From Microbacterium capsulatum (GTDB lineage Bacteria; Actinomycetota; Actinomycetes; Actinomycetales; Microbacteriaceae), in assembly GCF_030865425.1 (NCBI RefSeq), contig NZ_JAVFCB010000006.1, positions 186,001-250,000 of the forward strand: a stretch of 64,000 nucleotides of DNA, in the 5' to 3' direction. Below are positions 1 through 64,000 of the stretch, piece after piece (position 1 is the stretch's first letter; each line of letters begins with the position of its first letter). Both the position numbers and the translations under genes were made by a program. The notes beneath the pieces are model-generated. The model was not told the origin of the DNA. It was given only the letters and a program-made list of their open reading frames with translations, and ran no database searches.

Positions 1-567
1 GGCGCCGACGGCGTCGTCGAGGAGGACCGCGTAGAAGTCGTTGGAGCCCGCGTCGCGCAGCGTCGCCTCGACGCAGCCGCCCGTGGAGACGCCCACGATC
101 GCGACCGACTCGATGCCCTGGCTGCGCAGCAGCAGCGCGAGCTCGGTGCCGACGAAGGCGCTCTGCCGGCGCTTGCGGATGACGACCTCGTCACCCTCCG
201 GAGCGCAGGACTCGGTGAACTCGGTGAGCGGGTCGCCCTTCGCGCTGAGCCGGCCGAGGTCGGTGGAGCGGCCGTGGCCCACCGTGTAGAGCGCGCGCAG
301 CCACGCCGCCGTGGAGCTCTTGCCGTCGGGAAGGTTCTCCACGCAGATGTGGAAGACGGGCACGCCGTTCTCGCGTGCAGCTCGGATCGCCCTCGCGCAC
401 TGATCCACGATGCGCGGCATCATGCTCATGTCGTGACCGGAGTCGGCGATCGCGCCGCCCTTCGAGACCGCGCCCTTCTGCATGTCGATCACGACGAGCG
501 CGGTCGAAGTCGGGTCGAGCAGCTCGGCGAACGTGTCGCGCACCTGCTTGCCGCAGATCTCGATCAT
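1..567 (-). CDS. isochorismatase-family cysteine hydrolase (3' end cut by window edge)
   Basis: The minus-strand frame is open from an ATG at 567 to base 1 (189 codons, no stop), so the C-terminus lies outside the window. The family hydrolyses amide, carbamoyl or vinyl-ether bonds with an Asp-Lys-Cys triad. All three are visible: Asp in VVIDMQ, Lys in VIRKRRQSAF and Cys in STGGCVEATLRDA. AGGAG lies just before the ATG. It follows the MBL gene by 37 bases and is probably the last visible gene of the operon starting at 2258. The substrate is unknown; an amidase or carbamoylase role would fit the hydantoinase and amidase of the same presumed regulon, but that is inference. Confidence 0.85.
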   Translation of the reverse strand, partial: MIEICGKQVRDTFAELLDPTSTALVVIDMQKGAVSKGGAIADSGHDMSMMPRIVDQCARAIRAARENGVPVFHICVENLPDGKSSTAAWLRALYTVGHGRSTDLGRLSAKGDPLTEFTESCAPEGDEVVIRKRRQSAFVGTELALLLRSQGIESVAIVGVSTGGCVEATLRDAGSNDFYAVLLDDAVGA

Positions 568-604
568 GGGATTCTCCTTTCAGCCCCGCGACGGGGCGGG
601 TTCG

Positions 605-1423
605 TCAGTAGCGGTAGGCCTGCTTGTGACCTGCGCGGATGATGGGCTCGACGTCGCGGACGTTCGTGATGACGTTCCCGTGGGTGGGAGCGACGAGCTC
701 GACACCGAGCTCGTCGACCAGCGCGAGCACACGGTCGTAGACCTGGTCGGCGTCGTCGTTGAAGCGCGCCCAGTACAGTGCGCTCCCGGTGAAGAAAGCG
801 GCGTTCTCCACCGCGATCGGCGTGGACAGCTCGTCCGTGGTGAGCGCGCACTCCCCCGGAAGGTGCAGCGGATCCTCGTCATCCAGCTCTGGACGATGCA
901 TGTAGCAGAACCCGTCGGCGGTGAAGAGGACCTTCTCCCGTCGGGCGAACGCCCACTGCGTGTTCGGAAGGTCGCGGATCATCGCCTCGACGATGAGGAC
1001 CTCCTGGCCACCGCCCAGATCGATCACGTCCCCGGGGACCCGCGAGTGCAGGTTGGGCACGATCTGCGGATAGAACAGGTGGTAGTCGTGCATGTCGCCG
1101 ACGACCTGGACATCGGGGTACTTCTCGACGAGTCGAGGCAGGTTCCCGGTGTGCGGAAGCTCGGGATGCGTCGGGAAGACGTAGGTGAGCGGCTCGTCGC
1201 CGAGCAGTTCGTCGAGCTTGGCGGAGATCGTGGTCCAGCTCGACGGGTTGCCCGTGTCGACGATCATCGAGCTCTCACTGCCCTTGATCACATAGGCCGA
1301 GTTGTGGCCGTGGATGACGCGGTCGGCGAGGTGGAACGGCAGGCACGCACCCATCCAGAAGACGCCGTCCCGGATCTCCCGCGGAAACTCGGCCGCCATC
1401 GTCTCGGTGATGATGTTCTCCAT
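605..1423 (-). CDS. MBL-fold metallo-hydrolase, ODP/flavodiiron-type site
   Basis: A 272-residue beta-lactamase-fold protein. The start at 1423 is chosen because AGGAG precedes it and because it lies 10 bases after the upstream MBL gene; a longer in-frame start would overlap that gene. The first metal motif reads H86-P-E88-L-P-H91. This has Glu at the second position, as in oxygen-binding diiron (ODP/flavodiiron) proteins (H-x-E-x-D-H), rather than HxHxDH, and Pro where Asp is expected. D170 (FTAD) and H248 (APTHGN) supply later ligands. There is no flavodoxin domain. It may be an oxidoreductase or thioesterase-like enzyme; the substrate is unknown. The neighbouring gene is a degenerate paralogue. 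Confidence 0.85.
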   Translation of the reverse strand: MENIITETMAAEFPREIRDGVFWMGACLPFHLADRVIHGHNSAYVIKGSESSMIVDTGNPSSWTTISAKLDELLGDEPLTYVFPTHPELPHTGNLPRLVEKYPDVQVVGDMHDYHLFYPQIVPNLHSRVPGDVIDLGGGQEVLIVEAMIRDLPNTQWAFARREKVLFTADGFCYMHRPELDDEDPLHLPGECALTTDELSTPIAVENAAFFTGSALYWARFNDDADQVYDRVLALVDELGVELVAPTHGNVITNVRDVEPIIRAGHKQAYRY

Positions 1424-1433
1424 GCGAGGTCTC

Positions 1434-2258
1434 CTATGCGGCGTCGTCGGCCAGAGCGGCCAGCATGAGGTCGAGGTGGTGGCGGACGCTGGCGCGTCCG
1501 CGGATGACGGATCCGCGCGAAGGCGCGATGATCTCAGGATCGAAACGGTCGAAGGTCTCCACGAGCCAGTCGCGCAGCGGATGCTTGGTCGCACGCGGCA
1601 GCCACTCGTACTTGGCGAACAGGTGCGCCGCGACCTGCTCGGGCGTCGTGTCGTCCTCGACGGATCCGTCGATCACCCGCGGGCCGTCAGGCCGCTCCAT
1701 CACGCCGTGCGTGAAGGTGTCGGAGGTGAACAGCGCACCGGTCTTGCCATCCCACCCCCAGAAGGTGGGCAGGAGACGCAGCAGAGGCGATTGCACGTCG
1801 AGGATCCGCCCCGGAGCGATCTCGATGCTCATCGAGCGCTCGAGGGCATCCCCCTCGACGGTACGGGTGCCGTCGATCTGCTCGCGGCGGCCGCGCAGCG
1901 CGAACCGGCTGACGTCGTCGAACGCGTCGAAAGGATTGATCACGCCACCGGTGAAGAGACGGAGGATGTCGAAGCGGCGGGAGATCGGCTCGAGGTTGGA
2001 GACGCAGTCCATCTCGGGACGGGTGAAGAAGATCGACACCCCGCCGCCCTCTCCGATCAGCTCGGCGAGATCGTCGAGGATCTCGCCGCCGTGCACCGCC
2101 ATTCCGGAGTCGACGAGAAGATGCGCATCACCCTCGGTCAGCAGATAGCAGTTGGATGCCTGATACCCGGTCGAGCCGCGTGGTACCCAGCTCACTCTGT
2201 CCTCGAGCTCGTACGCGCCGCCAAGGACCGTCAAGCCATCGGTAAGCTTATTGAACAT
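1434..2258 (-). CDS. degenerate MBL-fold protein, probable pseudoenzyme
   Basis: A 274-residue paralogue of the next gene. Its metal motif reads R80-P-E82-M-D84-C85, so both histidines are replaced, and the last His is Arg (APSR248G). Only E82, D84 and D180 (FTSD) remain. Binding of the usual two metals is unlikely. It retains the Asp that its partner lacks, which suggests a regulatory or structural partner. It is first in the operon. The ATG at 2258 is only 6 bases downstream of a TAGAAT minus-10 box and has no good ribosome-binding site, so the mRNA is probably leaderless. A palindromic operator overlies that minus-10 box. Confidence 0.82.
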   Translation of the reverse strand: MFNKLTDGLTVLGGAYELEDRVSWVPRGSTGYQASNCYLLTEGDAHLLVDSGMAVHGGEILDDLAELIGEGGGVSIFFTRPEMDCVSNLEPISRRFDILRLFTGGVINPFDAFDDVSRFALRGRREQIDGTRTVEGDALERSMSIEIAPGRILDVQSPLLRLLPTFWGWDGKTGALFTSDTFTHGVMERPDGPRVIDGSVEDDTTPEQVAAHLFAKYEWLPRATKHPLRDWLVETFDRFDPEIIAPSRGSVIRGRASVRHHLDLMLAALADDAA

Positions 2259-2260
2259 AT

Positions 2261-2276
2261 CTTCATTCTATTGAAT
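2261..2276. promoter_or_regulatory. operator-like palindrome, site 1
   Basis: CTTCA-TTCTAT-TGAAT. It matches CTTCA-N6-TGAAG at 9 of 10 arm bases and covers the minus-10 box of the MBL operon promoter, as expected for a repressor site. Confidence 0.6.
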
Positions 2277-2293
2277 CTCAGTGAGCGAGTCAA
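2265..2293 (-). promoter_or_regulatory. promoter of the MBL/MBL/isochorismatase operon
   Basis: On the minus strand TTGACT (2288-2293) and TAGAAT (2265-2270) are separated by 17 bases. Only 6 bases separate the minus-10 box from the ATG, implying a leaderless or nearly leaderless transcript. Confidence 0.75.
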
Positions 2294-2380
2294 CTGCCGA
2301 CCTCGGCGCAGTCTCCCTCAAAACAACCAGCATCCGCGGCAATCGAGACATCCTCGCTCGACAACAGCACTGCCACGAAA

Positions 2381-2396
2381 CTTCATTATGATGATG
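2381..2396. promoter_or_regulatory. operator-like palindrome, site 2
   Basis: CTTCA-TTATGA-TGATG, 120 bases upstream of site 1, between the sulfatase stop and the MBL promoter. It is not at a core promoter; a distal looping site is possible. Confidence 0.5.
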
Positions 2397-2423
2397 CACC
2401 CGCCTGTGAGATGAAGGTGGCGC

Positions 2424-4748
2424 CTAGTCCGAACGCGAGGCGGCGGCGCGATCGATGTCGACGATGATCTCCGTGTTGTACTCGGCCCGCGGACCCGGCC
2501 GGTACTCGACCGACTCCAGTGCGCCCGTGCAGCGGAACGGGCCGCGCCGCTCGTGCAGCTCCGCGTCCACCGGGCTTCCGCGGTCGACGCCCACGCTGAT
2601 GCCGGTGAAGGGCGCGGCTCCCGCCATCTGCAGGACCGGCCCGAGGTCGAGCGCGCGCGCACCGTCGATCGTCGCCGAGATCCCCCACCGGATCCCGGGT
2701 TCCGCGGTGAACGTCACTCGGATGACCTCGGGGAACCGCGCACCCAGGGGCGCCGAAGCTCGGTGCATGCGTCCGTACTCGTTGTAGCTGATGCAGAACC
2801 GGTCGTCTTCGATGAAGGCGACGTAGCCTCCGCCCTGGTCGCCGTGGGCGAACAGCACTCCTTCACCGTCCGGTCCGGCGACGAAGCGGACGATCACCTC
2901 GAACGACCTCAGCCGGATCAGCCGATTGGATCGGAAGCGCTCCAGCGTCGGCGATGCCGGCCGCAGGACGGTCGGTCGCTCCAGACGCAGATCGGACGAC
3001 GGGCGGGTCCTCGTCAGGGTGCCGTCGTCGTTGAGCGGGAAGACGGTGTTGCGCCAGGCCTCCTCGCGCCAGCGCGCCGCGAGACGCGCGACGAGCTCGG
3101 GGTTCCCCGGCGCGAGGTCGACGGTCTCGCAGGGATCCTCCTCCATGTCGTACAGCCGCCACTCGGCATCGGAGAACTCCTCGCCGGCACGGTGTTCGGT
3201 GAGGATCTTCCATCGGCCGCTGCTGAACGCGCGACTGCCTGCGAACTCGGCATACTGCTCGGCATGCGGGCTTGCCGCCCGAGGGTCGCGGAGCACGTCG
3301 TCGAACCTCACACCGTCGACGGACGGAACCTCCCGCCCGTTCCAGCGCGGGAGCGCGACGACGCCGGCGAGCGCGAGCAGGGTCTGCCCGAGATCGGACA
3401 CGTAGGCGTACTGGGCGCGCAGCCCCTGGTCGTCGGCCCGTCGCGGCAGCCCGCGAGGCCAGGACACGATCAGAGGAGCCCGGATGCCGCCCTCCATCAT
3501 GAATCGCTTGTACTTCGCGAACGGCGTGTTCGACACCGAGGCCCACCCGCGCGGGTAGTGCATCATCGAGCGCGGACCACCGACCTCGTCCAGGTCCATC
3601 GGAGAACCGGCCTCGCCGAGCGCGAGATCCGTCGGAGCTCCCATCGACGCCAGATACGTCGCCGTCCCGTGGTCTCCGCCCTCACCGCTCGCGCCGTTGT
3701 CGGAGGTGAAGGCGATGATCGTGTTGTCGTACTCCCCCATCGCCTTGAGCTGAGCCACGATTCTGCCCAGACTCTGGTCCACCGTGTCGACGATCGCGGC
3801 GTAGACCTCCATGCACCGCGCGAACCAGCGCTGCTGCGCCTCGGTCAGCTCGTCCCAGGCCGTCAGCTCCGCATCGCGCGGCGACGGCCGGCCGCCGTCC
3901 GGGAACAGCCCTTCCTCGCGCTGCCGGGCTTCTCGTCGGGCCCGGACGACATCCCAGCCCGCCTCGTACCGGCCGCGGTACTTCTGAATGTCGTCCGCCT
4001 TCGCCTGCAACGGAGCGTGCGCGGCCTGATGCGCGAAATAGAGGAAGAACGGCTTGGTCGGGTCGTTGGCGCGCAGCCCCGCGATCATCGACTCGGCCTC
4101 GGCGGTGAGCGCGTCCGTCAGATAGAAGGAGCTGTCGTATTCGTCGACGGTGATCGGACTGTTGTCACGCATGAGGCGGTGCGGCTGGAACAGCGTGGTG
4201 TACGCGTCCATGCAGCCGTAATAGCGGTCGAACCCGCGCTGGACCGGCCACGACGACTTCTCGGCGCCGTCGTGGAGCTTGTTCGAGGGCGTCAGGTGCC
4301 ACTTGCCGACCATGAAGGTGGCATAACCGGCCGCCCGGAAGGACTCCGCGAGCGTTGGGGCGTCCGAAGGAAGCTCCGCGCTGAACCCGGGGTATCCCGG
4401 GCTCGACCCCGCGACCGTCGCGAATCCCGCCCTGTGCGGGTTCAGTCCGGTCAGCAGGGAAGCCCGAGCCGGCGCGCAGACCGTCGACGTGTGATAGTTC
4501 GTGAACCGATACCCCGCCTCCGCGATCTCCCGCAGGTGGGGCGTGTCGATCTCGCCCCCGAACGGCGAGATGTCACTGAAGCCCAGATCGTCGACCAGTA
4601 CGAGGACGACGTTCGGCGCGTCATCGGGCGCGCGAACCTCGGCCGGCCAGGACGGCGTCGACTGCGAAGCGAGCTCTCGGACCACACCGGAGAACCGTTC
4701 GTATCCGCGCGCGCCGACCGGATATCCCGGCGTCGTGGAGGCATCCAT
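2424..4748 (-). CDS. arylsulfatase-type sulfatase
   Basis: A 774-residue sulfatase that would hydrolyse an organic sulfate ester. The formylglycine motif is C91-A-P-A-R followed by SLLTG. Metal ligands D53/D54 (VDDLG) and D350/N351 (TSDNG) and catalytic-site K149, H151 and H244 are present. The long C-terminal part (about 580-774) is the beta-rich tail seen in large arylsulfatases. No signal peptide is visible, so it is probably cytoplasmic and acts on an imported sulfate ester. GGGAGG precedes the ATG. It stands alone on the minus strand, divergent from the ABC importer, with two operator-like palindromes upstream. The Cys needs a formylglycine-generating enzyme, which is not in the window. 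Confidence 0.93.
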   Translation of the reverse strand: MDASTTPGYPVGARGYERFSGVVRELASQSTPSWPAEVRAPDDAPNVVLVLVDDLGFSDISPFGGEIDTPHLREIAEAGYRFTNYHTSTVCAPARASLLTGLNPHRAGFATVAGSSPGYPGFSAELPSDAPTLAESFRAAGYATFMVGKWHLTPSNKLHDGAEKSSWPVQRGFDRYYGCMDAYTTLFQPHRLMRDNSPITVDEYDSSFYLTDALTAEAESMIAGLRANDPTKPFFLYFAHQAAHAPLQAKADDIQKYRGRYEAGWDVVRARREARQREEGLFPDGGRPSPRDAELTAWDELTEAQQRWFARCMEVYAAIVDTVDQSLGRIVAQLKAMGEYDNTIIAFTSDNGASGEGGDHGTATYLASMGAPTDLALGEAGSPMDLDEVGGPRSMMHYPRGWASVSNTPFAKYKRFMMEGGIRAPLIVSWPRGLPRRADDQGLRAQYAYVSDLGQTLLALAGVVALPRWNGREVPSVDGVRFDDVLRDPRAASPHAEQYAEFAGSRAFSSGRWKILTEHRAGEEFSDAEWRLYDMEEDPCETVDLAPGNPELVARLAARWREEAWRNTVFPLNDDGTLTRTRPSSDLRLERPTVLRPASPTLERFRSNRLIRLRSFEVIVRFVAGPDGEGVLFAHGDQGGGYVAFIEDDRFCISYNEYGRMHRASAPLGARFPEVIRVTFTAEPGIRWGISATIDGARALDLGPVLQMAGAAPFTGISVGVDRGSPVDAELHERRGPFRCTGALESVEYRPGPRAEYNTEIIVDIDRAAASRSD

Positions 4749-4764
4749 CGGCGACCCTCCCCGT

Positions 4765-4799
4765 CTTCATCATCATGATGTCTCTTCAAAATATTGGGA
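4765..4799. promoter_or_regulatory. paired operator-like palindromes, sites 3 and 4
   Basis: CTTCA-TCATCA-TGATG (4765-4780) and a weaker CTTCA-AAATAT-TGGGA (4784-4799), 19 bases apart, lie 17 and 36 bases upstream of the sulfatase ATG. No good minus-35/minus-10 pair is visible here, so activation or a weak promoter is possible. Confidence 0.5.
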
Positions 4800-4922
4800 T
4801 CATCGCGATGGTACCCGCGAAGCCGGCCCAAGGGAACAGGATCCCCTCTTCTCGGGGCGGTCGGGCATCAGGAAGGACCAGAAGACGAGCGAGATGGGGC
4901 ATCATCGCCCGCGGAAGAATGA

Positions 4923-4952
4923 TTGACATACTGATGACGTCTTCAGTAGAGT
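4923..4952 (+). promoter_or_regulatory. promoter of the ABC importer operon
   Basis: TTGACA (4923-4928), 18 bases, TAGAGT (4947-4952). It is a near-consensus housekeeping-type promoter 58 bases before the binding-protein ATG. Confidence 0.75.
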
Positions 4953-4956
4953 GAAG
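4941..4956. promoter_or_regulatory. operator-like palindrome, site 5 (best match)
   Basis: CTTCA-GTAGAG-TGAAG has perfectly inverted 5-base arms and fully covers the minus-10 box of the importer promoter. Confidence 0.65.
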
Positions 4957-5010
4957 ACTCCTTGAGTCACAGTGTGGTGCTCGACTGAAGCACCCCGAAA
5001 AAGGGGCAGC

Positions 5011-6618
5011 ATGATGAAATCACAGAGAACGATCGGAATCGTCGCCGCGACCGTGGCCGCGGTCCTTGGACTGGCAGGCTGCGGCGCAGGGCAAGCCGCT
5101 TCATCCACGAGCCAGAAGCCGGTCCGCGATTCCGCGGTCATGGTACTCCCGAGCCTTCCCGATAATCTCACCATCTTCCCGTACGGCGGCAATGCATCGC
5201 AGGCCGTCCTCTCGGGACTGGGCTCGCAGCTGGGCTCGTACGAGGTGTCCTGCAAGAACCCCGTGCCGGGGAAGGTGACGGGAAAGCTCGCGGAGAGCAT
5301 CGCGCTCAGCAAGGACCTCAAGTCGATCGAGGTCAAGCTTCGCCCGCTGAAGAGCCAGACCGGCCACACGCTGAGCACCGACGACGTGATGTGGAGCTTC
5401 AGCAAGTACGGCTTCGTCATCCAGCCGGTACTGAAGGCGTCCTTCGCCCAGGCGGGGTACGACGTCGACAATCTGATCACCAAGATCGACGACCACACCT
5501 TCAAGTTCAATCTGAAGTCCTTCTCCTCCACCGCGCTGGATGTCCTGCAGAACCCGCTCGGCTACATCTACGACTCCGTCGAGGCCCAGTCGCACGCGAC
5601 CTCCGACGACCCGGTCGCCCAGAAGTGGCTCTTCACGCACCTCGCCGACTACAGCGGCTGGAAGCTCGACAACTTCAGCCCGCGGGAGTCGCTCGCCGTC
5701 ACGGCGGACCCGAACTGGGGCGGCCCCAAGCGCGCTGTGAAGAAGGTCGCCGTGCAGAGCGTCCCCGACGACACCACGCGCCAGCAGCTCCTGGAGACCG
5801 GCGAGGCTCAGGTCGCGGTGGGCTTCCAGCCGAGCCAGTACCGCGCCCTCGTCGGCAAGCCCGGCATCAACGTCACCGACTGCGCCAGCCTCAACATGGA
5901 CAACCTGATGTTCTCCACCCGTGACGCGCCTCTGAACGACGTGCGGGTGCGTACGGCGGTGTCGATGGCCATCAACCGGGACGAACTCGCCAAGGGCGCC
6001 TACGCCGGCTACGCGACTCCCGCCGTGTCCTCGTTCAACAAGGCCTTCAACTTCGGCCAGACCGGAGACGCCTACAAGTTCGACCCGGCGAAGGCCAAGA
6101 AGCTGCTCGCCGATGCCGGATACCCGAACGGCTTCGACCTGACCCTGACCTACAGCCCGACTCGACCCGGTCCCGTGACCTCGAAGAGCTCGGTGCTGGT
6201 CCAGTCGATGCTCGCCGCCGTGGGCATCCGCGTCAAGCTCGAGGTCATCTCCGGCCCGACCCAGTTCACCGACGTGATGTACACGACCCACCTGTATCAG
6301 AGCGCGCTCTACGGCGAGCCCATCGCGATCGCCGACCCCGCCTGGCTCACGTACGTGAAGTTCGGCAAGTCCCCGAACAACAGCGGCACGTTCTGGAGCA
6401 GCCCCGCCCTGCTCGACCTGCTGTCCCAGGTGTCGGCGACCCCGGCCTCCGACACGAAGACCCGCAGCGATCTGTTCCATCAGATCGCGAAGATCGGCGA
6501 CACCGAGCTGCCTCTGATCGAACTCGTCGAGACTCCGTACGTGATCGCGACGAACGGCATCGCCACCGGAAACCCGCTGCCCAACGGCCAGCTGGCCTTC
6601 TCGGACTTCGGCAAGTAG
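5011..6618 (+). CDS. extracellular substrate-binding lipoprotein, ABC family 5 (peptide/nickel type)
   Basis: A 535-residue binding protein that would capture the importer substrate outside the membrane. The N-terminus is a lipoprotein signal: Lys/Arg start, hydrophobic stretch and lipobox LAGC with C24 as the lipidated Cys. The rest has the DppA/OppA pattern, with a late motif AINRDELAKGAY and a C-terminal peptide-binding lobe. The start at 5011 is preferred to an in-frame ATG at 4972 because AGGGG precedes it and the signal peptide then starts correctly. It is the first gene of a five-gene importer. The family also carries opines, glycosides and other solutes, so the ligand is open. Confidence 0.92.
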   Translation: MMKSQRTIGIVAATVAAVLGLAGCGAGQAASSTSQKPVRDSAVMVLPSLPDNLTIFPYGGNASQAVLSGLGSQLGSYEVSCKNPVPGKVTGKLAESIALSKDLKSIEVKLRPLKSQTGHTLSTDDVMWSFSKYGFVIQPVLKASFAQAGYDVDNLITKIDDHTFKFNLKSFSSTALDVLQNPLGYIYDSVEAQSHATSDDPVAQKWLFTHLADYSGWKLDNFSPRESLAVTADPNWGGPKRAVKKVAVQSVPDDTTRQQLLETGEAQVAVGFQPSQYRALVGKPGINVTDCASLNMDNLMFSTRDAPLNDVRVRTAVSMAINRDELAKGAYAGYATPAVSSFNKAFNFGQTGDAYKFDPAKAKKLLADAGYPNGFDLTLTYSPTRPGPVTSKSSVLVQSMLAAVGIRVKLEVISGPTQFTDVMYTTHLYQSALYGEPIAIADPAWLTYVKFGKSPNNSGTFWSSPALLDLLSQVSATPASDTKTRSDLFHQIAKIGDTELPLIELVETPYVIATNGIATGNPLPNGQLAFSDFGK

Positions 6619-6637
6619 TCGCACGCGGGGAGGCGGC

Positions 6638-7621
6638 ATGATCCGTCGCCTCCCCGCCCCCTCACCCGCATCCCTCGAAACCCCCGGTGAAGCCATGAAG
6701 TTCGCGGAGTACAACACCGCGGCCACGACCGCAGTGGCCGCCCGACCGACGACGACCTCGGTCATCGCCTCCAGCAGATTCCCCCGCCTCAAGCGGGCGC
6801 AGCTCTTCGCCCGCAAGCACAGGAGCAGCATCACGATCGCCGTCGCGCTCGTGTTCCTCGTCGCGTTCATGCTCTCGGGCGTGCTCTTCCCTCTGCCGTT
6901 CAGCCCGACCAAGCCCGATGTCGAGGCGATCGGACTCGCGCCGAGCGCGACGCACTTCTTCGGTACCGACGGTTTCGGCTTCGACGTCTACTCCCGCGTC
7001 CTCGACGCCGGCGGACGCGACATCCCCATCGCACTCGCGGGTGCCCTCGTCGCGCTCGCCCTCGGCGTCCCCGTGGGGATCGCCGCGTCGGGGGGAAAGC
7101 TGGGGGACATCCTCATGCGCGGCCTCGACGGCTTCTCGGCGCTGCCGATCCTCATCCTCGTGATCGTCGCGATCAGGCTCATGGGCGGAAGCGCGTTCGA
7201 CATCGTCGTGGCGATCGCGATCGTCAACACCCCGAGATTCGCCCGCCTGGTACGCGCCGAGGCGGTGGCATTGCGCTCGAAGCGATTCGTCGAGGCCGCC
7301 GTCGCCGCGGGCGCCTCTCCGCTGCGCATCGCCGTTCAGCACATCGTCCGCAACGCGTACGGCATCGTGCTCGTGCAGACCACTCTCGCGGCCGCGAACG
7401 CCATCGGCGTGATCGCCGCCCTCAACTTCCTCGGCGTCGGCACCACCCCGCCGACCCCCACCTGGGGCGGCATGATCCGAGACGGGATGACGCTGCTGAT
7501 CGACGGCAGATGGTGGGCATCCGCCTTCCCCACAGTGGCGATCTTCCTCGTGGTCGTCGCGTTCAACGCGATCGCGGACGGCATCGAGGCCCGCGCCGAG
7601 GCGACAGGAGGACACTCGTGA
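6638..7621 (+). CDS. ABC transporter permease, DppC type
   Basis: Inner-membrane permease of the family-5 importer, 327 residues. An N-terminal cytoplasmic stretch is followed by a first helix near residues 68-88 and the transport domain. The EAA loop reads VEAAVAAGASPLRIAVQHI. GGGAGG precedes the ATG at 6638; an in-frame ATG at 6695 would remove 19 residues and is a possible alternative. It follows the binding protein by 19 bases and overlaps the next gene by one base. The gene order (binding protein, DppC, DppD, DppF, DppB) is unusual; DppB normally precedes DppC. Confidence 0.92.
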   Translation: MIRRLPAPSPASLETPGEAMKFAEYNTAATTAVAARPTTTSVIASSRFPRLKRAQLFARKHRSSITIAVALVFLVAFMLSGVLFPLPFSPTKPDVEAIGLAPSATHFFGTDGFGFDVYSRVLDAGGRDIPIALAGALVALALGVPVGIAASGGKLGDILMRGLDGFSALPILILVIVAIRLMGGSAFDIVVAIAIVNTPRFARLVRAEAVALRSKRFVEAAVAAGASPLRIAVQHIVRNAYGIVLVQTTLAAANAIGVIAALNFLGVGTTPPTPTWGGMIRDGMTLLIDGRWWASAFPTVAIFLVVVAFNAIADGIEARAEATGGHS

Positions 7622-8466
7622 TGACGAACCCGCTACTGGAGATCTCCGATCTCAGCGTCGAGTTCGGCGCCCACGGTCAGACCCGCCAGATCATCAATGG
7701 GATCTCCTTCACGGTCGAGCGGAACGAGATCATCGGACTCGTCGGAGAGTCCGGATCCGGGAAGTCGACGACCGCGCGATCCGTCATCGGACTGCTGCCG
7801 CCGACAGGGCGCAGTTTCGGCAGGATCGTCTTCGACGGCAACGAGATCAGCATGGCCTCCGCGAAGGAGATCCGGTCCGTCCGGGGCAGGCAGATCGGAT
7901 TCGTCGCGCAGAATCCGTTCGACGCGCTGAACCCGATTCTCACGATCGAACGACAGTTCTTCAACGTCATGCGCGCGCACGAGAAGATCAGCAGAAAGGA
8001 CTCCCGGGCGCGTGCCGAGGAGCTTCTGCGCTCGGTCGGGATCAACGACACGCAACGCGTTCTCGCGGGCCACGCCCACGAGCTCAGCGGCGGAATGGCG
8101 CAGCGCGTCGTGATCGCGATCGCACTGAGCCTCGATCCGAAACTGCTCATCGCCGATGAGCCCACCACCGCGCTGGACATGACCGTGCAGCGGCGCGTGC
8201 TCGATCTCATGCGCGAGATCATCCTGTCGACGGGGCGCTCGATGCTTCTGGTGACTCACGACCTGACCGTCGTCGCCACCTACTGCGATCGCGTCGCCGT
8301 CATGTTCCGGGGGGACATTCTCGAGGTCGGAGACGTGCAGTCGGTCTTCACCGATCCCCAGCACGAGTACACGCGCGCGCTGCTGAATGCCGCAGCCGGC
8401 AAGGGCTTGACCACGGACGGGCTTCGCGAACGAGGGCCTTCTGCCGAAACAGCAAGGGTGTCGTGA
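7621..8466 (+). CDS. ABC transporter ATPase, DppD type
   Basis: Nucleotide-binding subunit, 281 residues. Walker A is GESGSGKST (42-50), the signature LSGGMAQ (155-161) and Walker B LLIADE (175-180). The ATG at 7621 overlaps the upstream stop (TGATG); a GTG at 7618 in the same frame is equally compatible with AGGAGG at 7606. The oligopeptide-type C-terminal extension is present but short. It pairs with the following DppF-type ATPase to energise the two permeases. Confidence 0.93.
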   Translation: MTNPLLEISDLSVEFGAHGQTRQIINGISFTVERNEIIGLVGESGSGKSTTARSVIGLLPPTGRSFGRIVFDGNEISMASAKEIRSVRGRQIGFVAQNPFDALNPILTIERQFFNVMRAHEKISRKDSRARAEELLRSVGINDTQRVLAGHAHELSGGMAQRVVIAIALSLDPKLLIADEPTTALDMTVQRRVLDLMREIILSTGRSMLLVTHDLTVVATYCDRVAVMFRGDILEVGDVQSVFTDPQHEYTRALLNAAAGKGLTTDGLRERGPSAETARVS

Positions 8467-8467
8467 G

Positions 8468-9415
8468 ATGACCAGGGAAACAGGCGCGCAGGACATGCCG
8501 ATCCTCCGTGCGGAGCATCTGAGCAAGACGTTCGCCGCACAGGGCAGGGGAAGCGCCGTCTACGCGGTGAACGACGTGAGTCTCACCCTGCAGCACGGGG
8601 ACACCCTCGGTCTCGTCGGCGAGAGCGGATCCGGCAAGTCGACGCTGGGCCGGTTGCTCGCGCGACTCGTCGAGCCCGACGAGGGAACAGTCGTCCTCGA
8701 CGGCGAAGACCTCACCGCCCTCCGCGGCCGGAGGCTGCGGCGCGCGAGGTCGAAGTTCCAGGTCGTGTTCCAGGAGCCCTATGCGTCCCTCGATCCGCGC
8801 ATGACGATCCTGCAGATCATCGAGGAACCTCTCGTCGCGACCAAGCTCGTGAGATCGGCGAAGGAACGCCGGGAACGAGTGCTCGCGATGCTCGACGAAG
8901 TCGGGCTGCCGCGGGAGTTCCTCACCCGGAAGCCCGGCGCTCTGAGCGGCGGGCAGCAGCAGCGTGTCGGGATCGCCCGCGCGCTGATCAGCGAGCCGAC
9001 CTTCGTCGTGCTGGACGAGCCCACCTCGTCGCTGGACCAGACCGTGCGCGCCAGCATCCTCCAGCTGCTGGTCCACCTGCAGCGCACCAAGTCGCTGACA
9101 TTCGTCTTCATCTCCCACGACATCCACACCGTCCGGCGGCTCTGCAACCGCACTGCGGTGATGCACCTCGGCAGCATCGTGGAGATCGGTCCGACCGAGA
9201 ACGTCATGCAGCGCCCGCAGCATCCGTACACCAGGTCGCTGCTCTCGGCCGAACTCTCGCTGACCCCGGGGGTCCCGACGAGAGACCTCGCTCCCGCGGA
9301 TCCGCTGCCGACCGACCTCCCGACGGGAGCCGCCGCGGACGCGCCGGGCTCCGTCCGGCCAGGCGGTCTCGAGTCCGGGGCGCCGGAACTCGCCGTGGAA
9401 AGGAACAACCGATGA
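8468..9415 (+). CDS. ABC transporter ATPase, DppF type
   Basis: The second nucleotide-binding subunit, 315 residues. Walker A is GESGSGKST (51-59), the signature LSGGQQQ (159-165) and Walker B FVVLDE (179-184). The tail after residue 270 is rich in Pro, Thr and Ala and looks unstructured. It starts one base after the DppD stop and overlaps the next permease by four bases (ATGA), indicating translational coupling. Confidence 0.93.
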   Translation: MTRETGAQDMPILRAEHLSKTFAAQGRGSAVYAVNDVSLTLQHGDTLGLVGESGSGKSTLGRLLARLVEPDEGTVVLDGEDLTALRGRRLRRARSKFQVVFQEPYASLDPRMTILQIIEEPLVATKLVRSAKERRERVLAMLDEVGLPREFLTRKPGALSGGQQQRVGIARALISEPTFVVLDEPTSSLDQTVRASILQLLVHLQRTKSLTFVFISHDIHTVRRLCNRTAVMHLGSIVEIGPTENVMQRPQHPYTRSLLSAELSLTPGVPTRDLAPADPLPTDLPTGAAADAPGSVRPGGLESGAPELAVERNNR

Positions 9416-10500
9416 TCCGCTTCGTGCTGGGCCGCCTGGTGCTGGCGGCCGTTCTGCTGGTGGCCGTGATCTCGGCCTCCTTCGCCATCGTGTCGCTGAT
9501 GCCGGGGGACCCGGCGCACGCGGTGCTCGGGGAGTTCGCGACCCCTCAGCAGGTGGCCGACCTCAACGCGAAACTGGGGTTGAATCAGCCCGTCCTCACC
9601 CAGTGGTGGCACTACCTGACGTCGGTGCTGTCGGGCGACCTCGGCACCTCGTTCTTCTCCGGTGCCCCTGTCTCGCAAGAGATCATGGTGCGCCTGCTCC
9701 CCAGCCTGCTGGTCGTGATCCCCGGTCTCCTCCTCGCCGTGACTCTCGGAACGGCCATGGGCGCGGTCAGCGCCTACCGCCGGGGCGGTCATCTCGATCG
9801 GGCGCTCTCGGGGTACACGTCCGCCACGCTGGCCCTGCCGGAGTTCGCCCTCGCGCTCATCATCATCTACGTCTTCTTCCAGGTGCTGCGGATCGCACCG
9901 GCACCGCTCGGCATGCTGTCGCCGCTCGATCCGGTGCCGCCGAAGATCACGGGATCCGTGCTCATCGACGCAGCCCTGTCGGGCTCGTGGCAGACGATCG
10001 GCGGTGCGCTGGCCCATGCGGTCCTCCCGATCGTCACTCTCGGGATCTTCTTCTCCGCCTTCTTCGCCCGTGTGGTCAGGACGGGACTCTCGGCGGCGCT
10101 GCTCTCCCCGCAGGTCGAGTTCGCACGGGCCTGCGGGCTCAGCGAGTGGATGGTGTTCCGGTACGCGATGGGCGACATCCGGCGCACCCTGCTCACCTTC
10201 CTGGTGATCCTCACCGGAGCGGCACTCAGCGGCGCTGTGATCCTCGAGACGGTGTTCTCCTGGCCGGGGATCGGCACCTGGGCGCTCAAGGGCATCCTTC
10301 AGGTCGACATTCCGGTGATCCAGGGATTCGTCCTCATCATCGCCTCGACTCTGCTGTTCGCGTATGTGGCCGTCGACATCCTGATCGCCTTCATCGATCC
10401 CCGGGTGCGTGCGCAGGTCACGGCCAGGAAGGCGACGCGCACGCACCACCAGAGGCCCGCGCCGGTGGTCCCCATCGTGAACGACGTCGGACCGGCCTGA
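9412..10500 (+). CDS. ABC transporter permease, DppB type
   Basis: A 362-residue permease. It opens with the DppB-type first helix (MIRFVLGRLVLAAVLLVAV) followed by the periplasmic MPGDPA motif. The EAA loop reads VEFARACGLSEWMVFRYAM. About six membrane segments are visible, and the end is a cytoplasmic basic tail. It closes the importer operon and overlaps the ATPase gene by four bases. Confidence 0.92.
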   Translation: MIRFVLGRLVLAAVLLVAVISASFAIVSLMPGDPAHAVLGEFATPQQVADLNAKLGLNQPVLTQWWHYLTSVLSGDLGTSFFSGAPVSQEIMVRLLPSLLVVIPGLLLAVTLGTAMGAVSAYRRGGHLDRALSGYTSATLALPEFALALIIIYVFFQVLRIAPAPLGMLSPLDPVPPKITGSVLIDAALSGSWQTIGGALAHAVLPIVTLGIFFSAFFARVVRTGLSAALLSPQVEFARACGLSEWMVFRYAMGDIRRTLLTFLVILTGAALSGAVILETVFSWPGIGTWALKGILQVDIPVIQGFVLIIASTLLFAYVAVDILIAFIDPRVRAQVTARKATRTHHQRPAPVVPIVNDVGPA

Positions 10501-10520
10501 CACCCCTCGCCCACGCGAGT

Positions 10521-10536
10521 CATCACTTTATTGAAG
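10521..10536. promoter_or_regulatory. operator-like palindrome, site 6
   Basis: CATCA-CTTTAT-TGAAG; read on the other strand it is CTTCA-N6-TGATG, the same form as sites 2, 3 and 7. It lies 20 bases after the importer operon and 140 bases upstream of site 7. Confidence 0.5.
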
Positions 10537-10640
10537 GTGCCGTCGGGGTCACCCCGCCCGGCGCTCGCAGCGATTCCGGGTCGATACGAGGTTTTTCGGG
10601 CCACGCGCCCGCCCACTCCTCGCAGCTTCTTCATCGCGGA

Positions 10641-10669
10641 TTGACATGCAGGCCGAATTTCTTCATTAT
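10641..10669 (+). promoter_or_regulatory. promoter of the aminotransferase/amidase/hydantoinase operon
   Basis: TTGACA (10641-10646), 17 bases, CATTAT (10664-10669). It is the only good promoter pair in the 218-base gap after the importer. Confidence 0.65.
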
Positions 10670-10696
10670 TATGATGACAACCTTCTTTAAATGAAG
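10661..10696. promoter_or_regulatory. paired operator-like palindromes, sites 7 and 8
   Basis: CTTCA-TTATTA-TGATG (10661-10676) overlies the minus-10 box. A second, CTTCTTTAAATGAAG (10682-10696), starts 21 bases downstream, two helical turns away. Its central spacing is one base shorter. Confidence 0.55.
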
Positions 10697-10718
10697 ACAG
10701 ACAGGATGGTTCACGACG

Positions 10719-11663
10719 ATGTCGACCTCTTCCGCCCCGGTCCGATACCTGCTGCACGACGGCGAGCTCATCGAGTACGCCGACGCCCGGCTGCACGTCC
10801 TCTCCACGACGGCGAAGTACGGCGTCGGGGTGTTCGAGGGCTTCCGCGCGTACTGGAGCGAGGAGGACGGCGAGCTGTACGCCTTCCGGGTCGCCGACCA
10901 CATGCGCCGCCTGGTCGATTCGATGCGCGTCGTCGAGATCGACGGCCCCACCGACATCGAGGAGCTCTCCGGCCAGCTCCTCGGCCTGATCCGCGCCAAC
11001 GAGCTGCGGTCGAACCTGCACATGCGCACCCAGGTGTTCGTCGACTCCGCCGACGGCAAGCCCGACGACACCGGCCCCTCCACCGTCTACATGGCCGCGA
11101 TCCCGATGGGCAACTACTTCGGTGCCACGGGACTCGCCGTGCAGATCTCCAGCTGGGCGCGCCTCTCCGACCGCGCGATGCCGCCGCGCATCAAGTCGAT
11201 CGCGAACTATCAGAACGGCCGCCTCGCCCTGCTCGAGGCCCGCCGCAACGGCTACGGAGCGGCGCTCCTGCTCACCGAGAGCGGGCACGTCGCCGAAGGC
11301 GCGGGGTACAACGTGTTCATCGTGCGGCAGGGCCGGCTCTGCACGCCCCCCTCCACCGAGAGCATCCTCGAGGGCATCACGCGTGACAGCGTGCTGCAGC
11401 TCGCCGCGACCCAGCTCGGGCTCGAGGTCGACCTGCGGCCGATCGACCGCACCGAGCTCTACTCGGCCGACGAGATCTTCGTGTGCGGCAGCGCGGCCGA
11501 GGTCAACCACGTCACCTCCGTCGACCGCACCCCGATCGGTGACGGCACGAACCCGGGCCCGATCACGCAGCAGCTGCAGGATCTGTACCAGCGCGCCGTG
11601 CGCGGCCGGATCCCCGGTCTCGAGCACTGGGTGACTCCCGTGTACGGCACCGCGGGCGCGTGA
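10719..11663 (+). CDS. class IV PLP aminotransferase (branched-chain or D-amino-acid type)
   Basis: A 314-residue class IV aminotransferase converting an amino acid and a 2-oxo acid into each other. K159 in RIKSIANYQN is the PLP lysine, E193 in EGAGYNVF binds the pyridine nitrogen, and the N-terminal YGVGVFEGFRAY is typical of IlvE. It is the first gene of an operon with an amidase and a hydantoinase, downstream of promoter and operator-like sites. A role in transaminating the amino acid released from a hydantoin is inferred from context; a biosynthetic IlvE role cannot be excluded. Confidence 0.88.
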   Translation: MSTSSAPVRYLLHDGELIEYADARLHVLSTTAKYGVGVFEGFRAYWSEEDGELYAFRVADHMRRLVDSMRVVEIDGPTDIEELSGQLLGLIRANELRSNLHMRTQVFVDSADGKPDDTGPSTVYMAAIPMGNYFGATGLAVQISSWARLSDRAMPPRIKSIANYQNGRLALLEARRNGYGAALLLTESGHVAEGAGYNVFIVRQGRLCTPPSTESILEGITRDSVLQLAATQLGLEVDLRPIDRTELYSADEIFVCGSAAEVNHVTSVDRTPIGDGTNPGPITQQLQDLYQRAVRGRIPGLEHWVTPVYGTAGA

Positions 11664-12565
11664 TGCCCACCGCCACGGCGCACGCCGGCTTCCTGCACGC
11701 CCGCACCGAGTTCGACCCGGAGGCCGAGCCGGTCCTGCGGGTCGCCCCGGGCGAGCACTTCGTGCTCGACGCACGGAGCCTGCTCACGGATCCGGCGTTC
11801 GAGACCGCGGACGACTACACCCGCTTCTCGATCCCGGTCACCGGCCCCGTCGTGATCGAAGACGTGCAGCCCGGCGACCTCCTCCGCATCGACGTGCACG
11901 CGATCCGGCTCGCAGACCGTGGAGGCATGGTCACCCTGCCCGGGCGCGGCGGCTTCGGAGCGCCGCTGCGCATGGACGGACTCGTCGTGCCGGTGCACGA
12001 CGGCCACGCGCACTTCCCCGATGACGTCCGGGTGCCGATCCGCCCGATGATCGGCAAGATCGGCGTCGCGCCGGCCGGCGAGAGCCCGAACTCGTCGACG
12101 GTCGGCCGTTACGGCGGGAACATGGACTGCCGCGACATCGTCGCCGGCGCGTCCCTGTTCGTCACCGCCCAGGTCGTCGGCGGCCTCCTGTACGCCGGCG
12201 ACCTGCACGCGGTCCAGGGGGACGGCGAGTGCTCGCTGACCGCCGTCGAGATGGAGGGCTCGGTCGAGCTGTCGGTCCACGTCGTCGCACCGGGCCCCGT
12301 GCGCGGTCCCGTCGTGTTCGCCGAGGGACGGATGATCGTCCTCGGCGACGGCGAGACCCTGGACGAGGCCGCGACCCTCGCCCTCGACGAGACCATGGCG
12401 ATCGTGCGCGCCGACCGCGGCTGGAGCCGGGAGCGCACCGCGATGCTGCTCTCCGCCGCCGCCGACGTCGCCGTGTCCCAGCTCGTCAACGCCCGCAAGA
12501 GCATCAAGGTCTCGCTCGACGAGCGCTATCTGCTCGCCTCCCCCTTCGAACGGAAAGAGGACTGA
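11663..12565 (+). CDS. acetamidase/formamidase family protein
   Basis: A 300-residue member of the FmdA/AmdA family, which hydrolyses short amides to acid and ammonia. Support is its length, the repeated beta pattern with conserved GGNMDCRDI (near 150) and the region from HAVQGDGE through the ALDETMAIV helix. The ATG at 11663 overlaps the aminotransferase stop (TGATG); a GTG at 11660 is an alternative. No separate ribosome-binding site is seen, so coupling is likely. Next to a hydantoinase it may act on an amide or N-carbamoyl product; the substrate is inferred only. Confidence 0.85.
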   Translation: MPTATAHAGFLHARTEFDPEAEPVLRVAPGEHFVLDARSLLTDPAFETADDYTRFSIPVTGPVVIEDVQPGDLLRIDVHAIRLADRGGMVTLPGRGGFGAPLRMDGLVVPVHDGHAHFPDDVRVPIRPMIGKIGVAPAGESPNSSTVGRYGGNMDCRDIVAGASLFVTAQVVGGLLYAGDLHAVQGDGECSLTAVEMEGSVELSVHVVAPGPVRGPVVFAEGRMIVLGDGETLDEAATLALDETMAIVRADRGWSRERTAMLLSAAADVAVSQLVNARKSIKVSLDERYLLASPFERKED

Positions 12566-12566
12566 C

Positions 12567-13991
12567 ATGTACGACCTCCTCATCACCGGCGGCCTCGTCG
12601 TCACCCCTTCCGGGCCCGCGCGCCTCGACATCGCGATCGCCGACGGGAGGATCGCCGCGCTCGCCCTCGCCGGCACCACGCCGCACGACGCCGCGAACCG
12701 CGTCGTCGACGTCGCCGGCAAGCTGGTCGTGCCCGGTGGGATCGACCCGCACGTGCACACCAACTCCGTCCTCCCGACGGCGGCGGAGAGCGGCATCAAG
12801 TGCTTCGGGTCCGATCGGGTCTCGGAGGGTGCGGTGTATGGCGGCACCACGACGCTCGTCGACTTCGCGCACTGGCAGCCCGGCGACGACCTCGAGGACT
12901 CCTTCCGGCGCAAGGCGACGGAGTGGAACGGGATCAGCTACACCGACTTCGCCCTGCACGGCACCTTCAAGGAGCCGGAGATCCCGTTCTCCGTGCTGGA
13001 GCAGATCCCGGATGCGGTCAGGAACGGCCACGGCAGCTGGAAGGTGTGGATGACGAACACCACGCCCACCCGCCCGCACCAGAAGACCGACCTCGGCAAC
13101 ATGTGGGGGATCATGGAGCAGACGGCCGCGGCCGGCGCCATGCTCGCGGTGCACGCCGAGGACGACGACATCGTCATGTACTCCTACCGTCGCCTGAAGC
13201 ACCAGGGCGCGATCGGCCTGGAGAACATGCACCACGCGCACAACGTGCTCTCCGAGCGGCTGTCCTTCCAGCGCGCGATCACGCTCGCCCGGCACGTGGG
13301 CGCCGCGATCTACCTCATGCACGTGAGTGCGAACGACGGCATCGAGGCGATCCGCCAGGCCCGCGGAGAGGGCGCGCCGATCTACGGCGAGATCCTCCCC
13401 CACTACGCGTACTTCTCCGCCGCGGACTACCGGCAGCCGCACGGCGCCATCTACCACACGTACCCGTCGCTCAAGGATGCGCCCGACCGCGACCGCATGT
13501 GGCCGGCGCTCATCGACGGCACGCTGAGCACGCTCGCGACCGATGGCGTGTGCACCGACTTCGACGTGAAGACCCGCGGAAAGACGATCTTCGACGCGAC
13601 GGGCGGGTTCGCCGGCGTGGAGATGCGGATGGCCGTGGCGTACACCGAGGGCGTGGTGGACCGGGGGCTCGACCTCGTCCGGTTCGTCGACCTCACCTCG
13701 GCGAACGCGGCGAAGATCCTCGGCCTGTATCCGCGCAAGGGCGCGATCGCCGTCGGCAGCGACGCGGATCTCGCCGTGCTCGACATCGACGTGGACAAGC
13801 GGGTCAGCGCCGCCGACCTGCACGAGGCCGACTACACGGCGTGGGAGGGCTACCGCACCCGCGCCTGGAACACGATGACCCTGCTCCGCGGAACCGTGAT
13901 CGTCGAGGACCGGACCATGATGACCGGGCCCCTCGGCGAGCTGCAGGAGCAGCGCGTGGCGTCCGACGTGCTCAACCGTCCCGCCTGCTGA
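12567..13991 (+). CDS. D-hydantoinase / dihydropyrimidinase
   Basis: A 474-residue cyclic amidohydrolase that opens hydantoin or dihydropyrimidine rings to N-carbamoyl amino acids. The binuclear metal site is complete: H62 and H64 (DPHVHTN), K159 (GSWKVW, to be carboxylated), H196 (VHAEDD), H252 (LMHVSA) and D326 (ATDGVCTDF). The length is normal. The start ATG follows AAAGAGGAC, one base after the amidase stop. It is the last gene of the operon. No N-carbamoylase is present, unless the acetamidase-like or isochorismatase-like neighbour fills that role. Confidence 0.93.
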   Translation: MYDLLITGGLVVTPSGPARLDIAIADGRIAALALAGTTPHDAANRVVDVAGKLVVPGGIDPHVHTNSVLPTAAESGIKCFGSDRVSEGAVYGGTTTLVDFAHWQPGDDLEDSFRRKATEWNGISYTDFALHGTFKEPEIPFSVLEQIPDAVRNGHGSWKVWMTNTTPTRPHQKTDLGNMWGIMEQTAAAGAMLAVHAEDDDIVMYSYRRLKHQGAIGLENMHHAHNVLSERLSFQRAITLARHVGAAIYLMHVSANDGIEAIRQARGEGAPIYGEILPHYAYFSAADYRQPHGAIYHTYPSLKDAPDRDRMWPALIDGTLSTLATDGVCTDFDVKTRGKTIFDATGGFAGVEMRMAVAYTEGVVDRGLDLVRFVDLTSANAAKILGLYPRKGAIAVGSDADLAVLDIDVDKRVSAADLHEADYTAWEGYRTRAWNTMTLLRGTVIVEDRTMMTGPLGELQEQRVASDVLNRPAC

Positions 13992-14135
13992 GGCACGCGA
14001 TGCCGCGCCGTTCCGCCCGCTGCGGGTCCGGCTCGGTGCGGCTGCTCGTGCTGAGCCTGATGGCGTCGCTGCTGGTCCTCGAGCGGCGTCCGCTCGCCGA
14101 AGGATCCCCCACGGGTGCTCCCGCGGGCGACCGGG

Positions 14136-16343
14136 TCAGCCGCGCAGCGCGAGCGCGAACGGAAGGACGGCCGTCGCGCCGGCCGCGCGGAGCACGCGCG
14201 CGCCGACCGTGAGCGTCCACCGGCTGTCGGCCAGATCGTCCACGAGGAGCACGGGCCCTGCCGGGACGTCGAGGCCCGCCGCGGTGAAGCGGTCCCAGAT
14301 CCCGGCGAGGCGGAAGGCGCTGTTCCCGCTCGGCTGTCCGCCGGGCCGGCCGCCCGCGGATCCGAGCTCGCCGAGATACGGCAGCCGCCCGATCTCGGCG
14401 ATGCCCTGCGCGAGCGACGAGACGAGAAGGGGCCGCGAGCGCGACGGCATCGACACGACCGCGACGGGGCGCTCGTCCCAGCCCCATTCGGCGAGCACGC
14501 GCACGCACGCGTCGCGCACCCGCGGGGGCACCGGCTGGTCCACGGCACCGGCGGCGAAGAGCTCGCGAAGGGTTCCGCCCCAGCCGAGATCCGTGAGGCG
14601 CGCGAGCGCCCGCCCCTCGCTCGCCTGCTCGCCGGCCGGGATGCGCCCCTTGACGGGCACGCCGAGCCGGTCCGCGCCTGTCGGCCACTGCCGGCGCGGC
14701 TCGATCGGGACACCGACCCGGTCGAGGGACGCGGTGGCGGCGGCGCTCGCGGCGGATCCGACCTCGGTCGGGAACCAGACGCCGGCGCAGTTGTCGCACC
14801 GCCCGCACGGCGCCGCGGTGTCGTCGTCGAGCGAGCGCTGCAGGAACTCCATCCGGCACGCGCCGCTGCGCTCGTAGTCGATCATGTGCTGCTGCTCGGC
14901 GAGACGCTCCGCGGCGATGCGCGAATAGCGCTCCGCGTCGTAGACCCACGGCGCGCCCGTGGCGACCCATCCGCCCTGCACGCGACGCACGGCCCCGTCG
15001 ACGTCGAGCACCTTGAGCAGCAGCTCGAGCGGCGTGCGCCGGATGTCGACCACGGCCTCGAGCGCGGGCGTCGACATCGGCGCGTCGCCGAGCGCGGCGA
15101 TGACCCGCTCGGCGCGCTCGCGGTCGGGCATCGATGTCGTGGCGAAGTAGTGCCAGATGTCGCGGTCCTCCGCCCCCGGCAGCAGCAGCACGTCCGCGCT
15201 CTCGCTCGCCCGGCCCGCACGCCCGACCTGCTGGTAGTAGGCGACGGGCGAGGACGGCGCGCCCAGGTGCAGCACGAAGCCGAGATCTGGCTTGTCGAAG
15301 CCCATGCCGAGCGCGCTCGTCGCCACCAGCGCCTTCACCTCGTTGCGCTTGAGCATGCCCTCCGACTCCGCGCGCTCGTCGGGGTCGGTCTGCCCGGTGT
15401 ACGCGCGCACCTCATGCCCGCGCTCGCGGAGCAGGCGCGCCGTGTCGACCGCCGCGGCGACGGTGAGCGTGTAGATGATGCCGGATCCGGGCAGTGCGTC
15501 GAGATGGCTGAGCAGCCAGGCCAGCCGGCTCGCGGAGTCGGGCAGGCGCAGCACGCCGAGGCGCAGGGAGGAGCGTGCGAGCGGACCGCGGATCGTGAGC
15601 ACCGCGGATCCGTCCCTCTCGGCCGCCTCCCGCGCTTCCGGGCTGGCGAGCGCGCCGAGCCTTCCTGCCTCGCGTGCGTCCTCGCCTGCGCCGGCGAGCG
15701 CGCCGAGCTGCTCGGCGACGTCGGCGACGACCCTGCTGTTCGCCGTCGCGGTCGTGGCGAGCACCGGCACCGCGGCGGGCATCTGCGCGATGAGGTCGCG
15801 CAGGCGCCGGTAGTCGGGGCGGAAGTCGTGCCCCCAGTCGCTGATGCAGTGCGCCTCGTCGACCACGAGCATGCCGATGCGGCGCACGAGCGCCGGCAGC
15901 TGCTCCTCGCGGAACGACGGATTGTTCAGCCGCTCCGGTGAGACCAGCAGCACGTCGACCTCGTCGTGGTCGAGCCGGTCGAGCACGTCGCCCCACTCGT
16001 GCGGGTTGGTGGAGTTGATCGCGACCGCCCGTACTCCCGCGCGCTCGGCGGCCGCGATCTGATCGCGCATGAGCGCCAGCAGGGGTGAGACGAGCACGGT
16101 GGGGCCGGCGCCCGCACGACGGAGCAGCAGGGTCGCGACGAAGTACACCGCCGACTTCCCCCAGCCGGTGCGCTGCACGACGAGCGCCCGGCGCCGCCCC
16201 GCGACGAGGGCCTCGATCGCCTCGTACTGCCCGTCGTGGAAATCCGCGTCCGGACGGCCCACGAGCTCGCGCAGCGCGCCCAGGGCGTCGTCCCGGATGC
16301 CGGCGGCCGCTGCGTTCGACGTCACAGCTCCACCCTGCCGCAT
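14136..16343 (-). CDS. recQ: RecQ-family ATP-dependent DNA helicase
   Basis: A 735-residue 3'-5' helicase for recombination and repair. Walker A TGWGKS (59-64) and DEAH (162-165) are followed by the second RecA lobe and the zinc-binding Cys cluster (C..C in CGRCDNC). The C-terminal 200 residues lack an HRDC domain and end in VLLVDDLADSRWT, a phosphoribosyltransferase-like loop typical of actinobacterial RecQ. A GTG at 16325, nearer a purine-rich stretch, may be the true start. It converges with the hydantoinase gene; the 144-base gap holds no clear hairpin. Confidence 0.92.
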   Translation of the reverse strand: MRQGGAVTSNAAAAGIRDDALGALRELVGRPDADFHDGQYEAIEALVAGRRRALVVQRTGWGKSAVYFVATLLLRRAGAGPTVLVSPLLALMRDQIAAAERAGVRAVAINSTNPHEWGDVLDRLDHDEVDVLLVSPERLNNPSFREEQLPALVRRIGMLVVDEAHCISDWGHDFRPDYRRLRDLIAQMPAAVPVLATTATANSRVVADVAEQLGALAGAGEDAREAGRLGALASPEAREAAERDGSAVLTIRGPLARSSLRLGVLRLPDSASRLAWLLSHLDALPGSGIIYTLTVAAAVDTARLLRERGHEVRAYTGQTDPDERAESEGMLKRNEVKALVATSALGMGFDKPDLGFVLHLGAPSSPVAYYQQVGRAGRASESADVLLLPGAEDRDIWHYFATTSMPDRERAERVIAALGDAPMSTPALEAVVDIRRTPLELLLKVLDVDGAVRRVQGGWVATGAPWVYDAERYSRIAAERLAEQQHMIDYERSGACRMEFLQRSLDDDTAAPCGRCDNCAGVWFPTEVGSAASAAATASLDRVGVPIEPRRQWPTGADRLGVPVKGRIPAGEQASEGRALARLTDLGWGGTLRELFAAGAVDQPVPPRVRDACVRVLAEWGWDERPVAVVSMPSRSRPLLVSSLAQGIAEIGRLPYLGELGSAGGRPGGQPSGNSAFRLAGIWDRFTAAGLDVPAGPVLLVDDLADSRWTLTVGARVLRAAGATAVLPFALALRG

Positions 16344-16417
16344 GCCGCCGACATCGATCGATGCCTCCCGCCGACGGGTGTTCGCACAATAGGCTCGACC
16401 GACGAACAGGGGGTGGC

Positions 16418-16837
16418 ATGATCACGCGCGAACTCGCTCTCGCGCTGCGGGACGCCGGCCTCGTCTGGCATCCCGCCGAGGGCGACCGCTTCCAGCTCGA
16501 CCTCCCGGACGACGTCGAGCTCGAGGCCGAGGCCGACGTCTTCACGATCAGCGGGATGACGATCGAGGCGCGGCGCACTCCGAGCGGCACGATCCTCTCG
16601 TTCAACGGCACGACCGAGTGGGCGCTCGACGCGGTGATGATCGGCGATGCGGTGTGGCTGCCGCGCGAGGACCAGCTCCGGGATCTGCTGCGCCGGACCT
16701 TCCGCAGCCTCGTCCGCCTCGATGACGCGTTCCGGGTCGAGATCGAGATCCGCGGTGAGCGGCTCGTGTTCGAGCACCCGGATCCGTCCGAGGCCTACGG
16801 GCAGGCGCTGCTCGCGCTCGTGTCGCGGTCGCGCTGA
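16418..16837 (+). CDS. hypothetical small protein
   Basis: A 139-residue acidic protein I do not recognise. An alpha-beta pattern with many charged residues, no signal peptide, no membrane helix and no nucleotide motif are visible. The ATG at 16418 follows a GGGGGTGG ribosome-binding site, and a TAGGCT box at 16390 may be the minus-10. It is divergent from recQ and 69 bases ahead of the ligase gene. Codon use matches the neighbours, so it looks real. Confidence 0.75.
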   Translation: MITRELALALRDAGLVWHPAEGDRFQLDLPDDVELEAEADVFTISGMTIEARRTPSGTILSFNGTTEWALDAVMIGDAVWLPREDQLRDLLRRTFRSLVRLDDAFRVEIEIRGERLVFEHPDPSEAYGQALLALVSRSR

Positions 16838-16906
16838 GCGGGTCCGGATCGGGATCCGGACCCTCCCTCCCGCCGCGATGTCGGAGGCCGGTGCGAGAAT
16901 GCGGGG

Positions 16907-18430
16907 ATGAGGCTCCACGAGCTCGTCACCGCGACCGGGGAGGCCGCCGCCACCTCGTCGCGGCTGGCCAAGATCGATGCGCTCGCGCGACTGCTGCGCA
17001 GCGCTTCGCGGGATGAGATCGTCCCCCTGGTCGGGCTGCTCCTCGCCTCACCGCGGCAGGGCCGGCTCGGCGTCGGCTGGCGCGGGATCACCGCGATCGA
17101 GGCCGCACCGGCGAGCGAGGCGACGCTGACGATCGAGGACGTCGACGCGGCGTTGGACGACCTCGCGGGCACGGCCGGATCCGGCTCCGCGGCCGCGCGC
17201 ACCGCGCTGCTGACCGGCCTTGCGGCTCGGGCGACGGCCGAGGAGTGGGACTTCCTGGCCCGGGCGATGCTGGGCGAGCTGCGCACGGGTGCGCTGGCCG
17301 GAGTGCTGCTCGACGCGATCGCCCGTGCCTCGGATCGCCCTCCGGCCGCCGTCCGCCGGGCGGCGATGCTCTCCGGCGACCTCGGCGAGACCGCGCTGAT
17401 CGCGCTCACCGGCACCCCGCAGGAGCTGGACGCGGTCGGCCTCGTGGTCGGCCGGCCGGTGCTGCCGATGCTCGCCGCGACCGCCGCGACCCCGACCGCG
17501 GCACTCGAGATCACCGGCGAGGCCTCGGTCGAGTACAAGCTCGACGGCGCGCGGATCCAGGTGCACCGGCACGGCGACGAGGTCGGCGTCTTCACACGCA
17601 GTCTCGCCGACGTCACGCACCGGCTGCCCGAGATCGTCGAGATCGTGCGGGCCCTCCCCGCGCACGACCTCATCCTCGACGGCGAGACGCTCTCGCTCGA
17701 CGAGGACGGGGGCCCGCGGCCGTTCCAGGAGACGATGTCACGGTTCGGCGCCGACGTGGCCCGCGAGCTGGTCCTGCGGCCGTGGTTCTTCGACCTGCTG
17801 CACGTCGACGGCCGCGACCTCATCGACGAGCCGCTCGCCGTCCGGCTGGCCGAGCTCGACCGGGTCGCCGGCGCGTGGCGGATGCCCGGCGTCGTGACGG
17901 ACGACCCGGACGCGGCCGAGCGGCTCTCCCGGGAGGCTCTCACCGCCGGGCACGAGGGCGTCGTCGTCAAGGCGATCGACGCGCCCTACGCCGCGGGCCG
18001 GCGCGGGAAGTCGTGGGTCAAGGTCAAGCCGGTGCTCACCTACGACCTCGTCGTGCTCGGCGCCGAATGGGGGTCCGGCCGGCGCCGCGGCTGGCTGTCG
18101 AATCTGCACCTCGGCGCTCGGGACCCCGACGGCGAGTTCGGCGAACCCGGCGGGTTCGTCATGGTCGGCAAGACCTTCAAGGGCCTCACCGACGAGCTGC
18201 TGCGCTGGCAGACCGAGACCTTCCCCGCGCACGAGGCGGACCGTACGGAGTGGGCGGTGCACCTGCGCCCGGAGCTCGTCGTCGAGATCGCGATCGACGG
18301 CGTGCAGCGCTCGCCCCGCTACCCGGGCGGGATCGCGCTGCGCTTCGCCCGGGTGAAGCACTACCGGCCCGACAAGACCGCGGCCGAGGCCGACACCATC
18401 CAGACCCTGCGCGCGCTGCTGCGGGGCTGA
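16907..18430 (+). CDS. lig: ATP-dependent DNA ligase
   Basis: A 507-residue ligase that seals nicks using ATP. The N-terminal helical domain (1-200) is followed by motif I, EYKLDGARIQ with adenylated K211, then DGETLS (motif III), GHEGVVVKA (motif IV), SWVKVKP (motif V) and an OB-fold domain. This is the LigB/archaeal-like form of actinobacteria, a second ligase beside NAD-dependent LigA. GAGAAT lies 6 bases before the ATG and no ribosome-binding site is seen, so the mRNA may be leaderless. Confidence 0.93.
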   Translation: MRLHELVTATGEAAATSSRLAKIDALARLLRSASRDEIVPLVGLLLASPRQGRLGVGWRGITAIEAAPASEATLTIEDVDAALDDLAGTAGSGSAAARTALLTGLAARATAEEWDFLARAMLGELRTGALAGVLLDAIARASDRPPAAVRRAAMLSGDLGETALIALTGTPQELDAVGLVVGRPVLPMLAATAATPTAALEITGEASVEYKLDGARIQVHRHGDEVGVFTRSLADVTHRLPEIVEIVRALPAHDLILDGETLSLDEDGGPRPFQETMSRFGADVARELVLRPWFFDLLHVDGRDLIDEPLAVRLAELDRVAGAWRMPGVVTDDPDAAERLSREALTAGHEGVVVKAIDAPYAAGRRGKSWVKVKPVLTYDLVVLGAEWGSGRRRGWLSNLHLGARDPDGEFGEPGGFVMVGKTFKGLTDELLRWQTETFPAHEADRTEWAVHLRPELVVEIAIDGVQRSPRYPGGIALRFARVKHYRPDKTAAEADTIQTLRALLRG

Positions 18431-18835
18431 GCCCGCCGGATTCCCGGACTTCGCCCCGCAAGCGCCACCGCGGGCCGAAAGCGCACCCACGGGACGCAAG
18501 CGCGCCCGGCCCGAAGACATTCGCAAGCTCGGAGATGTGCAGCCTGTTCTGACAGATCCGGCGAATCCGTCCGAAGATCGCGTACAACTCCGAGCGATCA
18601 GCTCGCACACGACGGTCGGCCGGGCCCCGCCACCGTCGCCCACCGGCCTTCCCCTGCGGCCGACCGTCGATAGAATGAACGCGTCCGGCGCCCCGCGCGT
18701 CACCCGCTCCCGTGCGCCGGTGCTCGAAAAAGGGGCACGAAGCCCGCAGCGCACGACGCCGAAGACGGCGGCGGCACGCTCCGGCGAGACACATACGGAT
18801 CCTTCTTCCGTTGTCGTCTCGAAAGGACGTTTCGC
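18431..18835. other. 405-base intergenic region
   Basis: It contains three 19-base repeats (listed separately) and a TAGAAT box near 18674 with no good minus-35. GAAAGGAC precedes the next start. No ORF with convincing codon use was found. Confidence 0.5.
18460..18516. repeat. three direct 19-bp repeats
   Basis: AAGCGC recurs at 18460, 18479 and 18498, each followed by a related 13-base stretch of the type cnccnCGGGnCG. The spacing is exactly 19 bases. Confidence 0.6.
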
Positions 18836-20482
18836 ATGCCCTCCGTCTCCGCGCACGTCGCGCTCACCCTCGCCCAGCACATCGACGCCGTCTTCGGCGT
18901 GATGGGCAACGGCAACGCCTACTTCCTCGACGCGATCGAGAAGCAGACCGACTCCGCCTTCACCGCCGTCCGGCACGAGCAGGGCGCGGTCGTCGCGGCC
19001 GACGCCCACTTCCGCGCCTCCGGCCGGATCGCCGCCGCCACGAGCACCTACGGCGCCGGCTTCACGAACACCCTCACCGCCCTCGCCGAATCGGTGCAGG
19101 CGCACATCCCGCTCGTCCTCGTCGTCGGCGACGAGCCCACCTCCGGCCCGCGCCCCTGGGACGTCGACCAGATCGCGCTCGCCTCCGGCGTCGGCGCGCG
19201 CACGTACACGGTGGGCCGGGCGGACGCCGCGGCGACCACGATCATCGCGATCGAGCACGCGCTGACCTACCGCGTGCCGGTCGTCCTGGCGATCCCCTAC
19301 GACGTCGCCGCGCTCGAGGCGGGCGAGGTCCCGGTGGCGCCGAAGCCGCGCGTCCCCGCGCCGCTCGAGGCGAAGGGCGAGTTCGCCGAGGGCATGCTGG
19401 ACCGGATCGCCGCGGCGCTGCGCTCCGCGAAGCGTCCGGTCCTGCTCGCGGGCCGCGGTGCGTGGCTCGCCGGCGCGGGCGAGGCCCTCGGCGCGCTGGC
19501 CGAGGCCACGGGCGCCCTCACCTCCTCCTCCGCGCTCGGTCGCGGGGTCTTCCCGGACGCGCGGTACGACCTCGGCGTGACCGGCGGCTTCGGCGCCGAG
19601 GGCGCCATGGACCTCATCCGCACCGCCGACGTCGCGGTCGTGTTCGGCGCCTCGCTGAACCAGTTCACGATGCGCTTCGGCGCGCTGTTCGCGCCGGACA
19701 CGCAGGTGTTCCAGATCGACGTCGCACCCGCCGCGACCCATGCGCACGTGGGCGGCTTCGTCCGCGCCGACGCCCGGATCGCCGCCGAGGCGCTGGTGTC
19801 GCGGCTCGTCGGGAACGCCGGATCCGGCTGGCGCGAGAGCGTCGACGTCGCCGCCGCGCGCGCCTACGAGCCCGGCGACGAGCTCGCCGCGGACGGCCGC
19901 CTCGACCCGCGTTCCGCCGCGCGCCGCATCGCCGAGCTGCTGCCGGAGGACCGCGTCGTCGTCTCGGACGGCGGGCACTTCATCGGCTGGGCGAACATGT
20001 ACTGGCCGGTGGCGTCTCCCGACCGGATGATGATGATCGGCACGGCGTTCCAGGCGATCGGCCAGGGCTGGCCGAGCGTCGTGGGCGCCGCTCGCGCGCG
20101 GCCCGAGGCCACGGTCGTGCTCACCTCGGGCGACGGCGGAGGCCTGATGGCGATCGCCGACCTGGAGTCCGCGGTGCGCTCCGCCGGCGGCCGCGGCGTC
20201 GCCGTGATCTGGAACGACGCCGCGTACGGCGCCGAGGTCAACCTCTACGGCCTCAAGGGCCTCGCCCGCGAGCCCATGCTCATCCCGCAGGTCGACTTCG
20301 CCGCGTTCGCCGGCGCGGTCGGCGCCGAGGGCATCGTCGTGCGCACGCTCGCCGACCTCGACCGCCTCAGGACCTGGGCGCAGGAGGATCCGATCACCCG
20401 GCGCTTCCTCGTGCTGGACCTGCGGATCTCCGGCGACGTCATCGCGCCCTACCAGCAGGAGATCATCCGGGTGAACTCCTGA
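18836..20482 (+). CDS. thiamine-diphosphate-dependent enzyme (acetolactate-synthase-like)
   Basis: A 548-residue member of the ThDP enzyme family with the three-domain layout of acetolactate synthase and oxo-acid decarboxylases. E48 in VRHEQGA activates ThDP. The PP domain shows GDGGGLMAIADLES followed by IWNDAAYG, the magnesium and ThDP motif. The central domain is FAD-type in fold, but I see no basis for claiming FAD. GAAAGGAC precedes the ATG. It stands alone, so the substrate cannot be given; acetolactate synthase large subunits are normally longer and paired with a small subunit. Confidence 0.85.
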   Translation: MPSVSAHVALTLAQHIDAVFGVMGNGNAYFLDAIEKQTDSAFTAVRHEQGAVVAADAHFRASGRIAAATSTYGAGFTNTLTALAESVQAHIPLVLVVGDEPTSGPRPWDVDQIALASGVGARTYTVGRADAAATTIIAIEHALTYRVPVVLAIPYDVAALEAGEVPVAPKPRVPAPLEAKGEFAEGMLDRIAAALRSAKRPVLLAGRGAWLAGAGEALGALAEATGALTSSSALGRGVFPDARYDLGVTGGFGAEGAMDLIRTADVAVVFGASLNQFTMRFGALFAPDTQVFQIDVAPAATHAHVGGFVRADARIAAEALVSRLVGNAGSGWRESVDVAAARAYEPGDELAADGRLDPRSAARRIAELLPEDRVVVSDGGHFIGWANMYWPVASPDRMMMIGTAFQAIGQGWPSVVGAARARPEATVVLTSGDGGGLMAIADLESAVRSAGGRGVAVIWNDAAYGAEVNLYGLKGLAREPMLIPQVDFAAFAGAVGAEGIVVRTLADLDRLRTWAQEDPITRRFLVLDLRISGDVIAPYQQEIIRVNS

Positions 20483-20490
20483 CGGGCCCG

Positions 20491-20596
20491 CGCCCGCCTC
20501 GGAAAACGGAGAGCTCCGTCGGCGTGTCGCTCTCTGGCGGGAACGACACGCCGCCGATCCGTCTCCCCCTCTCCGTTTTCCGACGGTAGGCGGGCG
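20491..20596. terminator. nested palindrome between converging genes
   Basis: Three nested inverted pairs: CGCCCGCC/GGCGGGCG (20491-20498, 20589-20596), CGGAAAACGGAGAG with its complement (20500-20513, 20569-20582) and GGCGTGTCG/CGACACGCC (20521-20529, 20544-20552). It lies 8 bases after the ThDP gene stop and before the ureD end. It is likely a bidirectional terminator. Confidence 0.65.
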
Positions 20597-20632
20597 GCCG
20601 GACGGGCGGACGGACAGGAGCACCCCTCGGGC

Positions 20633-21424
20633 TCAGGACGGGCGGGGCAAGGCGGCGGGGATTCCGAGGGGTCCGGCCCGACGCGGCAGAGGCCGAGGCG
20701 ATCCCGTCCCCGCGGCGACCGCGCGCCAGGCCCGCCAGGTCTCCGGCAGCGGGGACAGATGGGTCTCGGCTCCGAGGAACCGGACCAGGCTGCCCTCCCC
20801 CTCCAGCTGGAGGACGGGAAGACCCGGCGCGCCGGACTCCGCTGGCTCGTCGTCCGCCCGCCGCCCGTAGAGCGCGATCGCGTCGAGTACGCGGTGCTCG
20901 CCGAGCACGCCGGGGGTCCCCTCGCCGCCGCCGATCCGAAGCTCCTCGACGAGGAGCGGCCGGCCCTCGGCGACGACGCGCGACCGGTTCGTCAGCCGTC
21001 CGCCGGTCTCACCGTGCCGGCCGAGCACGAGCGTCTCCCGCAGGCACGCCACCGCCCCCGCACCGAGCCGGATCCGCGACTCCCGCGTCACATCGGATCC
21101 GTCGGCGGCGATGAACGGCAGCCCGGCCCAGAGCAGCCTCGCCCCGGCTTCGACGACGATGTCGGCGGTCCAGGACGACGCCCGCCCGTCCGCGTCGTAG
21201 GCGACGGTGCCGCCGACGTCCTCGAGCTCGAGCGTGCAGCCCTCCCCCACGTGGATCTCCACGCGCACGTGATCGCCGCCGAGCAGCAGGGCGCCGCCCG
21301 CGACGAGCACGACCCTGGCGCGGTCCGCACCCCGCTCCACGGCCCGGGGCGCGAGGTGCCCGGTCCGCAGGTCGAGGGCGGCCCGGTCGGGGCGCCGCTC
21401 GATGCGCACGACGGTGGTCTGCAT
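20633..21424 (-). CDS. ureD: urease accessory protein UreD
   Basis: A 263-residue UreD/UreH, the scaffold that with UreF and UreG delivers nickel and CO2 to apo-urease. It shows the long beta pattern with central WAGLPFIAADG and ETLVLGRHGE. The ATG at 21424 lies 14 bases after the ureG stop. A longer in-frame start would overlap ureG and is rejected. It is the last gene of the urease operon and converges with the ThDP gene across a nested palindrome. Confidence 0.92.
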   Translation of the reverse strand: MQTTVVRIERRPDRAALDLRTGHLAPRAVERGADRARVVLVAGGALLLGGDHVRVEIHVGEGCTLELEDVGGTVAYDADGRASSWTADIVVEAGARLLWAGLPFIAADGSDVTRESRIRLGAGAVACLRETLVLGRHGETGGRLTNRSRVVAEGRPLLVEELRIGGGEGTPGVLGEHRVLDAIALYGRRADDEPAESGAPGLPVLQLEGEGSLVRFLGAETHLSPLPETWRAWRAVAAGTGSPRPLPRRAGPLGIPAALPRPS

Positions 21425-21438
21425 GGGTGCTTCGGCGG

Positions 21439-22281
21439 TCAGTGCGCGTGCGGGGCGTGCCCGACGTGGTCGGATCCGGCGTGGTCGGGTTCGGCATGGT
21501 CGTGCGAGTGCGCCGCGCCGGCCTCGCCGTGGCTGTGCACGTACCCGCCGTTCTCGTCGGCGTGGAAGTGCGGCGCCATCGGGCCTGGATCCTGCGGGGC
21601 GTGCTCCCCGGCCCGGTGCGCGGCGAGCAGCGTCCGCACCCAGTCCGCGAGCCGGGCGACCGAGTCCGCGTCGTGGCGGGACAGCGCGAGCACCGCGCCG
21701 CCCTCCCGCGCGTGCTCGGCGTCGGCGACCATCTGGGCGACGTCGACCTCGACATAGGGCGCGAGATCGGTCTTGTTGACGACCAGCAGATCGGCGCGGG
21801 CGATCCCGGGCCCGCCCTTGCGCGCGACGTCGCCGCCGCCTGCGACGTCGAGCACGAAGATCTGCGCGTCCACGAGCGCCGGCGAGAAGGTCGCCGTGAG
21901 GTTGTCGCCGCCGCTCTCCACGAGCACGACGTCGAGCGGGGAGAAGTCGCGCTCGAGGTCCTCGACGGCGAGGAGGTTCATCGTGACGTCGTCGCGGATC
22001 GCGGTGTGCGGGCACGCGCCGGTCTCGACGGCCCGGATCCGCTCGGGATCCAGCACCCCTGCGGAGCGCAGGAAGCGAGCATCCTCGTCGGTGTAGATGT
22101 CGTTCGTGATCACGCCCAGGCGCAGCTCGTCGGCGAGGGTGCGGCAGATCGTCGCGATAAGCGAGCTCTTGCCGGTGCCGACGGGCCCGGCGACGCCGAG
22201 ACGGAGGGAACGGGCGGGCCCCTCGACCGGCTGCTGAGCCTGTCGAAGCACGGGGACCGATGTGACGGGGTTCTCAGGCAC
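21439..22281 (-). CDS. ureG: urease accessory GTPase UreG with His-rich C-terminal tail
   Basis: GTPase driving nickel insertion into urease. Walker A is GPVGTGKSS (32-40), and the nickel-binding Cys-Pro-His motif is at 90-92 (ETGACPHTA). At 280 residues it is longer than the usual 200-230. About 43 residues are added at the C-terminus (238-280), containing 12 His. The N-terminal segment [11 protein letters not shown] is the translation of a GCTTCGACAGGCTC repeat. The tail may store nickel or zinc. It overlaps ureF by eight bases. Confidence 0.94.
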
Positions 22282-23023
22282 GGAACAACCTCCGGGTCGT
22301 GGCGGCGTGGGATTCTGCCCACTCCTCCGATTGCGGGCAGCCGTTCGCCGGGATGGCGGACGGCTCGGTGATCTCGGTCAGGCGGGCCACGCGCGGCTCG
22401 GCCGCGGCGCACGCCTCGAACGCCCACGATGCGGTGACCAGCGGATCCATCGGCGCGAGTTTGAGGAGAGCGGCGACCACGGCCTGCGCCTCGTCGTAGA
22501 GGACGAGGCGGACGGCGGCGTCCGCGGGCATGCCGGTGGCGGCGGCGACCGCGCCGACGACGACGCCCCTCGAGGGCGCGATCGGTGCGAGGAAGGCGAG
22601 GAACGCGCTCGGCCACACCGCCCCCGCCATCCGCTGCAATCCGCGGGCGAGCAGCCGCGAGGACGCGCGCTGCGCCGGGCTCGGCGTCCGAGCCGCCCAC
22701 TCGTCCTCGATCTCGGCGACCGCCGACGCCCACTCCGCCGGATCCCGCTCGAGCGCCACGGCCCGCGTCACCACCGCGACCGCGGCCTCGATCTCGGCGA
22801 CCGTGCGCAGCCGGCCGTGCAGGTAGGCCCTGGCCCGGTCGGCCGGCATCCCGCCCTGCAGCGCAGGCTCGAGGCCGCCCGAGTTCACGAGTCCGCCGAT
22901 CGGGGTCCGCGAGTCCGCGAGCATGAGCGCCACGACGGGCCAGTGTTTGTCAGCCTCGGGCCGGCCGGGCCGGTGCCTGTCGGCCTCGGGCCGGCCGGGC
23001 CGGGCAGCAGATTCCGCATCCAT
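22274..23023 (-). CDS. ureF: urease accessory protein UreF
   Basis: A 249-residue all-helical accessory protein that gates UreG in the maturation complex. It shows the family pattern around [12 protein letters not shown] and SGGLEPAL. The N-terminus carries a 10-residue tandem repeat, [10 protein letters not shown] then [10 protein letters not shown], from a 30-base DNA duplication. The ATG at 23023 is used; a GTG at 23029 in frame is possible. It follows ureC by 11 bases and overlaps ureG by eight. Confidence 0.9.
22948..23003. repeat. 30-bp tandem duplication in ureF
   Basis: Two near-identical units starting TGTCAGCCTCGGGCC (22948) and TGTCGGCCTCGGGCC (22978). The period is 30 bases, so the reading frame is kept. 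Confidence 0.75.
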
Positions 23024-23034
23024 GGTCACGCCGC

Positions 23035-24738
23035 TCAGAACATCGTGTAGAGCTGGGCGAGGGGCAGGACCGACACCGGGGCCGGCTCCACGCGCTCGCC
23101 GTCGATCGAGATGTCGAAGGTGTCCGGCCGGATGTCGATCGCGGGCAGGGCGTCGTTATTGCGCATCTGCGCCTTGCCGACGCCGCGGGTCGCAGCGAGC
23201 GGCAGCAGCCGCCGGCGCAGCCCGAGCCGCCCGGCGAGACCGTCGTCGAGGGCGGCCGGCGAGACGAAGGTCACGGAGCGCTCCGCCCCGATCGCGTCGC
23301 CGAACGCGGGGCGCATCAGCACCGGCTGCGGGGTCGGGATCGACGCGTTCGGATCGCCGAGCGCCGCCCACGCGATCGTGCCGCCCTTGATCACGAGCGA
23401 CGGACGGATCCCGAAGAACCGTGGATCCCAGAGCACCAGGTCCGCCAGCCTGCCCGGCTCGACGGATCCGATCTCGTGATCCACCCCGTGCGCGATCGCC
23501 GGGTTGATCGTGTACTTCGCGACGTACCGGCGGGCCCGGTCGTTGTCGGCCCGCTCCGATGCGGAGAGCTTGCCGCGGCGCGCCTTCATCACGTGCGCGA
23601 CCTGCCAGGTGCGCGCGATGACCTCGCCGATCCGCCCCATCGCCTGCGCGTCGGAGGAGGTGATCGAGATCGCGCCGAGGTCGTGCAGCACGTCCTCCGC
23701 CGCGATCGTGGTGGCCCGGATCCGGGACTCCGCGAACGCGAGGTCCTCGGGCACGGAGGGGTTCAGGTGGTGGCACACCATGAGCATGTCGAGGTGTTCG
23801 GCGACCGTGTTGACCGTGTGCGGCAGGGTCGGGTTCGTGGATCCGGGGATCACGTGCGGCAGCCCGGCGAGGCGCAGGATGTCCGGCGCGTGCCCGCCGC
23901 CCGCACCCTCGACGTGGAAGGCGTGGATCGACCGCCCGCCGATCGCGGCGATCGTGCTCTCCACGAAGCCCGATTCGTTGAGCGAGTCGGAGTGCAGCGC
24001 GACCTGCAGCCCGTGCTCGTCGGCGGCGCGCAGCGCGGCGTCGATCGCGGCGGGTGTGGACCCCCAGTCCTCGTGCACCTTGTAGCCGGCGGCCCCGGCG
24101 AGCGCCTGCTCGCGAAGCCCCTCGGCCGAGACCGTATTGCCCTTGCCGAGCAGCAGCACATTGACCGGCAGGGCGTCGAGAGCCCGGTGCATCCGCTCGA
24201 GGTGCCAGGCGCCCGGGGTGACGGTCGTGGCCTTGGATCCCTCGGACGGCCCCGTTCCACCGCCGACGATCGTCGTGATGCCGGTCGCAAGCGCCTCGTG
24301 GATCTGCGACGGCGAGAGCAGGTGCACGTGCGAATCGATCGCGCCGGCGGTGAGGATCCGGCCCTCGCCGGAGATCACGTCGGTCGACGGGCCGATGCGC
24401 AGGTCGGGATGCACGCCGTCCGCGATGTCGGGGTTGCCGGCCCGACCGAGGGCGACGATCCGCCCGTCCCGGATGCCGACATCGGCGCGGATGATCCCCC
24501 ACCAGTCCAGCACGACGACGTTGGTGATAACGGTGTCGGGTGCGCCCTCGCGGCGGGTCGTGGTGCCCTGCGCCATGGACTCGCGGATCGACTTGCCGCC
24601 GCCGAACACGGCCTCCTCGCCGCCGAACGTGCGATCCTCCTCGATCTCGATCCAGAGGTCGGTGTCGGCGAGGCGCAGCTGGTCGCCGACCGTCGGTCCG
24701 TACAGGGCCGCGTAGGCGGCGCGGGAGATCTCGACCAT
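23035..24738 (-). CDS. ureC: urease subunit alpha
   Basis: A 567-residue catalytic subunit that hydrolyses urea to ammonia and carbamate at a di-nickel site. All ligands are present with a constant offset of 3 to the Klebsiella enzyme: H137 and H139 (HVH), K220 (GYKVHEDWG, carbamylated), H249, H275 and D363. The active-site flap is [19 protein letters not shown] with H323. ureB ends one base upstream. A complete, normal enzyme. Confidence 0.97.
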
Positions 24739-24739
24739 G

Positions 24740-25081
24740 TCAGCGCCCCTCTGCCGGAGAGGGCACGGGGCGGATCGCGATGCCGGGGACCCGGCGGGCG
24801 CCGCGCAGGGCGACCGCGGCGAGCTCGCGGCTCGCCCCCGGTTCGAAACGCTGCGACGTGCCCGAGGGGATGTCGAGCCGGAAGCCCTGCGCGCGCTCCC
24901 GGTCGAACTCGAGCGCCGGGTTCACGTCGGGGAGGTGGATGTGCGAGCCGATCTGGATCGGCCGGTCGCCGGTGTTGCGGAAGACCAGGACGATCCGCTC
25001 GTCGGGGCCGCGATCCGCATTCAGTACGTGCACGCCCTCGGCGACGCGGATCGCGCCGGGGCCGTTCGCTCCTGCCAGCAT
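24740..25081 (-). CDS. ureB: urease subunit beta
   Basis: A 113-residue structural subunit of urease. It shows the family motif [18 protein letters not shown] and the C-terminal beta core ending before residue 113. It is separate from ureA, as in most bacteria. It lies 10 bases after ureA and one base before ureC. Confidence 0.95.
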
Positions 25082-25091
25082 GCGGGCTCCT

Positions 25092-25394
25092 TCAGGCGAT
25101 CGGGTCGTGGATCGTGACGAGCTTGCGGCCGTCGGGGAACATCGCCTCGACCTGCACGTCGGGGATCATCTCGGCGACGCCGTCCATCACCTGGTCCCGG
25201 GTGAGCACGCGCCGGCCCTCGGCCATGAGGTCGCTGACGAGGGCGCCCTCGCGGGCCCGCTCGACGACCCAGGTGGCGAGCAGGGCGACGGCCTCGGGGT
25301 GATTCAGGCGCACGCCGCGGGACAGCCGGTCGCGGGCGACCATGCCGGCGACCGCGAGCAGCAGCTTCTCCGTGTCGGACGGGGTCAGGTTCAT
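25092..25394 (-). CDS. ureA: urease subunit gamma
   Basis: A 100-residue gamma subunit opening with the conserved [13 protein letters not shown] and ending near [19 protein letters not shown] precedes the ATG. It is the first gene of the operon; a GATACT box at 25415-25420 (minus strand) may be its minus-10. No nickel- or nitrogen-regulator site could be identified with confidence in the 141-base gap shared with the PhzF gene. Confidence 0.95.
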
Positions 25395-25535
25395 CGGCGT
25401 GCCTCTCCGCGACCAGTATCTTCAGGCCGCGTCACCGGCCCGTTTCTGCCATGTGTCCAGTGTGTTTCCTGGGTCTGGGGATCGTCTAGGTCTCCGGCCC
25501 GCCCCGCGCGGGATCCGCAGCCCTAGGCTCGAGCC

Positions 25536-26426
25536 ATGACCGCCGCGCCCGCACCCGAGATCCTCCGCTACGCCGCCTTCGCCGCCTCGCCGGACGGCGG
25601 CAACCCGGCCGGGATCGTCCTCGATGCCGGGGCGCTCGACGACGCCGGGATGCTGCGGATCGCGGCGGAGATCGGCTACCCGGAGACCGCGTTCCTGCTC
25701 GGCCGCGAGGACGGCGACGGATCCGGCGACGGATCCGCCGATAGCGACCGGCGCTACCGGATCCGGTACTGGTCGCCCGCCGCGGAGGTCCCGTTCTGCG
25801 GGCACGCCACGGTGGCCACCGCCGTCGTGCTCGCCGAGCGCGAGGGGCCCGGCGCGATGGTCTTCGACACCCCGGTCGGCGAGATCGCCCTCACCGCGAC
25901 CACGACGGCGGAGGGCACCGCGGTCGCGTTCACGAGCGTCGAGCCGGCGCAGCGGGAGCTGGATCCGGACGTCCTCGCCCGCCTGCTCGACCTGCTGGGG
26001 CTCGTCCCCGAGGACCTGGACCCCGCCTACCCGCCCCGGGAGTCGTTCGCCGGCAACTGGCACCCCGTGCTCGTGCTGCACGACGCCACGGTCTTCCACC
26101 AGTTCCGCTTCGCCCCGGCTCCGGTCGCGGCGCTGATGCGCGAGCGGGGCTGGACCGGCACCGTCACGGTGCTGCACGCGGTCGGCGACGGCGAGCTGCT
26201 CGCGCGCAACCTCTTCCCGGTCGGCCGGATCACCGAGGATCCCGCGACGGGCTCGGCGGCCGCCTCGACGGGCGCCTACCTGCGCGGGATCGACCGCGTT
26301 CCCGCCGACCGCACCGTGCGGATCCACCAGGGCGCGCACGTCGGCCGCCCGAGCCTGCTCACGGTGAGGATCCCGGAGTCCGGCGGCATCGTCGTCTCCG
26401 GCGGCGCGACGCCGATCCCCGGCTGA
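25536..26426 (+). CDS. PhzF-family isomerase/epimerase
   Basis: A 296-residue protein of the diaminopimelate-epimerase-like PhzF fold. The general acid-base E50 is in IGYPETAFL. CGHATVATA and EDPATGSAA mark the two halves. The true reaction of most members is unknown. A TAGGCT box (25524-25529) ends 6 bases before the ATG and no ribosome-binding site is seen, so the mRNA is probably leaderless. A short Asp/Gly/Ser-rich insert lies near residues 65-70. It is divergent from the urease operon but probably unrelated in function. Confidence 0.9.
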   Translation: MTAAPAPEILRYAAFAASPDGGNPAGIVLDAGALDDAGMLRIAAEIGYPETAFLLGREDGDGSGDGSADSDRRYRIRYWSPAAEVPFCGHATVATAVVLAEREGPGAMVFDTPVGEIALTATTTAEGTAVAFTSVEPAQRELDPDVLARLLDLLGLVPEDLDPAYPPRESFAGNWHPVLVLHDATVFHQFRFAPAPVAALMRERGWTGTVTVLHAVGDGELLARNLFPVGRITEDPATGSAAASTGAYLRGIDRVPADRTVRIHQGAHVGRPSLLTVRIPESGGIVVSGGATPIPG

Positions 26427-26477
26427 GACCCGGGTCTCTCCCCGTTCTCCGGCTCCTCACCCAGACCTGCGCCTCCG

Positions 26478-26579
26478 ACCGTGTCCCACTTTCGGTCGTG
26501 ATCTGCCCTGTTTCAGAGCAGAAAGTGGGACACGGTACGGAGAAAACGGGACACACGGTACGGAGAAGACGGGACACGG
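26478..26579. terminator. palindrome with tandem tail between converging genes
   Basis: ACCGTGTCCCACTTTC (26478-26493) is perfectly inverted at 26521-26536. It is followed by two tandem units of the type ACGGTACGGAGAARACGGG. It lies between the PhzF gene and the monooxygenase gene, both ending here. Confidence 0.6.
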
Positions 26580-26596
26580 TCGGTGGCGGCGTGACC

Positions 26597-28465
26597 TCAC
26601 GCCTCCAGGAACGCGCCCTCGAGGAACGCGCCGAGCTCGTCCACCGCTCCCAGCGGCAGGATCGCGGCGACGTACTGGTCGGGCCGGACGATCACGACGA
26701 CGCCGTCGCGGGACAGGCCGCGGTCGGCGAAGATGTCCGCGGCGGTCCACTTCGACGGGCCGGCGGCGTACACCTTCTCCCAGTCGGTCAGCCCGAGCGG
26801 TCCGGTCTTCGGCTGGAACAGTGCCGGTGCGGTCGTGACGTCGAGTTCCTCGTACGACTGCTGGTAGATCGCCTTCACGTCGAACACCGCGTCCACGTCG
26901 CCGGCTGCCGGGGTGTACCGGGCGAACAGCGGTGCGGTCCGGGCCGCCCAGTCGTTCAGCCCCGCACCCGAGGCATCGCCGAACGCGTACACGCGCCAGC
27001 GCCCGTCGGCGCGGGCGTGGTGGCCGAGGTGCACGACGTTGCCGTCGCCGACCCGCACGACCTCGGCGCTCTTGAACCGCTTGCCGAGCGGGAAGCCCGT
27101 CGCAAGATCCTGGTGCGCCTCGGATCCGATGATCATCGACGACGTGTACCGGGTCATGAACCCGGACGGGAACTCGGCCGTGGCCAGGTAGTAGGTCGCG
27201 AGCTCCTGCGGGTCGGAGATCTCCTCGGGCTTGCGGGCCATCAGCGACGACCACTCCCGGTCGAAGTCGATGAGCTGCTGCGCGACCGGGTGCCGCTCCG
27301 AGCCGTAGGTAGACAGGAGCTCCTGCGGGCTGCGGCCGGTGAGCACGGATCCGAGCTTCCAGCCGAGGTTGAAGCCGTCCTGCATGGACACGTTCATGCC
27401 CTGGCCGGCCTTCGCGCTGTGCGTGTGGCAGGCGTCCCCGGTCAGGAACACGCGCGGGTGGCGCGTCACGTCCTCGTCGACGTCGTCGAAGCCGTCGGTG
27501 ATCCGGTGGCCGACCTCGTAGACGCTGTGCCAGGCGACCTGCTTCACGTCGATCGAGTACGGGTGCAGGATCTCGTTGGCCTTCGCGATGACGGCCTCGA
27601 TCGGGGTGTGCTTGACCTGGCGGTTGTCCCCCGCGGCGACCTCGCCGAGGTCGATGTACATCCGGCTGAGGTAGCCGCCCTCGCGCGGGATGTGCAGGAT
27701 GTTGCCGGCCTCGGCGTTGATCGCGCACTTGGTGCGCCAGTCCGGGAAGTCGGTGTTCACGAGCACGTCCATGACGCCCCAGGCGTGCGCGGCCATCTCG
27801 CCGACGTGCTTGCGGCCGATCGCCTCGCGCACACCGCTGCGCGCGCCGTCGCAGCCGACCACGTACTTCGCGCGGATGGTGCGCTCCTCGCCCGCGCGCT
27901 CACCCGCGACGTAGCGGACCTGCACCTCGACCGGGTACTCGCCCTCGTCGTGGATCGTGAGCCCGGCGAACTCCACCCCGTAGTCGGGCCGGATCCGTCC
28001 GGGGCCGTCGGCCGCGGCCTCGGCGAAGTAGTCGAGCACGCGCGCCTGGTTCACGATGAGGTGCGGGAACTCGCAGATGTCGTAGGCGTAGTCGGCCGTG
28101 CGGGCGGTGCGGATGATGTTCTGCTTGTTCTCCGGGTCGGGCCCCCAGAAGTTCATCCAGCCGATGTTGTACGCCTCGGCCATGATCCGCTCGGCGAAGC
28201 CGAACGCCTGGAACGTCTCGACGCTGCGCGGCTGGATGCCGTCGGCCTGGCCGAGCACGAGCCGGCCGTCGCGGCGCTCGATGATGCGCGTACTGAGGCC
28301 CGGGTACTGCGACATCTGCGCGGCGAGGAGCATACCGGCGGGGCCGGATCCGACGATGAGGACGTCCATCTCGTCGGGGAGCTCGGCGGGCCGGTCGATA
28401 CCGGTGCCGTCGGCGGGGAGCACCCGCGGGTCGTGGGAGACGTATCCGTGGTGGTGGAACTGCAT
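26597..28465 (-). CDS. FAD-dependent aromatic monooxygenase, MobA / phenol-hydroxylase type
   Basis: A 622-residue class A flavoprotein hydroxylase. The dinucleotide motif is VGSGPAG (38-44), the NAD(P)H/FAD motif VVGCDGARSGVR and the ribityl-binding GDACHTHSAKAGQGMN. The thioredoxin-like C-terminal domain of phenol-hydroxylase relatives is present (about 450-622). Length and sequence style are closest to 3-hydroxybenzoate 4-monooxygenase. Because the adjacent genes encode homoprotocatechuate cleavage and no HpaBC is present, a role in hydroxylating a hydroxyphenylacetate is possible; that is inference. GGAAGGA precedes the ATG. Divergent IclR gene with twin operators between. Confidence 0.88.
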   Translation of the reverse strand: MQFHHHGYVSHDPRVLPADGTGIDRPAELPDEMDVLIVGSGPAGMLLAAQMSQYPGLSTRIIERRDGRLVLGQADGIQPRSVETFQAFGFAERIMAEAYNIGWMNFWGPDPENKQNIIRTARTADYAYDICEFPHLIVNQARVLDYFAEAAADGPGRIRPDYGVEFAGLTIHDEGEYPVEVQVRYVAGERAGEERTIRAKYVVGCDGARSGVREAIGRKHVGEMAAHAWGVMDVLVNTDFPDWRTKCAINAEAGNILHIPREGGYLSRMYIDLGEVAAGDNRQVKHTPIEAVIAKANEILHPYSIDVKQVAWHSVYEVGHRITDGFDDVDEDVTRHPRVFLTGDACHTHSAKAGQGMNVSMQDGFNLGWKLGSVLTGRSPQELLSTYGSERHPVAQQLIDFDREWSSLMARKPEEISDPQELATYYLATAEFPSGFMTRYTSSMIIGSEAHQDLATGFPLGKRFKSAEVVRVGDGNVVHLGHHARADGRWRVYAFGDASGAGLNDWAARTAPLFARYTPAAGDVDAVFDVKAIYQQSYEELDVTTAPALFQPKTGPLGLTDWEKVYAAGPSKWTAADIFADRGLSRDGVVVIVRPDQYVAAILPLGAVDELGAFLEGAFLEA

Positions 28466-28521
28466 CGTCGTCGATTCCTTCCTGACGGCGCCGTCGGGTT
28501 CTGTTGCGCTTCGCTCCGCTG

Positions 28522-28558
28522 TGTTCTATATTCGAACACAACGTTCTACTATTGAACA
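28522..28558. promoter_or_regulatory. twin operators in the IclR/monooxygenase intergenic region
   Basis: TGTTC-N7-GAACA (28522-28538) and CGTTC-N7-GAACA (28542-28558), 20 bases apart. They lie between the divergent starts at 28465 and 28612 and are probably bound by the adjacent IclR protein. Confidence 0.65.
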
Positions 28559-28611
28559 CAGACTATCCGAGGTCGCGTGCGCGATCAAGATCGAGACCCC
28601 GAGGAGGATCC

Positions 28612-29310
28612 ATGGCGGAGGCGCCGGCATCGCAGACCCTCAGTCGCGGGGTCCGGATCCTGGAGATCCTCGCCGACGCCCGCGGCCCGCTCTCGATCGA
28701 CGACGTCGCCGGACGGCTCGGTGTGCACCGCTCGATCGCCTACCGCCTCGTGCGCACACTCGAGGACCACCGTCTCGTCGGGCGGGACGCCGCCGGGCTC
28801 GTCGCGCTCGGGCCGCGCATGGCCGCGCTCGCGGCCGGGGTCGCGTACGACCTGCAGGCCGAGGCCCTCCCCGAGCTCACCGCGGTCGCGAACGAGCTCG
28901 GCATGACCTGCTTCCTCGCAGTCCTCGACGGCGACGAGTGCATCACCCTGGTCAGCGTCGAGCCGCGGCACACGGTCGCGAGCGTCGCCCAGCGCCCCGG
29001 CGCCCGGCACCCCGTCGTCGTCGGGGCCCCGGGCAAGGCGATCCTCGCGCAGCTGCCGGACGCGGGGTGGCCGGAGGGGGCCCCGGACCCGCTGCACGCC
29101 GAGGTCGCCCTCGTCCGCGCCAACGGTTACGCGACGAGCCACGACGAGGTCATCCCGACCGTGCAGTCCGTGGCCGTGCCACTCGCCCTGCGCGCCCAGC
29201 GCCCCGCCGCGATCGCCGTCGTGCACGTCGCGACGAGCCGCACGAACGCGGAGATCGCCACCCGCCTGCAGCATTCCGCCACGACGATCCGCGAGGCCCT
29301 CGGGGCCTGA
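28612..29310 (+). CDS. IclR-family transcriptional regulator
   Basis: A 232-residue regulator with an N-terminal winged helix (about 10-65, LSIDDVAGRLGVHRSIAYRLV) and a C-terminal IclR effector domain. IclR proteins commonly control aromatic catabolism. The ATG at 28612 has a strong GAGGAGG ribosome-binding site; the longer in-frame start is rejected. It is divergent from the monooxygenase with twin palindromes between, so it probably controls both genes. The effector domain looks somewhat short after residue 160. Confidence 0.92.
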   Translation: MAEAPASQTLSRGVRILEILADARGPLSIDDVAGRLGVHRSIAYRLVRTLEDHRLVGRDAAGLVALGPRMAALAAGVAYDLQAEALPELTAVANELGMTCFLAVLDGDECITLVSVEPRHTVASVAQRPGARHPVVVGAPGKAILAQLPDAGWPEGAPDPLHAEVALVRANGYATSHDEVIPTVQSVAVPLALRAQRPAAIAVVHVATSRTNAEIATRLQHSATTIREALGA

Positions 29311-29378
29311 GCCCACCCACCCGTGGCGCTGAGCGAGGACCCCATCCCCCGGAGTGGTTGGCGAGGACCCCATCCCCC

Positions 29379-29552
29379 GGGGTCGTTGAGCGAGGACGCC
29401 GGAGGCGACCGAGACGAAACGCGGCGATCCGCCGGAGACCGCGTTTCGTCTCGCTCCGACTCCGCCGGAGACCGCGTTTCGTCTCCCTCCGACTCCGCCG
29501 GAGACCGCGTTTCGTCTCGCTCCGACTCCGTCGGTGCTCGCTCAACGACCCC
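29379..29552. repeat. GTCGTTGAGCGAG palindrome with internal 33-bp triplication
   Basis: Outer arms GGGGTCGTTGAGCGAG (29379-29394) and its complement (29537-29552) are perfect. Inside, a 33-base unit beginning CGCCGGAGACCGCG is repeated three times head to tail (29430-29462, 29463-29495, 29496-29528) with one base change. Confidence 0.8.
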
Positions 29553-29712
29553 GGGGAAGCTCGCTCAACGACCCCGGGGAGGCCTGCTCAAAGACCCCGG
29601 GGAGGCCTGCTCAACGACCCCGAGGGAGCCTGATCTACGACCCCGGGGAGGCCTGCTCAACGAACCCCGAGGGAGCCTGATCTACGACCCCGGGGGAGCC
29701 CGATCAACGGCC
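29537..29712. repeat. degenerate 23-bp tandem array
   Basis: About eight head-to-tail units of the type GCTCGCTCAACGACCCCGGG, derived from the right arm of the neighbouring palindrome, drifting towards GCCTGATCTACGACCCCGGG. There are no spacers between units. Confidence 0.75.
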
Positions 29713-29722
29713 CGCACCGGGA

Positions 29723-31105
29723 TCAGACCTTCGACATCCCCCGGATCGGGCTGACCGCCTGTTCCGCCTCGGCCTCGGGGCCGAGCGGGATGCCGCTGCG
29801 GTCGCGCAGCAGCAGGGTCGCGAGCAGGCCGATCGCCGTCATACCGGCGAGGTACCAGGTGATGCCGACCGTCGAGTGCGTGTTCTGGAAGATCGCCTGC
29901 GCGATGAGCGGGGCGAACGCGCCGCCGAGGATCGCGCCGATCGCGTACGAGATCGAGACGCCGGAGAAGCGGATCGACGCGGGGAACAGCTCGGCGTACA
30001 GCGCCGCCTGCGGCCCGTAGGTGAGCCCGAGCCCGACCGTCAGGATCACGAGCGCCGCGGCCAGCGAGCCGGTGGTCGCCATGTCCGTCAGAGGGAACAG
30101 CAGCACCACGCCGACGAGCTGCAGGATCCAGCCGATGACGTACGTCGTGCGCCGGCCCAGGCGGTCGGACAGCCAGCCGCCGAGCCCGGTGAAGATCAGC
30201 CAGGTGACGCCGGAGAGCGCGACCACCCAGAACACCGGGCCCGTGCCCAGCTTGACCGGGCCGGCAGGATCCGTCGCGTAGTGCTGCACGTAGCCGCCGG
30301 TCGTCATGTACCCGACGGCGTTGTTGCCGGCGAAGACGAGCGCGGCGACGATCACCAGCAGCAGGTGGTGACGCAGCAGCTGCACGATCGGCATCCGCGT
30401 CTCCTCCTTGCGCTCGGAGATCTCGGTGAACACCGGGCTCTCCGACACCCGGCGGCGCACCCAGTAGCCGACGCCGATCAGCACGATCGAGAGCAGGAAC
30501 GGCACGCGCCAGCCCCACGCGTCGAACGCCGCGCCCGGGGCGATCTGCGCCATCAGCGCGAGCACCATCGAGGCGAGCAGCAGGCCGATCGGCACGCCGA
30601 TCTGCGGCGCGGCGCCGAACAGTCCGCGCTTCTTCCGCGGCGCGTGCTCGACGGCCATCAGCACCGCCCCGCCCCACTCTCCGCCGGCCGAGACGCCCTG
30701 CACGACGCGCAGGAGGATGAGCAGGATCGGCGCCCACACGCCGATCACGGCGTGCGTGGGCAGCAGGCCGACGAGCGTGGTCGAGGCGCCCATGAGCAGC
30801 AGTGTGATCACGAGCATCGGGCGGCGGCCGAGCTTGTCGCCGAAGTGCCCGGCGAGGAACGCGCCGAGCGGACGGAACAGGAAGCTCACGCCGACGCTGA
30901 AGAACGACACGATCTGCGCGAAGTCCTTGCCCATCGGCTGGAAGAACAGGTTGGCGAACACGACCCCGGCCGCGAACGCGTAGATGAAGAAGTCGTACCA
31001 CTCGACGGTGGTGCCGATGACGGTGGCGACGACCACGCGGCGCCGGTCGATCGACGAGGCGATGGTGCCGGTGGGGGTGAAGCCCGGTGAGGATTCCGCG
31101 GACAT
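29723..31105 (-). CDS. MHS-family metabolite:H+ symporter (MFS)
   Basis: A 460-residue transporter with 12 membrane segments, probably importing an aromatic acid. VEWYDFFIYAFAAGVVF is typical of the metabolite:H+ symporter family, and the loop 2-3 motif is GDKLGRRPML. The ATG at 31105 has AAAGGAG upstream; the much longer in-frame ORF is non-coding antisense to the next gene. It is divergent from the FAH-RraA gene, so uptake and cleavage genes share a control region. Confidence 0.9.
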   Translation of the reverse strand: MSAESSPGFTPTGTIASSIDRRRVVVATVIGTTVEWYDFFIYAFAAGVVFANLFFQPMGKDFAQIVSFFSVGVSFLFRPLGAFLAGHFGDKLGRRPMLVITLLLMGASTTLVGLLPTHAVIGVWAPILLILLRVVQGVSAGGEWGGAVLMAVEHAPRKKRGLFGAAPQIGVPIGLLLASMVLALMAQIAPGAAFDAWGWRVPFLLSIVLIGVGYWVRRRVSESPVFTEISERKEETRMPIVQLLRHHLLLVIVAALVFAGNNAVGYMTTGGYVQHYATDPAGPVKLGTGPVFWVVALSGVTWLIFTGLGGWLSDRLGRRTTYVIGWILQLVGVVLLFPLTDMATTGSLAAALVILTVGLGLTYGPQAALYAELFPASIRFSGVSISYAIGAILGGAFAPLIAQAIFQNTHSTVGITWYLAGMTAIGLLATLLLRDRSGIPLGPEAEAEQAVSPIRGMSKV

Positions 31106-31213
31106 GCTGTCTCCTTTGCGTGCGACGACGTTGTCGGCCCGCGGTCTCGGATCCGCCCCGCCTGCGTCGAGGCGGCGATCGAACGGATCCGGATCCGGTG
31201 CTTGCCGGGCCCG

Positions 31214-31242
31214 TTGAGATAATATACGATTTCGGATACGAC
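31214..31242. promoter_or_regulatory. AT-rich divergent control region with ATACGA repeats
   Basis: TTGAGA (31214-31219) is followed by ATACGA at 31224 and again at 31236, a 12-base period. It is the only AT-rich stretch between the MHS and FAH-RraA starts and is a plausible site for the GntR protein of the operon. Confidence 0.45.
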
Positions 31243-31291
31243 GCCGACGACTCCGGTCCGAGGCACCCGAAAGCGCGAGGAGGCGCCGTCC

Positions 31292-32824
31292 ATGACCGAT
31301 CCGTCCGTACCGATCCCCCGGCCCGGCAAGATCATCGCCATCCACCTCAACTACCGCTCCCGCGCGGACCAGCGCGGACGCACCCCCGCCGCCCCCTCCT
31401 ACTTCTTCAAGCCGTCCTCGTCGCTGGCGGGCACCGACGCCGTCGTCGAGCGCCCCGCCGGCACCGAGCTGCTCGCCTTCGAGGGCGAGATCGCGCTCGT
31501 GATCGGCACGGCCGCCCGGCACGTGCGCGTCGAGGACGCCTGGTCGCACGTCGCCTGGGTGACCGCGGCGAACGACCTCGGCCTGTACGACCTGCGCGCG
31601 AACGACAAGGGATCCAACGTCCGCTCCAAGGGCGGCGACGGCTACACGCCCCTCGGGCCCGAGCTCATCGAGGCCGCCACGGTCGACCCGACGCAGCTGC
31701 GGGTGCGCGCCTGGGTGAACGGCGACCTGCGCCAGGACGACGAGACCTCCGGGCTGCTCTTCCCGCTCCCCCAGCTCGTCGCCGACCTGTCGCAGCACTT
31801 CACGCTCGAACCCGGTGATGTGATCCTCACCGGTACGCCGGCGGGATCCAGCGTGATCGTCCCCGGCGACGTCGTCGTGATCGAGGTGGACGCCCCGACG
31901 GTGCACGGCAATCCGTCGTCCGGTGGGCTGCGCACCACGGTCTCGCAGGGATCCGTGGCCTTCGACCCGGCGCTCGGCTCGCTGCCGGCGGTCGACGACC
32001 TGCAGCGCGCCGAAGCCTGGGGTTCGCGCGAGGAGGCGGGCCTCGCGGATGAGGCGCCTGCCGAAGAGTCGGGGGGCCCTTCGGCAGGCTCCGGCCGGGG
32101 CGGGCTCTCCGCCGGGCTGCGCGCCAAGCTCGAGGCCGCGCCCACCGCGGGCCTGTCCGCCCAGCTGCGCAAGCGCGGGCTGCACTCCTGCTTCATCGAC
32201 GGCGTCTCGGCCAATCTGCCCGGCACCAAGATCGTCGGTACCGCCAAGACGCTGCGCTTCGTCCCCGCCCGCGAGGACCTGTTCCAGAGCCACGGCGGCG
32301 GCTACAACGCCCAGAAGCGCGCGTTCGACGCGGTGGACGAGGGCGAGATCATCGTGATCGAGGCCCGTGGCGAGGCCGGCACCGGCACGCTCGGCGACAT
32401 CCTCGCCCTGCGCGCGAAGGCCCGCGGCGCGGCCGGCGTCGTCACCGACGGCGGCGTGCGCGACTTCGACGCGGTCGCCGAGATCGGACTGCCCGTGTTC
32501 TCGCAGGGCGCGCACCCCTCGGTGCTCGGTCGCCGGCACGTCCCGTGGGACGTCGACGTGACGATCGCCTGCGGCGGCGCGGCCGTGCAGCCGGGCGACG
32601 TGATCGTGGGCGACGGCGACGGCGTGATCGTCATCCCCGCGGCCCTCGCCGAGGAGGTCGCCGACGCCGCCCTCGCCCAGGAGGAGGAGGACGCCTGGAT
32701 CGCCGATCAGGTGACCGCCGGGCACCGGGTCGACGGGCTGTTCCCGATGAACGCCGAGTGGCGCGCGAAGTACGACGCCGCGAAAGGCTCGGGCTCTTCG
32801 CAGGGCTCGGTGACCGGCGCATGA
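31292..32824 (+). CDS. FAH-domain / RraA-like fusion, probable meta-pathway decarboxylase
   Basis: A 510-residue two-domain protein. Residues 1-235 are a fumarylacetoacetate-hydrolase-fold domain with metal ligands E64, E66 and D95. This family includes HpaG, which decarboxylates OPET in homoprotocatechuate degradation. Residues 273-500 are an RraA-like / 4-hydroxy-4-methyl-2-oxoglutarate aldolase-like domain with GDILALRAKARGAAG and TDGGVRD (R390, D391). The linker (236-272) is Gly/Ser/Ala-rich and its DNA holds an 11-bp inverted repeat. GAGGAGG precedes the ATG. It overlaps the GntR gene by four bases (ATGA). The role of the second domain is unknown. Confidence 0.88.
   Translation: MTDPSVPIPRPGKIIAIHLNYRSRADQRGRTPAAPSYFFKPSSSLAGTDAVVERPAGTELLAFEGEIALVIGTAARHVRVEDAWSHVAWVTAANDLGLYDLRANDKGSNVRSKGGDGYTPLGPELIEAATVDPTQLRVRAWVNGDLRQDDETSGLLFPLPQLVADLSQHFTLEPGDVILTGTPAGSSVIVPGDVVVIEVDAPTVHGNPSSGGLRTTVSQGSVAFDPALGSLPAVDDLQRAEAWGSREEAGLADEAPAEESGGPSAGSGRGGLSAGLRAKLEAAPTAGLSAQLRKRGLHSCFIDGVSANLPGTKIVGTAKTLRFVPAREDLFQSHGGGYNAQKRAFDAVDEGEIIVIEARGEAGTGTLGDILALRAKARGAAGVVTDGGVRDFDAVAEIGLPVFSQGAHPSVLGRRHVPWDVDVTIACGGAAVQPGDVIVGDGDGVIVIPAALAEEVADAALAQEEEDAWIADQVTAGHRVDGLFPMNAEWRAKYDAAKGSGSSQGSVTGA
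32056..32089. repeat. inverted repeat inside the fusion-protein linker
   Basis: GCCTGCCGAAG (32056-32066) and CTTCGGCAGGC (32079-32089), perfect 11-base arms with a 12-base loop, inside the coding sequence for the linker. Confidence 0.8.
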
Positions 32825-33504
32825 CCACAGCCCTCGCCGCGAGCAAGTCGGAGCAGGCGTACGCCTGGATCCGCTCCCGCATCGCCTCGCAGGCCTTCGG
32901 GCCCGGCTTCCGCCTCGTGCTCGGTCCGATCGCGGACGAGCTGGGCATGAGCGTGGTGCCCGTGCGCGAGGCGATCCGCCGGCTCGAGGCCGAAGGGCTG
33001 GTGACGTTCGAACGCAACGTCGGCGCCCGCGTCTCGCTCGTCGACGAGAGCGAGTACGCGCACACGATGCAGACGCTCGGGCTCGTCGAGGGCGCGGCCA
33101 CCGCGCTCAGCGCCCCCTTCCTCGACGAGGACGCGCTCGTCCGCGCCGAGGAGATCAACGCGCGGATGATCCGGCTGCTGGACAGCTTCGACGCGCACCG
33201 GTTCACCGAGCTGAACCGGCAGTTCCACTCCGTGCTGTACGAGCCCTGCCCGAATCCGCACGTGCTGGACCTCGTGCACCGGGGTTGGGCGCGCCTGAGC
33301 GGGATCCGCGACTCCACGTTCGCGTTCGTGCCCGGCCGCGCCGGCCACTCCGTCGAGGAGCACGTGCAGATCCTCGACCTCATCCGCACCGGGGCCGATC
33401 CGCTCGAGATCGAACTCGCCGCCCGCAACCACCGCTGGCGCACGATGGACGCGTTCCTCGCCGCCCGCCACCCCGAGACCGCCCTGCAGACCCCTCTCCG
33501 CTGA
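32821..33504 (+). CDS. GntR-family (FCD type) transcriptional regulator
   Basis: A 227-residue regulator with a winged helix at about 10-75 (ADELGMSVVPVREAIRRLEAEGLV) and a helical FCD effector domain containing the usual Asp/His pattern (LNRQFHSVLY, HVQILDLI). The ATG overlaps the FAH-RraA stop (ATGA), so it is translated with the pathway genes and probably regulates them. A 14-base tandem duplication covers its stop codon. Confidence 0.92.
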   Translation: MTTALAASKSEQAYAWIRSRIASQAFGPGFRLVLGPIADELGMSVVPVREAIRRLEAEGLVTFERNVGARVSLVDESEYAHTMQTLGLVEGAATALSAPFLDEDALVRAEEINARMIRLLDSFDAHRFTELNRQFHSVLYEPCPNPHVLDLVHRGWARLSGIRDSTFAFVPGRAGHSVEEHVQILDLIRTGADPLEIELAARNHRWRTMDAFLAARHPETALQTPLR

Positions 33505-33533
33505 CCTCTCTCCGCTGACCTCTCTCCGCTGAC
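33493..33533. repeat. 14-bp tandem repeat over the GntR stop codon
   Basis: CTCTCTCCGCTGAC recurs at 14-base steps (about three copies). Each copy contains TGA, so the stop codon is repeated after the gene. Confidence 0.7.
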
Positions 33534-33558
33534 CATCCGACGACATCGAAGGACGATG

Positions 33559-35097
33559 ATGACTGAATCCCAGACTCCCGCCGACCTGCCCGCCAAGCTG
33601 CTGCACTACATCGACGGCGAGTTCGTCGATTCGATCGACGGCGACACGTTCGACGTGCTCGAGCCCGTGTCGAACCAGACGTACGTGCAGGCCGCGTCCG
33701 CTCGCGAGGCCGACGTCGACCGTGCGGTCGCCGCCGCCAAGCGCGCGTTCGACGAGGGTCCGTGGCCGCGCATGCTCCCCCGTGAGCGCTCGCGCGTGCT
33801 GCACCGGATCGCCGACATCGTGGAATCGCGCGACGCCCGCCTCGCCGAGCTCGAGGCCTTCGACTCCGGTCTGCCGATCACGCAGGCCCTCGGCCAGGCC
33901 CGCCGCGCCGCCGAGAACTTCCGCTTCTTCGCCGACCTCATCGTCGCCCAGGTGGACAACGCGTTCAAGGTCCCCGGCAGCCAGATGAACTACGTCAACC
34001 GCAAGCCGATCGGCGTCGCCGGCCTCATCACGCCGTGGAACGTGCCGTTCATGCAGGAGTCGTGGAAGCTCGCCCCGGCGATCGCCACGGGCAACACGGT
34101 CGTCCTGAAGCCCGCGAGCTACACCCCGCTGTCCGCGGTGCTGTGGCCGGAGATCTTCCGCGAGGCGGGCCTGCCCGACGGCGTCTTCAACCTGATCTTC
34201 GGATCCGGCGGCGTCGCGGGCGACCACCTCGTCCGTCACCCCGACGTGCCGATCATCTCGTTCACCGGCGACAGCTCGACCGGCGCGACGATCTCGACCG
34301 CCGCGGCCCCGCAGTTCAAGAGCCTCTCGCTCGAGCTGGGCGGCAAGAGCCCGGCCGTCGTCTTCGCCGACGCCGACCTCGAGTCGGCCCTCGACGCCAC
34401 CGTGTTCGGCGTGTTCAGCCTGAACGGCGAGCGCTGCACGGCCGGATCGCGCGTGCTCGTCGAGCGCAGCATCTACGACGACTTCATCGCCCGGTTCGCC
34501 GAGCGCGCGAAGAAGATCGTCGTGGGCCTGCCGGGCGACCACCGCACCGAGGTCGGCGCGCTCGTGCACCCGAACCACTTCGAGAAGGTCATGAGCTACA
34601 TCGAGATCGGCAAGGGCGAGGGCCGTCTGCTCGCCGGCGGCGGCCGCCCCGAGGGCTTCCCCACCGGCAACTACGTCGCCCCGACCGTCTTCGTCGACGT
34701 CGCGCCCGACGCGCGGATCTTCCAGGAGGAGATCTTCGGCCCGGTCGTCGCGATCACCCCCTTCGACACCGAGGAGGAGGCGCTCGCGCTGGCGAACAAC
34801 ACGAAGTACGGCCTCGCCGCGTACCTGTGGACCTCCGACCTGCGCCGCGGGCACAACTTCGCGCAGGGCATCGAGTCGGGCATGGTCTGGCTGAACTCGA
34901 ACAACGTGCGCGACCTGCGCACCCCGTTCGGCGGCGTGAAGGCGTCGGGTCTCGGGCGCGAGGGCGGCTACCGCTCGATCGACTTCTACACGACCCAACA
35001 GTCGGTGCAGATCACGCTGGGGACGGCGCACACGCCGTCCTTCGGCAAGCAGCAGCCGCCGGTCGCGCAGGGCCTGGACGACCCGGACCCCCGCTGA
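33559..35097 (+). CDS. hpaE: 5-carboxymethyl-2-hydroxymuconate semialdehyde dehydrogenase
   Basis: A 512-residue aldehyde dehydrogenase oxidising the ring-cleavage product CHMS to the diacid with NAD. Catalytic C293 (NGERCTAG), E259 (LELGGKSP) and N161 (PWNVPF) are present. It resembles HpaE in length and motif spacing. The ATG at 33559 is preferred to the adjacent ATG at 33556 because GAAGGA then has 5-base spacing. It lies between GntR and hpaD, separated from hpaD by a palindrome. The assignment rests on sequence style plus the neighbouring HpaD, HpaH and HpaI. Confidence 0.9.
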   Translation: MTESQTPADLPAKLLHYIDGEFVDSIDGDTFDVLEPVSNQTYVQAASAREADVDRAVAAAKRAFDEGPWPRMLPRERSRVLHRIADIVESRDARLAELEAFDSGLPITQALGQARRAAENFRFFADLIVAQVDNAFKVPGSQMNYVNRKPIGVAGLITPWNVPFMQESWKLAPAIATGNTVVLKPASYTPLSAVLWPEIFREAGLPDGVFNLIFGSGGVAGDHLVRHPDVPIISFTGDSSTGATISTAAAPQFKSLSLELGGKSPAVVFADADLESALDATVFGVFSLNGERCTAGSRVLVERSIYDDFIARFAERAKKIVVGLPGDHRTEVGALVHPNHFEKVMSYIEIGKGEGRLLAGGGRPEGFPTGNYVAPTVFVDVAPDARIFQEEIFGPVVAITPFDTEEEALALANNTKYGLAAYLWTSDLRRGHNFAQGIESGMVWLNSNNVRDLRTPFGGVKASGLGREGGYRSIDFYTTQQSVQITLGTAHTPSFGKQQPPVAQGLDDPDPR

Positions 35098-35117
35098 CCC
35101 GACCCCACTCACCCACC

Positions 35118-35208
35118 CCGGTCGTTGAGCGAGCGCAGCGAGACGAAACGCGGCGATCCACCGAAGCTGCGTTTCGTCTCGTCGCTTCGCTCCTCGCTCA
35201 ACGACCGG
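35118..35208. repeat. GTCGTTGAGCGAG palindrome between hpaE and hpaD
   Basis: Arms CCGGTCGTTGAGCGAG (35118-35133) and its complement (35193-35208), with inner arms AGACGAAACGC/GCGTTTCGTCT (35141-35151, 35169-35179). The 91-base element sits within a co-directional operon, 21 bases before hpaD. Confidence 0.8.
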
Positions 35209-35228
35209 AAGAAAGCAAGGACGCTGAT

Positions 35229-36404
35229 ATGACCAACCGCGCAGACATGACGCTCACCTCCTCCGGCTTCTACGTGTCGCAGGAGGCGCCGATCCACCCC
35301 GACAACCCCATCGCCACCCCGACCGCGACGCCGCCGGACGTGCTGCGCTGCGCGTACATGGAGCTCGTCGTCACCGACCTCGCCGCCTCGCGCGTGTTCT
35401 ACGTCGACGTGCTCGGCCTGTACGTGACCGAGGAGGACGAGGACACGATCTACCTCCGCTCCACCGAGGAGTTCATCCACCACAACCTCGTGCTGCGGCG
35501 CGGGCCGATCGCCGCCGTGGCGGCGTTCTCGTACCGCGTGCGCACCCCCGAGGACCTCGACCGCGCGGTCGCCTTCTACACCGAGCTCGGCTGCGACGTG
35601 CGCCGCTCCGCGGACGGCTTCGTGAAGGGGATTGGCGACGCGGTGCGCGTCGTGGATCCGCTCGGCTTCCCGTACGAGTTCTTCCACCAGGCCGAGCACG
35701 TCGAGCGGATGAGCTGGCGCTACGACCTGCACATCCCCGGCGAACTCGTGCGCCTCGACCACTTCAACCAGGTCACCCCCGACGTGCCGCGCGCCGTGAA
35801 GTACATGCAGGATCTCGGCTTCCGGGTCACCGAGGACATCCAGGACGAGGAGGGCACGGTCTACGCCGCGTGGATGCGCCGCAAGCCCACCGTGCACGAC
35901 ACCGCGATGACCGGCGGCGACGGCCCGCGCATGCACCACGTGTGCTTCGCGACCCACGAGAAGCACAACATCCTCGCGATCTGCGACAAGCTCGGGGCGC
36001 TGCGCCGCTCCGACGCGATCGAGCGCGGCCCGGGTCGCCACGGCGTGAGCAACGCGTTCTACCTCTACCTGCGCGACCCGGACGGCCACCGCGTCGAGGT
36101 GTACACGCAGGACTACTACACCGGCGACCCGGACAACCCGGTCATCACCTGGGACGTGCACGACAATCAGCGCCGCGACTGGTGGGGCAACCCCGTCGTG
36201 CCGTCCTGGTACACGGACGCGTCTCTCGTGCTCGACCTGGACGGCAACCCGCAGCCCGTGCTCGCCCGCACCGACACGAGCGAGATGGCGGTCACGATCG
36301 GCGCCGACGGGTTCAGCTACACCCGCGCCCCCGAGGACGGCGCCGCCGCCGAGGAGATGCCGGAGTGGAAGCAGGGCGAGTACAAGCTCGGCCACCAGCT
36401 CTGA
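35229..36404 (+). CDS. hpaD: homoprotocatechuate 2,3-dioxygenase
   Basis: A 391-residue extradiol dioxygenase cleaving 3,4-dihydroxyphenylacetate to CHMS. Every key residue of the Brevibacterium fuscum enzyme appears with a constant shift of 23: metal ligands H178, H237 and E290 (155, 214, 267), second-sphere N180 (157), acid catalyst H223 (200) and Y280 (257). This makes the assignment strong. AAGGA precedes the ATG at 35229; the long upstream in-frame extension is antisense-type shadow across hpaE. It is placed between two palindromes of the same family. Confidence 0.95.
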   Translation: MTNRADMTLTSSGFYVSQEAPIHPDNPIATPTATPPDVLRCAYMELVVTDLAASRVFYVDVLGLYVTEEDEDTIYLRSTEEFIHHNLVLRRGPIAAVAAFSYRVRTPEDLDRAVAFYTELGCDVRRSADGFVKGIGDAVRVVDPLGFPYEFFHQAEHVERMSWRYDLHIPGELVRLDHFNQVTPDVPRAVKYMQDLGFRVTEDIQDEEGTVYAAWMRRKPTVHDTAMTGGDGPRMHHVCFATHEKHNILAICDKLGALRRSDAIERGPGRHGVSNAFYLYLRDPDGHRVEVYTQDYYTGDPDNPVITWDVHDNQRRDWWGNPVVPSWYTDASLVLDLDGNPQPVLARTDTSEMAVTIGADGFSYTRAPEDGAAAEEMPEWKQGEYKLGHQL

Positions 36405-36425
36405 GCCCCTTCGGGGTCCTCTCTC

Positions 36426-36533
36426 GGGGTCGTTGAGCGAGGACGCCGAAGGCGACCGAGACGAAACGCGGTGATCCGCGGAGAACCGCGTTTCGTCTCA
36501 CGCCGGCTTCGCCGGTGCTCGCTCAACGACCCC
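36426..36533. repeat. GTCGTTGAGCGAG palindrome between hpaD and hpaH
   Basis: Outer arms GGGGTCGTTGAGCGAG (36426-36441) and its complement (36518-36533) are perfect, with an inner ACGAAACGCGG/CCGCGTTTCGT pair. It lies 22 bases after hpaD and 22 bases before hpaH, within the operon. Confidence 0.8.
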
Positions 36534-36554
36534 TGACTTCGAGAGGATGTACCC

Positions 36555-37340
36555 ATGCTCCCCGCAGAAACGATCGCCGAGCTCGCCGACGAGCTCGCCG
36601 AGGCGGACCGCACGCACGGCGTGATCCCGCGCATCACCGCGCGGCACCCGGAGGCGACCGTCGAGGACTCGTACGCGATCCAGGGCGTCTGGCGCGACCG
36701 GCAGGTCGCCGCGGGCCGCCGGCTGGTGGGGCGCAAGATCGGGCTCACCTCGAAGGCGATGCAGCAGGCGACCGGGATCACCGAGCCGGACTACGGCGTC
36801 ATGTTCGACGACACCGTGTACCCGTCCGGATCCGAGATCCCGACGAGCCACTTCTCGAACGTGCGGATCGAGGTCGAGCTGGCCTTCGTCCTGAAGCAAC
36901 CGCTCGAAGGCCCCGACTGCACGCTCGAGGACGCGCTCGCCGCGATCGACTACGCCGTACCCGCCCTCGAGGTGCTGAACTCGCACATCGAGCTCGAGGG
37001 CCGCACGATCGTCGACACGATCAGCGACAACGCGGCGTACGGCGCGATGGTGCTCGGCACCGTGCACAAGCGCCCGGACGAGATCGACCTGCGCTGGGTG
37101 CCCGGGGTGCTCGCCAAGAACGGCGAGATCGAGGAGACCGGGGTCGCCGCCGGCGTCCTCGGCCACCCCGCGACCGGCGTCGCGTGGCTCGCGAACAAGT
37201 TCCACCAGCACGGCGCGCGCCTCGAGGCGGGTGAGATCATCCTGGCAGGATCGTTCACGCGCCCGATGTGGGTGTCCGCCGGCGACGAGGTGCTGTGCGA
37301 CTACGGACCGATGGGAACCATCACATGCCGCTTCGTCTGA
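36555..37340 (+). CDS. hpaH: 2-oxo-hept-4-ene-1,7-dioate hydratase
   Basis: A 261-residue hydratase adding water to 2-oxo-hept-4-ene-1,7-dioate. It shows GRKIGLTSKAMQ, VRIEVELAFVL with metal ligands E106 and E108, and E139 (ALEVLNS), the same numbers as described for E. coli HpcG. GAGAGGATG lies just upstream. It overlaps hpaI by 16 bases. Confidence 0.93.
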   Translation: MLPAETIAELADELAEADRTHGVIPRITARHPEATVEDSYAIQGVWRDRQVAAGRRLVGRKIGLTSKAMQQATGITEPDYGVMFDDTVYPSGSEIPTSHFSNVRIEVELAFVLKQPLEGPDCTLEDALAAIDYAVPALEVLNSHIELEGRTIVDTISDNAAYGAMVLGTVHKRPDEIDLRWVPGVLAKNGEIEETGVAAGVLGHPATGVAWLANKFHQHGARLEAGEIILAGSFTRPMWVSAGDEVLCDYGPMGTITCRFV

Positions 37341-38128
37341 CCCCCACCTTCCGCGATGTCCTGGCCGGCGCCGACCGCCCCCTGATCGGCATGTGGCTGT
37401 GCACCGGCTCGCCGGTCGCGGCCGAGCTCTGCGCCGGGTCGGGCGTGGACTGGCTGCTCATCGACATGGAGCACGCCCCGAACACGCTGCCGTCCGTGCA
37501 ACTGCAGCTACAGGTCGTCGCCGCTTACCCGGTGACGACCGTGGTGCGGGTGCCGTTCAACGACCCGGTGATCATCAAGCAGGTGCTCGACACCGGCGCG
37601 CAGAACCTGCTCGTGCCGATGGTCGGCACCGCCGACGAGGCCGGCGCCGCCGTGTCGGCCGTGCGGTACCCGCCCGAGGGGATCCGCGGGGTTGGATCCG
37701 CTCTCGCGCGCTCCGGTCGATGGGGTCGCGTCGCCGGTTACGTGTCCGAGGCGTCGCAGCACGTGTCGCTGCTCGTGCAGATCGAATCGGGCGACGCCGT
37801 GGAGCACGCCGCCGAGATCGCCGCGGTCGAGGGCGTGGACGGCGTGCTCGTGGGCCCGGCCGATCTCGCCGCGTCGATGGGCCTGCCCGGTCAGCAGACG
37901 CATCCCGACGTGCTCGCCGCGGTCCGCCGCGTGTTCGCCGCGGTCACCGCCGCCGGCAAGAAGGTCGGCGTGAACGCGTTCGACCCGGCCGCCGCCGACG
38001 CCTACCTCACCGACGGCGCGCACTTCCTGTCGGCGAGCGCCGACGTGACGATCCTGGCCCGAGGTTCGGAGACCCTGGCGGCCCGGTTCATCCCGGCCGC
38101 GCCCGACGGCTCGACCGACACGTACTGA
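37325..38128 (+). CDS. hpaI: 4-hydroxy-2-oxo-heptane-1,7-dioate aldolase
   Basis: A 267-residue class II aldolase splitting the substrate to pyruvate and succinic semialdehyde. H50 (DMEHAPN), R75 (VRVPFND), E154 (VQIESG) and D180 (VGPADLA) match E. coli HpaI H45, R70, E149 and D175 with a constant shift of 5. The ATG at 37325 lies inside the end of hpaH, indicating coupling. It is the last gene of the pathway block. The succinic semialdehyde produced could be used by the GabD-like gene at 54449. Confidence 0.95.
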   Translation: MPLRLTPTFRDVLAGADRPLIGMWLCTGSPVAAELCAGSGVDWLLIDMEHAPNTLPSVQLQLQVVAAYPVTTVVRVPFNDPVIIKQVLDTGAQNLLVPMVGTADEAGAAVSAVRYPPEGIRGVGSALARSGRWGRVAGYVSEASQHVSLLVQIESGDAVEHAAEIAAVEGVDGVLVGPADLAASMGLPGQQTHPDVLAAVRRVFAAVTAAGKKVGVNAFDPAAADAYLTDGAHFLSASADVTILARGSETLAARFIPAAPDGSTDTY

Positions 38129-38155
38129 GGTCGGTCTGGGCGTCCCCTTTTCCCG

Positions 38156-38216
38156 TTTCGAGGAGCGATGTTTGCTCTTGGACTGCGCGTTTGAGAGCAA
38201 ACATCGCTCCTCGAAA
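38156..38216. repeat. GAGGAGCGATGTTTGCTC palindrome, left of the nuclease gene
   Basis: Perfect 23-base arms (38156-38178 and 38194-38216) with a 15-base loop. The core is GAGGAGCGATGTTTGCTC. It lies 28 bases after hpaI and 69 bases before the nuclease start. Confidence 0.85.
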
Positions 38217-38284
38217 ATGGATCTGCAGGCCGCTGCTGTGGATAACTCGGGCGACGGGGAGGGCGCAGAACGCAGAGTAGGGGC

Positions 38285-39259
38285 ATGCCTTCCCATCTCC
38301 CCCTGCCCGACGGCCTCGGATCCTCCTTCGCCGTCCGGCTCGCGCGCCGCAACGGAGTCGGAAACGGTCGGCTGCGCGGATCCGATCTACGCGCCCCCTT
38401 TCCCGGGGTGCGCGTGCAGACGGATCCCATCGATCTGACAGAGATCGCAGATCCGTATGAGAGACAACGTCAGGCCCGCATCGCGCGCGCCGCGGACTAC
38501 GCGCCCCGTCTGCACTCGGGACACTTCTTCAGCCATCACACGGCCGCTTCGATCTGGGGAGCGCCCCTCCCGCTCGTTGTCGACGAGCACGGCCGTCCCG
38601 CACACGACGCCGACCTCGCTCTGCACGTCTGCGCCCTCGGCTCGGTGCCGCTGCCCCGCGCTGGCGGTGTGACGCGCCACCGCACGCTGCTCAGCATGAC
38701 GGCGACGACCACGTACAACGGGTTTCGGGTGTCGTCGCCGGCCGCAACCTGGGCCTCGCTCGGGGAGCTGCGGGTGGTCGACATCGTGGCGCTCGGCGAC
38801 TACTTCTGCCGGCAGTGGAAACCGGGCGCGGGGCGTCGTGATGTCGGCAGGCCACCGCTCGCGACGATCGAAGAACTCGAGGAGCTCATGGAGGCGGGTA
38901 GGCGCCGCGGTATCGCGAAGCTGAGAGAGGCGATCGGCCTCATCCGTGTCGATTCCTGGTCGCCGCGAGAGTCCCATCTGCGCTGGCTTCTCGTCGATTC
39001 GGGTCTTCCCGAGCCCGAGCTCAACGCCGATGTCTTCGATGAGCACGGCGCCTTCCTCGGTTGCGTCGACTTGGTCTATCCCGCGCAGAAGGTCGCCATC
39101 GAGTATCACGGGCTGCAGCATTCGAGTCAGTGGGCGCGCGACGTCGAGCGCGCGAACGCCCTGCGGGCTGCCGGATGGACGGTCATCGAGGTGACCGCAT
39201 CGCTCCTCAACGACCCGACCGAACTGCTGCGACGGATCCGCGCCGCGTTGGCCCGGTGA
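38285..39259 (+). CDS. AbiEi-like / DUF559-type nuclease-fold protein
   Basis: A 324-residue protein with two parts. Residues 70-170 resemble the AbiEi antitoxin region (FFSHHTAASIWGAPLP). Residues 225-324 resemble the DUF559/Vsr-like endonuclease fold: SPRESHLRWLL, D262 (CVDLVYP), E273 (AIEYHGLQH) and VIEVTASLL. Such proteins are common in actinobacteria and their role is not established. No AbiEii toxin partner is adjacent. AGGGG precedes the ATG. Codon use seems less GC-biased than the neighbours. Both flanks carry the same palindrome, suggesting a transferred unit. Confidence 0.82.
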   Translation: MPSHLPLPDGLGSSFAVRLARRNGVGNGRLRGSDLRAPFPGVRVQTDPIDLTEIADPYERQRQARIARAADYAPRLHSGHFFSHHTAASIWGAPLPLVVDEHGRPAHDADLALHVCALGSVPLPRAGGVTRHRTLLSMTATTTYNGFRVSSPAATWASLGELRVVDIVALGDYFCRQWKPGAGRRDVGRPPLATIEELEELMEAGRRRGIAKLREAIGLIRVDSWSPRESHLRWLLVDSGLPEPELNADVFDEHGAFLGCVDLVYPAQKVAIEYHGLQHSSQWARDVERANALRAAGWTVIEVTASLLNDPTELLRRIRAALAR

Positions 39260-39269
39260 TCAAGACCTG

Positions 39270-39328
39270 TTCGAGGAGCGATGTTTGCTCCTATTTCGCC
39301 CTTTTGAGAGCAAACATCGCTCCTCGAA
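39270..39328. repeat. GAGGAGCGATGTTTGCTC palindrome, right of the nuclease gene
   Basis: Perfect 21-base arms (39270-39290 and 39308-39328), identical in core to the left copy but with a different 17-base loop. It lies between the nuclease stop and the thiF stop, which converge. Confidence 0.85.
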
Positions 39329-39351
39329 ACGGATCTAGCGGCCGGCCAGCC

Positions 39352-41474
<2,123 letters not shown>

Positions 41475-41726
41475 TCAGCCTCCCTGCACCGCGGTGACGA
41501 CCTCGATCTCGTCCCCCGCGGCGAGCGCGCGGGCGGACCAGCGGCTGCGCGGGACGACGGTCCCGTCGACCGCGGCGGCGACGCCGAGGCGCCCGCCGTC
41601 GGCGCGGGATCCGTCCGGCCGCAGCGCATGACCGGTGAGGCGCACGACGAGGTCGAGCAGGGTCGCGCCCGACGCGACGGCGTGCTCGTCGCCGTTCACG
41701 CGGACGGTGAGGGTGTCGGTCATCAT
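41475..41726 (-). CDS. thiS: sulfur carrier protein ThiS
   Basis: An 83-residue ubiquitin-like carrier ending in the required Gly-Gly (VQGG). The DNA start ATGATG overlaps the thiO stop. The ATG at 41726 gives an ATGA overlap, while the ATG at 41723 has better spacing to AGGAAGG. It is slightly longer than the usual 65-70 residues because of a PDGSRADGG loop in the middle. Confidence 0.9.
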   Translation of the reverse strand: MMTDTLTVRVNGDEHAVASGATLLDLVVRLTGHALRPDGSRADGGRLGVAAAVDGTVVPRSRWSARALAAGDEIEVVTAVQGG

Positions 41727-43009
41727 CGGCCTTCCTGGAGGGTGAGGAGAAGGGGCGCCGCTTCGACGGCGGGCGGATCGGCCGTCAGCGCGGGCGGAAC
41801 CGGATCGGCCGTCAGCGCGGGCGGATCGGCCGTCAGCGCGGACGGCGCCGGTGCGGCCACGTCGCGAGCGGGCACTGTCGGCGACGCCGCGTCGGGTGCG
41901 GAGGCGAACGCCGGGAGCGGCCCGAACCGGAACGGATCCACCGCCGCGGCACGAGCGGGATCCACCGGGATCCCCTCGACGAGATCCGCGCCGACCTCTG
42001 CGGCGAGCGGGGTGAGCAGCACCCCGTGCCGGTCGTACCCGGTCGAGACCACGAGGCCGGGCTCGACGACGCCGAGCAGCGGTGCCGCGTCGGGGCTGCC
42101 GGGGCGCGGGCGGGCGAGCATCTCGACGATCTCGCACTCGTCGATGCCGGGCAGGATCCGCTCCGCGTCGCGCAGCAGGGCGAGGACGCCCCCGGCCTGC
42201 ACGCCGGCGACGCCGCCCTCGCGGACCGTCGCCCCGAGGACGACGGTGCCGTCCTCGCGCGGGACGAGGTAGACGGCGCGTCCGTGCACGAGCGCACGGA
42301 TCGTACGGGTGAGCAGCGGCCGCAGCGCGGCGGGCACGCGCAGCCGCAGGATGTCGCCCCACACCGGCCGCAGCGGCAGCACCGGAACCCCGGCGATGCC
42401 GGAGGTGGCGAGCCCGGCGGCGGCCACGACGACATCCGCCGCCACGCGCTCGCCCGAGGCCAGCCGCACGCCGGAGACGCGGCCTGCGTCGCGCAGCACC
42501 TCCGCGACCCGTTCCCGACGCACCCGCTCCCCGAGCAGCTCGAGCAGCGCGGCGGTGACCTGGCGCGGGTCGATCTGGTGGTCGTCGGCGACGAGCACGG
42601 CGGCGCTGACCGCGGGAGCGAGCGCGGGCTCGAGCTCACGGGCGCGGGATCCGGTCACGCGCCCGGCCGACGGGCCCTGCAGCGCGGCGAGCTGCGCAAG
42701 GGTCTCACGATCCGCCGCGTCCACGGCGACGGACAGGGTCTCGGTCACGCGATGGCCGACAGCGCGGCCGGCGTCGGCCTCCAGCCGCGCGACGAAATCC
42801 GGGTAGCGCGCGGCGGAGTCCGCCATGAGCGGGTGCAGGGCGTCCTGGGCCCAGGCGATCTCGGTCACGGCGGCGAGCATCCCGGCCGCCGCGAGGCTCG
42901 CCCCGGACGCGGGCGCCGGGTCGAAGACGACCACCTCGTGCCCGCGCCGATCCAGCTCGACGGCGGTGGCCAGGCCGATGATCCCGGCGCCGGCGACGGC
43001 GATGCGCAT
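41723..43009 (-). CDS. thiO: glycine oxidase ThiO
   Basis: A 428-residue FAD enzyme oxidising glycine to dehydroglycine for ThiG. The dinucleotide motif is VAGAGIIGLATA at the N-terminus, and GYDRHGVLLTP is the C-terminal FAD motif. The core ends near residue 370. The last 60 residues are a low-complexity tail with ALTADP repeated three times, encoded by a 21-base DNA repeat. It is the first gene of the thi operon, directly behind a TPP riboswitch. Confidence 0.92.
   Translation of the reverse strand: MRIAVAGAGIIGLATAVELDRRGHEVVVFDPAPASGASLAAAGMLAAVTEIAWAQDALHPLMADSAARYPDFVARLEADAGRAVGHRVTETLSVAVDAADRETLAQLAALQGPSAGRVTGSRARELEPALAPAVSAAVLVADDHQIDPRQVTAALLELLGERVRRERVAEVLRDAGRVSGVRLASGERVAADVVVAAAGLATSGIAGVPVLPLRPVWGDILRLRVPAALRPLLTRTIRALVHGRAVYLVPREDGTVVLGATVREGGVAGVQAGGVLALLRDAERILPGIDECEIVEMLARPRPGSPDAAPLLGVVEPGLVVSTGYDRHGVLLTPLAAEVGADLVEGIPVDPARAAAVDPFRFGPLPAFASAPDAASPTVPARDVAAPAPSALTADPPALTADPVPPALTADPPAVEAAPLLLTLQEGR
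41774..41842. repeat. 21-bp repeats in the thiO 3' end
   Basis: CGGATCGGCCGTCAGCGCGG at 41774, 41801 and 41822. They encode the repeated ALTADP of the ThiO tail. Confidence 0.8.
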
Positions 43010-43013
43010 GCGT

Positions 43014-43102
43014 GCCCCTTCCTACGACGGCATGACCCGTTTCAGGTTCGGCGGTCGGCACAAGGCCCTCTCAGCCCTCTTGGGCTCCCGCGGACCCCTC
43101 TA
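43014..43102 (-). promoter_or_regulatory. TPP riboswitch
   Basis: The minus-strand leader of thiO contains the THI-box hallmarks CTGAGAGGG (43067-43075) and CCTGAAACGGGTCATGCC (43029-43046), followed by GTAGG closing P1. It ends a few bases before the thiO ATG, so control of translation start is likely. Confidence 0.92.
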
Positions 43103-43108
43103 CCCTAG
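43102..43108. promoter_or_regulatory. overlapping divergent minus-10 boxes of thiE and thiO
   Basis: The palindrome CCCTAGGG gives TACCCT on the plus strand (43102-43107, 6 bases before the thiE ATG) and TAGGGT on the minus strand, which would start the riboswitch RNA near 43096. The minus-35 boxes are weak on both sides. Confidence 0.5.
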
Positions 43109-43113
43109 GGCTT

Positions 43114-43818
43114 ATGCCCGCACCGCTGAACCCCTTCCCGACACGAACCGACTCGGAAGCCGCGCCCGCCGCCCTGGGTGCCCGGCGCAGGGAGCTCCTC
43201 GCCGACGCCCGGCTGTACCTGTGCACGACCGCGCGCACGGCCACCGGCGATCTGGAGGAGTTCCTCGATGCGGCCTACGCGGGTGGCGTCGACATCGTGC
43301 AGCTGCGCGACAAGGGGCTCGAGGCGCGGGCCGAGATCGAGGCGCTGGAGATCCTCGCCGCCGTCGCCCGACGCCACGGCAAGCTCTTCTCCGTGAACGA
43401 CCGCGCCGACGTCGCGGCCCTCGTCGGTGCGGACGTGTTCCACGTCGGCCAGGGCGACCTCACCACCGCCCAGGCCCGCCGGCTGCTCGGCGACGACGTG
43501 ATCCTCGGCCGTTCCACGCACTCCGCGGGGCAGGCCGCCGAGGCGGACGCCGACCCCGGCCTGGACTACTTCTGCGTCGGCCCGGTCTGGGAGACCCCGA
43601 CCAAGCCGGGCCGCGCCGCGGTCGGCCTCGACCCGCTGCGAGCGGTCGCCGCGACCGGCACCGCCAAGCCGTGGTTCGCGATCGGCGGCGTCGCGGCGGG
43701 CGCCCGGCTGGACGAGGTGCGGTCTGCGGGTGCGACCCGGGTGGTCGTCGTCCGCGCGATCACCGAGGCGGAGGATCCCCGGTCCGCCGCCGTGGCCCTC
43801 CGCGCCCAGCTCGGCTGA
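43114..43818 (+). CDS. thiE: thiamine phosphate synthase
   Basis: A 234-residue TIM barrel coupling thiazole phosphate to HMP diphosphate. [24 protein letters not shown]-type (FHVGQGDL), GRSTHS and [12 protein letters not shown] are in order. TACCCT lies 6 bases before the ATG and no ribosome-binding site is seen, so the transcript is probably leaderless and escapes the TPP riboswitch of the divergent operon. Confidence 0.95.
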
Positions 43819-43845
43819 GGGATCCCCTCCCGCCGCCGAGCCCCC

Positions 43846-43908
43846 GTTTCGGGGAGCGATGTTCGTCGTCGAAACGCCATCCGCACAGCGAACATCGCTC
43901 CTCGAAAC
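43846..43908. repeat. third GAGGAGCGATGTT palindrome
   Basis: Arms 43846-43865 and 43889-43908 have one mismatch. They belong to the same family as the two copies around the nuclease gene. It lies 27 bases after thiE. Confidence 0.8.
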
Positions 43909-43967
43909 GCCGAGAGACGACGCGCCCCGAGTGGCGCATTCATAGCCCGGGACGGCAGGATGAAAAC

Positions 43968-44696
43968 ATGACGTTCCCCGCCCTCGCGCCCCTCGCCGAC
44001 CGCGCGGCCCTGTTCGCCGCCCTCCGTCAGGACCAGCTGGTCGCCGCGACCGCCGCCCTGGGCGAGCACCGCTGGGATGCGGATCTGGCCGCCGGGACGC
44101 TCACCTTCACCTCCGAGACGGACCCTTCCCGCCAGCTCGTCGCCCGTGCCTCGCTCGTCGCGACCATCGCGCCCGGACCGCGCTCGCTGATGTGGGCGTG
44201 GGCGCACCCGCAGGGCGGCGCCGACCCGTCGATCGCCGCGCTGCGCGACTACGGCACGACCTACGCCCTGACCGAGCTGGCGCAGCCCGAGCTGCCGTTC
44301 CCGGCCGAGGCCGACGCGGATGTCGACGCCTGGATCGCCGCAGCCGCGCACCAGATCGGCGCGATCGCGGAGGAGATCACCGGCCGTTCCCCGTACTACT
44401 CCGCGCCGGTCGGCAGCGGCACCCGCGCGGTGTTCCTGCTCGACGCCCCGCTCGCGCCGCTCACGGTGGCCGACGCGGTGACCGCCCTCCCCCGGATCCT
44501 CTCCGAGCTCACCCTCTCCGACCCGCGCTCCTCGGTGTGGGACCTCGCCCGGCTCGCGGGCTGGAGCATGCAGTGGACGGACGAGGCGTACTCCGGCGCG
44601 GTCGTGGGCGATGCCAGCGGCAGCGCGACGTTCCACTTCGACGAGTACGCCCGGATCTCGGGCGTCGAGTCGCAGCTGGGCGCCCCCCGGGCCTGA
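43968..44696 (+). CDS. conserved protein of unknown function (DUF6882-like)
   Basis: A 242-residue soluble protein. The pattern [17 protein letters not shown] (about 63-79) and the later Trp-rich helix resemble the DUF6882 group; I am not certain of the family number. No catalytic motif is visible. AGGA precedes the ATG at 43968. It is a single gene between thiE and the HupE-like gene. Confidence 0.75.
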
Positions 44697-44729
44697 CCCG
44701 CGCTCGACCGAGCCCTTTCCGGACCCCCG

Positions 44730-45935
44730 ATGCGCGCCGCCCCGCGCCTCGGCGTCGTCCTGGCCCTCGTCGCGGCCGCTCTGCTGCTCGTCGCAGCCCC
44801 CGCCGACGCGCACGTGACCACGGTTGCCTACGCCGATCTCACGGCGGCGAACCCGACCGACGTGCGCGTCGAGTTCGACCTGCAGTACGAGCTGCTCAGC
44901 GCCTCCGCCGCGAAGGCGCAGAACGATCCGTCGCTCTTCGAACAGGCTGTCGGGGATCCGCAGCCGGGCGCCGAGAACCAGGTCCTCGCCGATCACGCCG
45001 CCGCGATCCTCGCGTACACGACCGCCCGGTTCACGGTCTCCGCCGAGGACGGCACCCCCTGCCGGCCGCAGCCCGACGGGCCCGCCGGCTTCCACAACCG
45101 CGACGCGACCGACTACGCGCGCTTCGCGGTCCGCTACGTCTGCGGATCCGCGCACGGCGGGGCGTACCTGGTGCGCAGTGCGCTGTTCCCGGACTCCGAG
45201 GGCCAGGTGAAGGACACGAAGACGATCGTGACCTACACCCTCGACGGGCGCAGAGGCAGCGCCGCCCTGGACGCCGCGCATCCGCAGTTCTCCACCGCGC
45301 AGCCGTGGACGGACCGGTTCGCCGAGTTCTTCCTGCTCGGCGCGGAGCACCTGCTCACCGGGCTCGACCACATCCTGTTCCTCGTCGCGCTCATCGTCGG
45401 TTCGCGCCGGCTCCGCGACGTCGTGTTCGCCGCGACCGCCTTCACGGTCGCGCACTCGGTGACGTTCCTGCTCGCCGCACTCGGCCTCGTGCACGTGCCG
45501 TCGCGGGTCGTCGAGCCGGCGATCGCCCTGTCGATCGCCGCCGTCGCCGGCTGGTTCCTGTGGACCGCCCGCCGGCGGACGCCCACGCAGGTGCTGGATC
45601 CGACGAGGCCGGCGGGTCCGCGGATCCCCTCCCGGGCGGCGACGGCCGTGCGACTGGGGATCGTGTTCTCGTTCGGGCTCGTGCACGGGCTCGGCTTCGC
45701 GAGCGCCCTGAACATCCAGGAGCCGTGGTCGTGGACCCTGCTCTGGTCGCTGCTCGTGTTCAATCTCGGGATCGAGGCGGTGCAGCTCGCGATCATCGCG
45801 ATCCTGTTCCCGCCGCTCTCTCTGCTGCGCCGGCGGGCGCCGCGCACGGCGACGGTGCTCAGCGTGATCGTCGCCGCGGTCGTGCTGGTGTTCGGCCTGG
45901 TCTGGCTCGTGCAGCGCGCTCTCGGCCTCGGCTGA
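44730..45935 (+). CDS. HupE/UreJ-family membrane protein with exported N-domain
   Basis: A 401-residue protein. A signal peptide (1-27, AxA site ADA) is followed by an exported domain of about 170 residues with two Cys. Six or seven membrane segments then carry the HupE/UreJ motifs [21 protein letters not shown] and [11 protein letters not shown]. Family members have been linked to nickel or cobalt uptake for hydrogenase and urease, and some larger ones to copper. If the signal is cut at ADA, the mature protein begins with His. No ribosome-binding site is obvious. Nickel supply for the urease at 23-25 kb is possible but inferred. Confidence 0.82.
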
Positions 45936-45954
45936 GCGGAGACCTGCCGCGGCC

Positions 45955-46836
45955 TCAGCCCGCGAGCCGCTCCGCCGCCTCGACGACGTTCGTCATCAGC
46001 AGTGCGACCGTCATCGGGCCGACACCGCCGGGGTTCGGCGAGATCCAGCCGGCGACCTCGGCGACGTCGGGGTGCACGTCGCCGTAGACCTTGGACTTGC
46101 CCGTCTCCCGGTCGTCCTCGCGAGTCACACCCACGTCGAGCACGGCGGCGCCGGGCTTCACGTCCTCGGCGCGGATGAGGTGCTTCACACCCGCGCCGGC
46201 GACGATGACGTCGGCCTCGCGCAGGTAGGGCGCCATGTCCGGCGTGCCGGTGTGCACCTGGGTGACCGTGGCGTTGATGTCGCGGCGGGTGAGCAGCAGC
46301 CCCATCGGGCGGCCGATGGTGACGCCGCGGCCGACGACGACCACGTGCTTGCCCTTGAGGTCGTAGTCGTTGCGCAGCAGCAACTCGATCACGCCGCGCG
46401 GCGTGCACGGCAGCGGGGTGCGGATCGGCGCGTTCACATTCAGCACGAGCCGGCCGAGGTTGGTCGGGTGCAGGCCGTCGGCGTCCTTGGCGGGGTCGAT
46501 CCGCTCCAGGATCGCGTCCGTGTCGAGGTGCTTCGGCAGCGGCAGCTGGACGATGTAGCCGTGGCAGGACGGATCCGCGTTCAGCTCGTCGATGAGCGCC
46601 TCGACCTCGGCCTGGGTGGCGTCGGCGGGCAGCTCGCGCTGGATGGAGTTCATCCCGATCGCCTCGGACTGCTTGTGCTTCATGCCCACGTACAGCTGCG
46701 AGGCGGGGTCGGCGCCGACGAGCACCGTGGCGATGCCGGGGACGATGCCCTTCTCCCGCAGCGCGGCGACCCGCTCGGCGAGCTCGGCCTTGATCGCGGC
46801 GGACGCCGCCTTGCCGTCAAGAATCTTCGCGGTCAT
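45955..46836 (-). CDS. folD: methylenetetrahydrofolate dehydrogenase/cyclohydrolase
   Basis: A 293-residue bifunctional FolD interconverting methylene-THF, methenyl-THF and formyl-THF with NADP. Catalytic Y49 and K53 ([13 protein letters not shown]), QLPLPKHL, and NAD-binding [11 protein letters not shown] are present. The ATG at 46836 has AAGGAAG upstream; the longer in-frame start is rejected. It is downstream of glyA on the same strand, separated by a 155-base gap with a palindrome, so both one-carbon genes may respond to the ZTP riboswitch. Confidence 0.95.
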
Positions 46837-46876
46837 GTCGCTTCCTTTCATGCCTACGTGTTTTCGCTCCACCGAC

Positions 46877-46949
46877 CCGCGAGAAACCACTATGGGCATG
46901 AGAAACCGCGTGTGGGGTGGTGTCTCATGCGGGAAGTGGTTTCTCGCGG
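46877..46949. repeat. composite palindrome between glyA and folD
   Basis: Outer arms CCGCGAGAAACCACT (46877-46891) and complement (46935-46949), inner arms GCATGAGA/TCTCATGC. It could be a terminator or processing hairpin inside the glyA-folD unit. Confidence 0.65.
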
Positions 46950-46990
46950 ATCAGGATCCGGATCCGCGCGCGGACCGGGATCCGCCGGGC

Positions 46991-48265
46991 CTACTGCTGC
47001 AGGTCGGGGTACAGCGGGAAGGCTCCGGCGAGCGCGTCGACGCGGGCGCGCAGGGCCTCGACGTCGGCGTTCGGCTGCAGCGCGAGCGCGATCACGTCGG
47101 CGACCTCGGTGAACTCGGCATCGCCGAAGCCGCGGGTCGCGAGCGCCGGCGTGCCGATGCGCAGGCCCGAGGTGACCATCGGCGGGCGCGGGTCGTTCGG
47201 GACCGCGTTGCGGTTCACGGTGATGTGGATGTCGTGCAGGAGGTCCTCGGCCTGCTTGCCGTCGATCTCGGCGTCGCGCAGGTCGACGAGCACGAGGTGC
47301 ACGTCGGTGCCGCCCGAGCGGACGGCGATGCCGGCGGCCGCCACGTCGGGCTGCAGGAGGCGGTCGGCGATGATCGCGGCGCCGCGGAGCACGCGCTCCT
47401 GGCGCTCCTTGAACTCCGGGGTTCCGGCGATCTTGAACGCGGTCGCCTTGGCGGCGATCACGTGCATGAGCGGTCCGCCCTGCTGGCCCGGGAAGACAGC
47501 GGAGTTGATCTTCTTCGCGATCTCGGCGTCGTTCGTGAGGATGAAGCCCGAGCGGGGGCCGCCGATGGTCTTGTGCACCGTGGAGGAGACGACGTGCGCG
47601 TGCGGCACCGGGTTCGGGTGCAGGCCCGCGGCGACGAGGCCGGCGAAGTGCGCCATGTCGACCCAGAGGAGGGCGCCGACCTCGTCGGCGATCTCACGGA
47701 ACGCGGCGAAGTCGAGGGTGCGCGGGTAGGCCGACCAGCCGGCGATGATGACCTTCGGCTTGTGCTCGATGGCGAGGCGGCGGACCTCGTCCATGTCGAT
47801 GGTCGACGTCTCCGGGTTCACGCCGTAGGCGACGATGTCGTAGAGACGGCCGGAGAAGTTGATCTTCATGCCGTGCGTGAGGTGGCCGCCCTGGTCGAGG
47901 GAGAGGCCGAGCAGGGTGTCGCCGGGACGGGCGATCGCGTGCAGCACGGCGGCGTTCGCGGTCGCGCCGGAGTGCGGCTGGACGTTCGCGAACTCGGCGC
48001 CGAACAGCTCCTTGGCGCGGGCGATCGCGAGCTCCTCGGCGACGTCGACCTCCTCGCAGCCGCCGTAGTAGCGGCGGCCCGGGTAGCCCTCGGCGTACTT
48101 GTTGGTCAGCACCGAGCCCTGCGACTGCAGGACCGAGACCGGCACGAAGTTCTCCGAGGCGATCATCTCGAGGAACGTCTGCTGGCGCTTCAGCTCACGG
48201 TCGAGGACCTGGGCGATCTCCGGGTCGACCTCGGCGAGCGGGGCGTTGAAAAAGCGGTCGGTCAA
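46991..48265 (-). CDS. glyA: serine hydroxymethyltransferase
   Basis: A 424-residue PLP enzyme converting serine and THF to glycine and methylene-THF. K232 ([11 protein letters not shown]) is the PLP lysine. [19 protein letters not shown] and [10 protein letters not shown] are diagnostic. The start is TTG at 48265, because AGGAGG lies 6 bases before it; the in-frame ATG at 48280 is upstream of that site. A ZTP riboswitch lies in the leader. Confidence 0.96.
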
Positions 48266-48626
48266 AGCGTCCTCCTGCATTGGGGGGTGTGTACGGATGG
48301 CTGATGCATCGGCCCAGGCGCGCGGTCGAATCCGTATCGGTCGCTCCCCGGTGGTGACCCACCCAGACGCCAGTCGCGACATCCAAGAGCCTACCGGATC
48401 GCGAGGAGGATCCGGTGGGTGTGTCCGGAGGTGACGACCGGATCCGCCCGCAAGGATCCCGGCCCGTCGGAAGGGGCGAACAGTTGCGCTCCTAAATCAT
48501 TCGGTACTATATGTTTTATTGGTGGTCGCACCGGATGCGGTCGAAGAGGCACCCCGGACTCCAGGTCCGCACGCCGCTTCCGTGCACCCTTCCCCCGACA
48601 GCGCAACGACGCGCGAAAGGAAGACG
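48266..48626. other. 361-base divergent leader region
   Basis: It holds the ZTP riboswitch of glyA on the minus strand and, at about 48484-48530, an AT-rich stretch (TTGCGC ... TACTATATGTTTTATT) that is probably the permease promoter. No additional gene is seen. Confidence 0.6.
48305..48385 (-). promoter_or_regulatory. ZTP (pfl) riboswitch upstream of glyA
   Basis: The minus-strand leader contains GCGACTGGCG (48369-48378), then ACCACCGGGGAGCG, and, after a variable linker, CGCGCGCCTGGGC (48312-48324). This is the two-part consensus of the pfl motif that senses ZTP/ZMP when formyl-THF is low. Its place before glyA, with folD behind, fits one-carbon control. Confidence 0.88.
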
Positions 48627-50141
48627 ATGTCCCGCAACTCCGAGAAGCAGACCGTCCTGGAGGACGGCGAGCACCTCAGCGTCCTCGGCTATGAGGACCA
48701 CTTCAACCGGTCGATGAGCTTCTGGGCCAACTTCGCCCTGGGCTTCACCTACCTCTCCCCGCTCGTCGGCGTCTACTCGCTGTTCGCCACGGCCCTGGCC
48801 GTCGGCGGACCGCCGTCGATCTTCTGGATCTTCATCGTCGGCGCGGGGCAGCTGCTCGTCTCGCTCGTGTTCGGCGAGGTCGTCTCGCAGTACCCGATCC
48901 ATGGCGGCATCTATCCGTGGGCGCGGCGCCTCTGGGGCCGCCGATACGCCTGGATGGCGGCCTGGGTGTACATCTGGGCGATGATCGTGACGATCACTGC
49001 GGTCGCGGAGTACGGATCCGGCTTCCTGGCCAGCCTGTTCGGCATCGAGGTCACCCCGCTGTCGACGCTGCTGCTCACCCTCGTCCTGCTGCTCGTCGCA
49101 CTGCTGCTGAACTTCTCCGGCACGAAGACGATGGCGCGGGTCGCTCAGATCGGTCTCGCCGCCGAACTCCTGGGCGTCATCGGCGTCGGGCTCTATCTGC
49201 TGATCTTCCAGCGCAAGCAGCCGTTCAGCGTGTTCTTCGACACGATGGGGGTGCAGGGCGACGGCGGCTACGCGACGGCGTTCTTCGGCGCGGCCCTGGC
49301 CGGCCTGTTCCTGTTCTACGGCTTCGAGGCGTGCGGCGACGTCGCCGAGGAGGTCGAGCGCCCGGCGCACCGGATCCCGCGTGCGATGATCCTGACGATC
49401 CTCGTCGGCGGCGTCTCTGCACTGTTCTCGTTCGGCGGCTACGTGCTCGCGGCTCCGGATCTGTCCGCGATCGTCGCCGGCAAGGACGCCGACCCGATCC
49501 CGCACATCCTCGAACTGACGCTCGGACCGATCGGCGCGAAGGTGTTCCTCGTCGTCGCCGTGACGGCGTTCCTGTCCTGCGTGCTCAGTCTGCAGGCCGC
49601 GGCCAGCCGGCTGCTGTACTCGTTCGCCCGGGACGGGATGCTGCCCGGCCACCGCTGGCTGTCGAAGGTGACACCGCGCACGAAGGTGCCGGCGAACGCG
49701 CTCGTCGTGGCCTGCACGGTGCCGGTGCTGCTCGCGCTGCTGATCTTCGTGAACGAGGATCTGCTCAACTCGGTCACGGCGTTCGCGGTGCTCGGGATCT
49801 ACGTCGCGTTCCAGATGGTGGTGCTCGCCGCCCTCCGTCAGCGGATCAAGGGCTGGCGGCCGGCCGGACCGTTCTCGCTCGGCCGCTGGGGCATCGTCGT
49901 GAACGCCCTCGCGCTCGCCTACGGCCTGTTCGCGATGTACCTGCTCGCGAAGCCCGGATCCTCCGGCAACCCGTTCACCGACGGGATCGTCCTCATCGGC
50001 CTCGGGATCGTGCTCGTCACGGGCCTGCTCTACCTCTTCCTCGCCCGCCCCGACCGCAAGTCCACCGCCGCCGCGGGAGATGCCATCGCGGTCGCCGAGG
50101 AGATCCGCGCCCGGACCGGATCGGTGCGCACGCTGTCCTGA
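48627..50141 (+). CDS. APC-superfamily amino acid/amine permease
   Basis: A 504-residue transporter with about 12 membrane segments. The early motif FALGFTYLSPLVGVYSLF and the GGIYPWARRLWG loop match the amino acid/choline transporter type of APC permeases. GAAAGG precedes the ATG at 48627; the longer in-frame start is rejected. It is the first gene of region F, ahead of the oxo-acid dehydrogenase block. The substrate is unknown. Confidence 0.9.
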   Translation: MSRNSEKQTVLEDGEHLSVLGYEDHFNRSMSFWANFALGFTYLSPLVGVYSLFATALAVGGPPSIFWIFIVGAGQLLVSLVFGEVVSQYPIHGGIYPWARRLWGRRYAWMAAWVYIWAMIVTITAVAEYGSGFLASLFGIEVTPLSTLLLTLVLLLVALLLNFSGTKTMARVAQIGLAAELLGVIGVGLYLLIFQRKQPFSVFFDTMGVQGDGGYATAFFGAALAGLFLFYGFEACGDVAEEVERPAHRIPRAMILTILVGGVSALFSFGGYVLAAPDLSAIVAGKDADPIPHILELTLGPIGAKVFLVVAVTAFLSCVLSLQAAASRLLYSFARDGMLPGHRWLSKVTPRTKVPANALVVACTVPVLLALLIFVNEDLLNSVTAFAVLGIYVAFQMVVLAALRQRIKGWRPAGPFSLGRWGIVVNALALAYGLFAMYLLAKPGSSGNPFTDGIVLIGLGIVLVTGLLYLFLARPDRKSTAAAGDAIAVAEEIRARTGSVRTLS

Positions 50142-50233
50142 CCGCGCGCAGGGCCGGGCGCAGGAGGATCCTGCGCCCGGGCCAGCGCGGGAAACTCTCC
50201 GATCGCTCGGCGCTCTGGGCCGCCGCGAGTCCG

Positions 50234-50764
50234 TCAGCGCTCGGGGTGTCCCGGATGCCAGAGCAGCGGTCCGCCCCCGCCCTCGTACGCCTTGCCCTGC
50301 GGGAAGCTGACCAGTTCGAACTGCAGACCCCACGGGCTGCGGAAGTAGATCCACCGCTGCCCCTCGGCGGACTGCTTGCTCGCGGTCGGCTCGCCCATCA
50401 CCTCGACGTCGTGCGCGCGCAGGTGCGCGACGGCCGCGTCCAGGTCGTCGACGTAGAAGGCGATGTGGTAGCCGCCGATGTCGCTGTTGCGCGGCTGCGG
50501 GTTCTGCCCATCGGCGGACTCGTACAGGAACACCTCGAAGTTGGCGCCGTTGCCGAGCCGGTAGAAGCGGATCTCGCGGATCACGGTGTCGGGATGCACG
50601 CCGAGGTGCGTGCGCATCCAGTCGTCGTCGGCCTGCTTGGCGCCGAGCGTGTAGATCGGCTCGAAGCCGATCACGTCGACGAGGAAGGCGTGTGCCGCGT
50701 CGAGATCGGGCACCGTGAACCCGATGTGGTCGGTGCCGCGCAGGCCGGGGATGCCTCGACTCAT
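50234..50764 (-). CDS. VOC-family (glyoxalase/dioxygenase fold) protein
   Basis: A 176-residue single-gene VOC protein with two beta-alpha-beta-beta-beta modules: GTDHIGFTVPDLDAAHAFL and GYHIAFYVDDLDAAVAHL. Candidate metal ligands are the His of each module, E in NFEVFLYE and E in LQFELVSF. The ATG at 50764 is supported by position; a longer ORF would extend into the operator. It is divergent from the E1 gene. The reaction is unknown. Confidence 0.85.
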   Translation of the reverse strand: MSRGIPGLRGTDHIGFTVPDLDAAHAFLVDVIGFEPIYTLGAKQADDDWMRTHLGVHPDTVIREIRFYRLGNGANFEVFLYESADGQNPQPRNSDIGGYHIAFYVDDLDAAVAHLRAHDVEVMGEPTASKQSAEGQRWIYFRSPWGLQFELVSFPQGKAYEGGGGPLLWHPGHPER

Positions 50765-50784
50765 GTTTCTGTCTTCCGTCCTTG

Positions 50785-50858
50785 ATTGGATCCGAACAGC
50801 TTCTTCCGTCACGTAGATCCTCCTCCAACGTCATGCAAACGGTTGTATTGGATCCAAT
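50785..50858. promoter_or_regulatory. paired ATTGGATCC palindromes in the VOC/E1 intergenic region
   Basis: ATTGGATCCAAT (50847-50858) is a perfect 12-base palindrome, and ATTGGATCCGAA (50785-50796) is a close copy. They lie between divergent starts at 50764 and 50924, probably bound by one regulator that is not adjacent. Confidence 0.6.
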
Positions 50859-50923
50859 CTTCCCGTATCTTCGGAGCGCAGGGAACGACACCCGGGACGA
50901 TCCGGGAAGAGAGGTGGCATGCG

Positions 50924-53101
50924 ATGCCGGCGAAGAAGCGGCTGGAGACGGGAGTCGACTGGATCGAGCTCTCGACCACCGACGAGGACTGGGCCGCGGC
51001 CGATCCCGCCCTGCTGGGATCCATGCTCGGTCAGCTGCACCTGATCCGCGCCTTCGAGGAGACCGTGCTCGAGCTGGCCGGCGACGGGCTCGTGCACGGG
51101 CCCGCGCACTCCAGCATCGGACAGGAGGGCGGCGCGGTCGGCTCGATCATCGGCCTGCGCTCCGCCGACGGCGTGAACGGCTCGCATCGCGGACACCACC
51201 AGTTCCTCGCCAAGGCGCTGACGCACGTCACCGGCGGAGTGATCGACCCCGCCGCGCCGATCGACGCGGCGGTGCAGGAGGTGCTCGACCGCACGCTCGC
51301 CGAGATCCTCGGCCTCGCCCCGGGCTACTGCCGCGGACGCGGCGGCTCGATGCACCTGCAGTGGTTCGAGGCCGGCGCCCTCGGCACCAACGCGATCGTC
51401 GGCGGCGGCGCCCCGATGGCGACCGGCAACGCGTGGGCGCAGAAGCGCAGCGGCACCACCGACCTGACGATCAACTACTTCGGCGACGGCGCGGCGCAGA
51501 TCGGATCCGTCCTGGAGTCGATGAACCTCGCCGCCGCCTGGCGACTGCCGGTCTGCTTCTTCGTCGAGAACAACCTCTACGCGGTCTCCACCCGCGCCGA
51601 CGAGGCCACCGCCGACACCCGGTTCTCGGTGCGCGGTCAGGGCTTCGGGATCCCGTCGTGGCGCGTCGACGGCATGGACCCGCTCGCGGTGCACCTCGCC
51701 ATGCAGGAGGTCGCCGCGCACCTGCGTTCCGGCGCCGGTCCCGCGGTCGTCGAGGCCGAGGTCTACCGCTTCTTCCACCAGAACGGCTCGTACCCGGGCA
51801 GTGCGTTCGGCTACCGCAGCAAGGAGGAGGAGGCGCAGTGGCGAGCCCGCGATCCGCTCGACCTCGTCGCGAGCCGGATGATCGCCCGGGGCCTCATCAC
51901 CGAGGGCGAGGTCGCCCGGCTCCGCGAGGCCGCGCAGGCCGCGATGGCCCGCGCGGCCGACGCCCTGCTCGAGGAGGACCCCGAGCACGCCGGCCGACGC
52001 CGCATCCGTCCCGAGCTGTGGCCCGACCCCGGCTTCGTGAACGTCGGCGTCCGCGGCGACGCGTCCGAGCTGGAGGGGCTCCCCCGGCTCGACCCCGGCG
52101 CCGGGACGCGGCCGGTGAAGTTCGTCGACGCGGTCGCGCAGGTGATGGACCGGCGGATGACCGAGGATCCGCGCATCGTCGTGATGGGCGAGGACGTGCA
52201 CCACCTCAGCGGCGGCACCAACGGGGCGACGAAGAACCTCGTGAAGCACCACGGCGAGGGCCGGGTGCTGGGCACGCCGATCAGCGAGAACGCGTTCACG
52301 GGTCTCGCCGGGGGCATGGCGCTGGACGGGCGCTTCCGTCCCGTCGTCGAGTTCATGTACCCCGACTTCGTCTGGGTGGCCGCGGATCAGGTCTTCAACC
52401 AGATCGGCAAGGCCCGCCACATGTTCGGCGGAGACAACCCCGTGCCGCTCGTGCTGCGCACGAAGGTCGCGATGGGATCCGGCTACGGATCGCAGCACCT
52501 GATGGATCCGGCGGGCATCTTCGCGACGCACCCGGGATGGCGGATCGTGGCCCCGTCGAACGCGACCGACTACGTCGGGCTGATGAACGCAGCGCTCGCG
52601 CTGGAGGACCCGGTGCTGGTGATCGAGCACGTCGACCTGTACAGCCGCGCCGACGAGGTGCCGGCCGGGGATCTCGACTACGTGCTCCCGCCCGGCCGGG
52701 CCGCGGTGGTGCGCGCCGGCGCCGACGTCACCGTGCTCAGCTACCTGTCCATGGTGGAGCAGTCCCGCACGGCGATCGAGCGCACAGGCATCGACGCCGA
52801 GCTCGTCGACCTGCGCTGGCTCGACCGCGCGTCGATCGACTGGGACACCATCGGCGAGAGCATCCGCAAGACCAACGCCGTGCTCATCGTGGAACAGGGC
52901 GCGCGCGGCACCTCGTACGGGGCCTGGCTGGCCGACGAGATCCAGCGCCGCTTCTTCGACTGGCTCGATCAGCCGGTCGCCCGCGTCACCGGCGGCGAGG
53001 CCTCGCCGTCCATCTCGCGCGTGCTGGAACAGGCCGCGATCGCCGGCGTCGACGACATCGCGGCCGGCCTCGAGGCCGTGCGCACCGGATTCGGAGGCTG
53101 A
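50924..53101 (+). CDS. 2-oxoacid dehydrogenase E1, alpha and beta fused
   Basis: A 725-residue ThDP enzyme decarboxylating a 2-oxo acid (or acetoin) and passing the acyl group to E2. The alpha half (1-380) contains the ThDP motif from GDG (187-189) to ENN (215-217) and the HRGHH motif. The beta half starts near 400 with KFVDAVAQVMDRRM and includes the GEDVHH and PISENAFTGLAGG segments. Alpha and beta are usually separate genes. GAGAGGTGG precedes the ATG at 50924. E2 begins one base after the stop. Confidence 0.9.
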   Translation: MPAKKRLETGVDWIELSTTDEDWAAADPALLGSMLGQLHLIRAFEETVLELAGDGLVHGPAHSSIGQEGGAVGSIIGLRSADGVNGSHRGHHQFLAKALTHVTGGVIDPAAPIDAAVQEVLDRTLAEILGLAPGYCRGRGGSMHLQWFEAGALGTNAIVGGGAPMATGNAWAQKRSGTTDLTINYFGDGAAQIGSVLESMNLAAAWRLPVCFFVENNLYAVSTRADEATADTRFSVRGQGFGIPSWRVDGMDPLAVHLAMQEVAAHLRSGAGPAVVEAEVYRFFHQNGSYPGSAFGYRSKEEEAQWRARDPLDLVASRMIARGLITEGEVARLREAAQAAMARAADALLEEDPEHAGRRRIRPELWPDPGFVNVGVRGDASELEGLPRLDPGAGTRPVKFVDAVAQVMDRRMTEDPRIVVMGEDVHHLSGGTNGATKNLVKHHGEGRVLGTPISENAFTGLAGGMALDGRFRPVVEFMYPDFVWVAADQVFNQIGKARHMFGGDNPVPLVLRTKVAMGSGYGSQHLMDPAGIFATHPGWRIVAPSNATDYVGLMNAALALEDPVLVIEHVDLYSRADEVPAGDLDYVLPPGRAAVVRAGADVTVLSYLSMVEQSRTAIERTGIDAELVDLRWLDRASIDWDTIGESIRKTNAVLIVEQGARGTSYGAWLADEIQRRFFDWLDQPVARVTGGEASPSISRVLEQAAIAGVDDIAAGLEAVRTGFGG

Positions 53102-53102
53102 C

Positions 53103-54410
53103 ATGGTGGAGCTGATCCGCATGCCCGAGGTCCTGGCGGGCGCCCGCGAGGCCGCCGTGCAGTCCTGGCTGGTGGCGCACGGCGATCACGTCGCGATCGG
53201 CCAGCCGCTGGCCGAGCTCGAGACCGACAAGGCCGTGGTCGAATACCTCTCCGAGCAGGACGGCGTGATCGGCCGGCTGCTGCTCGACGAGGGCGGCAGT
53301 GCCACGGTCGGCGACCCGATCGTGGCTCTGCTCTCCGACGGCGAGGGCGACGCGGATATCGACTCCGCTCTCGCGACCGCCGGGTTCGCGCCGGTCGCGG
53401 ACGGGCGGACCCCCGGCGCCGACCCGACCGCGGCGAGCGCCGCCACCCCGACCGGTGCCGATGCCGAGCGCGGGACACCCCCCGACCCCGACCCGGCATC
53501 GGCACCCCGGCGCCTGTTCGCGAGCCCCCTCGTCCGCCGGCTCGCGGCCGAGCACGGGGTGGATCCCGCGGACATCGCCGGATCCGGTCCGCACAGCCGC
53601 GTCGTGCGCCGCGATCTGGAGCGTCACCTCGCCGCTCGGCAGGTGACAGCAGCCGCCGCGCCCGCACGCCCCGAGGCCGCCGCGCCCATGCGCCCCGAGG
53701 CCGCTCCCGCCGTCCCGGCGACCGACGCCGGTTTCGTCGACGTCCCGGTGGATCGGATGCGCGCCGCGATCGCCCGCCGGCTCACCGAGAGCAAGAGCAC
53801 CGTGCCCCACTTCTACCTCGTCGCGGACTGCCGCGTCGACGAGCTGCTCCGCCTGCGCACGAGGATCAACGAGCTCTCCGAGCGGCGCGTCTCGATCAAC
53901 GACCTCGTGGTGAAGGCCCTCGCCGGCGCGCTGCGCGAGGTCCCCGAGGCGAATGCGGTGTGGCGGGGCGACAGCATCCGTCGTTTCGCGGCCGTCGACA
54001 TCGCCGTCGCCGTCTCGATCGAGGGCGGACTGACCACCCCGGTGATCCGCGATGTCGCCGGCAAGGCCCTCGCCGCCGTCAGCGCCGAGATCGCCGACGC
54101 GGCGGAGCGGGCGCGCGCGGGACGACTCCGTCAGCACGAGCTCGAGGGAGGCAGCTTCTCCGTGTCGAACCTCGGCATGTACGGCACGGCGGAGTTCAGC
54201 GCGATCCTCAATCCGCCGCACGCCGGCATCCTCGCCGTCGGCGCGGTGCGGCGCGTGCCCGTGGTCGGCGACGATGACACCCTCGGGGTCGGCTCGGTGA
54301 TGACCGTCACGCTCTCGGCCGACCACCGGGTGCTCGACGGCGCCCTCGCCGCCCGGCTGCTCGCCGCGTTCCAGCACCGCATCGAGAATCCCCTCTCGAC
54401 CCTGCTCTGA
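53103..54410 (+). CDS. 2-oxoacid dehydrogenase E2 (dihydrolipoamide acyltransferase)
   Basis: A 435-residue E2. The lipoyl domain 1-78 carries K43 (ELETDKAVVEY). A Pro/Ala linker leads to an E3-binding domain at about 139-172 (FASPLVRRLAAEHGVDPADI), then a second linker and the catalytic domain with DHRVLDGALAA (catalytic His near 400). It pairs with the fused E1. No dihydrolipoamide dehydrogenase (E3) is adjacent, so a shared E3 must serve it. Confidence 0.93.
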   Translation: MVELIRMPEVLAGAREAAVQSWLVAHGDHVAIGQPLAELETDKAVVEYLSEQDGVIGRLLLDEGGSATVGDPIVALLSDGEGDADIDSALATAGFAPVADGRTPGADPTAASAATPTGADAERGTPPDPDPASAPRRLFASPLVRRLAAEHGVDPADIAGSGPHSRVVRRDLERHLAARQVTAAAAPARPEAAAPMRPEAAPAVPATDAGFVDVPVDRMRAAIARRLTESKSTVPHFYLVADCRVDELLRLRTRINELSERRVSINDLVVKALAGALREVPEANAVWRGDSIRRFAAVDIAVAVSIEGGLTTPVIRDVAGKALAAVSAEIADAAERARAGRLRQHELEGGSFSVSNLGMYGTAEFSAILNPPHAGILAVGAVRRVPVVGDDDTLGVGSVMTVTLSADHRVLDGALAARLLAAFQHRIENPLSTLL

Positions 54411-54448
54411 GCCCTGCGCTCACCATCCATCCGACCCCGAGGAGCGAC

Positions 54449-55828
54449 GTGTCCCGCATCCGCAGCATCGACCCCACCACCGGATCCGTGATCGAGGAGT
54501 TCGACGAGGATTCCCCCGAGGTCGTCGACCAGCGCCTCGCCGCGGCGGCCACCGCGCAGCGGATGCTTGCCGCGGCCGGGTTCGCACGCCGCGCGGAGTG
54601 GATGCGGGCGGCGGCCGACCTCCTCGAGGCCGAGACCGACGAGGTCGCGGGCATGATCACCGCCGAGATGGGCAAGCCGATCGCGCAGTCCCGCGCGGAG
54701 GTGTCGAAGTCGGCCGCGACGATGCGGTTCTACGCCGACAACGCCGAGTCTTTCCTCACCGGGACCGCACTCGCGGAGCCGGACCGCGTCGGAGCCTCGG
54801 CCGCCCGCACGCGCTTCGACCCCCTGGGCGTGATCCTCGCGGTCATGCCGTGGAACTACCCGATCTGGCAGGTCGCCCGTTTCGCCGCCCCGGCGCTGAT
54901 GGCCGGAAACGCGGGTGTCCTGAAGCACGCGTCCAACGTGCCGCGCGCGGCCCTCTACCTCGGCGAGCTGTTCACGCGCGCCGGGTTCCCCGCGGGCGCC
55001 TTCGCGACGCTGCTGATCGGATCGGCCAGGGTCGAGGGCGTGATCCGCGACCGGCGCGTCGCCGCCGTGACGCTGACCGGATCGGAGGGCGCAGGCCGCT
55101 CGATCGCCGCGGCCGCGGGCGATGCGCTGAAGAAGAGCGTGCTCGAACTCGGCGGATCGGATCCGTTCATCGTGATGCCGTCCGCCGATCTGGACGCGGC
55201 GGTCGAGACGGCCGTGCGCGCACGGGTCACGAACAACGGCCAGGCCTGCATCAACGCGAAGCGATTCATCGTGCACGCAGACGTCTACGACGCGTTCGCG
55301 GCGCGCTTCACCGAGCGCATGGCCGCCCTGACGATCGGCGACCCCGCACGGGAGAGCACCGATCTCGGCCCGCTCGCCTCCGAACGGGGCCGGGAGGACG
55401 TCGAGGAGCTCGTCGACGACGCGCGCTCCCGCGGCGCCCGGATCCTCACCGGCGGCTCCCGGCAGGACGGAGACGGCTGGTTCTACCGCCCGACGGTCGT
55501 GGCCGAACTGACCCCGGACATGCGGCTGTGGTCGGAGGAGGCGTTCGGCCCGGTCGCCTCGCTGTACCGCGCCGAGTCGCTCGATGACGCCCTGCGGATC
55601 GCGAACGACAACGACTTCGGCCTGGGTTCGGCGTTCTGGAGCACCGACGACACGGAGATCGACCACGCGGTCGCCGCCCTCGAGGCGGGGGCGGTGTTCG
55701 TGAACGGCATGACCGTCTCCTATCCGGATCTTCCCTTCGGCGGTGTCAAGCGCTCGGGCTACGGCCGCGAGCTCTCCGCCGAGGGCATCCGCGAGTTCTG
55801 CAACCTGAAAACGGTCTGGGTCGCCTGA
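54449..55828 (+). CDS. NAD(P)-dependent semialdehyde dehydrogenase (GabD-like)
   Basis: A 459-residue aldehyde dehydrogenase with short GabD2-like length. C267 (NNGQACINAKR), E233 (LELGGSDPF) and MPWNYPIWQV are present. The start is GTG at 54449 with GAGGAGCG upstream. It likely oxidises succinic semialdehyde or a related aldehyde. It overlaps the next amidohydrolase by one base (TGATG). Its product could enter the TCA cycle; it may also use the semialdehyde from HpaI, which is inference. Confidence 0.88.
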   Translation: MSRIRSIDPTTGSVIEEFDEDSPEVVDQRLAAAATAQRMLAAAGFARRAEWMRAAADLLEAETDEVAGMITAEMGKPIAQSRAEVSKSAATMRFYADNAESFLTGTALAEPDRVGASAARTRFDPLGVILAVMPWNYPIWQVARFAAPALMAGNAGVLKHASNVPRAALYLGELFTRAGFPAGAFATLLIGSARVEGVIRDRRVAAVTLTGSEGAGRSIAAAAGDALKKSVLELGGSDPFIVMPSADLDAAVETAVRARVTNNGQACINAKRFIVHADVYDAFAARFTERMAALTIGDPARESTDLGPLASERGREDVEELVDDARSRGARILTGGSRQDGDGWFYRPTVVAELTPDMRLWSEEAFGPVASLYRAESLDDALRIANDNDFGLGSAFWSTDDTEIDHAVAALEAGAVFVNGMTVSYPDLPFGGVKRSGYGRELSAEGIREFCNLKTVWVA

Positions 55829-57159
55829 TGGGGGCGATCCTGATCCGCGGCGCCACGGTGCTCACCGGCGACGCATCGATGCCGGTGCGTCGCCACCACG
55901 ACGTGCTGATCGACGGGAACAGGATCGCCGCCGTCGGCGCGGGGTTCGCCGCACCCACCGGCGCCGAGGTGATCGACGGGACCGGCGCCCTCGTGATGCC
56001 TGGTCTCATCGACACGCACAACCACGCCTGGCAGTACGCGGCGCGGGGCATCGGCATGCGATTGTGGGGGCACCGGATCTATCAGGAGCGCATCGCGTCC
56101 CTGCGGGAGCGCTACGCCCCGCAGGACGTCTACGAGAGCATCCACGCCGCGGGGCTCGACATGATCGAGCGGGGCATCACCGGCAGCCTCGACTTCTTCC
56201 ATGCCGCGGTCACCGAGGAGCACGGGTTCTCCGCTCTGCAGGCGCACGAGGCGACGGGCCAGCGGGTGCTGCTCGCCTACGGCATGGGCCTCGGCTACCC
56301 GTTCCACGGCCAGAAGCACTTCGCCCCGCCCGTCGACGAGCGGCTCGCCCGCGTCGCGCGCCTGCGCGCTCGTGCCACGGGCGCACGCGTCGAGGTCGGC
56401 ATCGGCGCCTCCGGCGTGGCCACGAGCGACGACTTCTGGACGGAGCTCGATTTCGCCCGGTCGATCGGCGCCCGCACGAGCATGCACCAGAACGGCGCCA
56501 GGGAGATCGCCCGGATCGGCGAGCGCGGCGCGCTGGGCCCGGATTTCGTGCCGGTGCACTGCAACGCCCTCTCCGACCGGGAGCTGGATCTGCTCGCCGA
56601 GGCGGACGTGCCGATCTCGGTCACCCCGGAGTGCGAGTGCTCGGTGGGCCGCTCGCTCACCGTGATCGGCCGCGCGTTCCGCCACGGTGTGCGGATCTCC
56701 TTCGGCATCGACACCGCCGGCAGCGCCCACATCGACCTCCTGCAGCAGCTGCGGATCGGCTACCGCCTGATGCAGTACCTCGACGCCGGGGCGGCCCGAG
56801 ACGGCGCCCGCCTGCCGATCTTCGACGACACCGACCCGCCGTCGGCGGGACCGGACGACTTCCTGCGCGCCGCCACGGCGAACGCCGCCCACGCGCTCGG
56901 CCGCGCGGACCTCGGCCGCATCGAGGCGGGCTGCCTCGCGGACGTGGTGCTGGTGCGACCGACCGACCGCGACGCGGCGGAGACGGATCCGGTGGGTCAC
57001 CTGGTGCTCGTCGGCGCCGAGAGGCGGGAGATCGACACGGTGATCATCGACGGCGTCGTGCGCAAGCGCGACGGTGTGCTCGTGGGCGTGGCCGACGCCG
57101 CCGAGCGGGCCGCGCGTCTGAGCGCCACCCGGTCGAGGATCCTCGCCGCAGGCGACTGA
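55828..57159 (+). CDS. amidohydrolase (TrzN/AtzA/SsnA-like)
   Basis: A 443-residue metal-dependent hydrolase of the subtype with one catalytic metal. H64 and H66 (DTHNHAW), a later His in SMHQNG, H in VPVHCNAL and D in FGIDTAGS form the site. Family members deaminate or dechlorinate rings, or hydrolyse guanine, cytosine and melamine-type substrates; the exact substrate is unknown. It is translationally coupled to the dehydrogenase gene and ends before a perfect palindromic terminator. Confidence 0.87.
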   Translation: MGAILIRGATVLTGDASMPVRRHHDVLIDGNRIAAVGAGFAAPTGAEVIDGTGALVMPGLIDTHNHAWQYAARGIGMRLWGHRIYQERIASLRERYAPQDVYESIHAAGLDMIERGITGSLDFFHAAVTEEHGFSALQAHEATGQRVLLAYGMGLGYPFHGQKHFAPPVDERLARVARLRARATGARVEVGIGASGVATSDDFWTELDFARSIGARTSMHQNGAREIARIGERGALGPDFVPVHCNALSDRELDLLAEADVPISVTPECECSVGRSLTVIGRAFRHGVRISFGIDTAGSAHIDLLQQLRIGYRLMQYLDAGAARDGARLPIFDDTDPPSAGPDDFLRAATANAAHALGRADLGRIEAGCLADVVLVRPTDRDAAETDPVGHLVLVGAERREIDTVIIDGVVRKRDGVLVGVADAAERAARLSATRSRILAAGD

Positions 57160-57173
57160 GGGCTGTCGTCGCA

Positions 57174-57221
57174 GATGACGAAGGAGGGAGGGGAGCGCGC
57201 TCCCCTCCCTCCTTCGTCATC
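57174..57221. terminator. perfect 48-bp palindrome, bidirectional terminator
   Basis: The sequence from GATGACGAAGGAGGG to its complement CCCTCCTTCGTCATC is fully self-complementary around GGGGAGCGCGCTCCCC with no loop. It lies between two converging amidohydrolase genes. Confidence 0.85.
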
Positions 57222-57227
57222 CGTCGC

Positions 57228-58865
57228 TCAGGACTGGCGGGCGACGGTGCCGTCGTCGTGCACGACGTCGCCGTCGAGCAGTGTCAACCGCGACGCGAGG
57301 TGCGGGATCTCGTCGACCGGGATGGTGAAGAAGTCGTCCGTGAGCACCGCGATGTCGGCCGCGAACCCGGGCACGAGCTGCCCGCGCTCCTCCTCCTCGA
57401 ACGTGAACCACGCCCCGCCCTGGGTGTAGCCGCGCAGCGCCCGCTCGCGGCTGAGCAGGTGCTCGTCGGCGAGGGTGCGGTTGCCCTGGATCGTGCGGCC
57501 GGTGAGGAACCAGTGCAGGCTCACCCACGGGTTGTACGACGCGACGCGCATCGCGTCGGAGCCGAGGCCGATCTGCACCCCGGCGTCCCACATCAGGTTC
57601 AGCTCGGGCGCGTGCGCGACGCGCTCGGCGCCCCAGACCGCGATGGCCTCCTCGCCGTTGAGGCGCAGCAGGCTCTGGAACAGTGCCCCCGCGCCGAGGC
57701 GCTTGAGCCGCTCCGCATCGCCCGCGCCCAGCAGTTCGCCGTGCACGAAGCCCCAGCGCAGATCGGTGATCGGGAACTCCTCGTTGATCTCCTCCCAGGC
57801 CGTCATCACCTTGTCCATGAACTCGCGCTGGTGGGCGTGCACCTGCACCGGCCAGCCGTGCTTGGCCGCCTCGCGCATCACGGCCTTGTTCTCGGCCATC
57901 GCCTCGTCCGAGTAGTCCGCGGGGTCGGCGATCCGATCGTGCGAGCGGTACATGATGATCTCGCCGATCCCCGAGAACCGCAGCATGTCGTCGCCGAACC
58001 CGGGGCTGTCGAAGCGGTAATAGCCGGAGAAGTCCTCGTCCTCCATGCCCGGGCGGGTGGCGTGCTTGAACAGCCGCACCTTCGTCTTCAGACCGCCGTC
58101 GAAGTTCGCCTTGGCGATCGCCCGGTAGGCCTCGGGACCGGTGGACAGGCCGCCGCCGTCGATCGCGCCGGTCATGCCGAGCCGCGCGAACTCCTTCGAC
58201 AGCGAGACGGTGCCCGCCGCCTGCTCGTCCACCGTCGGCATCGGCAGCTGCCGGTAGAACCAGGTCATCAGCGGCCCGCCGCCGGCACGTCCGGTCAGCG
58301 CCCCCGACTCGTCCCGCTGGAACCCCTGCGGGAACTGCGAGTCCCGCACGCGGTCCTCGGCGCCGTCGCCGTGCAGACCGACCTCGGTCATCCCGCGCGA
58401 GTTCAGCACGACGTAGGTGTACTGCATCTGCACGTACACCGGATGGTTCGGCGCCGCGGCGTCGAGCTCCTCCCGCGTCGGCCCGCGCTTCTCCGAGAAC
58501 TGCTTCTCGTCCCAGCCTCCGATCACGCGGATCCAGCGACCCTCCGGGACGTCCTCGGCGCGTGCGGCGAGCGAGGCGAGAGCGTCGGCCAGCGAGTACA
58601 TGTCCTCCCAGCGCACCTCGTCGTCCCACGTGCGTCCGGCGCGAACGAAGTGCACGTGCGAGTCGATCAGACCGGGGACCGCCAGCTTGCCGTCGAGGTC
58701 GTAGACGACCGTCGCAGGGCCCGCCGCCGGCAGATCGGCCTCGGCGCCGATCGCCACGACCTTCCCCCCGCGGACGGCGAGCGCCTCCACGAACTCGGGC
58801 GCCGTCCCGTCCTTGGCCAGGGTCGCGATGCGACCGTTCCGCAGGATCAGATCCGGTGTGCTCAT
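57228..58865 (-). CDS. amidohydrolase family 3 (YtcJ-like)
   Basis: A 545-residue amidohydrolase. H70 and H72 (LIDSHVHF), QVHAHQREF, RWGFVHGELL and a late SDAMRVASYNPW with Asp form the site. Long inserts between metal motifs are typical of the YtcJ/LAF3 group, whose substrates are mostly unknown. AGGGA precedes the ATG at 58865. It is divergent from the ABC permeases and convergent with the other amidohydrolase across the palindrome. Confidence 0.88.
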   Translation of the reverse strand: MSTPDLILRNGRIATLAKDGTAPEFVEALAVRGGKVVAIGAEADLPAAGPATVVYDLDGKLAVPGLIDSHVHFVRAGRTWDDEVRWEDMYSLADALASLAARAEDVPEGRWIRVIGGWDEKQFSEKRGPTREELDAAAPNHPVYVQMQYTYVVLNSRGMTEVGLHGDGAEDRVRDSQFPQGFQRDESGALTGRAGGGPLMTWFYRQLPMPTVDEQAAGTVSLSKEFARLGMTGAIDGGGLSTGPEAYRAIAKANFDGGLKTKVRLFKHATRPGMEDEDFSGYYRFDSPGFGDDMLRFSGIGEIIMYRSHDRIADPADYSDEAMAENKAVMREAAKHGWPVQVHAHQREFMDKVMTAWEEINEEFPITDLRWGFVHGELLGAGDAERLKRLGAGALFQSLLRLNGEEAIAVWGAERVAHAPELNLMWDAGVQIGLGSDAMRVASYNPWVSLHWFLTGRTIQGNRTLADEHLLSRERALRGYTQGGAWFTFEEEERGQLVPGFAADIAVLTDDFFTIPVDEIPHLASRLTLLDGDVVHDDGTVARQS

Positions 58866-58945
58866 CAGGTTCCCTTTCTGCGCAATCGTGTGCGTCATCA
58901 CACCGACTGCATGTCGTCACTGACCTATGTGTCCGACGTGACCCC

Positions 58946-58973
58946 TTGTGTAGACTGGTTCTCACGGGATACT
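58946..58973 (+). promoter_or_regulatory. probable promoter of the permease pair
   Basis: TTGTGT (58946-58951), 16 bases, GATACT (58968-58973), ahead of the operator at 59003. Confidence 0.45.
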
Positions 58974-59002
58974 CGGCGAACTTCTGACATCGTAGCCAGA
59001 AT

Positions 59003-59016
59003 TGCACACGTTTGCA
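59003..59016. promoter_or_regulatory. LacI-type operator
   Basis: TGCACACGTTTGCA differs by one base from a perfect palindrome with CG centre, the usual LacI/PurR form. It lies 49 bases before the first permease ATG and downstream of the probable minus-10, so repression is expected. Confidence 0.7.
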
Positions 59017-59064
59017 TCTAGAATCTCAACCAACGACAACGCAGTCTTCATGGAGGGAGAACCG

Positions 59065-60024
59065 ATGGCGCGGTATCTGCTGATGCGCTTCGGTCAGGCA
59101 CTGATCACTCTCGTGCTCGCCGTGGTGGTGATCTTCATCGGCGTGCGCATGCTCCCCGGAGACGCCGCAGACGTCCTGGTCTCCCAGGACACGTCCGGAC
59201 GGCTCGACGTGAATCAGGTACGTGAGGCGCTGGGCCTCAACGCGCCGCTGCCGGTGCAGTTCGTCCGCTATGTCGGCGGTCTGCTGCACGGCAACTGGGG
59301 GATGTCGATCTCCACCGGCCAGCCGGTCACCGTCGCCATCGGCCAGACGCTCCCCCTGACCCTGCAGCTCACCTTCATGGCCCTTTTCGTGGCCACGATC
59401 TGCGGCATCCTGTTCGGCATCGTCGCCTCCCTGCGCAAGGGCCGCATCGAGGAGTGGGCGACGAACGGCGTCGCCCTGTTCTTCCTCTCGGTCCCGAGCT
59501 TCTGGCTCGGCATGATCCTCATCCTGGTCTTCGCCGTCACCCTGCACTGGCTGCCTGCCTCCGGCTTCACCCCCTTCTTCACCGATCCGGTCAAGAACCT
59601 CGTCGGCATGATCATGCCGGTGTTCGTGCTCAGCACCGGCCTGTCCGCGGTCACCATGCGCCAGACCAGGGCCGGCATGCTCGAGACGCTCGGCTCCGAC
59701 TTCATCCGCAGCGCCCGGGCGCACGGCCTGCCCCGTCACCAGGTGATCTGGGGCCACGCCGTGCGCAACAGCGTCATCGCGGTCGTGACGATCGTGAACC
59801 TGCAGCTCGGCTTCCTCATCGCCGGCGCCGTCGTCACCGAGCAGGTGTTCGTGCTGCCCGGTTTCGGCAAGCTCATGCTCGGCGCGATCGCGAGCCGCGA
59901 CTACGCGGTCGTGCAGGGCGTCGTGATCGTGATCGCGCTGCTCTACGTGACCATCAACCTCCTCACCGACGTCGTCTACACCCTGATCGATCCGCGCGTG
60001 CGCATCTCCGGAAGGAAGCACTGA
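59065..60024 (+). CDS. ABC transporter permease, DppB type
   Basis: A 319-residue permease of the peptide/nickel importer class with six membrane segments, periplasmic MLPGDAADVL and EAA loop SDFIRSARAHGLPRHQVIWGHA. The ATG at 59065 has GGAGGGAG upstream. It overlaps the next permease by one base. The binding protein and ATPases that must complete this importer are not in the window. Confidence 0.92.
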   Translation: MARYLLMRFGQALITLVLAVVVIFIGVRMLPGDAADVLVSQDTSGRLDVNQVREALGLNAPLPVQFVRYVGGLLHGNWGMSISTGQPVTVAIGQTLPLTLQLTFMALFVATICGILFGIVASLRKGRIEEWATNGVALFFLSVPSFWLGMILILVFAVTLHWLPASGFTPFFTDPVKNLVGMIMPVFVLSTGLSAVTMRQTRAGMLETLGSDFIRSARAHGLPRHQVIWGHAVRNSVIAVVTIVNLQLGFLIAGAVVTEQVFVLPGFGKLMLGAIASRDYAVVQGVVIVIALLYVTINLLTDVVYTLIDPRVRISGRKH

Positions 60025-60911
60025 TGACCACCATGACCGTCCTGGTGCGACGCATGCGCACGAGCGACCGCCGTGTCCTCACCGTGATCGGCGACGTGTT
60101 CGCGAGCCCCGGCGGCGTCGTCGGCGTCACCTTCGTCGTCGTGATGCTGCTCGCCGGGATCATCGGCCCGATGCTCACCCCGTTCTCACCCACCGCCCCC
60201 GACGTGCTGCACACGAGCCAGTCGCCCAGCGAGCTGCACTGGCTGGGCACCGACTCGCTGGGCCGCGACGTGCTCTCCCGCACTCTCAGCGGCATCGCCG
60301 TCTCGCTGCGGATCGGCGTCTTCTCGGTGCTGATCGCCGCGTGCATCGGCATCCCGCTCGGACTGCTCGCCGGCTACTACCGCCCCGTGCAGGTGGTCAT
60401 GGCACGCGTCGTCGAGGTCCTCATGGTGTTCCCCGGCCTGGTGCTCGCTCTCGGCCTCGCAGCGATCCTCGGGGGCGGGTCGGAGCGCAACCTGACGATC
60501 GCGCTCATCGTGTCGACCCTCGTGCCGTTCATCCAGGTGACCCGTGCCGAGGTCATGCGCATGCGCAATCTCGAGTTCGTCGAGGCCGCGCAGACCACCG
60601 GCGCCTCGGGCGCGCGCATCCTCGGCCTGCACCTGTTCCCGAACGCGATCAGCGCGATCCTCGTCCAGCTCACCGTGCACGTGCCCTCCGCCGTGTTGGG
60701 CGAGGCCGCGCTGTCCTTCCTCGGCCTGGGCGTGCAGCCCCCGCAGCCGTCACTCGGCATCATGCTGTCCGAGGCGCAGGCGGAGCTCATCCGCGGCGGA
60801 TGGTGGATGGCACTGTTCCCGGGTCTGGCGATCCTGGCGATCACGATCGGCTTCAACCTGTTCGGCGACGCCCTGCGCGATGCCATGGATCCGAAGTCCC
60901 GGCGGGTCTGA
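60024..60911 (+). CDS. ABC transporter permease, DppC type
   Basis: A 295-residue partner permease with LGTDSLGRDVLSRTLSGIAVSL, typical of DppC, and EAA loop VEAAQTTGASGARILGLHLFPN. The ATG overlaps the upstream stop (TGATG). GGAAGGAAG lies before it. The LacI gene follows 75 bases later on the same strand, with its own palindrome. Confidence 0.92.
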   Translation: MTTMTVLVRRMRTSDRRVLTVIGDVFASPGGVVGVTFVVVMLLAGIIGPMLTPFSPTAPDVLHTSQSPSELHWLGTDSLGRDVLSRTLSGIAVSLRIGVFSVLIAACIGIPLGLLAGYYRPVQVVMARVVEVLMVFPGLVLALGLAAILGGGSERNLTIALIVSTLVPFIQVTRAEVMRMRNLEFVEAAQTTGASGARILGLHLFPNAISAILVQLTVHVPSAVLGEAALSFLGLGVQPPQPSLGIMLSEAQAELIRGGWWMALFPGLAILAITIGFNLFGDALRDAMDPKSRRV

Positions 60912-60947
60912 TCATGCGGACGACCGGAAGATGCGCCGAGTGTGTAA

Positions 60948-60959
60948 GTTGGCGCCAAC
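60948..60959. promoter_or_regulatory. palindrome upstream of the LacI gene
   Basis: GTTGGCGCCAAC, perfect 12-base palindrome, 27 bases before the LacI ATG. It is a possible autoregulatory site, although its half-sites differ from those at 59003. Confidence 0.5.
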
Positions 60960-60986
60960 GAAATCTGCAACTGCGAGGGGGACACG

Positions 60987-61997
60987 ATGGGGCGCAAGGC
61001 GACATTGCGTGATGTGGCGACGCTCGCCGGCGTCCATTACGGGACGGCGTCGCGTGCTCTGCGTGAGGACACCGCCCACCTGGTCAGCCCGGAGACGGTC
61101 GAGCGCGTGCGCTCCGCCGCGACCAAGCTGCGCTACACGCCCGACCTGATCGCGCAGAGCCTGCGCACCAACCGCACCTCGACCGTCGGCGTCGTCGTGC
61201 CCGACATCGCCAATCCGATCGCGGCCGCGCTCACCCGCGGTGTGCAGGACGTCCTGCGCGGTGCCGGCTACGTGGGCCTCGTCGTCAGCACCGACGCCAA
61301 TCAGGCCCACGAGCGCTCCGAGATCGCTGCGCTGGTGTCCCGCCAGGTCGACGGGCTCATCGTCGCGAGCACCAAGACGCCGTCGCTGTACTCCGAGATC
61401 GCCGCGTCCGGCACGCCGGTCGTGCTGGCGAACCGCCGGGTCGAGACGGATCTTCCGACGGTCACGGCATCGGTCGGCGATGGCATCGAGCAGGCGATCG
61501 ACCACCTCCTCTCCCTCGGGCACCGCGAGATCGCCTACATCGGCGCGGCCGGCGACGCGAACACCGGCCTCGACCGTCACGTCGCGTTCGAGCGGGTCAT
61601 GCGCGCCCGCGGCCTCGACTCCTCGGACCGCGCCGTGCGTCTGTCCCCCGGATACGGTCAGCACGACGGCGCCGAGCTCTTCGAGCGGCTGCTCGAGGAG
61701 GGCGGGCGGCCGACCGCGGTGATCGCGGGCAACGACATGATGGCCGTGGGCGTGCTCTCCGTGCTGCGCCGCATGGACATGAGCTGCCCCGAGGACGTCA
61801 GCATCATCGGCTGCAACGACCTGCCGTTCATGGAGTTCCTCAACCCGCCGCTCACCACGATCCACGTCCCGCACGCGGAGATCGGCAGCGCCGCGGCCGA
61901 GGCGCTGCTGGCCATCCTGCGCGGTGAGGATCCGGAATCCACCGAGCTGCCGGTCGAGTTCGTCACCCGCGCGTCGACCGCTCCGCCGTCGCACTGA
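60987..61997 (+). CDS. LacI-family transcriptional regulator
   Basis: A 336-residue repressor. The helix-turn-helix is at 6-25 (TLRDVATLAGVHYGTASRAL) with the hinge near 50-60, followed by a periplasmic-binding-protein-like effector domain (VGVVVPDIANPIAAAL, VIAGNDMMAVGVL, IIGCNDLPF). It probably controls the permease pair through the site at 59003. The usual ligand is a sugar or nucleoside, but the ligand here is unknown. A 14-base duplication covers its stop codon. Confidence 0.93.
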   Translation: MGRKATLRDVATLAGVHYGTASRALREDTAHLVSPETVERVRSAATKLRYTPDLIAQSLRTNRTSTVGVVVPDIANPIAAALTRGVQDVLRGAGYVGLVVSTDANQAHERSEIAALVSRQVDGLIVASTKTPSLYSEIAASGTPVVLANRRVETDLPTVTASVGDGIEQAIDHLLSLGHREIAYIGAAGDANTGLDRHVAFERVMRARGLDSSDRAVRLSPGYGQHDGAELFERLLEEGGRPTAVIAGNDMMAVGVLSVLRRMDMSCPEDVSIIGCNDLPFMEFLNPPLTTIHVPHAEIGSAAAEALLAILRGEDPESTELPVEFVTRASTAPPSH

Positions 61998-62012
61998 CGC
62001 CGTCGCACTGAC
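61985..62012. repeat. 14-bp tandem duplication over the LacI stop codon
   Basis: GCCGTCGCACTGAC occurs twice in tandem; both copies contain TGA. Confidence 0.7.
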
Positions 62013-62041
62013 GCCCGGCCATGCCGCGCGGCGCGACGAGA

Positions 62042-62073
62042 AGAGGCCTCGTCCAGCGGGTGACGAGGCCTCT
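62042..62073. terminator. bidirectional terminator hairpin
   Basis: AGAGGCCTCGTC (62042-62053) and its complement (62062-62073), perfect 12-base stem with 8-base loop, between the converging LacI and M24 genes. Confidence 0.8.
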
Positions 62074-62088
62074 CCTGTGTGCGCGGGG

Positions 62089-63351
62089 TCAGTACTCGTT
62101 GGCCACGAACAGCTCCTGCGCCGGGAACTTCGTCAGGATCTCGACGCCCTTCTCGGTGATCACGACCTCCTCCTCGATCCGCGCCGCCGAGACGCCGTCC
62201 GACGCCGGGCAGTAGGTCTCCATCGCGAAGACCATGCCGACCTGCAGCTCGACCGGGTTCTCCAGCGAGTTCAGCCGCGAGATGATCGGACGCTCGTGCA
62301 GGCCGAGACCGAGCCCGTGCGCGAACTGCAGTCCGAACGCCGACAGCTCGTCGTCGAACCCGAAGTCCTCGGCCTTCGGCAGAGTGCGCGCGACGACATC
62401 GGTCGTGGTCCCCGGCCTGATCGCGTCGATCGCAGAGTCCATCCACTCCCTCGCCTGCTTGTAGGCGTCGCGCTGGGACGTGGTGGCGCTGCCGACCCCG
62501 AACGTGCGGTAGTAGCACGTGCGGTAACCGTTGTACGAGTGGATGATGTCGAAGAACGCCTGGTCGCCGGGACGGATGATGCGGTCCGTGAAGTTGTGCG
62601 GATGCGGGTTGCACCGCTCCCCCGAGATCGCGTTGATCGCCTCGACCTGATCGCTGCCCAGCTCGTACAGCCGCTTGTTCGCGAGCGCGACGATCTCGTT
62701 CTCCCGGATCCCTGGCTTGAGCACGTCCACGATGTCCTGGTAGACCCCGTCGACCATGGCCGCGGCCTGGTTGAGGAGCATGATCTCGTCGACCGACTTG
62801 ATCACGCGGGCGTCCAGCATCGACTGCTGCGCGTCGCGCACGGTGATGCCCTGACGCTCGAGCTCGAACAGGAACGGCGGCTCGACGATGTCCAGCCCCA
62901 GCGGGGCGTCCGCGAGCCCCTCCTCCTTCAGGATCGCCTTGATCTCGCTCACCGCATTGCGCATCAGCCCCGCTTCCGGCGCGACGGCGCCCCGGAAGCC
63001 CAGGAACCCGGCCTTGTAGTTCTCCTCCGCGATCCACGGCGAGTACAGCTTGTGGTGGCGCACCGCGGATCCGAAGTCCCAGAGGATCGGCTCCCGATCC
63101 GGGAACACGAGCGCGTACCGGATCATCTTGTCGCCGAGGGCGCCGCCGATCCAGGTCTGCGTCGTGTACCGGATGTTGTAGAAGTCGAAGAGCAGGAACG
63201 CGCCGCACCCGCTCGCGCGGATCGCGTCCTGCGCCCGCCCGAGCCGATACCGGCGCAACCGGTCGAAGTCGACGCGCTGCTCGTAGTCGACACCGGTGTG
63301 GCCCGGTGCGGCGAGTCGCCCCGCCGCATCGAGCGTGCGGTGCTCGCTCAC
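62089..63351 (-). CDS. M24-fold (creatinase/aminopeptidase-P-like) protein with altered metal site
   Basis: A 420-residue protein of the pita-bread fold. The five-ligand metal set of M24 peptidases is only partly kept: D268, H345 (FAHGLGLG), E378 (METYCP) and E394 (RIEEEVV) are present, but C279 stands where the second Asp (11 residues after the first) is expected. Creatinase and the DMSP lyase DddP are non-peptidase relatives. The GTG at 63351 overlaps the dehydrogenase stop (GTGA), so both are co-translated. The reaction is unknown. Confidence 0.82.
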   Translation of the reverse strand: MSEHRTLDAAGRLAAPGHTGVDYEQRVDFDRLRRYRLGRAQDAIRASGCGAFLLFDFYNIRYTTQTWIGGALGDKMIRYALVFPDREPILWDFGSAVRHHKLYSPWIAEENYKAGFLGFRGAVAPEAGLMRNAVSEIKAILKEEGLADAPLGLDIVEPPFLFELERQGITVRDAQQSMLDARVIKSVDEIMLLNQAAAMVDGVYQDIVDVLKPGIRENEIVALANKRLYELGSDQVEAINAISGERCNPHPHNFTDRIIRPGDQAFFDIIHSYNGYRTCYYRTFGVGSATTSQRDAYKQAREWMDSAIDAIRPGTTTDVVARTLPKAEDFGFDDELSAFGLQFAHGLGLGLHERPIISRLNSLENPVELQVGMVFAMETYCPASDGVSAARIEEEVVITEKGVEILTKFPAQELFVANEY

Positions 63352-64000
63352 GCGGACGCCTCAGGCGCGAGGCCGTCGTCGAACGGGACGGTCTCGGCGA
63401 CGAGCTCGTAGCCCGAGCGGCGCGCCTGCTCGAGCAGCAGCGTGGCGAAGTCCTGCTCGACGTGTCCGGCGCCGATCGCCTCGGCCACGAGCATGTCGGT
63501 CGCGGCGGCGAGCGGCATCGGCACGCCGAGCTCCTTGCCCGCGCTGAGGCCGAGCTGCATGTCCTTGCGCAGCAGGATGTTGGTGAACGTCGGGTGGAAG
63601 TCGAGGTTGACCAGGGCCGGGGACTTGTAGCGGCTGAAGATCGATCCCATCACCGAGTCGTTCAGGAACTCCATGAAGGCGCCCCGCTCGACGCCGCCCC
63701 GCTCGACGAGCGTCGTGATCTCGGCGAGCGACTGGGTCACCACGCCGAGGTAGACGTTGTGGGCGATCTTGACGAGTCGGGCGACCTCGCCCTCGCCGAC
63801 GTAGGTGGTGCCGCGGCCGAACAGCGCGAGCAGCGGCTGCACCTCGTCGAACACGGCGCGCGGGCCGGAGACCGCGACCGTGAGCTTGCCGGCGGCGATC
63901 ACCTTCGGGTTGCCGCTCACGGGCGCGGCGAGGAACTCGGTGCCGCGCGCGGCGGCGCCCTCGCGGGCCTTGGCGGAGGCGTCGGTCGAGACGGTCGACG
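63348..64000 (-). CDS. 3-hydroxyisobutyrate dehydrogenase-type oxidoreductase (5' end cut)
   Basis: The C-terminal 217 residues of a beta-hydroxyacid dehydrogenase; the start lies beyond the window. FLAAPVSGNPKVIAAGKLTV is the substrate-binding segment, KIAHNVYLG carries the catalytic Lys and ILLRKDMQLGLSAGKELGVP matches the KDL region of the family. The NAD-binding domain is off the edge. An internal GTG at 63920 is not the true start. It overlaps the M24 gene by four bases, suggesting two consecutive steps of one pathway. Confidence 0.9.
   Translation of the reverse strand, partial: STVSTDASAKAREGAAARGTEFLAAPVSGNPKVIAAGKLTVAVSGPRAVFDEVQPLLALFGRGTTYVGEGEVARLVKIAHNVYLGVVTQSLAEITTLVERGGVERGAFMEFLNDSVMGSIFSRYKSPALVNLDFHPTFTNILLRKDMQLGLSAGKELGVPMPLAAATDMLVAEAIGAGHVEQDFATLLLEQARRSGYELVAETVPFDDGLAPEASA

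Follow-up and report, generated by a model that had tools for sequence, protein, structure and literature searches.

As described in PMC7901475, the XRE-cupin regulators of Pseudomonas are local repressors, which act on few promoters through palindromic sites adjoining their own genes. They are thought to quit the DNA on sensing a metabolite of the controlled pathway, and autoregulation is suspected for some of them (PMC7901475). This local-repressor scheme also fits the regulator of a catabolic island of Microbacterium capsulatum (genome G000, 3.99 Mb), of which we analyzed a window of 64,000 nucleotides (bases 186001-250000 of contig 14) together with the DNA to its left. The island spans ~23 kb (about -9230 to 13991; negative coordinates are counted leftwards from base 0, the base preceding base 1 of the window), and an inverted repeat is present in every control region that could be recognised. 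We propose that these palindromes are very probably the operators of a single local repressor, an XRE-cupin protein whose gene lies 3.8 kb beyond the left edge of the window and which would block RNA polymerase across the ~23-kb island until released by a metabolite. The binding, the repression and the ligand are what we infer from sequence. The genes and sites are as follows, with scores from the matrix described below.

-4529..-3834 (L016:15471-16166), minus strand: XRE-cupin regulator, 231 aa, 3.8 kb left of the window
-104..567, minus strand: isochorismatase family gene, extending past the window edge
1..2258, minus strand: MBL operon, continuing left of the window into MBL3 and MBL4
605-1423, minus strand: MBL2
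1434-2258, minus strand: MBL1, without Pfam match, named from its neighbours and a weak resemblance
2424..4748, minus strand: sulfatase, 774 aa (PF00884, 2.4e-57)
5011..10500, plus strand: family-5 (dipeptide-type) ABC importer operon of SBP, permease, two ATPases and permease (Pfam identifies the first three genes, whereas the second ATPase and the second permease are assigned only from their reading and gene order)
10719..13991, plus strand: operon of class IV aminotransferase, FmdA/AmdA amidase and dihydropyrimidinase/hydantoinase-like genes
-6246..-6231, left of the window: putative operator between the divergent amidohydrolase and deacetylase 2 genes, score 19.9
-1656..-1641, left of the window: putative operator upstream of the PuuE-like/regulator operon, score 28.0
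2261..2276, promoter on the minus strand: putative operator over the -10 (TTGACT-17-TAGAAT) of the MBL operon, with the orthologous region scoring at least 16 in 14/14 loci
2381..2396: distal palindrome, located between the end of the sulfatase gene and the promoter of MBL1, score 27.2, without partner (best 0.5, reached by 117/2000 shuffles) or convincing promoter
4765..4780: putative operator upstream of the sulfatase gene (minus strand), score 25.0
4784..4799: weaker partner of 4765, 19 bp off, score 11.2 (reached by 13/2000 flank shuffles)
4941..4956: putative operator covering the -10 box of the promoter for the importer, a perfect GTCTTCA-N6-TGAAGAC, score 27.8
20 bp upstream of 4941: weaker partner of 4941, score 13.6 (reached by 3/2000 shuffles)
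10521..10536: palindrome homologous to the divergent importer operator of relatives, score 25.5
10661..10676: putative operator over the -10 (TTGACA-17-CATTAT) of the aminotransferase/amidase/hydantoinase promoter, score 32.6
10681..10696: weaker partner of 10661, 20 bp off, score 12.9 (reached by 27/2000 shuffles)

Specificity and conservation of the palindrome

A sequence-only reading of the window had reported palindromes at 2261, 2381, 4765, 4941, 10521 and 10661. All six are present as CTTCAN6TGAAG with at most one mismatch, and the sole further such place in the 64 kb is at 18343. When two mismatches are allowed, the window contains 29 matches versus 8.05 expected from dinucleotide shuffles. 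Genome-wide, however, the bare CTTCA-N6-TGAAG with at most one mismatch occurs at 151 places versus 134 for the reversed control, and was dropped as a genome-wide test. The bare arms are unspecific, and it is the AT-rich core that confers specificity. The pattern YTTCANTNTNNTGAWG with at most one mismatch gave 11/9 matches (forward/reverse) in the genome versus 2/2 in the control, corresponding to seven distinct places within 12.3 kb of the island and nine in the rest of the 3.99-Mb genome. The consensus of the motif is CTTCATTATAATGAAG, a 16-bp inverted repeat with an AT-rich core and weaker flanks, and this full motif is concentrated in the catabolic island.

A symmetric 24-bp matrix was built from seven sites, namely the six window palindromes and -1656, the last being found by pattern. 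The left-out scores of these training sites are 20.4-26.6. Left of the window two additional sites were recognised, -1656 itself (28.0) and -6246 (19.9). Over 144 kb around the island, the best match besides -6246 and shifted registers of known sites scored 16.0, and 20/20 permuted matrices over the same 144 kb gave no match of at least 20 (best 18.0). The nine outside places found by pattern scored 9.1-19.4 on the full matrix, and a tenth, from the bare-pattern search, scored 18.4. By a crude measure, open frames with a third-position G+C of at least 0.80 occur at 8/10 of these outside places versus 1/7 island sites (10661). Score alone does not part the weakest putative operator, -6246 (19.9), from the best outside place examined (19.4), and the assignment of -6246 as a candidate operator rests on its conservation. 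The sequence-only reading was prepared to be abandoned if the matrix matched many unrelated coding positions at an equal score. On the full matrix, the places that the pattern picked up outside the island have lower scores, although the bare pattern by itself would have failed this comparison.

Conservation was assessed in 14 orthologous loci, comprising 13 named loci (3 Microbacterium, 9 Arthrobacter and 1 Sinomonas; regulators 75-91% identical) and that of genome G114. These loci were all collected via the regulator, whose presence there is by selection, so it is the presence of palindromes that counts. With the G000 matrix only, 62 of the 70 control regions (5 regions in 14 loci) scored at least 16, versus 1.05 on average and at most 12 for 100 permuted matrices on the same regions. 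Scores of at least 16 were found in 14/14 loci upstream of MBL1, between the divergent deacetylase and amidohydrolase genes and upstream of the aminotransferase gene, in 12/14 between MBL4 and PuuE, and in 8/14 before the regulator gene. The interval of region D in L090 is overlong (3835 bp, with broken reading frames), but its proper site scores 18.4, so the count of 62 is unaffected. Upstream of the aminotransferase gene, two sites (at least 15.7) are present in 14/14 loci, and by eye a TTGACA stands upstream of the MBL1 palindrome, which is CTTCAATAGATTGAAG or near to it, in 14/14. On the Arthrobacter megaplasmid StoSoilB13-2 (L153), which is independent of matrix building, 4/5 control regions scored at least 16, while the MBL4-PuuE region has no site of at least 15. 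Related strains keep both genes and palindromes, the opposite of the other outcome named in advance as fatal to the proposal, in which the genes are retained without the palindromes.

The conservation is not uniform. The MBL4-PuuE site is absent from 2/14 loci and the site directly before the regulator gene from 6/14. The matrix also matches inside genes of relatives, in PuuE of 8/9 Arthrobacter loci (17.4-21.8) and in MBL2 of L085 and L086 (22.1 and 21.5, respectively); these matches may reflect coding constraint or intragenic sites, and they count against a clean specificity. Bacillales loci (L095-L105; 11 of 24 loci; XRE-cupins 31-43% identical over the best segment) were excluded from the counts, their AT-rich contigs yielding many matches of at least 15. 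Two observations favour a reading of the palindromes as coincidental, or as AT-rich promoter features that no shared protein binds: the frequency of the bare motif in the genome (151 versus 134 for its control) and the resemblance of the consensus to a -10 box. The left-out scores, the permuted-matrix controls and the conservation in 62/70 orthologous regions argue against this explanation, which we consider extremely improbable.

Promoter overlap and partner sites

The consensus CTTCATTATAATGAAG contains TATAAT on both strands. As had been claimed for 2261, 4941 and 10661, each -10 hexamer lies inside the palindrome, the promoters being TTGACT-17-TAGAAT at 2261 (minus strand), TTGACA-18-TAGAGT at 4941 (plus strand) and TTGACA-17-CATTAT at 10661 (plus strand). 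These are 3/8 of the G000 sites, and a clear promoter was not found at the other five. No convincing sigma70-type promoter was recognised over the sulfatase (4765), PuuE (-1656) or -6246 sites; at -1656 a TATAAT is present and a matching -35 is absent. The MBL1 start codon (2258) is directly downstream of the 2261 palindrome and almost abuts it, suggesting that the MBL1 transcript may be leaderless.

Weaker second sites had been placed at 4784 and 10682. Both are there, although the second fits best one base earlier, at 10681. The partner spacings are 19 bp (4765/4784) and 20 bp (10661/10681), in agreement with the proposed distance of about two helical turns. In total, 5/8 sites have a weaker partner at 17-20 bp, each reached by at most 27/2000 flank shuffles, including a weaker copy 19 bp away from -6246. 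The best partners of 2261 (97/2000 shuffles), 2381 (117) and 10521 (812) are unremarkable. A spacing of 17-20 bp is compatible with two dimers about two helical turns apart; a dimer would occupy each palindrome, and a second dimer possibly its partner.

The arrangement of sites also bears on the direction of control. Sites 2381 and 10521 are away from recognisable promoters and several sites are paired, which would suit an XRE-cupin that binds the palindromes as an activator or a dual regulator. At three promoters, however, the palindrome contains the -10 hexamer, which suits occlusion, and we regard activation or dual regulation as unlikely. As a repressor, the bound protein would hold RNA polymerase off the -10 region.

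The candidate XRE-cupin regulator

The sequence-only reading had predicted that a regulator gene would lie shortly before the left edge of the window. The XRE-cupin gene is found there, at a distance of 3.8 kb, in an operon with a palindrome upstream. This operon encodes a PuuE-like deacetylase, a cupin protein, an HpcH/HpaI-family protein, the XRE-cupin and a protein of the arylmalonate decarboxylase/racemase families. The position of site -1656 upstream of the regulator's own operon implies a probable autoregulation. Domain searches confirmed an N-terminal XRE-type helix-turn-helix (HTH_3 1e-10 and HTH_31 1.6e-10, both above cut-off) and a C-terminal cupin (Cupin_2 2.1e-14, residues 162-221, above cut-off), of which H168, E172, G179 and G195-D196 are identical in 14/14 orthologues. 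Eight solved sequences match the regulator, the best being 1y9q (E 5.3e-8). Residues S74-G84, which we take from the fold to be the recognition-helix region, are identical in 14/14 orthologues; the sister group retains most of them, whereas the distant group shows more variation. The best NCBIfam relative is PuuR (NF007408), which matches residues 62-225 over both the HTH and the cupin. Identity with PuuR was ruled out, as the match reached 75.3 bits versus a cut-off of 211 and no putrescine genes were recognised among the annotated island genes.

Promoters with the palindrome and the regulator occur together. In partly overlapping samples of 149 genus genomes and 396 genomes at the order level, the pattern TTGACN{12,18}TTCANTANNNTGAWG was found in 3/149 (G000, G107 and G114; nine matches, all in the island; control 0) and in 2/396 (G000 and G913; one control match in 396). 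The three are the only genus genomes with a regulator orthologue at least 80% identical (next best 44%), and a regulator orthologue (E<=1e-60) is present in the same 2/396 order-level genomes. The search itself was blind to the regulator. As the pattern had been devised with G000, the matching relatives and the named loci in view, the informative part is its absence from other genomes.

Sister regulators point in the same direction. A site of at least 18 lies within 1.5 kb of 11/25 sister-subfamily XRE-cupins (32-45% identical), nine of them at 20 or more, and 14/25 sister loci have no such site within that distance. Around 18 more distant XRE-cupins there are 0 sites of at least 18, the cut lying just above the best of this group (17.3), and one of the 11 positive loci, L079, has a low G+C content, where matches come easily. 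When nine of the 25 sister loci, those of Microbacterium (36-44% identical), were read at up to 20 kb, 7/9 showed a dipeptide-type ABC importer beside the regulator together with a palindrome of at least 19.6.

Within 20 kb left of the window, two regulator genes besides that of the XRE-cupin were recognised, those of an Lrp/AsnC and an RpiR protein. Both were rejected as candidates, being present in 1/15 (Lrp) and 0/15 (RpiR) other, orthologous loci (stretches of about 20-40 kb, in 16 entries because one locus was entered twice). A different regulator encoded elsewhere in the genome could bind the palindromes, with the XRE-cupin gene a mere neighbour: the survey of regulators covered the 20 kb left of the window, and a 978-bp gap in the island of relative L088 could hold an unlisted gene. 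Yet the palindromic promoters occur in exactly the genomes with a close XRE-cupin orthologue, the neighbouring Lrp and RpiR genes are not conserved among relatives, and sister XRE-cupins often have a similar palindrome nearby. We therefore judge a different regulator to be very unlikely and retain the XRE-cupin as the candidate repressor.

The rearranged importer block and comparison with known systems

In G107, G114 and plasmid L153, the importer permease/ATPase operon is divergent from the aminotransferase operon, with two putative operators in the shared control region. At that place G000 has the sulfatase gene and an oppositely oriented importer, with sites 4765 and 4941. Compared with their counterparts in G107 and G114, the importer proteins of G000 show 45-61% identity (37.5% for one G114 ATPase), versus 63-94% for the other island proteins. 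Site 10521, which corresponds to the ancestral importer operator, now follows the final gene of the importer and is probably a relic of the ancestral divergent importer promoter, or an auxiliary site. Site 2381, for which no counterpart was recognised, we interpret as a distal or auxiliary site, or a relic. A fixed-length loop between 10521 and 10661 is not supported: the two sites are 140 bp apart in G000 and 140-144 bp apart in the four other Microbacterium loci, yet the remaining ten loci have spacings of 63-188 bp. Sulfatase homologues (E <= 1e-40) are present in 5/14 genomes (33-52% identical), and no site of at least 14 was found around them (7 stretches). For the SBP, nothing closer than the 46-48% identical relative of three orthologous islands was found in 247 genus genomes (E <= 1e-100), and the single plasmid match is 46.9% identical. 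These sulfatase and SBP homologue searches did not reveal a donor of the block.

The original proposal of one regulator, a putative repressor, for the MBL operon, the sulfatase, the importer and the amidase/hydantoinase operon is supported by the conserved palindromes and by the restriction of the pattern to genomes with a close orthologue; the role that it implied for sites 2381 and 10521 probably does not hold. In the proposed mechanism, a pathway metabolite, perhaps a small nitrogen compound of the amide, ureide or imide type, would bind the cupin domain and release the DNA, upon which the importer, sulfatase, hydrolase and regulator operons would open together. More speculatively, the island could encode an undescribed catabolic route for a compound of the cyclic amide, ureide or imide type, with import and hydrolysis gated by one XRE-cupin repressor. 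The -10-fused operators would then serve as portable promoter-operator cassettes, which would have allowed a diverged importer, together with a sulfatase, to take the place of the ancestral one in this strain while staying in the regulon. We put this forward tentatively, with rather less than even confidence; if it is true, the sister subfamily with its variant palindrome would follow a shared operator code.

For this uncharacterised catabolic island, which soil actinobacteria share, the putative operator is now defined, a candidate regulator is named and the regulon has bounds. The inducer, and hence the pathway substrate, becomes testable, and an operator code for related XRE-cupins in Microbacteriaceae may come within reach. 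No description of the regulator or its operator code was found in open-licence PubMed Central papers. The type of switch is known, and this member and its operator code appear to be undescribed.

PauR, PsdR and ErfA of Pseudomonas likewise combine XRE and cupin domains, have palindromes by the regulator gene and control genes for uptake and processing of small molecules, and PsdR also controls dipeptide uptake genes (PMC7901475). Correspondingly, palindromic promoter sites are found here near the regulator gene (-1656 and six in the window) and are conserved, and sites overlap promoter elements at 3/8 G000 positions. The Pseudomonas proteins belong to another phylum; in the present island the palindrome reads CTTCATTATAATGAAG and encloses the -10 box at three promoters. 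E. coli PuuR resembles the regulator as its best NCBIfam match over HTH and cupin, but differs in that the match is far below the family cut-off and the island is without recognised putrescine genes. The Microbacterium sister subfamily shares the dipeptide-type importer and a palindrome such as CATCATTTAGATGATG (at least 19.6) in 7/9 loci; it differs in that the palindrome is a variant and that, besides importer and regulator, no island gene was matched there (E<=1e-8).

The sulfatase and importer block

about 2300-10510 of the window: sulfatase and importer block
2424-4748 of the window: sulfatase

In sequence comparison, the ancestral importer of the relatives appears to have been replaced by this block. 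The importer of the block is about 45-61% identical to that of the relatives and lies in the opposite orientation. An SBP search of 247 genomes of the genus (E <= 1e-100) found no donor of the block. Reading of the sulfatase sequence revealed a CAPAR stretch, which we take to resemble the Cys-type sulfatase motif.

Palindromes in PuuE and on a plasmid

In eight Arthrobacter loci, the coding sequence of the PuuE-like deacetylase contains the palindrome CTTCAAYGTACTGAAG or a similar one (for example, L091:8389), with scores of 17.4-21.8 in the matrix scan. These intragenic palindromes may represent either operators or a coding constraint. Moreover, the 1-Mb plasmid StoSoilB13-2 of Arthrobacter sp. 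StoSoilB13 carries the island (L153, 927977-960612) together with its regulator and most of the island palindromes.

Genes on either side of the island

L016:6494-10702, left of the island: operon judged by eye to be 2-oxo-acid dehydrogenase-like, with an Lrp/AsnC regulator
21439-22281 of the window, right of the island: UreG-like open frame

The Lrp gene of the left operon was found in one of 15 other loci. The right-hand frame, judged by eye, resembles the urease accessory protein UreG, which may be consistent with amide or ureide nitrogen use.
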